Assembly (NCBI GenBank): GCA_900469615.1
Contig: UBYA01000002.1
Location: forward strand, 348,773 to 392,191
Source: Hyphomicrobiales bacterium
GTDB lineage: Bacteria; Pseudomonadota; Alphaproteobacteria; Rhizobiales; Rhizobiaceae
Length of the DNA: 43,419 nt
Direction: 5' to 3'
Both the position numbers and the translations under genes were made by a program. The notes below the pieces were generated by a model, which had not been told where the DNA came from, searched no databases, and saw nothing but the letters and a program-made list of their open reading frames with translations. Shown here piece after piece: positions 1 to 43,419 of the stretch. How positions within the stretch are numbered: position 1 is the stretch's first letter; each line of letters begins with the position of its first letter.

Positions 1-157
1 GCTAGGTAAAGCTATGCCCATTTCCTAGATGAGGGTTAAGGTTATACGCGCGTAAGAGCTTCCTGTTTCCCTGCCTGCTTATAGACAGTCTTTAAGAAGA
101 CGGAAAAATTGAGCGCGCCGACCTTCGAACTATCCCCGGCACGGAAAGCAGCCATGA

Positions 158-520
158 TCACTTCGGGCAGGGAAATGTGTCCTGCAGGCCAAAAAGCAGC
201 ACCATCGGCCAGATATTGAAGTCCTTCGCCTTTAATTGCGGAGTTCCCTCGTCAACCTTTCTCGCCAGTATTTGCACGTATTGATCATTAGTCATCGCAA
301 GCTTATCCGGCTGGCAATAGAACGGCGCCTGGTTGCGGGATAACATCTCTGCATTGGCAAAACCCCAAGTCTCACCAGATGCACCTATAGCAACGGTAAG
401 AGCAGCGTTGTGCTGTGCAAGATCCACGAATTTCGCAATCGTCAATTCATCATCTGCCGCGCAGACCGAATTTGCGCCAGCAAGAAAAGCAGCTGCAAGG
501 AAAATCGTATGTGCTCGCAT
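158..520 (-). CDS. Small secreted protein, possibly Rap1a/Tai-like
   Basis: A 120-residue protein with a clear Sec signal peptide (short charged start MRAH, hydrophobic core to about residue 20, cleavage likely after SVCA). The mature part has a W-G pair, a central C-Q-P motif and a terminal F-P-C motif. That spacing of two cysteines resembles the Rap1a/Tai family, first known as type VI secretion immunity proteins but widespread as periplasmic proteins of unknown role. I chose the start at 520 because it gives the signal peptide directly; the reading frame stays open to 610. No toxin gene lies beside it, so an immunity function is not supported by context. The family call is tentative. Confidence 0.6.
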   Translation of the reverse strand: MRAHTIFLAAAFLAGANSVCAADDELTIAKFVDLAQHNAALTVAIGASGETWGFANAEMLSRNQAPFYCQPDKLAMTNDQYVQILARKVDEGTPQLKAKDFNIWPMVLLFGLQDTFPCPK

Positions 521-629
521 GAATGACCCCAACCCTGTCCGGCATTGGTATCGCAGGCTCATCCGGCGCGCAAGAGGATGCAGGCGTCGAGCCAGGTCCA
601 GATCATTCACCCGGCTATCCCATCGTCAG

Positions 630-647
630 TAAGTCAATATTGACTTA
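630..647. promoter_or_regulatory. 18-bp perfect palindrome between divergent genes
   Basis: The sequence TAAGTCAATATTGACTTA is a perfect 18-bp inverted repeat without spacer. It sits about 110 bp upstream of the minus-strand secreted protein and about 100 bp upstream of the small plus-strand gene. Each half contains TTGACT, a good -35 hexamer, pointing outward in both directions. It could be an operator over paired divergent promoters. No strong -10 box is seen at ideal spacing, so the promoter part is weaker than the palindrome itself. Confidence 0.5.
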
Positions 648-748
648 ACCCATTGAGTTTTAACAACAAATTTCAAAATTTCTGTTGACGCAGAGTCTCG
701 GCCATGAAAAGATTCAACGCATACCAACCGAAACAAAGGACCGATCCC

Positions 749-928
749 ATGCAGTGCATTCTTAGCGATGAAGTTTACAGCCGCCTTATTGCCGCCCTTG
801 TTGCCCACGCAAACGACAATCCCGGCTCGACGGACCCGGACGCCTACAAGATTATGCTCGGCGAGATTGCCAGCATCTGGCCGGAAAGCGTGCTGGCGAG
901 CTACGTCTCGGCAAAGGAGGTTGAATGA
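749..928 (+). CDS. Hypothetical small protein (first of a pair)
   Basis: An unrecognised 59-residue protein. The ATG at 749 is chosen because AAAGGA lies 8 bases upstream; an in-frame ATG at 704 has only a poor ribosome site. The product is mixed alpha-helical in character with no signal peptide or membrane segment, and ends in VSAKEVE. Its stop overlaps the next start (ATGA), so the two are probably translated together. Small coupled genes of this kind are common in phage-derived or plasmid islands, but nothing here proves that origin. Confidence 0.55.
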   Translation: MQCILSDEVYSRLIAALVAHANDNPGSTDPDAYKIMLGEIASIWPESVLASYVSAKEVE

Positions 929-1203
929 TGGAAGAACCGGCTTACTTCGAAACGCTCCGCGATCTGCAAGCCGGCCTGCATCAGCTCAACGTCGCCTTGG
1001 CTGCCTCGATGGCTCCGAAGCTCGATCACTTCCATCCCGGCGCTATGCCTGTCCTGGACGCAGCCCGCGAGACTATCCGGCGCGAACAACTCGCCAGCGA
1101 TCTACGCGCCAGCCTCGCACGGCACATGCGCGCCAAGCCGAGGAACATTCAGATCGATGTCGATCCGCTTGTGATTGATCTGCCTACGCCGGATGCGGCG
1201 TAA
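925..1203 (+). CDS. Hypothetical protein (second of a pair)
   Basis: A 92-residue soluble protein that I do not recognise. A strong AGGAGG lies just upstream. The tandem ATGs at 925 and 928 both work; the one at 928 has the more usual 7-base spacing. The start overlaps the stop of the preceding small gene, indicating translational coupling. The middle is rich in Ala, Leu and Arg and probably helical, and the tail carries an unusual D-V-D-P-L-V-I-D-L-P stretch. No domain can be assigned. Confidence 0.6.
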   Translation: MMEEPAYFETLRDLQAGLHQLNVALAASMAPKLDHFHPGAMPVLDAARETIRREQLASDLRASLARHMRAKPRNIQIDVDPLVIDLPTPDAA

Positions 1204-1207
1204 GCGT

Positions 1208-1269
1208 GGCAGAAAAGACACGCTCTCGGCAATCGTAAAAGAAAAACGGCAGAGCCGAGTTTCTGCCGT
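1208..1269 (+). other. Competing hairpins; minus-strand terminator
   Basis: Two mutually exclusive structures occupy this spacer. GGCAGAAA (1208-1215) and CTCGGC (1225-1230) can pair with GCCGAG (1254-1259) and TTTCTGCC (1260-1267). Alternatively ACGGCAGA (1246-1253) pairs with TCTGCCGT (1262-1269) as a compact 8-bp stem. Read on the minus strand the second hairpin is followed by TTTTTCTTTT, a good Rho-independent terminator. On the plus strand no U-run follows. It may therefore end an antisense transcript coming from the 1325-1519 gene region. The pairing is directly visible; the function is inferred. Confidence 0.45.
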
Positions 1270-1324
1270 CTATTCAGCGAGTCCCGGCAATGGCCGGTGG
1301 TTTGAACAACAGGGAGAAATCGAC

Positions 1325-1519
1325 ATGGCACTCAGCCCCGCAATTCGCAGCCTCATTGAAGAGAGCCAGATCGGCGCACGCGCCGACGAGCAGGATGACG
1401 ATGACTTTGAAGTCGCCTCGCCGGAAGAGCTACAGCAGATGATTGCCGATGGTCATCTCACCCAGGCCGAACTTGACAAAGCATACGATGACTACGTTCG
1501 CGAGCGCCGCGCCGCGTAA
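1325..1519 (+). CDS. Small acidic hypothetical protein
   Basis: A 64-residue, strongly acidic protein with a run of Asp near residue 20 (EQDDDDFE) followed by an amphipathic segment. The ATG at 1325 is chosen because GGGAGAA precedes it at good spacing; the frame is open further upstream to 1175 but that part overlaps the previous gene. A terminator follows at once. The acidity and size recall phage-encoded DNA-mimic or inhibitor proteins, or plain hypothetical accessory proteins; no family is recognised. Confidence 0.6.
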   Translation: MALSPAIRSLIEESQIGARADEQDDDDFEVASPEELQQMIADGHLTQAELDKAYDDYVRERRAA

Positions 1520-1544
1520 CGCCCTCGGTCACACCCCAGTCACC

Positions 1545-1574
1545 AAACCCCGTCGATCTCCTCGGCGGGGTTTT
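1545..1574 (+). terminator. Rho-independent terminator
   Basis: The stem AAACCCCG (1545-1552) pairs perfectly with CGGGGTTT (1566-1573), followed by TTTT overlapping the stem. It lies 25 bases after the stop of the acidic small gene and just before the end of the convergent minus-strand gene, so it may serve both directions. Confidence 0.8.
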
Positions 1575-1579
1575 ATCTA

Positions 1580-2038
1580 TTACTCTCTTTCATATCCGAC
1601 AGCGCCAAGCGTGCGAAGCATATGCGATTCCTCCGACCAATAAGGCTTTTCGTTGCGCTCGACGTTTAGCTTACTATTGCGCCAGTTGCGGACCGCATCT
1701 TCGAAATCCTCAAGATCTCGGCCATCGTCCGAATACAGCCAGCAACTCGACAACCATAGCAGCTCTAGCCCAATCGCTGCGATCTCGGCGGCGGTGAATT
1801 CTGGCTTCTCGTTGCGTGCCTCATGGGCGTTGTCATACTTCGCAAACTTGATGCGAGCTCCCAAGGCTTCATTCGAGGCCATGGAGATTTTGAAACGATC
1901 ATCAAATGTGCTTAGAAAGATTCTAAATCCTTGCTTCTCGAAGACTGGATTAAAAATCGGTTTTGGCTCGCTATCACCTTTAAGCCTTTTGCGTCTCTCC
2001 AACAGGATAGCTTTCACGAGATTTTGTAGTTTCCCCAT
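1580..2038 (-). CDS. Hypothetical protein
   Basis: A 152-residue protein of unknown family. The N-terminal 25 residues are basic, the middle is mixed, and the C-terminal half has a W/C-rich helix (LLWLSSCWLYSDDG) and several acidic residues. There is no signal peptide and no true membrane helix. AGGGGCG precedes the ATG. The gene is convergent with the small plus-strand genes and shares a terminator region with them. The body is less GC-rich than the transport genes to its right, which fits an accessory origin. Confidence 0.6.
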   Translation of the reverse strand: MGKLQNLVKAILLERRKRLKGDSEPKPIFNPVFEKQGFRIFLSTFDDRFKISMASNEALGARIKFAKYDNAHEARNEKPEFTAAEIAAIGLELLWLSSCWLYSDDGRDLEDFEDAVRNWRNSKLNVERNEKPYWSEESHMLRTLGAVGYERE

Positions 2039-2176
2039 CGACTTACGCCCCTAAGTGATTTTGCCCTCCGGAGAACCTATCTCCCGGCTACAAAACCCAC
2101 AATAAAGCTTGCTATAAAACTGGCGAAAAAGTCCTCGTAACATATTGATATTACACACTTTAATTTTTTTTGAGCG

Positions 2177-2320
2177 TTTCAGAAAATCTCCACCGAAGAG
2201 GTATCGCAGATACCACTCTTTTACGCGCCCAATACCAACGCCTATTCGACAAAGCTGAAGGGTATGAAGCTGACATCTGCGCTGCAATGGACGCTAGAGG
2301 ACGCAACGATCACCAAATAG
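2177..2320 (+). pseudogene. 3' remnant of a dipeptide-type substrate-binding protein
   Basis: Translation from 2177 to the TAG at 2318-2320 gives 47 residues that align without gaps to the C-terminus of the intact binding protein at 12595-14127, with 30 of 47 identical (shared segments include VSQIPL and the final T-K). An in-frame TGA at 2171 and a T-run mark the left break, so roughly 460 codons of the gene are gone. The remnant sits directly ahead of the permease genes, where the binding-protein gene of such operons belongs. The unrelated DNA to its left presumably replaced the 5' part of the gene and its promoter. Confidence 0.85.
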
Positions 2321-2384
2321 ATAGATGGACACCAGATGGCGCCGCCACCGGGCCGCGCCATCTTTCTTCTTCCGGAGAGCTATA

Positions 2385-3323
2385 TTGACCTTCCTGTCAC
2401 TCATCGTCAGGCGACTGTTGCAACTTTTTGCCGTTATGTTCGGCATCAGTGTAGTGACTTTCGTTCTGCTACATCTTGCGCCGGGTGATCCGGCACGTCT
2501 CCTGGCAGGGGATCGCGCCAGTCCGGAGACGCTCGCGGCCATTCGCGCCCAATATGGTCTCGATCTGCCGCTTTGGCAGCAATATTTTGCCTATCTCCTC
2601 AATCTTGCGAAAGGCGATATCGGTCTGTCGCTACGCTTTCAGCGGCCTGTGATCGAGTTGATTGGGCAATTTATGTGGCCCACCCTGTTTCTGACGGGCT
2701 ATGTAGTCGTGCTTGCCGTTCCGCCAACCGTGGTGCTGGCCATAGCAAGCGCGCGCCGGCCAGGCGGGTTTGCGGACCAGCTTATCCGCCTTCTCGGCAT
2801 CATGGGTCTGACGATTCCCGTCTTCTGGCTCGGCCTCATGATGTCGCGCTTTTTCGGCGTCTCGCTTGGCTGGCTGCCGGTATCAGGATACGGCGATTCC
2901 TTCGTGGACCACCTGTATCACATGCTCTTGCCGGCGATCTCCACTTCGCTCTGGCTAATTCCGGTGCTGACGCAGAGCCTCAGGGCAGCGTTGATCCAGA
3001 AGACAACAGCGGATTTTGTCACCGCGGCGCGTGCGCAGGGGGCGAACGAGCGGGAAATTTTCTGGCGAACGATCCTACCGAATGCCGTGCTGCCAACGAT
3101 CAACCTGCTCGGCGTGATGGTCGCCTATTTGATCGGCGGGGCAATCATTGTGGAAACCGTCTATGCCATACCGGGGCTCGGTTCCCTGATGGTCGGCGCC
3201 CTGCTCGGACGGGATTACTATGTCGTGCAGGGGCTGACGCTGGTCTTCGCATTCGCCACTGTCCTCATAACGCTCGCCGTTGATCTCCTGTCGGCGTCCA
3301 TCGATCCACGCATCCGGCTGTAA
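2385..3323 (+). CDS. Peptide/nickel-type ABC transporter permease (DppB-like)
   Basis: A 312-residue inner-membrane permease with the layout of the DppB/OppB family: an N-terminal membrane helix, the H-L-A-P-G-D-P motif at about residue 31, five further helices, and a cytoplasmic EAA-type loop (about 205-225, A-R-A-Q-G) that contacts the ATPase. I choose the TTG at 2385 because GGAGAG lies 8 bases upstream and the protein then begins at the usual point (MTFLSLIVRRLL). The frame is open from 2325. It is first in a tight operon with a second permease and a double ATPase. The substrate class is peptides, nickel or related amines. Confidence 0.9.
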   Translation: MTFLSLIVRRLLQLFAVMFGISVVTFVLLHLAPGDPARLLAGDRASPETLAAIRAQYGLDLPLWQQYFAYLLNLAKGDIGLSLRFQRPVIELIGQFMWPTLFLTGYVVVLAVPPTVVLAIASARRPGGFADQLIRLLGIMGLTIPVFWLGLMMSRFFGVSLGWLPVSGYGDSFVDHLYHMLLPAISTSLWLIPVLTQSLRAALIQKTTADFVTAARAQGANEREIFWRTILPNAVLPTINLLGVMVAYLIGGAIIVETVYAIPGLGSLMVGALLGRDYYVVQGLTLVFAFATVLITLAVDLLSASIDPRIRL

Positions 3324-3332
3324 GGTTTAACA

Positions 3333-4184
3333 ATGTCAAACATTCCTATTTCGGGCGTGGCCAGAACGGCTTTCTTTGCCTGGTCTCCGACGATGATTAT
3401 CGCTGTCGTCATATTGGCAGGATGGTTCGTTGTCGCGCTAACCGCTCCTTTCATAGCTCCTTACGATCCGGATGCTATCGATATCGCCAATATGCTGACG
3501 GGTCCGAGTGCTGCGCACTGGTTCGGCACGGACCAGGTCGGGCGCGATATCTTCTCGCGGGTCCTTTATGCGGCACAAGTCGATCTTCTCCTCTGCGTTC
3601 TCGGCGTATTGCCGCCGCTTATCATCGGTACTTTCGTCGGGCTTCTCAGTGGCTACTTCGGAGGGATCATCGATTCGATCTTCATGCGCATCTACGATCT
3701 GACTGTGGCTTTCCCTTTCTTCGTACTCGTTCTTGCCATTGTCGGCGTGATTGGTCCCGGACTTGTTAATTTTATCATCGCACTGACCGTGGTTGGCTGG
3801 GTCAGTTATGCTCGGTTGGTCAGGGCCGAGGTTCTGACAGTGCGTGAAAGCGAATATATCCGCGCCGCGGAATGCCTCGGTTATCCCAAGCGCGCGATAC
3901 TCCTTCGTCATGTTCTGCCCAATGCCATTGGTCCGGTCATTGCATATGCGGTGAGCGACGCAGTTCTCGTGATGCTTGCCGGCGCGAGCTTCGGCTATCT
4001 CGGCATGGGTGCGCAACCTCCCACCGCCGAATGGGGAGTCATCATTGCAGATGGCCAGGCCTTCATTCAGCAAGCATGGTGGATCTGCTTCTTCCCCGGC
4101 CTCGCAGCCATCTCGCTTGGGCTCGGCTTCGCGTTTCTCGGAGACGGTTTGGGCCACCTGCAACGACGGGAGGTGACTGTATGA
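3333..4184 (+). CDS. Peptide/nickel-type ABC transporter permease (DppC-like)
   Basis: A 283-residue partner permease. It has the DppC-type start (one helix, then I-A-P-Y-D-P-D and F-G-T-D-Q-V-G-R-D), further membrane helices, and the coupling loop E-Y-I-R-A-A-E-C-L-G near residues 175-185. It starts 9 bases after the first permease and its stop overlaps the ATPase start (ATGA), so the three transport genes are translationally linked. Together they would form the membrane channel of the importer. Confidence 0.92.
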   Translation: MSNIPISGVARTAFFAWSPTMIIAVVILAGWFVVALTAPFIAPYDPDAIDIANMLTGPSAAHWFGTDQVGRDIFSRVLYAAQVDLLLCVLGVLPPLIIGTFVGLLSGYFGGIIDSIFMRIYDLTVAFPFFVLVLAIVGVIGPGLVNFIIALTVVGWVSYARLVRAEVLTVRESEYIRAAECLGYPKRAILLRHVLPNAIGPVIAYAVSDAVLVMLAGASFGYLGMGAQPPTAEWGVIIADGQAFIQQAWWICFFPGLAAISLGLGFAFLGDGLGHLQRREVTV

Positions 4185-5836
4185 CCGGCCGTATCGACAC
4201 CGCGCAGCCTTTGCTGGAGGTCGCAGACCTGACCATTGCCTTCGGTGCGTTCAAGGCCGTTAAGGGCGTATCCTTCCATGTCAACGCCGGCGAGATTTTG
4301 GGGATCGTCGGCGAGAGCGGTTCGGGAAAATCGCTGACCTGTCGAGCGCTGATGGGCATTCTGCCGCGCTTGGCGAATGCGACCGGCTCGGTGCGGCTCG
4401 CCGGAGACAATCTGCTCGACCTTACCGAGGCGAAGTGGTGTGCTCTGCGTGGCAGCGAGATTGGAATGATCTTCCAAAACCCCGCGTCTCATCTCGATCC
4501 GTTACGCCGCATCGGCGCGCAAGTGGCGGCGCCCATGAAACGTCATCTCGGCCTGTCGCAACGCGCGGCGGAGGAAAGGACGGTTCGCCTGCTTGAAGAC
4601 GTGGGAATCCGCGATGCCGCGAAAAGAGCCCGCAGCTATCCTCACGAGTTTTCCGGAGGGATGAAGCAGCGTGCGATGATCGCTGCGGCCATCGGCTGCA
4701 ACCCGAAACTGCTGATCGCCGACGAGCCGACCACAGCGCTGGACGTGACGGTTCAATCCCGTATCCTGAAGCTGTTGCGCGACCTCAACAGGGATCGGGG
4801 TCTTTCCGTCATCCTGATTTCCCATGACCTTGCCGCCGTCGCCGCCACCTGCACGCGTGTCATCGTCATGCGCAACGGCGAAATAGTCGAGGAAGGGGCG
4901 ACCGCCGACGTCATCAGCCGTCCCCAGCACGAATATACCAAGCTACTGCTCGCCTCGCAGCCGAATGACTGGAGCAAAGCTTCGGCCGACCCTTCACCCT
5001 CTCTCGCGGCGCCGTTACTCAGTGTCGAAAAGCTGGGCGTCTCCTTCGCTGGGAAGGGTAGCATATTCTCTTCACGCGAAGCCAGGGCGCCGTTCCGCGC
5101 TCTTGAGGGCATCGATCTTCAGATCGCGCCCGGCGAAACCGTTGGTGTAGTTGGGGAAAGCGGATCGGGTAAGAGCACCCTGGCACGCGCGATCGTGCGT
5201 CAGATCCAGCCGAGCGCCGGTCGGGTCCGCTTCGATGGAGAGGACATCCACAAGCTGCAAGGCGGAGCGCTGTTGGCGTTTCGGCGGCGCGTCCAGATGG
5301 TGTTCCAAAATCCGTACGATTCTCTCAACCCCCGCATGACGGCTCGCGACGCCGTCGCGGAGCCCATCTGGCGGCACGGTCTCGCGGATCGGCGCACGGC
5401 GTTGGCCCGGGCCGATGCGCTCCTGGACAGCGTGGAGCTGGCAGCGACCCTGCGCGAGCGCCGGCCCCGGCAACTCTCCGGCGGCCAATGCCAGCGCGTG
5501 GGACTGGCGCGCGCGCTGGCTCTGGAGCCGGAATTGTTGATTGCCGATGAAATCACGTCGGCGCTCGACGTGACCACGCAGGCCCAGATCCTGGAGCTGT
5601 TGAAGCGACTGCAGCGCGAGCGCCAGCTCGCTCTGTTCTATATCTCTCATGACCTCGGCGTGGTGAACAGTATCTGCCAGCGGGTCTACGTTTTCAAAAC
5701 CGGCCGGATTGTGGAAAGCGGCCCTGTAAGTCAGGTGCTGAGCCGACCGCAGGACCCCTATACCCAGGAACTGATCGGCTCGATTACCCATCTCAAGACA
5801 GCAGCAGAACAGGAGCATGCCCATGCGTCTCGATGA
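4181..5836 (+). CDS. Fused double ATP-binding subunit (DppD-DppF type)
   Basis: A 551-residue protein with two complete ABC ATPase domains in one chain. The first has Walker A GESGSGKS at 44-51 and signature F-S-G-G-M at about 158. The second has Walker A near 325 and signature L-S-G-G-Q near 432. Each domain ends with the oligopeptide-type C-terminal extension. Usually these are separate DppD and DppF genes; the fusion resembles YejF or GsiA. The start overlaps the preceding permease and the end overlaps the first amidase by 14 bases, so uptake and hydrolysis genes are transcribed together. Confidence 0.93.
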   Translation: MTGRIDTAQPLLEVADLTIAFGAFKAVKGVSFHVNAGEILGIVGESGSGKSLTCRALMGILPRLANATGSVRLAGDNLLDLTEAKWCALRGSEIGMIFQNPASHLDPLRRIGAQVAAPMKRHLGLSQRAAEERTVRLLEDVGIRDAAKRARSYPHEFSGGMKQRAMIAAAIGCNPKLLIADEPTTALDVTVQSRILKLLRDLNRDRGLSVILISHDLAAVAATCTRVIVMRNGEIVEEGATADVISRPQHEYTKLLLASQPNDWSKASADPSPSLAAPLLSVEKLGVSFAGKGSIFSSREARAPFRALEGIDLQIAPGETVGVVGESGSGKSTLARAIVRQIQPSAGRVRFDGEDIHKLQGGALLAFRRRVQMVFQNPYDSLNPRMTARDAVAEPIWRHGLADRRTALARADALLDSVELAATLRERRPRQLSGGQCQRVGLARALALEPELLIADEITSALDVTTQAQILELLKRLQRERQLALFYISHDLGVVNSICQRVYVFKTGRIVESGPVSQVLSRPQDPYTQELIGSITHLKTAAEQEHAHASR

Positions 5837-7283
5837 ATATGTAACTTATGACGGGATTGGCCTGGCAGAGCTTTTGGCAAAGGGAGAAATAACGCCGAAG
5901 GAGCTTGGTGGCTGCGTCGTCGATGCGGTGGCAGCAGTGAATCCCGTGCTCAATGCGGTCGTCGAACTCTATCCGGATGCACTGGATGCTTTGCCGCAGA
6001 CCCGCGGCGCCGGCTCGTTTTACGGCATTCCGACGTTGACGAAGGACTTTCCCGTGGAGGCAGGCAGGCCCGGAGAATGCGGCAGCAAGCTGGCGAAAGG
6101 TTTTCGGGCGCTCCGGGATACCGTCGCCTGGCAACGCCTCAAGGCTGCGGGCCTTGTCAATGTCGGCCGCACCACCACCTCGGAATTCGGGGTGGCGGCC
6201 GCCACGGAGACATCTCTTTACGGCAACACTGCCAACCCCTGGGATATCCGGCGAGGAGTTTCCGGTTCCAGCGGGGGGGCGGCGGCAGCGGTCGCTGCCG
6301 GCCTCGTCCCCTTTGCCCATGGCGGCGACGGCGGCGGTTCCATCCGCAATCCGGCCTCCTTCTGCGGATTGATCGGCCTCAAACCTTCCCGCGGACGCGT
6401 CACGGGGTCGCCGGGAGCGAATGCACCGCTGTTCGGACTTGCCACCGCATTCATGCTGACAAAATCGGTCCGTGACACGGCTCTGCTGCTCGACGAGTGC
6501 CATGGGCCGGATGCCGGCGACGGATACGAAATCTGCGCACCGCACACCCCCTACAGCGAAGCAATTCGGCGCCCTCCCGAAGCTCTGCGCATTGGCTTTT
6601 GTGTCAAGTCATGGTCGCAAACCACCTGTGATCCGGAAATTGCGGAGTCCGTCCTGAAAACCGCCCGGCTGCTCGCCTCGTACGGCCACGAGGTGGAGGA
6701 GGCGGCGCCCGAGTTCGACTATGCGGCATTCCTGGAGGCGCAGAAAGTTATCTGGGGCGCCGACCTGGCTGCGGGCTTGCCGCAGGTAGCGCAGCAGATG
6801 CAACGGGAGATCGGGTCAGAAAACCTCAGTGCCACCGTTCTTGCGGTCTATCATTTCGGCAAGGATCTTTGCGCTTCGCGGCTCGTGAACGCATTCAAGG
6901 TTTACGACGAGATGACGCGGCGGGTCGGACGCTTCTTTAATCGCTACGATCTTTTGCTGACGCCGACGAGCTGCATCCAGCCGGAGATTCTCGGCACTTA
7001 TGATCCGATGCGCTCTGGCATTGACGTCGACACCGTCTTTGCGGACATGGAGTTGAAGGAGACCTTTACGGCTCTGTTCAACGGTACGGGCCAGCCCGCG
7101 ATATCCCTGCCGACCGGGACTTCGTCGGCGGGTCTGCCGATTGGCAGCCAGTTGGTCGCAAGGTTCGGACGCGAAGACCTGCTGCTTGGGGTGGCGAGGC
7201 AGCTGGAAGAGAACTTCGACCGAAATAACGGCGTTTGGGGACAAGGTCTCCCCCCGGTCTTTGCCGGACGGCCCCGCGCTTAG
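5823..7283 (+). CDS. Amidase (amidase signature family), copy 1
   Basis: A 486-residue cytoplasmic amidase. The Ser-cisSer-Lys catalytic set is visible as K74 (TLTKD), S149 (GSSGG) and S173 ([11 protein letters not shown]), with family-typical spacing. Such enzymes hydrolyse a C-N amide bond to acid plus amine or ammonia; the family does not reveal the substrate. The gene begins inside the end of the ATPase gene, so its substrate is likely what the transporter imports. A second amidase follows with 128 of the first 180 residues identical in gapless alignment, which shows a tandem duplication. Confidence 0.92.
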   Translation: MRLDEYVTYDGIGLAELLAKGEITPKELGGCVVDAVAAVNPVLNAVVELYPDALDALPQTRGAGSFYGIPTLTKDFPVEAGRPGECGSKLAKGFRALRDTVAWQRLKAAGLVNVGRTTTSEFGVAAATETSLYGNTANPWDIRRGVSGSSGGAAAAVAAGLVPFAHGGDGGGSIRNPASFCGLIGLKPSRGRVTGSPGANAPLFGLATAFMLTKSVRDTALLLDECHGPDAGDGYEICAPHTPYSEAIRRPPEALRIGFCVKSWSQTTCDPEIAESVLKTARLLASYGHEVEEAAPEFDYAAFLEAQKVIWGADLAAGLPQVAQQMQREIGSENLSATVLAVYHFGKDLCASRLVNAFKVYDEMTRRVGRFFNRYDLLLTPTSCIQPEILGTYDPMRSGIDVDTVFADMELKETFTALFNGTGQPAISLPTGTSSAGLPIGSQLVARFGREDLLLGVARQLEENFDRNNGVWGQGLPPVFAGRPRA

Positions 7284-7344
7284 GAGTTCGACAGGAGACA
7301 TGCGCCTCGACAATTCCATGTATCCGTGAAACTGGACCTTAGCG

Positions 7345-8796
7345 ATGCGACTTGATGAATATGCCGCGCAGGATGGCATCGGCCTCGCCCGTCTCCTCCG
7401 GGAAGGGGAAATAACGCCGCGTGATCTCGGGCAGTGCGTGGTGCAGGCAATCGAATCCGTCAACCCGGCACTCAATGCCGTTGTGGAGGTGTTTGCCGAT
7501 GCTCTCGATCGGTTGACGAACCAAAGGGGGGCAGGTCCGTTTTACGGCATTCCAACGCTGATCAAGGACCTGCCGATCGAGGCCGGACGGCACGCGGAAT
7601 TCGGCAGCCGCCTGATGAAGGGCTTTCGGGCACAGCATGATGCGGTATACTGGCAGCGGCTGCGCGAAAGCGGCTTGATCAGCGTAGGGCGCACGACGAC
7701 ATCCGAGTTCGCCATCCCCGCGGCCACGGAAACGCTGCTGTATGGCGCAACCCGCAACCCATGGGATGTAAAGCGAGGGGTAGCGGGCTCCAGTGCTGGC
7801 GCTGCCGCGGCCGTAGCTGCTGGCATAGTGCCCTTCGCTCAAGGCAGCGACGGTGGTGGATCAATCCGCAATCCCGCATCGTTTTGCGGCGTCATCGGCC
7901 TCAAGCCCTCCCGCGGTCGCGTGACAGGTTCCCCACATGCAAACGCTCCGCGCTTCGGCCTGGGGACCGGCTTCATGCTTACGCGATCGGTTCGCGACAC
8001 AGCCGCCCTTCTGGACGTCTGCCACGGCCCCGATGCGGGCGATGGCTATGAGATCACGCGTCCCTCCGAGGCTTATGCCGGGACCATGCATCGTTCGCCA
8101 AAGGAATTGCGTATCGCCGTGTGCACGCGCTCCTGGTCCGGAACGCCTGTCGAGCAGGATGTTCTGGACACCGCACGGCTTACGGCGGACCGGCTGAGCA
8201 ATCTCGGCCATCATATCGAGAACGCCTCGCCGGATTTCGATTATTCCGCTTTCCTTCATGCGCAAAAGATCATCTGGGCAGCAGGAGCTGCCGCTGACTT
8301 GCCCGTTCTGGCGAAATTAGCCGGTGCCCCATTGGATGAAGATACCCTCGGGCCTTCCGTTCATGCTGTTTATCGCTTTGGATGCACATTGCGCGCTTCC
8401 CAGCTTAGGGAAGCGCTGGAGGTCTACGATCACATCACAAGGCAGGTCGGGCGTTTCATGCAACGGTACGATCTCCTGCTAACGCCAACAAGTGCGATTG
8501 CGCCGGAGCTGATCGGCACCTACGACCCCAACAGGCCAGGTCTGGATATCGACGACGTTTTCGCGGACCTCGAGCCCAAAGAAACCTTTACCGCCCTTTT
8601 TAACGGCACCGGTCAACCGGCGATCTCGTTGCCTCTTGGCCGTAGCGGCAATGGCCTTCCGATCGGAATGCAATTTGTCGGTCGTTTCGGGCGTGACGAT
8701 CTTTTGCTTGCGATCGCGCGCCAACTGGAGGAACAACTGGAGGGTAAGCCGGGTATATGGGGGCAGGGATTGCCTGATATCTACGCCGGCCACTAA
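7345..8796 (+). CDS. Amidase (amidase signature family), copy 2
   Basis: A 483-residue paralogue of the preceding amidase, with the same catalytic positions K74, S149 and S173 and no insertions over the first 180 residues. The motif after the cis-serine is GSSAG rather than GSSGG. The middle (about 230-300) diverges most, the region expected to shape the substrate pocket, so the two may act on related but different amides. It is separated from copy 1 by 61 bases, and the RpiR regulator follows after 14. Confidence 0.92.
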
Positions 8797-8810
8797 CAGG
8801 AGGACTGCGA

Positions 8811-9743
8811 GTGGCAAAGCCGCGAAACGGGGAAAAGAAAAAGCGTGCCATTGAAAATGGCAAGAAAGTCGATATCGAAGCGCTCCTGCGGGCGCATATT
8901 GCGACCGCGACGCCTTCCGAGCAGAGCGTCGCTGCCTTCATGCTCGAAAATTTGCAGATGTTGTCGTTTGAGACGGGCGGCAGTATCGCCAAGGCGGTTG
9001 GCGTAAGCGAAATGACGGTGCTGCGCGTCGCGCGGGGCCTTGGCTTCCAGGGCTTCCGCGACCTGAAGAGCAAGTTGCGCAGCGCGGTTGAAAAAGAAGG
9101 GGACCTCGACGATTACACATCCCGCTTCAAAGTGCGGGATAAGCGGCATGAGGTATTGCAGGAAAGCCTGCGTCTGGAACTTGATGCGATTGTCAAAGCC
9201 TATGCGCTCGCAACGACCGAATTATGGGACGATGCGACCAGCGCGCTGGCGAGAACGCGAACGATCTATGTCGTCGGATTTCAGGCGATCAAAGGCCTCG
9301 CAATGGACTTTGCCAGTCGCTTGCTGTGGACGCGCCCAAACGTGATTTTCGTCGATAGTGCAAGCGGTACTTATGGGGAAATCATCGCGGCCGACCCGGC
9401 GCACAGCCTGGTCGTGCTCATTGACGCCGCAAACTATGCCACACGCAGCATAAAGCTGGCGCAGCGTCTGAAAGACATCGGCATGCCTTTGATCATCGTA
9501 ACGGACATGTTTAGCCACTGGGGCTTTGCCTATACCGAGTTTGTTTTCGAAGCCCACGCCCATGTCCAGACCTATTGGGATTCTTCGGCGTCGATAAACG
9601 TTGTGCTCAATCTGCTCATCAATACCGTGGCCATGAAGCTCGGCTCAAAGGCGACAAAGCATTGCGAGGTCCTTACGAAACTGATGGCGGACTTCGACGA
9701 ATTCGTAAGCGTTCCAACTCTCAACCATAAACAGGAAACTTGA
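8811..9743 (+). CDS. MurR/RpiR-family transcriptional regulator
   Basis: A 310-residue regulator starting at a GTG with AGGAGG 8 bases upstream. The N-terminal half contains the RpiR helix-turn-helix (about residues 30-100: S-I-A-K-A-V-G-V-S-E-M-T-V-L-R). The C-terminal half is a SIS domain (about 130-280) with the fold that binds phosphosugars in this family. It lies in line with the transport and amidase genes and probably controls them, as repressor or activator. Many rhizobial RpiR proteins in Dpp/amidase clusters sense non-sugar catabolites, so the ligand cannot be read off. Confidence 0.9.
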   Translation: MAKPRNGEKKKRAIENGKKVDIEALLRAHIATATPSEQSVAAFMLENLQMLSFETGGSIAKAVGVSEMTVLRVARGLGFQGFRDLKSKLRSAVEKEGDLDDYTSRFKVRDKRHEVLQESLRLELDAIVKAYALATTELWDDATSALARTRTIYVVGFQAIKGLAMDFASRLLWTRPNVIFVDSASGTYGEIIAADPAHSLVVLIDAANYATRSIKLAQRLKDIGMPLIIVTDMFSHWGFAYTEFVFEAHAHVQTYWDSSASINVVLNLLINTVAMKLGSKATKHCEVLTKLMADFDEFVSVPTLNHKQET

Positions 9744-9744
9744 T

Positions 9745-10119
9745 ATGACTATCGATGAAGCACTGGAAGCCGATCGCAGACGGCTGGATGCCTGCCTGGC
9801 TGCCGATATTCCTGTCCTGGAAGAGCTTATGGCCGAAGATTGCCTTTATATCCACACCGCCGGCAATATCGATTCGAAGTCCGAGTTCATCGAAAAAGTC
9901 AAAACGGGCATGCTTCGCTACATGCGCATCGGAAACAACATCGAGCGGTCGGGGGCATGCGGAGAGACCGTCGCCATTGCCGGTATTCTGGAGATGGATC
10001 TCTACAGGGGTGACGTCCCGGCCTCGATTCGTATTCGTTATTGCTGCACATGGGTAAGCACGGCTTCAGGTCCAAGAATGCTGACCTGGCAATCGACGCC
10101 GCTTGCCAACCATAAATGA
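9745..10119 (+). CDS. NTF2-like (SnoaL/DUF4440-type) protein
   Basis: A 124-residue cytoplasmic protein with the cone-shaped NTF2-like pattern: an N-terminal helix pair (E-A-L-E-A-D-R-R-R-L-D-A), the L-M-A-E-D-C-L-Y-I-H-T-A-G segment and several beta strands. It begins one base after the RpiR stop, so it is co-expressed. Proteins of this fold act as isomerases, cyclases, hydratases or plain ligand binders. A role in processing the product of the amidases is possible but cannot be shown from sequence. Confidence 0.8.
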   Translation: MTIDEALEADRRRLDACLAADIPVLEELMAEDCLYIHTAGNIDSKSEFIEKVKTGMLRYMRIGNNIERSGACGETVAIAGILEMDLYRGDVPASIRIRYCCTWVSTASGPRMLTWQSTPLANHK

Positions 10120-10126
10120 GTTGAGA

Positions 10127-10690
10127 ATGGCAGGGAAATCCACGTCCGTCGACATCGGGGGCAGGTTGCGTCATTTGCGCATGCAGCACAACCTTTCCCA
10201 GCGCGAACTTGCCAAACGCACCGGTGTTACCAATTCAACGATCTCGTTGATCGAATCGAATGCGTCCAATCCATCCGTCGGTGCGTTGAAACGGATACTG
10301 GATGGAATTCCGATCGGGATGGCAGAGTTTTTCGCGTTCGAGCCGGAACGGCCAGCGAGCGCTTTTTACCGGTCCGATGAATTGGTCGAGATTGGCAAAG
10401 GAGCAATTTCGTATCGGCAGGTCGGCAAGACCCTCTTTGGCCGCAGCCTTCAGATCGTCAGGGAATGCTATCAGCCCGGGGCAGATACAGGCAAGGTATC
10501 GTTAGTCCACGATGGCGAGGAAGGCGGCATCGTCCTCTCGGGTCGTCTGGATGTGACCGTGGGCGACGAACGCCGCATCCTGGGGCCGGGGGATGCATAT
10601 TATTTCGAAAGTCGCCGCCCGCACCGTTTCCGCTGCGTCGGTTCGCTACCCTGCGAAGTCGTAAGCGCCTGCACCCCTCCGACATTCTAG
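10127..10690 (+). CDS. XRE-cupin transcriptional regulator (PuuR-like)
   Basis: A 187-residue regulator with an N-terminal XRE helix-turn-helix (about 8-65; L-S-Q-R-E-L-A-K-R-T-G-V-T-N-S-T-I-S) and a C-terminal cupin domain (about 110-185; ending G-D-A-Y-Y-F-E-S-R-R-P-H-R-F). This arrangement is that of PuuR, which represses putrescine use in enteric bacteria, and of many regulators of amine and amino-acid catabolism. It is the last gene of the plus-strand run and starts 7 bases after the NTF2-like gene. An acylpolyamine-type deacetylase lies 3.5 kb away, giving a weak hint that amines are involved. Confidence 0.88.
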   Translation: MAGKSTSVDIGGRLRHLRMQHNLSQRELAKRTGVTNSTISLIESNASNPSVGALKRILDGIPIGMAEFFAFEPERPASAFYRSDELVEIGKGAISYRQVGKTLFGRSLQIVRECYQPGADTGKVSLVHDGEEGGIVLSGRLDVTVGDERRILGPGDAYYFESRRPHRFRCVGSLPCEVVSACTPPTF

Positions 10691-11184
10691 CGAAGAGCGC
10701 GGAAAGCACACGGCTTTCTCTGTGATATCCGCGCCGGTCCATGCGGCGTGCTTCTCCAAACGACATCCGGTCTGCCGGCGCTTGCGCGCCGAGGCAGACC
10801 GAGAGCGATGGGGTTCCCATCAGCCTTCTTGGCAAAATGCCTGCACATTGTCCGCGAAAGCGTTCATTCCGTCGAGCGTCGCTTGCATCGGAGGCGGTCT
10901 GCCTGTTGCCCGCACCGGTATTGCGGGCAACAGGGAAGAAAACCTCTTCCAGGCAGAAGTGCCGATTCTGCGGTTGAGCGATCGCCGCCATGGCCGGGCG
11001 ATAATCATAAAGGATCACCGCCCGTAGGGTCTCCCCCGTCCGTCAACGACATTGTTACGGAGTTTGGAGAGTGCGCGGAAAATCTTCGCCCGTGCAACAA
11101 CGTGAGTCGCCAGGGCTTTTCCTGGAATTGCTCTTGAAAACTCAAGCGGTTAACCGCCTGTCCGAGGAAATTGGCGTGCCAACA
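10691..11184. other. Intergenic stretch without a supported gene
   Basis: No convincing coding region is seen. Open frames exist on both strands (for example 10820-11008 minus, ending DNVQAFCQEG) but none has a ribosome site, a family pattern or consistent codon use; the minus frame could be the tail of a lost gene. The left end holds an inverted repeat, GCGCGGA (10697-10703) with TCCGCGC (10728-10734), just after the XRE-cupin gene. No U-run follows it, so it is a weak terminator candidate or RNA-stabilising hairpin. The right end holds the repeat at 11110-11157. Confidence 0.5.
11110..11157. repeat. Palindrome-rich repeat, rhizobial intergenic type
   Basis: Three small inverted repeats follow one another: CCAGG/CCTGG (11110-11125), CTTGA/TCAAG (11133-11146) and the perfect palindrome GCGGTTAACCGC (11146-11157). 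The segment CTTTTCCTGGAATTGCTC is like one arm of the short palindromic intergenic repeats found in many copies in rhizobial genomes. It lies just past the end of the minus-strand secreted NTF2-like gene, where such repeats often act as terminators or mRNA stabilisers. The family match is from memory, not from a search. Confidence 0.4.
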
Positions 11185-11655
11185 TCAGAACATGGTGTTG
11201 GTATTGGCCGATTTCTCGGGCACTTTCTGGATAACGTCCCAATGCTCGACGATTTTGCCGTTTGCGACGCGAAAGATGTCAACGACGGCCGAGCCCGGAT
11301 CGGTCGGTCCGCTTGTCGCATGGACATGGAGATAAACGAGATCGCCATCCGTCGCGCTGCGAACGATCTGCGATTTGCGGGCGGGATTATCCTGAAAGGC
11401 CTTGGTGAAATAGCCAACGAAGGGGGCTTTGCCGTCAGGAACGTTCGGGTTGTGTTGCTTGTAGTCGTCAGCGACCACTTGGGCGGCTTCGGCGACGTCA
11501 TGCTGATTGAAAAACTTGTCGTAAAACGAGACGACAAGCGCTCGGTTCGATTCTTCCATGCTCAGGTTGCGCTCGGCGGCGAATACGCTGCAGACATTGA
11601 GCGATGCGGCCATTGCCGCAGAAATTGCAATCATGTGAGGGAAGGACATTTTCAT
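11185..11655 (-). CDS. Secreted NTF2-like (SnoaL-type) protein
   Basis: A 156-residue protein with a Sec signal peptide (first 26 residues, cleavage after VFA) followed by an NTF2-like/SnoaL domain. The conserved pattern Y-D-K-F-F-N-Q-H-D and the ending V-D-I-F-R-V-A-N-G-K-I-V-E-H-W-D-V-I-Q are typical of the predicted ester-cyclase-like subgroup. It acts in the periplasm if exported. It is transcribed opposite to the flanking clusters, and the long spacer at 11656-12594 lies upstream of it. The role is unknown. Confidence 0.82.
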   Translation of the reverse strand: MKMSFPHMIAISAAMAASLNVCSVFAAERNLSMEESNRALVVSFYDKFFNQHDVAEAAQVVADDYKQHNPNVPDGKAPFVGYFTKAFQDNPARKSQIVRSATDGDLVYLHVHATSGPTDPGSAVVDIFRVANGKIVEHWDVIQKVPEKSANTNTMF

Positions 11656-12533
11656 GGATACCTCTTTCCTTTTCGGATCATGACCGCTTTTTAGGAGCGG
11701 ATCGGTTTCGTTGTTGCTGCATGATTTCCATGTGAGAAATGCGGTCCCGCGTGTTTCAAGTCAGAGTTGGCACGCGGCTCCCCGACGTCGGTCTTGAGCT
11801 CATGGGACATCGCATCTCCAACGCCGCACAGGCGTTCGCCATCGGGCGAAGAGTGCGGCGGTATTGCACGGTCAGCGGCAAGAGTTATGCGAGTTTTTCG
11901 ATAAATTCCCGTCTATATATTTGCAAAATAGATATATAGATTGTCGCGCATGACATCATTCCGCTCCAAAGATTGTTATGGCGGAAAGATGTGCCGGCCT
12001 GCCGAAGAATTGAAAAGCATGAACTCATATCAGCTGTTTATAAGTATCATGCTGATGTCTTCGCGACGGTGCGCTCTTGCGGGAAATTATGGCAGGTCCT
12101 GGCCTCCTTTCAAATTATCGCAATGATTTGCTTTGGCTGCGTGACCATATATCGTAATTATCGATCATTCGCGATAGGGTCGATTTTCACATCTATGTGT
12201 TGCGTGGTCGGAAATGCCGATTTCTCCGCGGAAGGGCCTCTTTGTGGCGCGAGTCGCGACTGCCGGTATTTGGCGATGGGGGCCGTCTGGAAAGCGAATA
12301 TCCGCCTGCGCCACGGCGTTCTTGGGAGCATTCATCCCAGCGCAACCGGAAACGTGCAATCCGGCCCGAGATTCAGCGTGCAGACGGCGAAAGATGCCGG
12401 CCTCCGCACGTCGGCGGGATTGGAGGCTGCCCAGCACTTTCGAACGTTCCACCGAGGCTTCTGTCTGAACATTTTATTTTTCAATGAGATAGAATGATCT
12501 TTCCATTTATATGTTGTATTTCCACCAATATTG
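11656..12533. other. Long intergenic region with scattered palindromes
   Basis: About 880 bases without a gene I can support. The first part is the leader of the minus-strand secreted protein. Around 11900-12180 the DNA is AT-rich with an inverted repeat (11912-11940). Between 12200 and 12470 it becomes GC-rich again and several frames stay open on both strands, but none has a start site or a recognisable family. That part may be debris of a lost gene. No transposase or terminal repeats were found. Confidence 0.5.
11912..11940. promoter_or_regulatory. 9-bp perfect inverted repeat (operator candidate)
   Basis: TCTATATAT (11912-11920) and ATATATAGA (11932-11940) form a perfect inverted repeat around an 11-base centre that contains TTTGCAAA overlapping the left arm. 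It lies about 260 bp upstream of the minus-strand secreted protein and about 650 bp upstream of the binding-protein gene. Symmetry and spacing suit a dimeric regulator or a cruciform. Which gene it serves is unclear. Confidence 0.4.
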
Positions 12534-12564
12534 TTGACTAATGTTTTAAAATCAACATTATGAT
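12534..12564 (+). promoter_or_regulatory. Promoter with overlapping inverted repeat
   Basis: TTGACT (12534-12539) can serve as -35 and CATTAT or TATGAT (12556-12564) as -10. Overlapping them is the perfect inverted repeat TAATGTT (12539-12545) / AACATTA (12554-12560) with an 8-base centre. A repressor bound there would block RNA polymerase. The transcript would begin near 12570 and meet the strong GGGGAGGAG ribosome site before the ATG at 12595. The RpiR or XRE-cupin regulators of the cluster are natural candidates, by inference. Confidence 0.5.
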
Positions 12565-12594
12565 GGACACCAAACACTGGGGAGGAGTGTAAGC

Positions 12595-14127
12595 ATGGGT
12601 GTCTGCAGGATTTTTCGCGCTTGCGCGTTGCGCAGCTCGGCATTGTTGGCGATCGTGTTCAGCACGACGGCAGCGGCAATCGCCGCTGATACGATAACCC
12701 TCGCGACGCCTAATCCGATCACCACCCTCGATCCGATGCGATCGACAAGCTCGGGGAATATCGAGGTCTATTTTCAGCTTTACTCGGGCCTAGTGAGGCG
12801 GAATTCCCAAACCGGCGAGCTTGAGCCGGCTCTGGCGGATCGTTGGGAGGTCTCACCGGATGGTTTGACCTATACGCTTCATTTGCGTGACGCCCGGTTC
12901 TCGGACGGCTCGCCGATCACCGCCGAGGACGTGGCTTTCAGCTTGAACCGCGTCCATAGCGATAAGCAATCAGTGTATCCCGCCGGATTGAGCGCGGTCG
13001 ACACAGTGACCGCTGCAGACCAGAAGACCGTTCTGATCAAGTTGAAGTGGGCGCGCTCGTCGTTTCTTCAGAACCTTGCCGCCTTCAACATGGGTATCGT
13101 GTCGAAGTCCGATGTCGAAAAGCAGGGAGACAAGGCTTTCACCAGCGATCCGGTTACGTCTGGCCCATATATAGTGAAGCAATGGAAGCCCAATGAGGGG
13201 ATAGAGCTGCGGCCCAATCCGCATTACTGGCGCGCCGGCCACCCGAAATCCGATGCCACCATTCATTTCTTGGAAACGTCCTCGGCCGAGACGCGTATCG
13301 CCATGTTGCGAGCAGGCACTGTGGACGCGGTGAGGTCGGTCCCATGGGCGAATATCGCGGAACTCAAGAAACTGCCTTCGATCGTCGTCCGGATGGAATC
13401 ATCCGGTGTCATCTACGAAGTGCTGCTCAACCATAAACGCGAACCTTTTTCAGACATGAAGGCTCGCCAGGCGGCAGCCTACGCCATCGACAACAAAGCA
13501 ATGACCGCCGCGCTGACATATGGTTATGCCCGGCCGGCCAATACCACCTTGCCGGATGGCTTTGATTTCCATGACGATGCGTATCCCGGCATTCCGCAGG
13601 ATATCCAGAAGGCAAAGCAGCTTTTGACCGAGTCCGGGATGCAGGGGCACGAGGTGAAGATCCTCGCATTGCCCGATGCGACAGGGCAGCAGACGGCTCT
13701 GCTTTTGCAGGCGCAATGGCAGGCCATCGGCCTGAAGCCAACGATCGTGAATGTCGATAGCGGTGCATGGTGGGATGCGACCGGCAAGGCGGACTATGAT
13801 GCGGCCGTCTCCTGGTGGTACCAGGAGTCGCCTGATCCCGATATCGGGGTTCGCTGGTCCGTATGCGGCTCCTGTAAGTCGAATGCCTTTAACACCTTCT
13901 ACAAGAATCCCAAGGTGGACGACTTGATCGAAGAAGGTGCCAGGGAGGCCGATCCCGCCAAGCGCCTGGCGATCTATAAGGAGATTCAGAAGATCACCAC
14001 ACGAGAGGTCTCCCAGATCCCGCTCTACTACGCGCCGAATGCGGTGGCATACTCCAAGCGAGTGGAAGGTCTGAAACTCACGCCTTCGCTGACATGGACG
14101 TTTGAAGATACGACCCTCACCAAATAG
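12595..14127 (+). CDS. Peptide/amine ABC transporter substrate-binding protein
   Basis: A 510-residue periplasmic binding protein of the DppA/OppA class (family 5 solute-binding proteins). A signal peptide covers about residues 1-31 (cleavage near AIA-ADT). The mature protein opens with D-T-I-T-L-A-T-P-N-P-I-T-T-L-D-P-M and has the conserved L-E-P-A-L-A-D-R-W-E-V-S-P-D-G and F-S-D-G-S-P-I-T-A-E-D-V motifs. GGGGAGGAG precedes the ATG. Its C-terminus is 64% identical to the remnant at 2177-2320, so it is a paralogue of the lost binding protein and may now feed the permeases encoded 9 kb upstream. Confidence 0.93.
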   Translation: MGVCRIFRACALRSSALLAIVFSTTAAAIAADTITLATPNPITTLDPMRSTSSGNIEVYFQLYSGLVRRNSQTGELEPALADRWEVSPDGLTYTLHLRDARFSDGSPITAEDVAFSLNRVHSDKQSVYPAGLSAVDTVTAADQKTVLIKLKWARSSFLQNLAAFNMGIVSKSDVEKQGDKAFTSDPVTSGPYIVKQWKPNEGIELRPNPHYWRAGHPKSDATIHFLETSSAETRIAMLRAGTVDAVRSVPWANIAELKKLPSIVVRMESSGVIYEVLLNHKREPFSDMKARQAAAYAIDNKAMTAALTYGYARPANTTLPDGFDFHDDAYPGIPQDIQKAKQLLTESGMQGHEVKILALPDATGQQTALLLQAQWQAIGLKPTIVNVDSGAWWDATGKADYDAAVSWWYQESPDPDIGVRWSVCGSCKSNAFNTFYKNPKVDDLIEEGAREADPAKRLAIYKEIQKITTREVSQIPLYYAPNAVAYSKRVEGLKLTPSLTWTFEDTTLTK

Positions 14128-14133
14128 TTCCTT

Positions 14134-14152
14134 TGCGGCTTGAAAGGCCGCA
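14134..14152 (+). terminator. Hairpin after the binding-protein gene
   Basis: TGCGGC (14134-14139) and GCCGCA (14147-14152) form a perfect 6-bp stem with a 7-base loop. No U-run follows, so it is more likely an mRNA-stabilising or partial attenuating hairpin that lowers expression of the deacetylase relative to the binding protein than a full terminator. Confidence 0.4.
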
Positions 14153-14240
14153 GCGCCAAGTCTCCAAAACCTCGCCTCGGTGTGACGGTGTTTGGTCGGC
14201 AGCGATAGTCGGCATTCGATTCAAAAATGCGAGGTGGTTT

Positions 14241-15347
14241 ATGAAGACGGGATTTCTCTGGCACGAATATTTTGCATGGCATTCGTTTGGAACGGTCTCC
14301 GGATCGATTCCGGCCGGAGGCTTTGTGGAGCCTGGAGCCCCTTTCGAAAACGAACAGACGAAGCGCAGATTGCGGAATCTGCTGGAAGTCAGCGGCCTGC
14401 TTGACGACCTGAGCATTCTGCCCACGCGGCTTGCCACGGATGAAGAACTTCTCCGCGTTCATACGGTGGATTATCTGGAAAAGCTGAAGCGGCTGAGCAA
14501 TGCGGGCATCGGCGATGCCGGCAGGGGAGCCTTGGTCGGCAAGGGCTCGTTCGAAATTGCCCAACGCGCTGCGGGTGCCTGTATCGTCGCTGCCGACGCT
14601 GTATATGATCGTGTTGTTCGCAACGCCTATGTCTTGTGCCGTCCTCCGGGACACCATGCCGAACGCGATTGCGGGATTGGCTTCTGCCTTCTCGCGAATG
14701 CATCGATCGCGACGGAGCATTTGCGCAAGGTCCGCGGTGTGAAGCGTATTGCGCTGGTCGACTGGGATGTCCATCATGGCAATGGGGCGCAGTCAATCTT
14801 CTACGACGATCCGGACGTTCTGACGATTTCCATTCACCAGGATCGCCTGTTTCGGTCCGGGTCAATTGAAGAAAGAGGCGTCGGAGACGGATTGGGAGCC
14901 TCCCTCAATATTCCACTGCCCGCAGGCTCGGGCCATGAAGCCTATGTGGCGGCGATTGAGCGGGTGGTGGTTCCGGCTCTCACGCGCTTCCAGCCTGAAA
15001 TGATTATCGTGCCGTCGGGTTTTGATGCCAGCGTGTTCGATCCCCTCGGCCGCCAGATGGCGGGTTCGGAGACATTCCGAATGATGACCCGCCTGCTGAT
15101 GACCGCGGCAGACCGGCTTTGCGAGGGTCGGCTGATGATGACCCACGAGGGCGGCTATTCGGAAACGTATGTCCCCTGGTGCGGATTGGCCGTTCTCGAG
15201 GAAATGTCCGGCATTAAAACAGAAGCGCAGGATCCTTATCTCGGTTGGTTCGGCCTAATTGGCGGACACGAGCTCAAGCCGCATGAGAACGAGGTTCTGA
15301 TCCAGGCTGCGGCTCTTGTCGATCAGATACCAAGGCCCGGCAAGTAG
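14241..15347 (+). CDS. Histone-deacetylase-like amidohydrolase
   Basis: A 368-residue zinc hydrolase of the arginase/deacetylase superfamily. The active site is complete: H138-H139 in R-P-P-G-H-H, zinc ligands D176 and H178 in V-D-W-D-V-H-H-G-N-G, and D262 in S-G-F-D-A-S. Bacterial members remove acetyl or other acyl groups from polyamines or similar amines. The sequence looks like the class II-type bacterial group. It lies 113 bases after the binding-protein gene, so imported compounds may be deacylated here. The true substrate is not evident. Confidence 0.9.
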   Translation: MKTGFLWHEYFAWHSFGTVSGSIPAGGFVEPGAPFENEQTKRRLRNLLEVSGLLDDLSILPTRLATDEELLRVHTVDYLEKLKRLSNAGIGDAGRGALVGKGSFEIAQRAAGACIVAADAVYDRVVRNAYVLCRPPGHHAERDCGIGFCLLANASIATEHLRKVRGVKRIALVDWDVHHGNGAQSIFYDDPDVLTISIHQDRLFRSGSIEERGVGDGLGASLNIPLPAGSGHEAYVAAIERVVVPALTRFQPEMIIVPSGFDASVFDPLGRQMAGSETFRMMTRLLMTAADRLCEGRLMMTHEGGYSETYVPWCGLAVLEEMSGIKTEAQDPYLGWFGLIGGHELKPHENEVLIQAAALVDQIPRPGK

Positions 15348-15449
15348 AAGTCCGTCACGCTGTTGGAGGACTGCCGAGCTAGGCCTCTGCGTTGCATGGC
15401 AGGCTCGAGCCGGCAGTTGGTCTCATCTATCCGTTAACTGAGTTCGAGA

Positions 15450-16355
15450 ATGCCGAAGCCGTCTATTTCAGGCACTATCCCGCCGCAGGCGCAGCACCAG
15501 CGGTGGGCCATGACGATGCTGATCGCCGGAGGCATCGCTATCGGCAGTTCCCCGATATTTGTACGCTTGTCTGAAGTAGGGCCCATCGCCACCAGTTTCT
15601 GGCGCCTGGCATTGGCCATGTTCCCTCTTTTCATGTTTGGTGCCGGTGAACGCCGGAAGCTCCAGGAGCGCTCGCCGTTCAACCTGATAAATTGCCTTCA
15701 ACTCATTTTGCCGGGAATTTTCATCGCTGCCGATCTCGGCGCTTGGCATTTCTCGCTGCATTTGACGTCCGTGGCGAATGCGACCTTGCTTATGAATCTG
15801 GCACCGATTTTCGTCAGCATTGGAGCATGGCTCCTTTTCAGGATGCGAATTAGCGGCAGGCTCATTGCCGGACTGGCAATCGCCATCGCCGGTGTCGTTG
15901 TTCTGAAAGGTGGCGTGGGTGAGATAGTGCACGAGCAGTCGGCGGGCGATGGCATCGCGCTTCTCTCAGCCGTCTTCTACGCGGGATATATTCTCTTGGT
16001 TGGACGCCTGCGCAGCCGCTTTTCGACCAGATGCATCATGCTGTGGAGCACTGCGACCGCAGCTGCCATCTCCCTTCCAGTGGCCTATTTCATGGAAGGT
16101 AGAATCTTGCCGATGACAATCCACGGCTGGCTCATACTCGCCGCGCTGGCATGGATGACGCATGCTGCCGGCCAAAGCATGATCGCCTATGCGCTCGCTT
16201 ATTTGGCGCCGTCGTTTTCATCGCTCACGCTTATGCTTCAGCCGGTTGTGGCAGCGCTTCTGGCTTGGGTTTTCCTGACCGAACCCCTTGGCCTCATGCA
16301 GGCGATCGGCGGAATGATTGTCATATTCGGAATATTGATTGCTCGCGGGGACTAA
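15450..16355 (+). CDS. DMT-family (EamA) membrane transporter
   Basis: A 301-residue inner-membrane protein with about ten hydrophobic helices arranged as two EamA repeats (roughly 18-150 and 165-298). The repeat ends A-G-V-V-V-L-K-G-G and I-V-I-F-G-I-L-I-A-R are typical. Relatives export amino acids, metabolites or drugs. It follows the deacetylase by 102 bases on the same strand and could remove a product or toxic intermediate of the cluster, though DMT genes are too widespread for this to be firm. It is convergent with the regulator at 16472. Confidence 0.88.
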   Translation: MPKPSISGTIPPQAQHQRWAMTMLIAGGIAIGSSPIFVRLSEVGPIATSFWRLALAMFPLFMFGAGERRKLQERSPFNLINCLQLILPGIFIAADLGAWHFSLHLTSVANATLLMNLAPIFVSIGAWLLFRMRISGRLIAGLAIAIAGVVVLKGGVGEIVHEQSAGDGIALLSAVFYAGYILLVGRLRSRFSTRCIMLWSTATAAAISLPVAYFMEGRILPMTIHGWLILAALAWMTHAAGQSMIAYALAYLAPSFSSLTLMLQPVVAALLAWVFLTEPLGLMQAIGGMIVIFGILIARGD

Positions 16356-16471
16356 CCGGTTTTGCCAATGCGGATCTTACTTTCGCAAGCCTGAAACAGC
16401 GATGGCGCGACGGGGCAAGCGCTTCCACGACGTTGCCATGGTTGATGGCAGCGGCCGTGTTCGCCGCCCGG

Positions 16472-17872
16472 CTATTTCAGCTCATAGGCAAGGAGACCGC
16501 GCCTGCCGTGATTCACGCTCAGGCGACGTTTGAGCGGTGGCATCGTGCGGCTGGCGCAATTTGTACGTTCGCAGATGCGGCAGGAAATTCCTATTGGCTC
16601 GAAATCGCTGCGGTCCGACAGATTCAAGCCGTCCGCATACACGAATGCGTCTGCATAGGTCGACTCGCATCCCAGCGCCAAGGCGTAGACGGGCCGGTCT
16701 GCGTGAAAGCCCACCACGCCTTTGCCGACCTGGGTGGCGATGGAAAGGTAGCGCACGCCGTCGGGGGTTTCCGCAAGCTGGCGTATTATTCGCCCTGGTG
16801 TTTCGAATGCCTGATGCGCGTTCCAAAGCGGGCAGGCAGCTCCGAAACGGGCAAATTGCAATTTCGTCGCGCTGTGCCGTTTCGTGATGTTGCCGGCGCG
16901 ATCGATGCGCGCGAAGAAAATGGGAATGCCCTTGTTATTAGGACGCTGGAGCGTGGAGAGCCGGTGGCAGACCTGCTCCAGAGACGTGCCGAACTTCAAT
17001 GCGAGCAGCTCGATATCGTGGCGTAACAGCCGGGCGGATTCAAGGAAATCGCCGTAAGGCATCAACAGGGCGCCGGCGAAGTAATTGTGCAGCCCGACGC
17101 GACAGATGTCTCTGGCTTCCTGCGTGCGGAAGCTCGCGCTTTCGATGATGGTCGTGATCGAGTCCTGAACCGCCAGCTGTGCCAGCGCGACAGCCAGCTG
17201 AAACGTCTGGGTCTGCGGTGCGGCGAAACCGTTGAGCGTAATCCTGCGGTGCTCATGGTCTAGGTCACGCAAAGGCGCATCGGCGGGGCCGAAGCCGATG
17301 TTCATTTTATATTCGTTTTCAAGCCAATGCATGAGCTTCGAGCGCGGGTCGGCCAACAAGTTCAAACTCTTGGCCAAGGCCTCCGCAGCGACATCGATAT
17401 CGTGAATATAATTGTCGACGAAATGGAAGAAGTCGCGCACCTCCTCGTATGGCGTGACTTCGTTCAGCCCGCGGCCCACCTCCCGGTCGAGGCTTACCAA
17501 TTGCTCGCTATTGGTTCGATAGGCCTGATGACAGGCGATCAGGGCATGGGCAAACCCCGGCGCATTGTGAGTTATGAGCTTCAGCTCCTGCAGACTCGGC
17601 GAATATCCCTCGAATATCGGGTCATCAAGGGTTTCCGACAGTGCCGAGAGCAGCCTGTCGGTTTCCCCGCTCGCAAGCTCGGAGAAGTCCATCTTGAACT
17701 TGTCCATGAGAGCGATGAGAACGGTGGCGGAGACCGGGCGCTGATTGCTCTCAATGTGGTTGAGGTAACTCGTGGATATGCCGAGCCGTTCGGCGAACTG
17801 AACTTGTGTGGCGTTTGTGCTCAACCTGAGTTCGCGCACCTTGCGGCCGATGAACAGCTTGCCTGTCGCCAT
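16472..17872 (-). CDS. ScfR/PccR-type short-chain fatty acyl-CoA regulator
   Basis: A 466-residue regulator. An XRE helix-turn-helix spans about residues 5-60 (T-Q-V-Q-F-A-E-R-L-G-I-S-T-S-Y-L-N-H-I-E-S). Next come an IrrE/ImmA-like peptidase-related region and a C-terminal cysteine-bearing domain (S-C-R-I-C-E-R-T-N-C, about 435). This is the build of the ScfR group (RamB, MccR, PccR), which sense acyl-CoA status and activate or repress acetate and propionate genes. It is divergent from pccBA and the mutase, which it most likely controls, as PccR does. The ATG at 17872 follows GGGGA; an in-frame GTG lies two codons upstream. Confidence 0.88.
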   Translation of the reverse strand: MATGKLFIGRKVRELRLSTNATQVQFAERLGISTSYLNHIESNQRPVSATVLIALMDKFKMDFSELASGETDRLLSALSETLDDPIFEGYSPSLQELKLITHNAPGFAHALIACHQAYRTNSEQLVSLDREVGRGLNEVTPYEEVRDFFHFVDNYIHDIDVAAEALAKSLNLLADPRSKLMHWLENEYKMNIGFGPADAPLRDLDHEHRRITLNGFAAPQTQTFQLAVALAQLAVQDSITTIIESASFRTQEARDICRVGLHNYFAGALLMPYGDFLESARLLRHDIELLALKFGTSLEQVCHRLSTLQRPNNKGIPIFFARIDRAGNITKRHSATKLQFARFGAACPLWNAHQAFETPGRIIRQLAETPDGVRYLSIATQVGKGVVGFHADRPVYALALGCESTYADAFVYADGLNLSDRSDFEPIGISCRICERTNCASRTMPPLKRRLSVNHGRRGLLAYELK

Positions 17873-17888
17873 TTTCACAAATCCCCAA

Positions 17889-17917
17889 TTTCACTTTCTC
17901 AATTTTGATAGTTTCAC
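17889..17917. promoter_or_regulatory. Candidate operator between regulator and pccB
   Basis: In the 119-bp divergent spacer, TTTCAC occurs twice (17889-17894 and 17912-17917), 23 bases apart start to start. Between them lies the imperfect palindrome TCAATTTTGA (17899-17908). The arrangement suits binding of the adjacent ScfR/PccR-type regulator to both promoters. The TTTGCAAA motif that I recall for related regulators is not present here. Confidence 0.35.
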
Positions 17918-17991
17918 CTAAGCGCATTCTCAAGTGTTTTCTTCTCGGGTGAATGCAGCTAGCCAGATATGGCGAAAGCAGGAGAAGAGCT

Positions 17992-19524
17992 ATGCGGGCG
18001 ATATTGGCGGAAGTTGAAAAGCGGCGGAGCGAGGCACGGCTCGGCGGAGGGCAGCGGCGTATCGACGCTCAGCACGCCAAGGGAAAACTGACTGCGCGCG
18101 AACGGATCGAAGTCCTTCTGGATGAGGGTTCGTTCGAAGAATTCGACATGTACGTCACCCATCGCTGCACCGATTTCGGAATGGCCGACCAAAAGATTGC
18201 CGGCGATGGCGTCGTTACCGGCTGGGGCACCATCAATGGCCGGCAGGTCTATGTCTTTAGCCAGGATTTCACGGTGCTGGGTGGCTCCTTGTCCGAAACT
18301 TACGCCCAGAAAATCTGCAAGATCATGGACATGGCGGTCAAGGTCGGCGCACCGGTGATCGGTCTCAACGATTCCGGCGGCGCGCGCATTCAGGAAGGGG
18401 TCGCCTCGCTGGCGGGCTATGCCGACGTGTTTAAGCGCAATGTCGACGCATCGGGCGTTATTCCCCAGATTTCCGTCATCATGGGACCATGCGCCGGCGG
18501 CGCGGTCTATTCTCCCGCCATGACCGACTTTATCTTCATGGTGCGGGACAGCTCGTATATGTTCGTCACCGGTCCGGATGTGGTGAAGACGGTGACAAAC
18601 GAGATCGTCACCGCAGAGGAGCTCGGTGGTGCATCAACCCACACAAGGAAATCTTCGGTTGCCGATGCGGCCTATGAGAATGATATCGAAACGCTGGAGC
18701 ATGTTCGCCTGCTCTTCGATTTTCTGCCGCTCAACAATCGCGAAAGACCGCCGGTCCGCCCCTTCCACGACGATCCGGCTCGGCTTGTTTCCCGCCTCGA
18801 CAGCCTGATCCCCGACAGCTCGGCCAAGCCCTACGACATGAAGGAGCTGATCCTTGCGATCGCCGACGAGGGCGATTTCTTCGAGCTTCAGGAAGCTTTT
18901 GCAAAGAACATCGTCACGGGCTTTATCAGGCTCGAGGGGCAAACGGTCGGTGTCGTTGCCAACCAGCCGATGGTACTGGCGGGCTGCCTTGACATCGATA
19001 GCTCTCGCAAGGCGGCGCGCTTCGTTCGCTTCTGCGACGCCTTCAATATTCCAATTCTGACCCTGGTCGACGTTCCCGGCTTCCTGCCGGGTGTCGCCCA
19101 GGAATACGGCGGCGTCATCAAGCACGGCGCCAAGCTGCTCTTCGCCTACAGCCAGGCAACGGTCCCGATGGTGACGCTCATCACCCGCAAGGCCTATGGC
19201 GGTGCCTACGACGTCATGGCCTCCAAGCACATCGGCGCCGACATCAACTATGCCTGGCCGACGGCGGAGATCGCGGTCATGGGGGCCAAGGGCGCCACCG
19301 AAATCCTCTATCGGTCGGAGCTTGGCGACCCGGACAAGATCGCCGCGCGCACGAAAGGGTATGAAGAGCGTTTCGCCAACCCCTTCGTGGCCGCCGAGCG
19401 GGGCTTCATCGATGAAGTGATCATGCCGCACTCGTCCCGCCGCCGCATCGCGAGAGCCTTTGCGTCCCTGCGCAACAAACAGGCGACGGCGCATTGGAAA
19501 AAGCACGACACGATCCCGCTGTGA
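17992..19524 (+). CDS. pccB: Propionyl-CoA carboxylase beta chain
   Basis: A 510-residue carboxyltransferase subunit, exactly the usual length. It has the acyl-CoA/carboxybiotin pocket motifs ([10 protein letters not shown] near 124; [11 protein letters not shown] near 165; [10 protein letters not shown] near 400). With PccA it converts propionyl-CoA to (S)-methylmalonyl-CoA. The ATG at 17992 is preceded by AGGAG. pccA follows after 11 bases. It heads a four-gene propionate operon divergent from its presumed regulator. Confidence 0.96.
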
Positions 19525-19535
19525 GGAATGAATCC

Positions 19536-21572
<2,037 letters not shown>

Positions 21573-21584
21573 CGGGGCAGCAGT

Positions 21585-23720
21585 ATGGATGACAAGCTCG
21601 AAGTATGGCGATCGATGGCTGAGCGCGAGTTGAAAGGCTCAACCGAGGCCCTCACCTGGCGCACGCCCGAGGGCATCGACGTAAAGCCCGTTTATACCGC
21701 CCACGATCTTGAGGGTATTGGGCATCTGGATACGATGCCTGGAATGAAACCCTTCGTGCGTGGACCGCGCGCCACCATGTATGCCGGCCGCCCGTGGACG
21801 ATCCGCCAGTATGCCGGCTTTTCCACGGCTGAAGAGTCCAACGCCTTCTACCGCCGCAATCTCGCGGCCGGCCAGAAGGGCCTGTCGGTCGCATTCGACC
21901 TTGCGACCCACCGCGGCTATGATAGCGACCATCCGCGCGTGGAGGGCGATGTCGGCAAGGCGGGCGTGGCGATCGACAGCGTCGAGGACATGAAGATCCT
22001 CTTCGATGGCATTCCGCTGAAGGAAATGTCCGTTTCCATGACGATGAACGGTGCGGTCATCCCGATCCTCGCCAACTTCATCGTTGCCGGCGAGGAGCAG
22101 GGCGTCTCGCGCGCCGAACTGTCCGGGACCATCCAGAACGACATCCTCAAGGAGTTCATGGTCCGCAACACCTACATCTACCCCCCGGCGCCCTCGATGC
22201 GCATTATTGCCGACATCATCGAGTACACGGCAAAGGAAATGCCGCGCTTCAATTCGATCTCGATTTCCGGTTATCATATGCAGGAAGCCGGGGCGACGCT
22301 GGTGCAGGAACTGGCCTTCACCCTGGCCGACGGCCGCGAATACGTGCGCGCCGCCCTCGCCAAGGGGCTGAATGTCGATGATTTCGCCGGTCGGCTGTCT
22401 TTTTTCTTCGCGATCGGCATGAACTTCTTCATGGAAGCCGCCAAGCTGCGCGCCGCGCGCCTTCTCTGGACCCGCATCATGGAAGAGTTCGAGCCGAAGA
22501 AGGCCGGCTCGCTGATGCTGCGCACCCATTGCCAGACTTCGGGCGTGTCGCTGCAGGAGCAGGACCCCTACAACAATATCGTCAGAACCGCCTACGAGGC
22601 GCTGTCGGCCGTGCTCGGCGGCACGCAGTCGCTGCATACCAATGCGCTGGACGAAGCAATCGCCCTGCCGACGGAGTTTTCCGCCCGCATCGCGCGCAAC
22701 ACCCAGCTCATCCTTCAGCACGAGACGGGCGTGACCAAGGTGGTCGATCCGCTTGCAGGCTCCTACTACGTGGAAACCCTGACGAACGAGCTGGCGGAAA
22801 AGGCCTGGGCGCTGATCGAAGAGGTCGAGGCGATGGGCGGCATGACCGCGGCGGTGGCGGACGGCCTGCCGAAGCGCCTGATCGAGCAAGCCGCGACATT
22901 GCGCCAGGCGAAGGTCGATCGGGGCGAGGAAATCATCGTCGGCGTCAACAAGTATCGTCTGGAAAACGAAGATCCAATCGACATTCTGGCGATCGACAAT
23001 ACCGCGGTGCGCAAGTCGCAAATCGCGCGGCTGGAAAAGACCCGGCGCCAGCGCGACCCGAAGACCGTGGAGCAGGCGCTAGCCAGGCTGGCCGAGGTCG
23101 CGCGCACCGGCGCGGGCAATCTGCTCGAGGCGGCAGTCGAGGCGGCGCGCGCGCGGGCAACCGTCGGCGAAATCTCCGACGCCATGCGCGAGTCCTTCGG
23201 CGATCATGCCGCCGTGCCGGAAGTCGTCGGCGATATTTACGGCCCGGCCTATGAGAACGATCCGGAATACAGGACGCTGGCCAGCCGGCTTTCCGACTAT
23301 GCATCCTTGCACAGCAGGAAGCCGAAGATCATGGTGGCGAAGCTCGGCCAGGATGGTCACGATCGGGGCGCGAAGATCATCGCCTCTGCCTTCGGGGATA
23401 TCGGATTTGACGTGCTGGCCGGCCCGTTGTTCCAGACGCCTGACGAAGCGGCGGAGATGGCGGTGAAAAACGGGGTTCAGGTCGTGGGGATGTCGTCGCT
23501 CGCGGCAGGCCACAAGACGCTTGCGCCGCAACTGGTCGAAGCGCTGAAAGCGAAGGGCGCCAGTGATGTGATCGTCGTCGTTGGCGGGGTCATACCACGC
23601 CAGGACTATGAGTTTCTGATGGAGAATGGCGTTTCGGCCGTCTTTGGGCCGGGCACCAATGTTCTCGATGCGGCAAATGCCGTCATCGACCTTCTCGAAG
23701 GCAAGCGCCGCAACCAGTGA
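21585..23720 (+). CDS. scpA: Methylmalonyl-CoA mutase (B12-dependent)
   Basis: A 711-residue single-chain mutase. It has the N-terminal substrate barrel (R-G-P-R-A-T-M-Y at about 60, Q-T-S-G-V-S-L at about 318) and a C-terminal cobalamin-binding domain with the D590-x-H592-x-x-G595 signature, whose histidine ligates cobalt. It turns (R)-methylmalonyl-CoA into succinyl-CoA. Rhizobial homologues have also been called bhbA. The epimerase gene, 7 bases downstream, supplies the R isomer. Activity depends on adenosylcobalamin, so the cell must make or import B12. Confidence 0.96.
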
Positions 23721-23727
23721 GGATTGG

Positions 23728-24129
23728 ATGATAAGTTCGCTCAATCATGTGGCGATCGCCGTTCCTGATTTGGAAACGGCAGCCGCCCAGTACCGTTTGC
23801 TCGGAGCAGATGTTTCCGAGGCGCAGGATCTGCCGGAACATGGCGTAACCGTCGTTTTCATCAAGTTGCGCAATACCAAAATTGAACTGCTTTATCCGCT
23901 GGGCGACGACTCTCCGATCGCAAGCTTTCTAAGCAAGAACCCGGCGGGCGGTATTCACCACCTCTGCTTCGAGGTGGCGGATATCGACGCCGCACAGAGC
24001 AGGATCACCGAGATCGGCGCGCGCGTTCTGGGAGACGGCAGACCCAAAATCGGCGCGCATGGCAAGCCGGTGATCTTTGGCCATCCCAAGGACTTCCAGG
24101 GTGCGCTCGTGGAGTTCGAACAAACATAA
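23728..24129 (+). CDS. mce: Methylmalonyl-CoA epimerase
   Basis: A 133-residue vicinal-oxygen-chelate protein made of two beta-alpha-beta-beta-beta units. Metal-ligand positions are visible: H7 in L-N-H-V-A-I-A-V-P-D, E-L-L-Y in the first unit, H-H-L-C-F-E-V in the second, and the terminal V-E-F-E. It interconverts (S)- and (R)-methylmalonyl-CoA and completes the route from propionyl-CoA to succinyl-CoA. It is last in the operon; no terminator hairpin was seen before the convergent permease gene. Confidence 0.95.
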   Translation: MISSLNHVAIAVPDLETAAAQYRLLGADVSEAQDLPEHGVTVVFIKLRNTKIELLYPLGDDSPIASFLSKNPAGGIHHLCFEVADIDAAQSRITEIGARVLGDGRPKIGAHGKPVIFGHPKDFQGALVEFEQT

Positions 24130-24237
24130 TCCGTTTCGCTCGAGCCGACACGGGAAGGCGCCGCGTTCGCGCCGGATTTGCCGTTCGCTGTCGCTATTCC
24201 GCACCCCCTGTGTGTGGAGGTTTCCCGCCTCGCAGCG

Positions 24238-26223
24238 TCAGCTCTTTCGTGCCCACAATATCCAGAGGAAGAATGGCGAACCGATCAGGGAGGCCATCAA
24301 TCCGGCAGGCATTTCGTAAGGGAAGAGCAGCGTTCGGCCCAGCCAATCGGCGGCGAGCATGATGACGGCACCGATGGCTGCTGCGCCGAAGAGCTGCGCC
24401 GTCGGTTGCCGAATGCCCCAATGCTCGGCGAGCCGGGGTGCCATCAGGCCGACGAAAGCGAGCGGCCCGACGATGAGCGTGGCGGCTGCGGCCAGTGCCG
24501 CAGCGAGGAGAACCAGCATGAACAGCGCCCGCTGTGCATGAAGTCCCGCGGCCCGGGCCGCCGCATGCCCTAGCGGCAGGAGGTCCAGCCAACGCCGCAG
24601 CAGCGGCACGACGGCGAGGAAGGCAAGCGCCAGAGCGAGGCCCGTCAGCGCCTGGCCGGCACTGACCTGACTGGTCGAACCGGCCATCCATAGTTTCAGG
24701 TTCTGTAACGGCGGCGCCCCGGTGGCAAGCGCAGCGACGACGATGGCGTTTGTTAGCGCCGCGATGGCGACGCCGCTGATCAGAAACCGATCCGAGCTGA
24801 AGCTCGTGCTGCGTCCAAGCGCCAGAAGGGCCGCAGTGACCGCGCCGGCGCCGCCGCACATCGCGGCAAACTGCCATCCGGCTCCGGCAGCTGGAGCAAC
24901 AAGCGCAAGGATGACAAGCGCCAAGGTCGCTCCGCCGCCAAGACCGAGGATTTCCGGACTGGCCAGATCGTTACCTGTGATGCGCTGGAGGATGGCGCCT
25001 GAAAGTGCGAGCATGGCACCGGCCGCCGCCGCGCCGGTTGCGCGGGGGCCGCGCCAGGCAACAAGGCCGTCCAGCTGCTCCGGACTTGCCCAGTACCAGC
25101 CGCCGACGCCTTTCCCCAGGTCCAGCGCGATCACCGCCAGTATCGTCAGCAGGCCCACGGCGCCGAGGACGATTGCCCAGGGGCGCCTGCTGCGCGCCGT
25201 CATGTTGATGCCCGGACCTGGCGGATCGGCCGGAAGCGAGCCGCGCAAAAGCATGGCAAGCAGAACCGGCGCGCCGATCAGCGCGGTCGCGGCTCCGGCC
25301 GGGAGCCATTCCCGTCCGCCGCCGGTGCCGAGCAGAAGGCATTGATCCGTCGACCACAGCAGACCGGCGCCGATCATGGGCGCGTAAACGATCTGTTGGC
25401 GCAATGTCCTTGCGCCGGCGAAACGTGCCATCGCGGGCGCGATCAGACCGATGAAGCCTATGATGCCGACCGTGCAGACCACGGAAACGGAGAGATAGAC
25501 CGCGATCACGAGCCCCGCCAGCCGAGTCCAGATCACGGGCAGGCCGATGCTGCGCGCCGCCGCGTCATCAAGCCCGAGCAGCGTCAAGGGGCGAGCGAGC
25601 ACGCCGAGGGCTGCAGCGCAGCAGGCGAGACGCGGTAGAAGCGTCAAGACCGTGCTCCAGTCGTTCTGGCTGAGCGAGCCGCCTCCCCACAGATAAAGGG
25701 AAAGGTCATAGGGATTGGCATAAAGGAGCAGCACGGAACTCACAGATCCGCAGATGAAGCTGACGATGAGGCCGGCAAGGATCAACGCCCCCGGAGCAAG
25801 GCCTCGCCGCCAGGAAAGGGCAAAGACCAGCAAGGTCGCAGCCGCGCCTCCGGCAAGAGCCGTCAATTCACGGCTCACGCCGAAAAGGCCCGGAAACAGG
25901 ACCGTGCCGACTGTAAGCGCCAGATAAGCGCCCGCCGAGGTGCCGAGTGTTGCTGGCTCGGCCAATGGATTGCGTGCGATCTGCTGAAATATGACGCCCG
26001 CAAGAGCAAGGGCCATGCCGGCAAGAATGGCCGTGAGCGCCCGCGGCAACTGGCTGTAAAGGGCAACGAGCTGTCGAGGATCGGTGAAGTCGGGATGCGT
26101 GAGCGCGCGTTGCCACAGCGCAAGCGGCAGCTCCCGTTCGAGCCCGCATAACGACAGTGCTGCCGCCAGCACGATGAGGCCAATGGCTGGAATATGGCCT
26201 TTCAGAGCAAGGATCTGTCTCAT
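24238..26223 (-). CDS. fhuB: Iron-siderophore ABC permease, fused two-domain FhuB type
   Basis: A 661-residue inner-membrane protein with two FecCD-type halves in one chain (about 1-330 and 335-661), together roughly 18-20 helices, as in FhuB. Each half carries the G-x-x-x-Q-x-x-x-x-N-x-L-A-x-P motif (Q-Q-I-A-R-N-P-L-A-E-P and Q-R-I-T-G-N-D-L-A-S-P). The start at 26223 lies 4 bases after the stop of the FhuD-like gene. The cluster has no ATPase (FhuC) gene, so energy must come from a subunit encoded elsewhere. Confidence 0.92.
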   Translation of the reverse strand: MRQILALKGHIPAIGLIVLAAALSLCGLERELPLALWQRALTHPDFTDPRQLVALYSQLPRALTAILAGMALALAGVIFQQIARNPLAEPATLGTSAGAYLALTVGTVLFPGLFGVSRELTALAGGAAATLLVFALSWRRGLAPGALILAGLIVSFICGSVSSVLLLYANPYDLSLYLWGGGSLSQNDWSTVLTLLPRLACCAAALGVLARPLTLLGLDDAAARSIGLPVIWTRLAGLVIAVYLSVSVVCTVGIIGFIGLIAPAMARFAGARTLRQQIVYAPMIGAGLLWSTDQCLLLGTGGGREWLPAGAATALIGAPVLLAMLLRGSLPADPPGPGINMTARSRRPWAIVLGAVGLLTILAVIALDLGKGVGGWYWASPEQLDGLVAWRGPRATGAAAAGAMLALSGAILQRITGNDLASPEILGLGGGATLALVILALVAPAAGAGWQFAAMCGGAGAVTAALLALGRSTSFSSDRFLISGVAIAALTNAIVVAALATGAPPLQNLKLWMAGSTSQVSAGQALTGLALALAFLAVVPLLRRWLDLLPLGHAAARAAGLHAQRALFMLVLLAAALAAAATLIVGPLAFVGLMAPRLAEHWGIRQPTAQLFGAAAIGAVIMLAADWLGRTLLFPYEMPAGLMASLIGSPFFLWILWARKS

Positions 26224-26227
26224 CCGT

Positions 26228-27157
26228 TTACCTGTCGACGGCCGCGGCGATCGCGGCGGCGATTCTTGTGGCCGAGGGCAGGCCGCCATAAGCCCATAGC
26301 GAAGGCAGCGACACGGCTCGCTGGGCGCGGACTTGCGGCAGGTTTTGCCAGAAGAATCCGGATCTGATGGAGGCCACATCGACTTGGGGGAGGGCGAAAT
26401 AAATCAGGATTGCCTCGGGGACGGCGGCGAAGGCTTCCAGCCCTACGACCGACAGTCCCCAGAAATCAGCCTTGCCCGTCCAGGCATTGCTGATGCCGAT
26501 CCGATCCAGAACTCCCTGGACAAGACTACCCTTGCCGAAGACCGCCGCATGGTGTTCGTCCTGCAGTTGAACGACGAAGACCGGCCGCTGTGTCTTGCCC
26601 GCCAGGGACCGGCGCAGCTGCTGGAGAGCGGCCGCGGTCGTTCCGCGCAGCTCGGCCGCCTGCTCCTGCGCGGCCATTGCCTTACCAAGCAGCGACGTCG
26701 CCTGTTCGGCCATGGCAAGGGGCTCGTCCTCAGTCCCGTAGATCGTAAATGTGTGCACCGGGGCAAAGCGCTCGAGTGACGAGCGCATATAGGCCTGGGC
26801 CGAGTTGATTACGATCAGGCTTGGCTTGAGCGCGTAAAGCGCCTCGGCATTCGGCGCCAGCCGCAGCCCGACATCGACTGTTTCGAGCCGCGCGCATTGT
26901 GCATCGGCAACAACCTTGTTGTAGGCGTCGCGCTCGGCCAGACCCGCTGGCGGACTGGCCATGGCGATCATCGTTTCCGCCGCGCCCCAGTCGAGAGCGA
27001 CGACGCGCTGGCTTGCGGCGAGCCCAGCGCCGTTGAAAAGGCAGGCAAGTGCCCCGCCGCCGGCAAGCTTCAGCACGCTGCGCCGGCTGGCTGCCACGAC
27101 ACGGCGCCCGGTCTCTCTTCCGGCTTCGGCACCTTCCTGCTCCGGGACACCGTGCAA
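26228..27157 (-). CDS. fhuD: FhuD-like siderophore-binding protein
   Basis: A 309-residue periplasmic binding protein of the FhuD/BtuF fold. The N-terminus has a twin-arginine signal (S-R-R-S-V-L-K followed by an Ala/Gly-rich hydrophobic core, cleavage near GLAAS at about residue 49), so it is probably exported folded by Tat. The mature protein begins R-V-V-A-L-D-W-G-A-A-E-T and has the central long helix typical of the class. Translation probably starts at a TTG (27157) six bases after the receptor stop; the ribosome site is weak, suggesting coupling to the receptor gene. Confidence 0.85.
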   Translation of the reverse strand: MHGVPEQEGAEAGRETGRRVVAASRRSVLKLAGGGALACLFNGAGLAASQRVVALDWGAAETMIAMASPPAGLAERDAYNKVVADAQCARLETVDVGLRLAPNAEALYALKPSLIVINSAQAYMRSSLERFAPVHTFTIYGTEDEPLAMAEQATSLLGKAMAAQEQAAELRGTTAAALQQLRRSLAGKTQRPVFVVQLQDEHHAAVFGKGSLVQGVLDRIGISNAWTGKADFWGLSVVGLEAFAAVPEAILIYFALPQVDVASIRSGFFWQNLPQVRAQRAVSLPSLWAYGGLPSATRIAAAIAAAVDR

Positions 27158-27163
27158 CGCGGC

Positions 27164-29635
27164 TTACCAGCGATAACTCAAGGTCGCCAGCACGGTCCGA
27201 CCGGTGCCGTATTGGCAGGCGGCGGCGCTCTGGCAATAGGCGACATAGTTTCGGTTGAAGAGATTGCGCCCCGTCACCGCCAGCTGAAGTCCCTGCAGCT
27301 TCGGATTTCTGGCGCCGAAATCATACTTCACCGACGCGTCGAACAAGGTGTAGCTCGGCACCTTGGACGGCGTGTTCTCGTAGCCGCTCAATCCCCAGAC
27401 GTTGTTGTTGGTGCCATAGGTCCAACCGACATAACGTATGCCGCCGCCGAGGCTGAGGCCGGCGAGAGGTCCGTTGTCGAAGGTGTAGTTCCCCCATAGC
27501 GACGCGGCATTGCTGGGGATTCCGGACGGATGCTTGCCGACGTCGATGTTGTAAGCCGAATCCGTCTCGTTGGCTTTCGTCACGACATTGTCCAGATAGG
27601 TATAGGCGGCGACGAGATCGAGATTGTCGGTGAGGCTCGCATGCAGTTCCAGTTCGGCTCCGCGCGAGCGGATTTCGCCGCTCTGGACGCTGAAGTTGGC
27701 ATGGATGGGATCGGCCGTCAGGACGTTCTGTTGCGTCAGGTTGAAGAGGGAGACGGTCGCAAAGCTGTTGAAGCCAGTCGGCTGATATTTCAGGCCGACT
27801 TCGTATTGCTCGCCTTTGGTCGGTTTGAATGCGGCTCCGGAATAGCTCTGGCCGATCTGCGGCTGGAAGGAGGTCGCATAGCTGGCATAGGGCGCCAGAC
27901 CGTTGTCGAAGAGGTAGACGAGACCCGCCCGCCAGGTAAAGGCACGGTCGGATTGCCTGGTGTCCGTATCGTTGATCCGGTCGTAATCACGAGAGTTCGT
28001 CCAGTCCTGGCGGCCTGACACCATGAAGCGCCAGTTCTCGAAACTGATCTGATCCTGGCCATAGGCGCCGAGCTGGTTCATGACGGCATCGTCGCTGCCC
28101 GTGGCGGCCGGCCTGGCGATATCGGCACCATAGTTCGGGTCATAGGCATCCAGGCCCGGAGTAGTGAAGAAATTCGAACCGTAGAGTTCCTGGTAATTGA
28201 CGCGCTGGTAGTCGAGGCCGACGATCGCCTTGTGCGAAAGCGCGCCTGTATCGAAATCGGCCTCGACCTGATTGTCAGTCGTAAGCTGGCCGAGACTTTC
28301 GTCATTGAAGAAGGAGTAGCGGTTAAGCGTCCGGCCGTCGGCCGCAAACCCGTTGGCAAAGACGTTCTGAAGATCGTCCTTGAGGTAAGTGTAGCGGAGA
28401 TTGGAGCGTATCGTCCATGTGTCGTCGAACCGGTGCTCGAACTGATAGCCGATATTGTATTCCTCGCGCGAGTGACGATCAAATCCGGGTTCTCCGGGAT
28501 TGAGCGAGGAGGAAATCCTGCCGTTCGGATTGGCAAGCACGGTGCCGAGCGCCGGCACGAAATTATAATAGCCTGCCTCCGGATCATCCTGGTAGCTGGA
28601 CAGCAACGTCAGCGTGGTGTCCGCATCGGGTTGCCAGGTAAATGCAGGGGCAATGGAAAATCGGCGTTCCTTGGTGCCGTCGACCTGTGTGTCGCTGTTC
28701 CGGAAGGTGCCGGTCAGACGATAGAGGAATGCATCGGTGGATGGCGCGGGGCCGCCGAAATCGAAGGCCGTTCCGGCATAGTTGTGGCTGCCGACAGTCG
28801 CCTGCACCTCGCCGAAAGCATCCTGTGTCGGCTTCTTGCTGACGAGATTGACGAGACCGCCGGGATAGGTCTGTCCGTAGAGCACCGACGCGGGGCCGTG
28901 CAGTATCTCGATGCGGTCGAGATCGTAGGGCTCGTAGGATGGCAGGTTGTAGGCAATGTTGGGCAGACGCAGGCCGTCGAGATATTTTTCCATCTGGAAG
29001 CCCCGGCCGGTCAAATACTCGAAGCCGGACATGTTGACGCCACGCTGCTCGGCGACGACGCCGGAACTGTAGCTGAGCGCCTGAGCAACGCTTTGAGCGC
29101 CCTGGGCATCCATCTGCTTGCGCGTGACGACGGAAATGGCCTGCGGCGTCTCGATGATCGGCGTATTCGTCTTTGTTCCGGCAGCGCTCTGCGTCGCCAC
29201 ATAGCCAACCGTGCCGTCGCCGCTTCCATGGACGGTGATCGGCGCCAGCGCGGTCGCCCCGTCGCTTGTGTCCGCCGCATCCCCGCCGGCACCTGCACTG
29301 ATGGTCACTTTGGTCGCGCCGGTAAACCGGAAGCTCAGTCCCGTACCGGCCAGCAGCCTTGTGAGCGCGGCTTGAGGCGAGAGCTTGCCTCTCACGCCGG
29401 CCGTGCGCAGCCCGCTCGTGATCGACGCATTGTAGAGGACCTGGATGCCGCTGGAGGCGCCAAAACTGGTCAGTGCGCCGTCGAGGCTGCCCGCGGCGAT
29501 GGAGTAGCTTGTCGTCGTCTGCGCGCAGGCGATAGTGGCCGACGCAAGAACGGCGACGAGGGCGGTGCCGCCCGAAAGGCTGTGAAAACGATTGAAAAGT
29601 CGCGCCCGTTCGAGCCAATAGGTAAACTGCAACAT
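27164..29635 (-). CDS. TonB-dependent ferric siderophore receptor with STN domain
   Basis: An 823-residue outer-membrane receptor. After a signal peptide (about 1-38) comes an STN (secretin/TonB short N-terminal) domain at about 44-112, the part that touches FecR in signalling receptors. Then follow the plug (about 130-260, A-I-S-V-V-T-R-K-Q-M-D-A) and a 22-strand barrel ending in an aromatic residue (Y-R-W). It is closest in layout to hydroxamate siderophore receptors such as FhuA and FoxA/FpvA types. The adjacent sigma and FecR genes indicate that ligand binding induces its own expression. Confidence 0.93.
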   Translation of the reverse strand: MLQFTYWLERARLFNRFHSLSGGTALVAVLASATIACAQTTTSYSIAAGSLDGALTSFGASSGIQVLYNASITSGLRTAGVRGKLSPQAALTRLLAGTGLSFRFTGATKVTISAGAGGDAADTSDGATALAPITVHGSGDGTVGYVATQSAAGTKTNTPIIETPQAISVVTRKQMDAQGAQSVAQALSYSSGVVAEQRGVNMSGFEYLTGRGFQMEKYLDGLRLPNIAYNLPSYEPYDLDRIEILHGPASVLYGQTYPGGLVNLVSKKPTQDAFGEVQATVGSHNYAGTAFDFGGPAPSTDAFLYRLTGTFRNSDTQVDGTKERRFSIAPAFTWQPDADTTLTLLSSYQDDPEAGYYNFVPALGTVLANPNGRISSSLNPGEPGFDRHSREEYNIGYQFEHRFDDTWTIRSNLRYTYLKDDLQNVFANGFAADGRTLNRYSFFNDESLGQLTTDNQVEADFDTGALSHKAIVGLDYQRVNYQELYGSNFFTTPGLDAYDPNYGADIARPAATGSDDAVMNQLGAYGQDQISFENWRFMVSGRQDWTNSRDYDRINDTDTRQSDRAFTWRAGLVYLFDNGLAPYASYATSFQPQIGQSYSGAAFKPTKGEQYEVGLKYQPTGFNSFATVSLFNLTQQNVLTADPIHANFSVQSGEIRSRGAELELHASLTDNLDLVAAYTYLDNVVTKANETDSAYNIDVGKHPSGIPSNAASLWGNYTFDNGPLAGLSLGGGIRYVGWTYGTNNNVWGLSGYENTPSKVPSYTLFDASVKYDFGARNPKLQGLQLAVTGRNLFNRNYVAYCQSAAACQYGTGRTVLATLSYRW

Positions 29636-29704
29636 GTAACGCCCTCAATGCGATCAGCCGCGCAAACTCTCCCGCGGCACCCATTGAAGAAAACGATCAC
29701 AAAT

Positions 29705-29746
29705 CGCGAACCCGAAATTCAATTCAGGTTTTTCGCGGATTTTTTT
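29705..29746. terminator. Hairpin between fecR-like and receptor genes
   Basis: CGCGAA (29705-29710) pairs with TTCGCG (29732-29737), and seven T follow on the plus strand (29740-29746). As a terminator it would act on plus-strand (antisense) transcripts; for the minus-strand operon it is only an intercistronic hairpin. It may also mark the leader of a separate receptor promoter. Function uncertain. Confidence 0.35.
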
Positions 29747-29756
29747 GCAGATAATT

Positions 29757-30737
29757 TTAAAGGAGCACGACAACGCTGCCGGGCAGGCTGACGGGCCGTG
29801 CATGCAGCGTGGCCTCAAGATGCGACAATACCTCGTCCGGCCGGTCGAGGTGGAAGACACCTGAGATGCGCCTCGCCTGCAAGGAGCTGTTGGCGACAAT
29901 GATCTTGCCCCGGCGATGCCGGTTGAGATCCGAGACGACGTCCGAGACCGTACGGTTCTTGAACACCAGCAGCCCGTTGCGCCAGGCGGCAGAGGTTGCA
30001 ATGTCCGCCTTGGTCTTTTCACTCAGGCCGTCTGCCGAATAGTTGACGGCTTCTCCCTGGATCAGGTCGTCACGCCCACGACATTCGACACCGACATGGC
30101 CGCGCAAACACTCCACGGAGACCTCGTCCGTTGCGAGGCTGACGGCAAAGGATGCATCCGAACCCATCGTCCGTCCGTTTGCCGCCGAGACGGTGAACGG
30201 CCGCGCAGAATCATGCGCGACGTCGAAGACTGCGGCGCCCGCGACAAGGCTTGCCTGCCGCTCTGTTTGCGAGAAGCGCACAGACAATGCCGTGCCGCCA
30301 TCGAGCGCCGCAGTCGACCCGTCGGGCATGCGGATGGTGCGTTGTTCGCCGATTGCGGTCGTGTAGTCGGCGAGCAGCATGCCCATCGAAGGAATGATGC
30401 CAAGCTCCGTCAGGCAGAATGCAGCGCCGGCCGAACCAGCCGCGAGGCTGCCGGCAGCCAGGAACCGCCGTCTCGTGACGGCGGCGCGGGGCCGCGCCAG
30501 CTGCGTTTCCAGCGCCGTCCCAAGCCTGTTCCAGGTCTGCGCCGCGTCCTGGAACGCGCTTTCATGTGCCGGGCTTTGCGCGCGCCAGCGCTTAAGAGCA
30601 TTCGCATCCGCAACCGTTGCGTCGCCGGATGTCAGCCGGACGATCCAGGTCGTCGCTTCCTTTTTCAGAGCGTCGATATCCTGGTCCAAATCCCGATCCC
30701 TTGCCAAAATGAATTCATGGATGCGCGTACATCCCAT
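29757..30737 (-). CDS. fecR: FecR-family anti-sigma / sigma regulator
   Basis: A 326-residue inner-membrane regulator. The N-terminal cytoplasmic part (DUF4880-like, about 20-80, E-A-T-T-W-I-V-R-L-T-S-G) binds the sigma factor. One membrane helix preceded by R-R-R-F-L-A-A-G lies at about 95-120. The periplasmic FecR domain (about 125-225, Q-R-T-I-R-M-P-D-G-S) receives the signal from the STN domain of the receptor. I chose the ATG at 30737, which leaves a 52-base gap after the sigma gene; the longer open frame upstream overlaps it. Order sigma-FecR-receptor is standard for this signalling. Confidence 0.9.
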   Translation of the reverse strand: MGCTRIHEFILARDRDLDQDIDALKKEATTWIVRLTSGDATVADANALKRWRAQSPAHESAFQDAAQTWNRLGTALETQLARPRAAVTRRRFLAAGSLAAGSAGAAFCLTELGIIPSMGMLLADYTTAIGEQRTIRMPDGSTAALDGGTALSVRFSQTERQASLVAGAAVFDVAHDSARPFTVSAANGRTMGSDASFAVSLATDEVSVECLRGHVGVECRGRDDLIQGEAVNYSADGLSEKTKADIATSAAWRNGLLVFKNRTVSDVVSDLNRHRRGKIIVANSSLQARRISGVFHLDRPDEVLSHLEATLHARPVSLPGSVVVLL

Positions 30738-30789
30738 GCTATTAACGCTTGAAAATTGAAAAGTCGAAAGGCCGCGCCGGTCCGGTCGC

Positions 30790-31299
30790 TCAAATTCTGT
30801 TCTTGTCGTCCAGCCGCCGACGGCAATAGTCGCAAGCCTTGCGGATTTCCAGTTCGACGGTACGGACCGAAAGGTCGAATTCCTTGGCGATTTCGGCATG
30901 GGGGCGCTGCTGCAGCCGGCTGGCGGTCAACATCTGCCTTTGGCGCGCCGGAAGTTCGTTGATGATTTCCATCAGGCAACGAAGCTGATCGCGATCCTGG
31001 GCGGTCTTTTCCGGCCCCGCTCGCTGGTCGGCAACCTCCAGCAGATCGGCCACCTCGCGCTTCCCGAGCCGGCGGCTCTCCGCTCTGCCGTGATCGAGCG
31101 CAAGGGTGCGTGCAATGCGCATGAGATAGGGGATAGGAGCCGCAATAGCTGCCGCGCCGTTCCTGGCGAGCTTGATCCAGGCTTCCTGAAACAGATCGTC
31201 GACGTCTTCGCGGGATTTCGTTTTCGAGCGCAGATAGCGGCGCAGTTGGGTCTCATGACCAGAAAAGATCGCCAACAGTTCATCGTTGTGGTCTGTCAT
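30790..31299 (-). CDS. fecI: FecI-type ECF sigma factor
   Basis: A 169-residue extracytoplasmic-function sigma factor. Region 2 (about 15-80) contains D-V-D-D-L-F-Q-E-A-W-I-K-L, and region 4 (about 105-160) the helix-turn-helix R-P-H-A-E-I-A-K-E-F-D-L-S-V-R-T-V-E. It would direct polymerase to the receptor promoter when ferric siderophore is sensed. The ATG at 31299 is chosen for the usual FecI length; the frame is open to 31341. A 17-bp palindrome lies 70 bases upstream. Confidence 0.92.
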   Translation of the reverse strand: MTDHNDELLAIFSGHETQLRRYLRSKTKSREDVDDLFQEAWIKLARNGAAAIAAPIPYLMRIARTLALDHGRAESRRLGKREVADLLEVADQRAGPEKTAQDRDQLRCLMEIINELPARQRQMLTASRLQQRPHAEIAKEFDLSVRTVELEIRKACDYCRRRLDDKNRI

Positions 31300-31369
31300 G
31301 AAGAGGTCCCGAGCGACGCCTCGTCCGCGTCGCGACAGCAATAGTATGCGCAGGTCGGGCTGGCAATAG

Positions 31370-31386
31370 TGGATTATTATAATCCA
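31370..31386. promoter_or_regulatory. 17-bp perfect palindrome upstream of the sigma gene
   Basis: TGGATTAT-T-ATAATCCA is an 8-1-8 perfect inverted repeat. On both strands it contains TATAAT-like sequence, so on the minus strand it overlaps a likely -10 box for the sigma gene. Iron regulators of the Fur, Irr and RirA type bind 17-19-bp palindromes of this general form, but the exact sequence does not match a consensus that I can name with certainty. It is the natural site for iron repression of the operon. Confidence 0.55.
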
Positions 31387-31464
31387 GTTTCTAGCGACTT
31401 CGGACGGGCGATGACATGCGCGTTACGCCCAGATGGGGCTCGGCGGCTTTCGGCAACCTGCCGG

Positions 31465-32025
31465 CTACAAGAGCTTTTCAAAGTCGACGCTCGTATCCAT
31501 GCCGGTCTTGGAGGGATAGGAAAAACTACCGAAGTCGCTGTAGCCGCACTTTTTCCAGAAGCTCAGTGCCTTTGGCGCCCGGGCATCGGCATGCAGATAA
31601 GCGACGTCATATCCCAAGCTCAAGGCATCCCGTTCCAGGCGGGTTGCGATTCGAGAGCCCAGGCTGGCTCCTCGAAAATTCGGATCGAGATAGACCCGAA
31701 CGATCTGGCAAATTTCCGCGTCATCGCCATAGCGCTTGGCGATCCTTTGGCGTGTCGAAGGTTTACGCTTCAGGTCGTAGACGCCTCCGGTCGCTATGAT
31801 CGCCCCGGCACCGTCGCGGACATGATAGAACGAGCCACGGTTTTCCCGAGAGAACCAGTTGCCGTCGCCATCGAGCAACAGGGAATCGAGATCGGCGTGC
31901 CACTCCTTCGTATAATCAATGCCATAGAAATCCTTGATGATCTTAAGACAGAACTCCCGGATTTCAGAGAGAACATCTGTTCCACGGGCGGATTCATCCC
32001 GAAGATTTTGAAACTGAAATTCCAT
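31465..32025 (-). CDS. GNAT-family N-acetyltransferase
   Basis: A 186-residue acyltransferase with the GNAT fold. The acetyl-CoA pyrophosphate loop is seen as V-Y-L-D-P-N-F-R-G-A-S-L-G-S-R-I (about 122-137), followed by the helix that packs on it and the strand Y-L-H-A-D-A-R-A-P-K-A-L-S-F-W-K-K-C-G-Y. The start at 32025 follows GAGGAG closely; an in-frame TTG lies three codons upstream. The acceptor substrate is unknown. It sits upstream of the iron-signalling operon on the same strand, which may be chance. Confidence 0.82.
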   Translation of the reverse strand: MEFQFQNLRDESARGTDVLSEIREFCLKIIKDFYGIDYTKEWHADLDSLLLDGDGNWFSRENRGSFYHVRDGAGAIIATGGVYDLKRKPSTRQRIAKRYGDDAEICQIVRVYLDPNFRGASLGSRIATRLERDALSLGYDVAYLHADARAPKALSFWKKCGYSDFGSFSYPSKTGMDTSVDFEKLL

Positions 32026-32106
32026 GCTCCTCAACCCGTTCAGATGGGGAATTCAGGCTGGATGAGCGGTTCCGCATTTCACGGAGTCGCTCTATCTCTT
32101 TGTTTT

Positions 32107-32145
32107 CACGCAATTCCGGACGGAAAATCATTGCGCACTTTTGAT
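32107..32145. repeat. Degenerate palindromic intergenic repeat, rhizobial type
   Basis: The segment contains GCAATTCCGGACGGAAAA then TTGCGCACTTTT, the order found in a very common rhizobial intergenic repeat whose arms are GCAATTCC and GGAATTGC. The right arm here has decayed (about 32146-32156). It lies between the acetyltransferase and trans-sulfuration genes and shares its arm type with the repeat at 11110-11157. Recognition is from memory. Confidence 0.45.
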
Positions 32146-32253
32146 CGGCGTTGCCATTCAGCCGCCGGTATCGAGGCGCTTTGGAGCCGTCGACCGCTTT
32201 TTTGAAGACGCCAATTCGGAAAAGGCGAAGGCGGCCGACATCCGCAAATTTGC

Positions 32254-33450
32254 CTAGGATTGGATCTTGAGCGCCTGCACCAAATCCTGCTCGAGATCGA
32301 CCGGGTCTTCGAGACCGATGGAAAGCCGGATGAGTTGCGGGCCGATTCCGGTTGCGGACCTTCGGTCTTCCGGAACGGCTGCATGTGTCAGCGATGCCGG
32401 GTGCTGGATGAGGCTTTCGACGCTTCCGAGGCTGACGGCGAAGCGGAAATAGCGGGTTGCCGTCAGCACGCGTTCCACGCGGCCGATATCGCCCGCGAGC
32501 TCGATGGAAATGACGCAGCCGAAGTTGAACATCTGCCGGGCTGCCAGCGCATGCTGCGGATGGCTTTCCAAACCAGGATACACGACCCGGTCGAGACGCA
32601 ATTCACCGGCTCGCCGCTGCAGGCTGGTGGCGAGCGACAGGGCCGAGGCGGATTGCCGCGCGCTACGGATTTCCAGCGTCTTCAGTGAGCGGTGAAGCAG
32701 GGCGCAGTCCGTCGGCGACATCACCGCGCCGAGAGCGTTCTGCAGATACTTTATCCGCTCGGCAAGCCCTGCCGGCGCAGTGGCGGAAACAGCGACGACA
32801 CCGCCCAGAAGATCGGAGTGGCCGTTGAGCATCTTCGTTGCCGAGTGCACGACGACATGGATACCGTGCTCGATCGGACGCTGGCCCGCGGGCGAGGAAA
32901 ACGTGCTGTCGCAGACGGTGATTGCATTCACCTCGTTGCCGATCCGGGCAATAGCGGCCAGATCCACGATACGCAGCGTCGGGTTGGACGGCGTTTCGAA
33001 CCAGAGCAGGCTCGGCCGATGCGCCGCGACTGCCTGCTTCAGGGCGTCGATGTCCGAGAAATCGACGAAATTTATCCTGTGGCCCGCCGTCACCGGCCTG
33101 ACGTCTGCCAGCAGCCGGTAGACGCCGCCGTAGAGGTCGTGATGCGCCAGGATCGAGGAGCCGGCCGGCAAAGCCTCAAGCAATGTCGCCGCGGCCGAGA
33201 GGCCGCTCGGGAAGACGTGAGCGGTTTCCGCGCCTTCGAGGTCTGCGAGGCAAAGCTCCAGCATGTTGCGTGTCGGGTTGCCGCTGCGGGAATAGTCGAA
33301 CCCTTTGCTGCGGCCGATGCCGTCCTGAACGAAGGTCGTTGCATGATAGACGGGGGGAATGACGGCGCCGGTCAAGGGATCGGGTTCCTGCCCGACATGG
33401 ACGGCGCGGGTCGCGAAGGCCGCCTGATTGCGATTAAGCTCGTTTGCCAC
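32254..33450 (-). CDS. Cystathionine gamma-synthase/lyase-family PLP enzyme
   Basis: A 398-residue trans-sulfuration enzyme of the Cys/Met metabolism PLP family. The cofactor lysine is K206 in H-S-A-T-K-M-L-N-G-H-S-D, with the conserved Y-S-R-S-G-N-P-T-R (about 53-61) and S-G-L-S-A-A-A-T (82-89). The start is a GTG at 33450 behind AAAGGA. Members include cystathionine gamma-synthase (MetB), cystathionine gamma- and beta-lyase and methionine gamma-lyase, which cannot be told apart safely from sequence. Its position beside metE supports a methionine or cysteine role. Confidence 0.87.
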   Translation of the reverse strand: MANELNRNQAAFATRAVHVGQEPDPLTGAVIPPVYHATTFVQDGIGRSKGFDYSRSGNPTRNMLELCLADLEGAETAHVFPSGLSAAATLLEALPAGSSILAHHDLYGGVYRLLADVRPVTAGHRINFVDFSDIDALKQAVAAHRPSLLWFETPSNPTLRIVDLAAIARIGNEVNAITVCDSTFSSPAGQRPIEHGIHVVVHSATKMLNGHSDLLGGVVAVSATAPAGLAERIKYLQNALGAVMSPTDCALLHRSLKTLEIRSARQSASALSLATSLQRRAGELRLDRVVYPGLESHPQHALAARQMFNFGCVISIELAGDIGRVERVLTATRYFRFAVSLGSVESLIQHPASLTHAAVPEDRRSATGIGPQLIRLSIGLEDPVDLEQDLVQALKIQS

Positions 33451-33566
33451 ATTATTCCTTTCGATTTTGCCGAACAGCTGCAGCCTGAATCGCGGCCGAT
33501 AACGACAATCATGTCCCGGAAGACCGAAATGACACTGACTTCTTACAAGTTCATGAGCAAGCCGAA

Positions 33567-33700
33567 TTATCCATGCATGAACTGGGACGGCGGAGCGGAG
33601 ATGCGAACCTGCGTCGGGGTCTTGCCGTAGATGCTCCTGAAGACCCGGGTAAATGTGCCGTGCTTGAAAAGCCGATCTCCATCGCGATGTCGATGATGAA
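33567..33700 (-). pseudogene. C-terminal remnant of an AraC-family regulator
   Basis: Read on the minus strand, 33700 to about 33650 encodes I-D-I-A-M-E-I-G-F-S-S-T. After a one-base deletion the neighbouring frame continues T-F-T-R-V-F-R-S-I-Y-G-K-T-P-T-Q-V-R to the stop at 33567-33569. This is the second helix-turn-helix of an AraC/XylS regulator. Everything upstream of about 33700 is lost and replaced by AT-rich DNA. The remnant is non-functional and lies between the trans-sulfuration gene and the metE leader. Confidence 0.8.
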
Positions 33701-33747
33701 TGAGAAAATATTCCTGACATAAATATATAAAGATTTATTTATGCCAC

Positions 33748-33775
33748 TTGACTTTGGCGCTCCGTTGGTAAGAAT
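33748..33775 (+). promoter_or_regulatory. Promoter for the riboswitch-metE transcript
   Basis: TTGACT (33748-33753) serves as -35 and AAGAAT (33770-33775) as -10, with a 16-base spacer. Transcription would start near 33782, just at the left edge of the cobalamin riboswitch. The AT-rich tract just upstream (33710-33740) may act as an UP element. Confidence 0.5.
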
Positions 33776-33779
33776 TCGC

Positions 33780-33970
33780 GTGTCATGGTTCTCTGGGGCA
33801 GCTTGTCTGCCTTGGAGCTAAGAGGGAATCCGGTGAGCCGAGAAGTCGGTTATTCCGGGGCTGCCCCCGCAACTGTAAACGGCGAGCCGCTGTCCACGAC
33901 GTCACTGAGGCGATGAGCCTTGGGAAGACGGACAAAGGCGATAACCCGTGAGCCAGGAGACCTGCCAGGA
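33780..33970 (+). ncRNA. Cobalamin (B12) riboswitch
   Basis: The leader shows the conserved cores of the adenosylcobalamin riboswitch in order: AAGAGGGAATCCGGTG (about 33820-33835), the B12 box GCCCCCGCAACTGTAA (33863-33878), G-G-G-A-A-G before 33930, and the closing box GAGCCAGGAGACCTGCC (about 33950-33966). It precedes metE, so the B12-independent methionine synthase should be shut off when cobalamin is plentiful. The expression platform lies between about 33970 and the start codon. Confidence 0.95.
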
Positions 33971-34051
33971 CAAGATAACGTCCACGGGCGGGGTGTCCCG
34001 GTGGTTGCTGCGACGGTTCCGAAAGGACCGTATTTGCACGCGTCCGCTTTA

Positions 34052-34076
34052 CCCATGCCCCCACAAACCAATGGGG
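34052..34076 (+). promoter_or_regulatory. Hairpin covering the metE ribosome site
   Basis: CCCAT (34052-34056) can pair with ATGGG (34071-34075), placing the only purine-rich GGGG before metE inside a stem. This could be the riboswitch expression platform, acting on translation. The GGGG is only one base from the ATG at 34078 but seven from the in-frame GTG at 34084, so the GTG may be the true start. Confidence 0.4.
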
Positions 34077-34077
34077 T

Positions 34078-36417
34078 ATGACAGTGTCACAGAACAACAT
34101 TGCAGTAGCATCGCTCGGCTTTCCGAGAATCGGCCGGCATCGCGAGCTGAAATTCGCGCTTGAAGGCTTCTGGTCCGGCAAGATCGCAGAATCCGAATTA
34201 CTTGAGACGGCCAGGAAGCTTCGGGCTGAAAACTGGTCTCTCCAGCGCGACTGCGGGATCACGCGCATCCCTTCCAACGATTTCTCCTTCTACGACCATG
34301 TGCTTGATACGGCCGTGATGGTCGGTGCCATCCCGTCCGTCTACGGCTGGACGGGCGGCGACGTCCCGCTGTCAACCTACTTCGCCATGGCGCGCGGCAG
34401 CCAGGGCGACGGTCATGCCGATTGCGGCCATACGCATCATGGTCACGGCGTGCCGGCGCTCGAAATGACCAAGTGGTTCGACACGAACTACCACTACATG
34501 GTGCCCGAAGTTTCCGAGGAGCAGGAATTCACGCTGACCTCGCAGAAGCCCCTCGACCATTTCCTGGAAGCTAGAGCGCTGGGCATTCACACCCGCCCGG
34601 TCGTGCTGGGGCCTGTTACCTTCCTGAAACTCGCCAAGGCGCGCTCGGCAATCTTCAAGCCGCTGGATCTGCTGCCGAAACTGCTGCCGGTCTATGAAGA
34701 GCTGCTGCGCCGTCTCGCCGCTGCGGGTGCCGACTGGGTGCAGATCGATGAGCCGATCTCCGTCCTCGACCTGACGGAGGGCGAGCGTCACGCGCTTTCC
34801 GTCACCTACAAGACCCTGACGCAGGCCGTGCCGGAACTGAAGATCATGCTGGCGACCTATTTCGGCGGCCTGGCAGATAATCTTGCCGCCGTTGCCGCCC
34901 TGCCGGTCGCCGGTCTGCATGTCGATCTGCTGCGGGCTCCGGAGCAGCTCGACGATGTCTTGAAGGCCGTTCGCAAGGATCAGGTCCTGTCGCTCGGCGT
35001 TATCGACGGACGCAACATCTGGCGGGCCGACCTTGCCTCGATCCTCAACCGCCTTCAGCCGGTCGTGGCTGCCCGCCGCGGCGGCGGAGTGGAAGTGGCG
35101 ACCTCGTGCTCGCTGCTCCATGTGCCGATCGATCTCGAGCTTGAGACGGCGCTCGATGCCGAGCTGAAGAGCTGGCTGGCATTCGCGACGCAGAAGCTCT
35201 CGGAGCTCTCCATTCTGGGTCGCGGTCTTTCCGAGGGCAAGGCTGCCGTCGCTGCCGAAGTCGACGCGGCTTCCAGAGCCATCGCCGCACGCGCCTCTTC
35301 CCCGAAAGTTACCGATCCGCTGGTGCGGGGTCGCATCGCCGGCATCGATGCGGGCATGAGGCAGCGCAAAAGCGCGTTTGCGGCGCGCCGCGCAGCACAG
35401 GCGGAAGCGATCAGGCTGCCGCTCTTCCCGACGACGACGATCGGCTCCTTCCCTCAGACGCCGGAGGTTCGCAAGGCCCGTTCGGCGCATGCCAAGGGTA
35501 CGCTGAGCTATGTCGACTACGAAGCTTTCCTGCGCAAGGAAACGGAGGCAACCATTCGCTGGCAGGAGGAAATCGGCCTCGACGTGCTGGTTCATGGCGA
35601 GTTCGAGCGCAACGACATGGTGCAGTATTTCGGCGAGCAGCTCTCGGGCTTCGCCTTCACCCAGCATGCCTGGGTGCAGAGCTATGGCTCTCGCTATGTC
35701 CGTCCGCCGATCATCTTCGGTGACGTTTCCAGGCCGAACCCGATGACGGTCCGCTGGTGGCAGTATTCGCAGTCGCTCACGGACAAGCCTGTCAAAGGCA
35801 TGCTCACCGGTCCCGTCACGATTCTCAACTGGTCGTTCGTGCGTGACGATATTCCGCGCAGCGAGACGTGCCGGCAGATCGCGCTGGCCATCCGCGACGA
35901 GGTCAACGATCTCGAAGCCGCGGGCGCCAAGATGATCCAGATCGATGAAGCGGCCCTTCGCGAAGGCCTTCCGCTTCGCCACAAGGATTGGAAAACCTAT
36001 CTCGATTGGGCGGTTGAAAGCTTCCGCATTTGCTCGAGCGGCGTCGACGATAAGACCCAGATTCACACGCATATGTGCTACTCCGAGTTCAATCAGATCA
36101 TCGACGCCATCGCTGCGATGGATGCCGACGTTATTTCCATCGAGACTTCCCGGTCGAAGATGGAACTGCTCGATGCCTTCAGGAACTTCAAGTATCCGAA
36201 CGAAATCGGCCCAGGTGTCTACGACATCCATTCGCCGCGTGTCCCCGAGGTCAGCGAGATGACCGAGCTCCTGTCGCTGGCACGCCAGCGGCTGCAGGAC
36301 CGGCAGCTCTGGGTCAATCCCGATTGCGGACTGAAGACCCGCAAGTGGAACGAGGTCCGGCCGGCACTCGTCAATATGGTGCAGGCTGCAGCCGAGCTGC
36401 GCAAGGCCGCTCAGTAA
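34078..36417 (+). CDS. metE: Cobalamin-independent methionine synthase
   Basis: A 779-residue enzyme of the usual MetE length, with two barrel domains. It transfers a methyl group from methyltetrahydrofolate (polyglutamate form) to homocysteine. Visible motifs are the N-terminal G-F-P-R-I-G-R-H-R-E-L-K, the catalytic-domain start T-T-T-I-G-S-F-P-Q-T (about 459), and the zinc ligands H665 and C667 in H-T-H-M-C-Y and C750 in N-P-D-C-G-L-K. The upstream cobalamin riboswitch explains its control. An in-frame GTG at 34084 has a better-placed ribosome site. Confidence 0.97.
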   Translation: MTVSQNNIAVASLGFPRIGRHRELKFALEGFWSGKIAESELLETARKLRAENWSLQRDCGITRIPSNDFSFYDHVLDTAVMVGAIPSVYGWTGGDVPLSTYFAMARGSQGDGHADCGHTHHGHGVPALEMTKWFDTNYHYMVPEVSEEQEFTLTSQKPLDHFLEARALGIHTRPVVLGPVTFLKLAKARSAIFKPLDLLPKLLPVYEELLRRLAAAGADWVQIDEPISVLDLTEGERHALSVTYKTLTQAVPELKIMLATYFGGLADNLAAVAALPVAGLHVDLLRAPEQLDDVLKAVRKDQVLSLGVIDGRNIWRADLASILNRLQPVVAARRGGGVEVATSCSLLHVPIDLELETALDAELKSWLAFATQKLSELSILGRGLSEGKAAVAAEVDAASRAIAARASSPKVTDPLVRGRIAGIDAGMRQRKSAFAARRAAQAEAIRLPLFPTTTIGSFPQTPEVRKARSAHAKGTLSYVDYEAFLRKETEATIRWQEEIGLDVLVHGEFERNDMVQYFGEQLSGFAFTQHAWVQSYGSRYVRPPIIFGDVSRPNPMTVRWWQYSQSLTDKPVKGMLTGPVTILNWSFVRDDIPRSETCRQIALAIRDEVNDLEAAGAKMIQIDEAALREGLPLRHKDWKTYLDWAVESFRICSSGVDDKTQIHTHMCYSEFNQIIDAIAAMDADVISIETSRSKMELLDAFRNFKYPNEIGPGVYDIHSPRVPEVSEMTELLSLARQRLQDRQLWVNPDCGLKTRKWNEVRPALVNMVQAAAELRKAAQ

Positions 36418-36425
36418 AGCGATCT

Positions 36426-36452
36426 GATGGTCCGGCCAATCGCCGGACCATC
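36426..36452 (+). terminator. Strong hairpin after metE
   Basis: GATGGTCCGGC (36426-36436) and GCCGGACCATC (36442-36452) form a perfect 11-bp stem with a 5-base loop, nine bases after the metE stop. The following CACCTTGTT is a weak U-tract. It probably ends metE mRNA and isolates it from the metF remnant. Confidence 0.65.
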
Positions 36453-36576
36453 CACCTTGTTAACCGGCAATCCACTTTGGAAGTTGCGGCTTTAGCGAGC
36501 GACGCTGCCGACCGGCTCCCAAGTCGATCCCGTCAATGCTGCCAGCCTCTCCTTGTTCGTGATGGAGGAATTTGAC

Positions 36577-37086
36577 ATGACTTCGAGATCCGAAAGCCGT
36601 AACGGCGATCTGCGCATCTCCTTCGAGTTCTTTCCGCCGAAGTCGGAAGAGGCCGAGCAGCAATTGTGGAACACGGTTGCGGATCTGAGCGGATGGGAGC
36701 CAGAGTTCGTCTCCGTGACTTAAGGGGCAGGCGGCTCGACCAAGGCGCCGACGCTGTCGGCCGTGCGGCGGATGATCCATGAGACGCCGTTCACGACCGC
36801 GTCGCATCTGACCTGTGTCGGCGCGACGCGCGAGGACACGCATCGGGTGATCAAGGAGCTCCTGGCGGCCGGCTGGCTCGATGCGCGTTTCGAGGGACTG
36901 GAAGACAATACCGAGGAGCGAGCCAAGGTTGCCGCCGATGTCGCCGCCGAGCAGATCCGGGATCTGATGCGCCGCGGCATCCACGAGTTTCATCTCTATA
37001 CGATGAACCGTTCGCCGCTGGTTTCCGCCGTGCTTGAATGGCTGGGCCTTCAGCGCAAGCTCGATGCACGCGCCGGCGCTGCCTGA
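36577..37086 (+). pseudogene. metF: Broken methylenetetrahydrofolate reductase gene
   Basis: The gene starts well (GGAGG, ATG at 36577; F-E-F-F-P-P-K) but codon 49 is TAA (36721) where MetF has a tyrosine in F-V-S-V-T-Y-G-A-G-G-S-T. In the same frame translation resumes G-A-G-G-S-T through T-C-V-G-A-T-R-E, then jumps to the C-terminal A-R-F-E-G-L...F-H-L-Y-T-M-N-R of MetF. About 130 central residues are missing compared with the usual 290-310. A functional metF must lie elsewhere, because MetE needs its product. Confidence 0.9.
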
Positions 37087-37121
37087 CCGGGCGGATGAGT
37101 TCGTTTCAAGGGAGCGCCCGG
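37087..37121. terminator. Inverted repeat after the metF remnant
   Basis: CCGGGCG (37087-37093) and CGCCCGG (37115-37121) are a perfect 7-bp inverted repeat with a 21-base loop, one base after the metF stop. There is no U-run, so it is a weak terminator candidate or a leftover of the original metF end. Confidence 0.35.
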
Positions 37122-37235
37122 ATAATGGAAGCGCCGCCGCTTCCCGCTTCGATCGAAAATATTCCCCAAGCAAATGCCGGCAATGCACGAGCTGGGCTTA
37201 AGCGGCCACGACCCGCGTCCGCGGGCGTATTGCCT

Positions 37236-37934
37236 TCACACGAACGCCTCGACCCGTTCCCATGCGGCCGCCAGATGCCGTTCGATGATCTTCGACAGGC
37301 GATCGGCATCCCGCGCTTCGAAAGCTTCGATCATCTCTTCATGCTCGCGGACCGCCTTGGCCCAGTTCTCTTCGCCCTGATGCCCGACGAAGCGCACCCG
37401 CTTCAGGCGTCCCTGCAGCATGCCGTGCGTATAGGCCAGCGGCTCGTTGTCGGAAAGCGCCACGATGGCCGAGTGGATGTTCTGGTTCAGCTTGTAATAT
37501 TCCATGCGCTTGCGCTCGCGATAATAGGCAAGCATCTGGTCATGCAGGGATCGGATATGCGCGATCTGCTCGTCGGTCGCACGCTCGCAGGCGATGCGTC
37601 CCGCAAGGCTCTCAAGGGTTCTGAGCACAAGCAACATGTCCTTGATGTCCTTGGCGTTGAACTGGCGCACAATAGCTCCTCGGGTCGGCACGAGCTCCAC
37701 GAGCCCCTCGCTTGCCAGGAATTTTATCGCCTCGCGCAACGGCGTGCGGGAGACGCCGAGCCGCTGGCCCATCTGGGTCTCATGAATGCGCGAACCCGGC
37801 TGCAGCTCACCCTCGATGATCATGTCGCGCAGGCGATTGACGATCGCGTCGTGAAGGGACACGCGGGCGATCGGGCCGGACTCGCTGACAAATGCGCCCG
37901 ATGTGCTCGAAACTGGGTCGGAGCCTGCCGCCAT
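37236..37934 (-). CDS. GntR-family (FCD) transcriptional regulator
   Basis: A 232-residue regulator with an N-terminal winged helix (about 25-90; G-V-S-R-T-P-L-R-E-A-I-K-F-L) and a C-terminal all-helical FCD domain (about 100-225) with the D/H metal-site pattern (N-Q-N-I-H-S-A-I and R-E-H-E-E-M-I-E). Members respond to organic acids. It is divergent from the M20 amidohydrolase at 38375, its likely target. The 440-bp spacer between them carries several inverted repeats. Confidence 0.92.
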   Translation of the reverse strand: MAAGSDPVSSTSGAFVSESGPIARVSLHDAIVNRLRDMIIEGELQPGSRIHETQMGQRLGVSRTPLREAIKFLASEGLVELVPTRGAIVRQFNAKDIKDMLLVLRTLESLAGRIACERATDEQIAHIRSLHDQMLAYYRERKRMEYYKLNQNIHSAIVALSDNEPLAYTHGMLQGRLKRVRFVGHQGEENWAKAVREHEEMIEAFEARDADRLSKIIERHLAAAWERVEAFV

Positions 37935-37972
37935 ATCGATCCCCTAGCCTTTAGAAAATAATGATTTAGCTC

Positions 37973-38058
37973 TGGACGTACCTTTTCCGTCCACGTCTGT
38001 CCAGCCCTGATGCGGCATGTGGTATCATAATCTATTGCGTTCCGAATGTTGTATGCAA
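37973..38058. promoter_or_regulatory. Inverted repeats in the GntR-amidohydrolase spacer
   Basis: TGGACG (37973-37978) pairs with CGTCCA (37988-37993), and CTGGAC (37972-37977) also matches GTCCAG (37999-38004). Further right, TTGTATGCAA (38049-38058) resembles the short TTGTATNCAA-like sites of GntR/FCD regulators. These are plausible operators for the adjacent GntR protein. The rest of the spacer (38060-38370) holds no gene that I can support. Confidence 0.35.
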
Positions 38059-38374
38059 AATTTTCATCGTCAACGGAATGCGTCGATAGCGTGCGGGCGG
38101 TTGCCTCAAAGCCAGCTGCAAGAACGAACAATTTCCATACCGTCCGCCGCCTCCGGGCCGCGCCTGCCATGGGTGGTCCTGCGGGAATCAGCCCCGAATT
38201 TGCAGCGCGACGCGATCGACGAGGCGGACCCGGCCCGGTGATGGATCGCAATGTCCATGTCGCGCTTTGCGCTGGATGCGATTGCCCATGGCGCGAATTT
38301 CGTTGACCATATACTGAACGGGCGGCAACCATGATCCATGGTGCCCGGCAGGCTAGATAGGGAGACTGGTCTTG

Positions 38375-39556
38375 ATGCTTGATACGAGCGTTTCGTTCCT
38401 GACCGAACAGGACATGGCGGAACTCATCCAGTTCCGCCACGAACTTCACCGTCATCCGGAAATTTCGGGGGAGGAACATGAGACCGCGCAGCGTGTCGTG
38501 TCATTTCTCGCATCCCTGAACCCGGATCGGGTGGTGACCGCGCTCGGCAAGACCGGCGTGGCGGCGGTTTTTGCCGGAAACGAACCGGGGCCGACGATCC
38601 TTTTCCGATGCGAGCTCGATGCACTGCCCATAGCGGAAACAGGTTCGCCGCCTTACGCCTCGCGCGTTCCCGGCAAGGGGCACATGTGCGGACACGACGG
38701 CCACATGGCGATCCTTGCGGCGCTGGCGCGGGGTCTTGCGCGCAAGCGACCGGCCAGGGGCAAGGTCATATTGCTGTTTCAGCCGGCGGAGGAGACGGGC
38801 GCCGGCGCCCTGGCCGTTCTCGAAGATCCTCTTTTTGCCGAGGTCCGGCCGAGCATGTCTTTCTCCCTGCATAATTCGCCCGGCCATGCGCTGGGTTTTG
38901 CGGCATTGACGGATGGACCCGTCAATTGCGCATCGCGCGGAATCCGTATCCGATTGACCGGCAGAACCGCCCATGCATCGACACCGGGTTCCGGCAAATC
39001 TCCGATGCTGGCCATGACGCGATTGATGCCTGGTCTTGCGCGGATGTCGGAGGCTGGGATCAGGAACGAGAAGGGCCTGAACCGCGACTTCGCGATGATC
39101 ACCGTGACGCACGCCACGCTTGGCGAACCCACATTCGGAGTAGCGCCCGGATCGGCGGAAGTCTGGGCAACGCTGCGAACGCTGATCGATGCGCGGATGG
39201 AGGCTCTGTCTTCGTCCGTCGAAACGCTCGCGCGGGAAATCGCAGCGGAGGAGGGTCTCGCGGTGCAAATCGACTATCATGATATTTTCCCGCATTGCGA
39301 AAATAGCCCCGAGGCTACCGACCATTTGAGGCGAGCCCTGGAAGACGAAGGCATACCCCACGGTCCCGGCACGCTGCCGATGCTTGCTTCCGAGGATTTC
39401 GGCCGTTTTCGCTCGACAGGTCCTGCCGCGATGGTCTTTCTCGGAGCTGGAACCGAATGCCCGGCCCTTCATAGCCCCGATTATGACTTTCCGGATGTAT
39501 TGATCGGAGTCGGCGCGACTATTTTCATGCGCGTCGCGCGCAATATCCTTGGCTGA
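38375..39556 (+). CDS. M20-family amidohydrolase (hippurate hydrolase-like)
   Basis: A 393-residue M20D metallo-hydrolase. Metal ligands are visible: C105 and H107 in M-C-G-H-D-G-H-M, and the E-E pair in Q-P-A-E-E-T-G-A-G-A (about 136-145). The inserted dimerisation domain lies at about 185-300 (R-T-A-H-A-S-T-P). Relatives cleave N-acyl amino acids, including hippurate, indole-acetyl amino acids and acetyl-amino acids. An ATG at 38375 follows AGGGAG; a TTG lies one codon earlier. Its divergent GntR neighbour is the likely regulator. Confidence 0.9.
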   Translation: MLDTSVSFLTEQDMAELIQFRHELHRHPEISGEEHETAQRVVSFLASLNPDRVVTALGKTGVAAVFAGNEPGPTILFRCELDALPIAETGSPPYASRVPGKGHMCGHDGHMAILAALARGLARKRPARGKVILLFQPAEETGAGALAVLEDPLFAEVRPSMSFSLHNSPGHALGFAALTDGPVNCASRGIRIRLTGRTAHASTPGSGKSPMLAMTRLMPGLARMSEAGIRNEKGLNRDFAMITVTHATLGEPTFGVAPGSAEVWATLRTLIDARMEALSSSVETLAREIAAEEGLAVQIDYHDIFPHCENSPEATDHLRRALEDEGIPHGPGTLPMLASEDFGRFRSTGPAAMVFLGAGTECPALHSPDYDFPDVLIGVGATIFMRVARNILG

Positions 39557-39596
39557 GCGGTTGCAGCTCACTCGATTCGACCGCAAAGGATATCCC

Positions 39597-39909
39597 ATGA
39601 AGATCAAGGCAGCCGTTCTCGATGAAATGGGGCTTGCCCGTCCCTATGGCAAAACCAGGCCGCTTGATGTGCAAATCCTGGACCTGGAAGGCCCGGGTCC
39701 GGGCGAGGTGCTGGTGAAAATGGCGGCAGCGGGCCTTTGCCATTCCGATCTTTCGGTGATCGAGGGCAATCGCCCGCATCTTGTCGGTTTCGGCGCGCTT
39801 CAAACTCGGGCAGGACGAGACGGCGGAAACATTCGCCCGTATTGTCGCCAGCCTGGGCGATGAAGACCTGAAATACTGGATGACGAGAATGAGACACATC
39901 GCATCGTGA
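39597..39909 (+). pseudogene. Alcohol dehydrogenase start joined to an unrelated gene end
   Basis: From the ATG at 39597 about 60 codons match the N-terminus of zinc alcohol dehydrogenases (P-G-P-G-E-V-L-V-K-M-A-A-A-G-L-C-H-S-D-L-S-V-I-E-G-N-R-P). Just after this, near 39776, the homology stops. A different frame then reads S-V-S-A-R-F-K-L-G-Q-D...K-Y-W-M-T-R-M-R-H-I-A-S to a TGA at 39907-39909. It looks like the end of another gene that I do not recognise. A deletion that fused the two would explain it. It follows the M20 gene by 40 bases, so an operon was probably truncated. Confidence 0.75.
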
Positions 39910-39983
39910 GCTCCCGGCGCCACCCGGGCATGAACCATCCGTGACCGCTGCCGGCATGCTCTGGCGGCTCGCTCTGAAAGCGA

Positions 39984-40874
39984 TTATTCCCCGACCATCT
40001 CGCGCTTCAGCCAGCTGCGGAAGGCTTCGAGGGGAGGGTAGTCGGCGCGCGATGCCGGCCACACCAGCCAATAAGCGCCCGAGCCCGCCACGGAGCGCTT
40101 CAAAACGGGCATGAGACGGCCGGCGCTCACTTCGACGTCGGCGAGATAATCGGGCAGCAGAGCGATGCCCAATCCGGAGATGGCCGCCTGCGTCATCGTG
40201 GCGAACTGGTCGAACAGCATCCCCTTCGCGGCGGGTGCGCTCGCACTTTGCGCCTCAAACCATATCTTCCAGGCGCTTGGACGCGTCTCAAGCTGAAGAA
40301 GCGGAAACTCCGAAACATCTTCGATCTGCCGAATGGGATGACTTGCCAGAACCTCCGGTGCGATGCAGGCGGTCAGCCGTTCGTCGAAGAGTTTCATATG
40401 GCCGGCGTCGCGCCAGTCGTCGGCGCCGAAATGGATCGCCGCATCGAAGCTTTCGGCTGTGAAGTTGAAGCGCTTGAGACGGGTTGCCAGGTTGACCGTG
40501 ATGCCCGGATGGGCGGTCAGGAACGTTCCGAGCCGCGGAGCGAGCCAGCGCGTGCCGAAGGCCGGCAGGATGGCAAGGGAAAGGGTGCCGCCGCCCGGAT
40601 TGGTGGTGAATTCCATGCTGGCCCGCTGAATGAGATCCAGCGCCCGCGTGATATCCTTGCCGTAGGCGAGAGCTGCCTGCGTTGGAATGAGCTTTTGCCG
40701 GTAGCGCTCGAAGAGAGGCCGGCCGAGCTGCTGCTCCAGATTTTGAAGGAGCCGGCTGACGGTGCTCTGCGTCAGGTTCAGTTCGCGGGCCGCTGCGGCG
40801 GTCGAGCCGGTTTTCAACACGGCCTCGAAGGCGAAAAGCAGGCTGACGGAGGGCAGGAAGCGACGAGGGCGCAT
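39984..40874 (-). CDS. LysR-family regulator (GcvA-like)
   Basis: A 296-residue LysR protein with the N-terminal winged helix (about 8-67; T-G-S-T-A-A-A-A-R-E-L-N-L-T-Q-S-T-V-S-R) and a C-terminal effector-binding domain of the GcvA type (G-T-R-W-L-A-P-R-L). It is divergent from the glutaryl-CoA dehydrogenase gene, the usual place for its activator (GcdR-like). The 129-bp spacer contains ATG-N9-CAT (40883-40897), a weak dyad that may be part of its site. Confidence 0.9.
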   Translation of the reverse strand: MRPRRFLPSVSLLFAFEAVLKTGSTAAAARELNLTQSTVSRLLQNLEQQLGRPLFERYRQKLIPTQAALAYGKDITRALDLIQRASMEFTTNPGGGTLSLAILPAFGTRWLAPRLGTFLTAHPGITVNLATRLKRFNFTAESFDAAIHFGADDWRDAGHMKLFDERLTACIAPEVLASHPIRQIEDVSEFPLLQLETRPSAWKIWFEAQSASAPAAKGMLFDQFATMTQAAISGLGIALLPDYLADVEVSAGRLMPVLKRSVAGSGAYWLVWPASRADYPPLEAFRSWLKREMVGE

Positions 40875-41003
40875 CGAAACCTATGCATTTTATACATGAT
40901 GTCAGGGGCAGATAGCGTTATCTCAGGCCCCTGGCAAGCATTATGTGAATAGGCAGCAACACGTTCGGTATTTTTGCATATTACACTCGCAACGGAGGTT
41001 TTC

Positions 41004-42224
41004 TTGTCTGCCGAGATCGCTTCTTCGAATGGTCATGGGCGCGACACAAGCGCCTTTGCCTGGAATGATCCTTTCCTCCTCGACGATCAGCTGTCGGACG
41101 AAGAGCGCATGATCCGCGATGCGGCTGCCGCCTTTGCCGGCGAGGAACTGCTTCCCCGCGTGGAGGCCGCCTATCTGGAGGAACAGACCGATCCCGAGCT
41201 CTTCCGCCTGATGGGCAGGGCCGGCCTGCTGGGTGTGACGCTGCCGGAGAAATACGGCGCCGCCGGCGCCAATTACACGGCCTACGGCCTGGTCGCCCGC
41301 GAAGTCGAGCGCATCGATTCCGGCTACCGCTCGATGATGAGCGTCCAATCCTCGCTGGTCATCTATCCGATCCACGCCTACGGTTCGGAAGAGCAGAAGG
41401 ACAAATATCTGCCCGGCCTCGTTTCGGGCGAACTGATCGGCTGCTTCGGCTTGACGGAGCCGGATGCCGGTTCCGATCCGGGCGGCATGAAAACACGCGC
41501 CGAAAAGATCGACGGCGGCTATCGGCTGCGCGGATCCAAAATGTGGATTTCGAACGCGCCGATTGCGGATGTTTTCGTCGTCTGGGCGAAGTCGGAGGCG
41601 CACGACGGCAAGATTCGCGGCTTTATTCTCGAAAAGGGCATGAAGGGACTTTCCGCGCCGAAGATCGGCGGCAAGCTGTCGCTGCGCGCGTCAATCACAG
41701 GCGAGATCGTGCTGGATGGGGTCGAGGTCGGCGAGGATGCCCTGTTGCCCGGCGTATCCGGGCTTGCCGGTCCCTTTGGCTGCCTTAACCGCGCCCGTTA
41801 CGGCATCTCCTGGGGCGTTCTCGGCGCTGCGGAGGATTGCTGGTTTCGTGCCCGCCAGTATGGTTTTGATCGCCTTCAGTTCGGCAAGCCGCTTGCCGGC
41901 ACACAACTCTACCAGAAGAAGCTGTCGGACATGCTGACGGAGATCGCTCTCGGTCTGCAAGCGTCGCTCCGCGTCGGCCGCCTGATGGACGAACATAGGT
42001 TCGCGCCGGAGATGATCTCGATCGTCAAGCGCAATAACTGCGGCAAGGCGCTCGACATTGCGCGCCAGGCGCGGGACATGCATGGCGGCAACGGCATCCA
42101 GATTGAATACCATGTCATGCGTCACGCGCAGAACCTGGAAACGGTCAACACCTATGAAGGCACGCATGACATCCATGCGTTGATCCTCGGTCGGGCACAG
42201 ACCGGATTGCAGGCCTTTTTCTGA
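41004..42224 (+). CDS. gcdH: Glutaryl-CoA dehydrogenase (acyl-CoA dehydrogenase family)
   Basis: A 406-residue flavoprotein. It has the acyl-CoA dehydrogenase signature [16 protein letters not shown] (about 148-163) and the catalytic glutamate E385 in T-Y-E-G-T-H-D-I-H. The Y-E-G-T-H-D motif and length fit glutaryl-CoA dehydrogenases, which convert glutaryl-CoA to crotonyl-CoA and pass electrons to ETF. I choose the TTG at 41004, five bases after GGAGG; the frame is open from 40974. The stop overlaps the start of the CaiB remnant. Confidence 0.93.
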
Positions 42225-42512
42225 TGGCAGGCGGCGAACGCGCGCCGCTTGTCGGGCTGAAGGTGGCCGAGGTGGAAAGCACGAAGGGCGACGATACCCG
42301 TTCATGGGGTCCGCCCTTCGTGGAGCGCCATCGTCGAAGAGGCCATTGCCGATCCGCAGGTGCTATCGCGCGCGATGAAGATCGAACCGGAGAGCCTGCC
42401 GGGGCTTCGCACGCCGATCCGCTTTTCCAGAAGTCCGCTGGCGCTGGATAAAGCAGGCCCGGCTCTCGGCAACGGCGCACGGAATTTCACCACGGGAGAC
42501 GACAGGACATGA
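42224..42512 (+). pseudogene. CaiB/BaiF-type CoA-transferase gene with two internal deletions
   Basis: The ATG overlaps the dehydrogenase stop. The first 32 codons read A-P-L-V-G-L-K-V then jump to E-S-T-K-G-D-D-T-R-S-W-G-P-P-F, which in intact CaiB proteins lies roughly 25-30 residues further on. At about 42322 the reading changes frame to E-E-A-I-A-D-P-Q-V-L-S-R...L-P-G-L-R-T-P-I-R-F, the C-terminal part of the same family, and ends at the TGA overlapping hbd (42510-42512). About 300 of some 400 codons are gone. The intact form would have been the glutarate CoA-transferase of this pathway. Confidence 0.88.
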
Positions 42513-43384
42513 CAATTCGAACGATCGGCGTTATCGGCGCAGGCCAGATGGGAAGCGGGATCGCCCAGGTCCTTGCCGTTGCCGGCTATGACGTCACGCT
42601 GACGGACGTCGCCGCCAATGCGCTCGAAACTGCGCTTTCCAGAATTTCGGCGAGCCTTGCAAAAATGGCGGCGCGCGGCAAGCTTTCGGAGACGGATCGC
42701 CAAGCCGCCGAGCGTCGCATCGAGACGAGCCTTGCGCTGAGCGACATCGGACGATGCGATCTCGTCATCGAAGCCGCGACGGAGAAGGAGAGCGTCAAGC
42801 AGAAGATATTCGACGACCTTGTTCCGCACCTGAAGCCGGGCAGCATACTGACCTCCAATACATCGTCGATCTCGATCACGCGGCTTGCCGGCAGAACGCC
42901 GCATCCGGAGCGGTTCATGGGGCTGCACTTCATGAATCCGGTTCCCGTCATGCAGCTGGTGGAGTTGATCCGCGGCATCGCCACCGACGAGGAGACGTTC
43001 GTCGCCGTCCAGGAGGTTGTCGAGCGTCTCGGCAAGACGCCGGTCGTCGCGTCAGATTTCCCGGCCTTCATCGTGAACCGCATCCTCATGCCGATGATCA
43101 ACGAGGCCATATTCGTCCTGCATGAAGGCGTGGGTTCCGTCATCGATATCGACAACAGCATGAAGCTCGGCGCCAATCAGCCGATGGGACCGCTGGAACT
43201 TGCCGATTTCATCGGCCTCGATACATGCTTGTCGATCATGCAGGTCCTGAACGAAGGTTTCTGCGATCCGAAATATCGGCCTTGTCCCCTGCTCGTGAAA
43301 TATGTCGAAGCCGGCTGGCTCGGCCGCAAGACCGGCCGCGGCTTCTATGACTATCGCAGCGATCCGCCCGTGCCCACTCGTTGA
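42509..43384 (+). CDS. hbd: 3-hydroxybutyryl-CoA dehydrogenase
   Basis: A 291-residue NAD(P)-dependent dehydrogenase with an N-terminal Rossmann domain (G-V-I-G-A-G-Q-M-G-S-G-I, residues 7-18) and the helical dimerisation domain. The catalytic pattern S-N-T-S-S, H-F-M-N-P-V-P and E (about 115-145) and the N-R-I-L-M-P motif are present. It oxidises 3-hydroxybutyryl-CoA to acetoacetyl-CoA, downstream of glutaryl-CoA dehydrogenase and crotonase. The start overlaps the end of the CaiB remnant. etfB follows after 17 bases. Confidence 0.95.
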   Translation: MTIRTIGVIGAGQMGSGIAQVLAVAGYDVTLTDVAANALETALSRISASLAKMAARGKLSETDRQAAERRIETSLALSDIGRCDLVIEAATEKESVKQKIFDDLVPHLKPGSILTSNTSSISITRLAGRTPHPERFMGLHFMNPVPVMQLVELIRGIATDEETFVAVQEVVERLGKTPVVASDFPAFIVNRILMPMINEAIFVLHEGVGSVIDIDNSMKLGANQPMGPLELADFIGLDTCLSIMQVLNEGFCDPKYRPCPLLVKYVEAGWLGRKTGRGFYDYRSDPPVPTR

Positions 43385-43401
43385 AACAGAAGGATTTGGC
43401 C

Positions 43402-43419
43402 ATGAAGATACTGGTTCCC
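43402..43419 (+). CDS. etfB: Electron transfer flavoprotein beta subunit (start only)
   Basis: The window ends six codons into an open frame reading M-K-I-L-V-P, the standard start of ETF beta. AAGGA lies 8 bases upstream. ETF is the electron acceptor of glutaryl-CoA dehydrogenase, so the position right after gcdH and hbd fits. With only 18 bases the call rests largely on context. Confidence 0.6.

What the first reader, a model, noticed from the sequence alone, without database searches (positions are those of the whole stretch)
2177..16355. Amide/acyl-amine uptake and hydrolysis cluster with two amidases and an HDAC-like deacetylase
One block combines a Dpp-type importer, two duplicated amidases co-transcribed with it, an RpiR regulator, two NTF2-like proteins (one cytoplasmic, one secreted), a PuuR-like XRE-cupin regulator, a zinc acyl-amine deacetylase and a DMT exporter. 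Each family is known, but this assembly is not a pathway that I can name. The pairing of a PuuR-like regulator with an acylpolyamine-type deacetylase suggests N-acylated amines or polyamine conjugates; that part is inference.
Basis: partly seen in the sequence, partly recalled or inferred. Interest (0 to 1): 0.7.

Follow-up and report, generated by a model that had tools for sequence, protein, structure and literature searches.

The report
Prophage-split rhizobial nylonase-like import operon
This Rhizobium block is an altered copy of a gene set, conserved in related soil bacteria, that pairs an importer with relatives of the enzymes that cut nylon fragments; a virus genome sits inside one of its genes, and the set likely takes up and splits small amide compounds whose natural identity is unknown.

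Summary
In 28 related loci the importer's binding protein, two permeases and fused ATPase go with a serine hydrolase nearest to NylB (27 of 28; the other contig ends), mostly with an RpiR regulator (24) and an amidase nearest to NylA (22, though most loci were found by that amidase). NylA and NylB are nylon-oligomer hydrolases. The window is an odd derivative. A 17.8-kb prophage sits in the operon's own binding-protein gene; its end is the window's first 2.2 kb. No NylB-like gene is in the assembly. A second, non-sister amidase is present. A second binding-protein gene, followed by the HDAC-like gene, carries the operon's promoter element, whose core occurs twice in this genome: before the two binding-protein genes. 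So a shared control site ties the HDAC block to the importer, though they are unlinked in relatives. The HDAC is nearest to propanil hydrolase, not to polyamine deacetylases, so the acylpolyamine reading is not supported. Predicted: RpiR-controlled uptake and cleavage of small amides, the zinc enzyme possibly standing in for NylB. Substrate, prophage switching and replacement are inference.

The parts
1..2177 (.). right end of a 17.8-kb prophage (C28:333193-350949) inserted in the binding-protein gene
   Evidence: 14-bp direct repeat at both ends and in-frame empty site; integrase, portal, head protein, terminases, connectors and tape measure in the part left of the window. The three ORFs of this stretch that were scanned match no PHROG
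2178..2191 (+). right copy of the 14-bp attachment repeat
   Evidence: left copy at C28:333193
2178..2320 (+). 3' remnant of the operon's own binding-protein gene (SBP1)
   Evidence: 59% identical to SBP2 residues 460-510; the upstream part, about 470 codons, is at C28:331797-333206
2325..3323 (+). permease 1 (Dpp/Nik-type); TTG at 2385 would give the 312-aa length seen in relatives
   Evidence: PF00528; alternative starts; relatives 70-83% identical
3333..4184 (+). permease 2
   Evidence: PF00528
4181..5836 (+). fused double ABC ATPase
   Evidence: PF00005 twice; start at 4181 read
5817..7283 (+). amidase 1, NylA-like, in the position of the relatives' amidase
   Evidence: PF01425; best PDB match NylA 3a2p, 247 bits; Lys-Ser-Ser triad
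7345..8796 (+). amidase 2, NylA-like, separate lineage
   Evidence: best PDB match NylA 3a2p, 261 bits; tree
8811..9743 (+). RpiR-type regulator, predicted to read the shared promoter element
   Evidence: PF01418; element in 22 of 22 RpiR-containing operons scored and 0 of 4 RpiR-less ones
9745..10119 (+). DUF4440 NTF2-like protein, in the place of the relatives' NylB-like gene
   Evidence: PF14534; no counterpart at 40% identity in 28 loci
10127..10690 (+). XRE-cupin regulator, not PuuR by curated cut-off
   Evidence: start at 10127 read
12501..12566 (+). operon-type promoter/operator element before SBP2 (-35 TTGAC at 12534)
   Evidence: 22.8 bits with a matrix from 17 relatives; 100 Markov copies of the window reach at most -7.7; holds one of the two TTGACNNNTGTTNNNNNNNNAAC sites of the genome
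12595..14127 (+). second binding protein (SBP2)
   Evidence: PF00496; best PDB match AapF 7kz8, 273 bits
14241..15347 (+). class II HDAC-like zinc amidohydrolase
   Evidence: PF00850; best PDB match propanil hydrolase 9gku, 369 bits
15450..16355 (+). EamA/DMT-type transporter
   Evidence: PF00892

Best explanation
This block is a prophage-split Rhizobium version of a conserved operon that joins a Dpp-type importer to hydrolases nearest to the nylon-oligomer enzymes NylA and NylB, and it is predicted to import small amide-bonded compounds and cut them inside the cell. Shown: the operon order in relatives, the 14-bp repeats and in-frame empty site around the prophage, the absence of a NylB-like gene from this assembly, and the same promoter element before both binding-protein genes. 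Inferred: RpiR binds that element and senses a substrate or product; SBP2, made from its own copy of the promoter, serves the permeases in place of the split SBP1; the two NylA-like amidases make the first cut and the HDAC-like enzyme, downstream of SBP2, likely makes the second cut that a NylB-like enzyme would make elsewhere. The prophage would separate the permease-amidase-RpiR genes from their promoter, so these would be weakly expressed unless the prophage leaves or a promoter in the prophage end reads through.
For: Order in relatives: NylB-like in 27 of 28 loci (the 28th contig ends), RpiR in 24, amidase in 22. Most of the 28 were found with the amidase; of the 12 loci found with SBP2 instead, NylB-like is in 12, RpiR in 8, amidase in 6. 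All 22 plasmid records with an amidase of at least 60% identity also list a NylB-like gene of at least 60% about 1 kb away on the same strand. In the genus 6 of 148 genomes hold the amidase; the 5 others all hold the NylB-like gene and the window's genome does not. NylA and NylB are the best PDB matches; catalytic residues conserved in 18 of 18 amidases and 20 of 20 NylB-like proteins. Element: the only match in the 43-kb window is before SBP2; its core occurs twice in 6.55 Mb, before SBP1 and SBP2, the reversed pattern never; in 22 of 22 RpiR-containing and 0 of 4 RpiR-less operons scored. Prophage. No terminator-like site between SBP2 and HDAC.
Against: NylA's substrate residue Cys316 is Trp in 18 of 18 amidases and NylB's Asn266 is Asp in 20 of 20 NylB-like proteins, so 6-aminohexanoate dimers need not be the substrate; identity to NylA and NylB is roughly a third by eye. 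The amidase is missing from 6 of the 12 loci found without it, so it is not a constant partner. No relative links an HDAC to this operon (0 of 28), so the replacement of NylB rests on one genome. SBP1 and SBP2 elements score lower (21.2, 22.8) than relatives' (32.5-81.7). The core pattern was drawn up with both sites in view; only the matrix, made from relatives, is an independent test, and it was run on the window and two flanking stretches, not on the genome. The RpiR-element link may be one evolutionary contrast. The lack of a promoter-like site before permease 1 means little: shuffles gave 0.9 on average. Co-transcription of SBP2 and HDAC (113-bp gap) is not shown. The locus could simply be decaying.
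Confidence: 0.55

Rival explanations
1. A decaying operon: prophage insertion cut the binding-protein gene, the NylB-like gene was lost, and the remaining permease-amidase genes have no promoter; the SBP2-HDAC-EamA unit is an independent system that merely kept an old promoter.
For: SBP1 split, NylB-like gene absent, no promoter-like site found before permease 1 (weak: shuffles give 0.9), HDAC unlinked in 28 relatives.
Against: Permeases, ATPase, both amidases and RpiR have full-length open frames and the amidases keep their catalytic residues; SBP2 and its promoter element are kept although SBP2 is only 62-63% identical to SBP1.
Confidence: 0.25
2. One reading: uptake and deacylation of N-acylated amines such as acetylpolyamines.
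For: An HDAC-family enzyme and a distantly PuuR-like XRE-cupin protein are present.
Against: HDAC nearest to propanil hydrolase, 369 bits, against 159 for the fish polyamine deacetylase HDAC10 and 123 for a bacterial acetylpolyamine aminohydrolase among the 60 of 138 matches shown; only ApaH-type enzymes deacetylated polyamines among the bacterial ones tested (PMC11532494 passages); PuuR cut-off missed.
Confidence: 0.08
3. A signal-scavenging system like aap/pip of Pseudomonas GM79: import of an ethanolamine-derived plant signal and its cleavage.
For: The best PDB match of SBP2 is AapF, 273 bits against 174 for the next; the aap importer genes are beside peptidase genes whose loss raises the response (PMC4981722 passages).
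Against: Roughly a third identity by eye; none of the genes scanned at 2325-19521 is a LuxR solo or a proline iminopeptidase. That AapF binds HEHEAA is recalled, from no call.
Confidence: 0.07

Closest known systems
nylA-nylB-opp region of Arthrobacter KI72 (plasmid pOAD2) and Agromyces KY5R
   Same: NylB-type serine hydrolase with oligopeptide permease genes in the same region; KI72 also has NylA (PMC7019077, passages)
   Different: No NylC seen in the rhizobial operon; RpiR gene and a fixed gene order there; NylA Cys316 and NylB Asn266 not kept; the window itself lacks the NylB-like gene. pOAD2 itself was not read here.
RpiR regulator labelled 'nylB upstream ORF' in Rhizobium leguminosarum genomes (PMC6969944, one table passage)
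   Same: An RpiR gene described by its position at nylB, in the same genus
   Different: Only a table label was seen; importer, amidase and promoter element are not in that passage
[quoted passage not shown]
   Same: Same enzyme family and Lys-Ser-Ser triad
   Different: Those cut cyclic dimers, lactams, acyl-homoserine lactones or linuron; no importer in the passages seen
Cluster 1b bacterial classical deacylases, propanil hydrolase PrpH and dimethoate hydrolase DmhA (PMC11532494, passages)
   Same: Closest solved relatives of the window's HDAC-like protein, small-molecule amide hydrolases
   Different: Those act on pesticides; here the gene follows a binding-protein gene with the operon's promoter element
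Phage regulatory switches (comK in Listeria, hlb in Staphylococcus; PMC6597384, passages)
   Same: Prophage inside a host gene whose empty site reads through in frame
   Different: Excision not shown; the target here is an importer gene

Membership tests
6-aminohexanoate-cyclic-dimer hydrolase (NylA) | Lys72, cis-Ser150, Ser174 triad | tested here: met
   18 of 18 amidases aligned, both window amidases included
6-aminohexanoate-cyclic-dimer hydrolase (NylA) | Cys316 for substrate specificity | tested here: not met
   Trp in 18 of 18; role from PMC7019077 passages
6-aminohexanoate-cyclic-dimer hydrolase (NylA) | activity on the cyclic dimer | not testable with these tools
   needs an assay
6-aminohexanoate-dimer hydrolase (NylB), relatives' gene | Ser112-x-x-Lys115 and Tyr215 | tested here: met
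   20 of 20 (SxxK; Lys115 and Tyr215; the Ser column printed was position 114, my wrong offset)
6-aminohexanoate-dimer hydrolase (NylB), relatives' gene | Asp181 and Asn266 | tested here: inconclusive
   Asp181 in 19 of 20, Asn266 replaced by Asp in 20 of 20
rhizobial importer-NylA-RpiR-NylB operon (defined here) | NylB-like gene after RpiR | tested here: not met
   none in the window or the flanks read or in the assembly
rhizobial importer-NylA-RpiR-NylB operon (defined here) | order SBP-permease-permease-ATPase-amidase-RpiR | tested here: met
   met with the SBP gene split by the prophage and an extra amidase
rhizobial importer-NylA-RpiR-NylB operon (defined here) | TGTT-N8-AACA promoter element before SBP | tested here: met
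   before SBP1 and SBP2, at lower scores than in relatives
acetylpolyamine amidohydrolase (ApaH, cluster 4) | closest sequence relatives are ApaH enzymes | tested here: not met
   propanil hydrolase 369 bits, ApaH-type 3men 123 bits
cluster 1b class II HDAC-like amidohydrolase | closest relatives and zinc/catalytic motifs HH, DxH, D, Y | tested here: met
   residue roles recalled
PuuR | NCBIfam cut-off 211 bits | tested here: not met
   118.9 bits
phage regulatory switch | prophage in a host gene, direct repeats, frame restored in the empty site | tested here: met
phage regulatory switch | excision that turns the gene on | not testable with these tools
   needs PCR or reads across the empty site

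The most novel reading that the evidence does not exclude
The natural counterpart of the nylon-oligomer pathway is an RpiR-controlled import operon of rhizobia; in this strain a prophage in the binding-protein gene acts as a reversible switch on it, and a zinc HDAC-type enzyme under the same promoter element has replaced the serine enzyme NylB.
Probability: 0.15. Interest if true: 0.8.

Novelty: new variant of a known kind. Interest (0 to 1): 0.6.

Why it matters
NylA- and NylB-type enzymes are known from man-made nylon fragments; one paper calls QsdB, an acyl-homoserine lactone amidase, the first of the NylA sub-cluster involved in degrading natural compounds (passage), so the natural substrates of such enzymes are largely open. 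A conserved rhizobial operon that gives a NylB-like and often a NylA-like enzyme a binding protein, importer and regulator makes the question testable: the binding protein's ligand and the regulator's inducer would name the compound. This strain adds a second test, whether an HDAC-type zinc enzyme can take over the second cut, and a prophage that may gate the operon.

Tried and rejected
Recent tandem duplication of the amidases: rejected by the tree, amidase 2 with P0002/P0003 (SH-aLRT 100) and amidase 1 in the clade of the R. setariae amidase (99). SBP1 or SBP2 as a recent copy of the other: 62-63% identity and unresolved placement. A NylB-like remnant in the window or the two upstream stretches read: best hit 27 bits, E 0.05. 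HDAC linkage in relatives: the genus search found HDAC at E <= 1e-90 in 3 of 148 genomes, the window's own included, and neither of the other two is among those with the amidase. The attachment site as a conserved target: best matches to the 14-bp core have 2-5 mismatches in 15 relatives' binding-protein genes and 2 in SBP2. Hydroxamate siderophores as natural substrate: thought of from recall; the one paper search gave nothing supporting in the 8 rows listed. Prophage relatives: integrase 26-29% identical over 32-52% of its length in 7 phage records. Papers on a rhizobial importer-nylA-nylB operon: none in the rows listed by searches; passages of PMC4344238, PMC2964644 and PMC6969944 were seen, the last with the label 'nylB upstream ORF'. 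Passages of PMC7301841, PMC11879879, PMC10858056, PMC11052090 and PMC5408104 were also seen. The PNAS 2018 paper on HEHEAA is not held, so AapF's ligand is recalled. No structure was predicted. Not done: reading pOAD2 itself; reading gene order at L094-L101 beyond loci already held; a matrix scan of the whole genome; a check of the permease rows for internal stops before stop signs were stripped.
Full report
What is there. The window is C28:348773-392191 of a 6.55-Mb, 55-contig genome. Same-genus genomes include contigs with the length and match position of Rhizobium sp. CIAT894 (NZ_CP020949.1) and R. leguminosarum (NZ_CP016290.1) plasmids, so the host is taken as a Rhizobium. Likely starts: ATPase 4181, XRE-cupin 10127, HDAC 14241; permease 1 may start at TTG 2385, which gives the 312 aa seen in several relatives.

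The importer belongs to a conserved operon. A genome scan with amidase 2 gave 16 loci, 15 from Hyphomicrobiales and one acidobacterial locus, dropped because only the amidase was found there. Order: binding protein, permease, permease, fused ATPase, amidase, RpiR, serine hydrolase. Serine hydrolase in 27 of 28 (in L010 the contig ends), RpiR in 24, amidase in 22; all seven genes in 20. Most loci were found with the amidase, so its count is biased: of the 12 loci found with SBP2, the serine hydrolase is in 12, RpiR in 8 and the amidase in 6. In four of the 28 (L015, L051, L067, L087) one gene appears in two tblastn pieces, which may be frameshifts. The operon is patchy: amidase in 6 of 148 same-genus and 12 of 394 family genomes; binding protein in 9 of 297 family and 4 of 397 order genomes, the window's genome counted each time, at E limits of 1e-120 to 1e-150.

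What the enzymes resemble. Both window amidases have NylA, the 6-aminohexanoate-cyclic-dimer hydrolase, as best PDB match (261 and 247 bits; the next other protein for amidase 2 has 168). The serine hydrolase of L018 has NylB, the 6-aminohexanoate-dimer hydrolase, as best match (215 bits). Catalytic residues are conserved in 18 of 18 amidases and 20 of 20 serine hydrolases aligned; the substrate residues differ: NylA Cys316 is Trp in 18 of 18, NylB Asp181 is kept in 19 of 20 and Asn266 is Asp in 20 of 20. Their roles are given in PMC7019077, which also says that oligopeptide permease genes lie in the same region as nylB and nylC in Arthrobacter and Agromyces (passages). So these are nylonase-like enzymes whose real substrate is open. 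All 22 plasmid records with an amidase of at least 60% identity also list a NylB-like gene of at least 60% on the same strand about 1 kb away (my pairing of the rows); 9 more records list such a NylB-like gene without such an amidase.

How the window departs. First, the operon's own binding-protein gene is split: about 470 codons run to the repeat's end at C28:333206, where the frame goes on for a few foreign codons (477 aa in all), and the last part lies at window 2178-2320; a 14-bp direct repeat stands at each end, 17,757 bases apart, and the empty site is in frame. Between them lie a tyrosine integrase, portal, major head protein, head-tail connectors, both terminase subunits and a tape measure protein; the three ORFs scanned in window 1-2177 match no PHROG. 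Second, no NylB-like gene is in the assembly: best hit 27% and 41 bits, none at E <= 1e-100, while 8 of 148 same-genus genomes have one, among them the 5 others with the amidase. Third, the two amidases come from different branches. Fourth, SBP2, HDAC and EamA follow; no HDAC is linked to the operon in the 28 relatives.

The control element. Upstream of the relatives' binding-protein genes lies a 66-bp element with two TGTT-N8-AACA-like pairs around a TTGAC box. A matrix from 17 relatives finds it in the window only before SBP2: 22.8 bits (with a mirror on the other strand), next place elsewhere -19.0, maximum of 100 first-order Markov windows -7.7; without the -35 box, 12.3 against at most 4.4. 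The core pattern TTGACNNNTGTTNNNNNNNNAAC, drawn up with these sites in view, occurs twice in the genome, before SBP1 and SBP2, and its reversed control never. Scored with each locus left out, the element is in 22 of 22 RpiR-containing operons whose start is in view (39.8-76.8 in the 17 used for the matrix, 32.5-81.7 in five that were not) and in 0 of 4 RpiR-less operons (-32 to -49); SBP1 and SBP2 have 21.2 and 22.8. Two of the four RpiR-less operons form one clade in the binding-protein tree (the other two were not in it), so this may be one evolutionary contrast.

Mechanism proposed. RpiR would control uptake; SBP2 would serve the permeases; the amidases would make a first cut and the HDAC-like enzyme a second. 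The HDAC is nearest to propanil hydrolase (369 bits), with the polyamine deacetylase HDAC10 at 159 and a bacterial acetylpolyamine aminohydrolase at 123 (60 of 138 matches shown); in PMC11532494 propanil and dimethoate hydrolases are described as small-molecule enzymes and only ApaH-type enzymes deacetylated polyamines among the bacterial ones tested (passages). Against: no relative shows the replacement, and the prophage may have silenced the permease-amidase genes; no promoter-like site was found at 1500-2500, but shuffles average only 0.9, and the scan at 8700-16500 found no more than shuffles do, one of its four sites being the -35 box of the SBP2 element. A prophage that gates a host gene has precedents (PMC6597384 passages), but excision is untested here.

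Verdict. Its value lies in giving NylA- and NylB-like enzymes a natural setting that can be tested.

Noticed in passing
window 33769-33983: Cobalamin riboswitch, 123 bits, on the + strand just before the ORF at 34078-36417.
   Followed up: no
window 16472-23720: ScfR/RamB-like regulator divergent from carboxyl transferase, a biotin carboxylase-like ORF (not scanned) and methylmalonyl-CoA mutase, a propionyl-CoA route next to the finding.
   Followed up: partly
window 26228-30899: FecR-like protein, TonB-dependent receptor and Peripla_BP_2 protein on the minus strand.
   Followed up: no
L032:3307-17926: Compact prophage with head, connector and tail genes in under 18 kb; its integrase has only 26-29% identical relatives in the phage collection.
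   Followed up: partly
L048:2876-11211: A second Dpp-type importer gene set on the minus strand upstream of SBP1, with an amidohydrolase gene (L032:16-948, +) in between.
   Followed up: no
L054, L055, L069, L070: Sister operons with binding protein, permeases, ATPase and NylB-like enzyme but no amidase, no RpiR and no TGTT/AACA element; a GTGATC/GATCAC palindrome is seen before L054.
   Followed up: partly
L074, L092: Operons of one other genus with RpiR and NylB-like gene but no amidase.
   Followed up: partly
L073:8224-9237: Another HDAC-like gene of the same genome, 51% identical to the window's; the genome has three HDAC-family genes in all.
   Followed up: no
window 30417-30506: Odd tRNA-like call without a clear anticodon inside a protein-coding region, probably false.
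   Followed up: no
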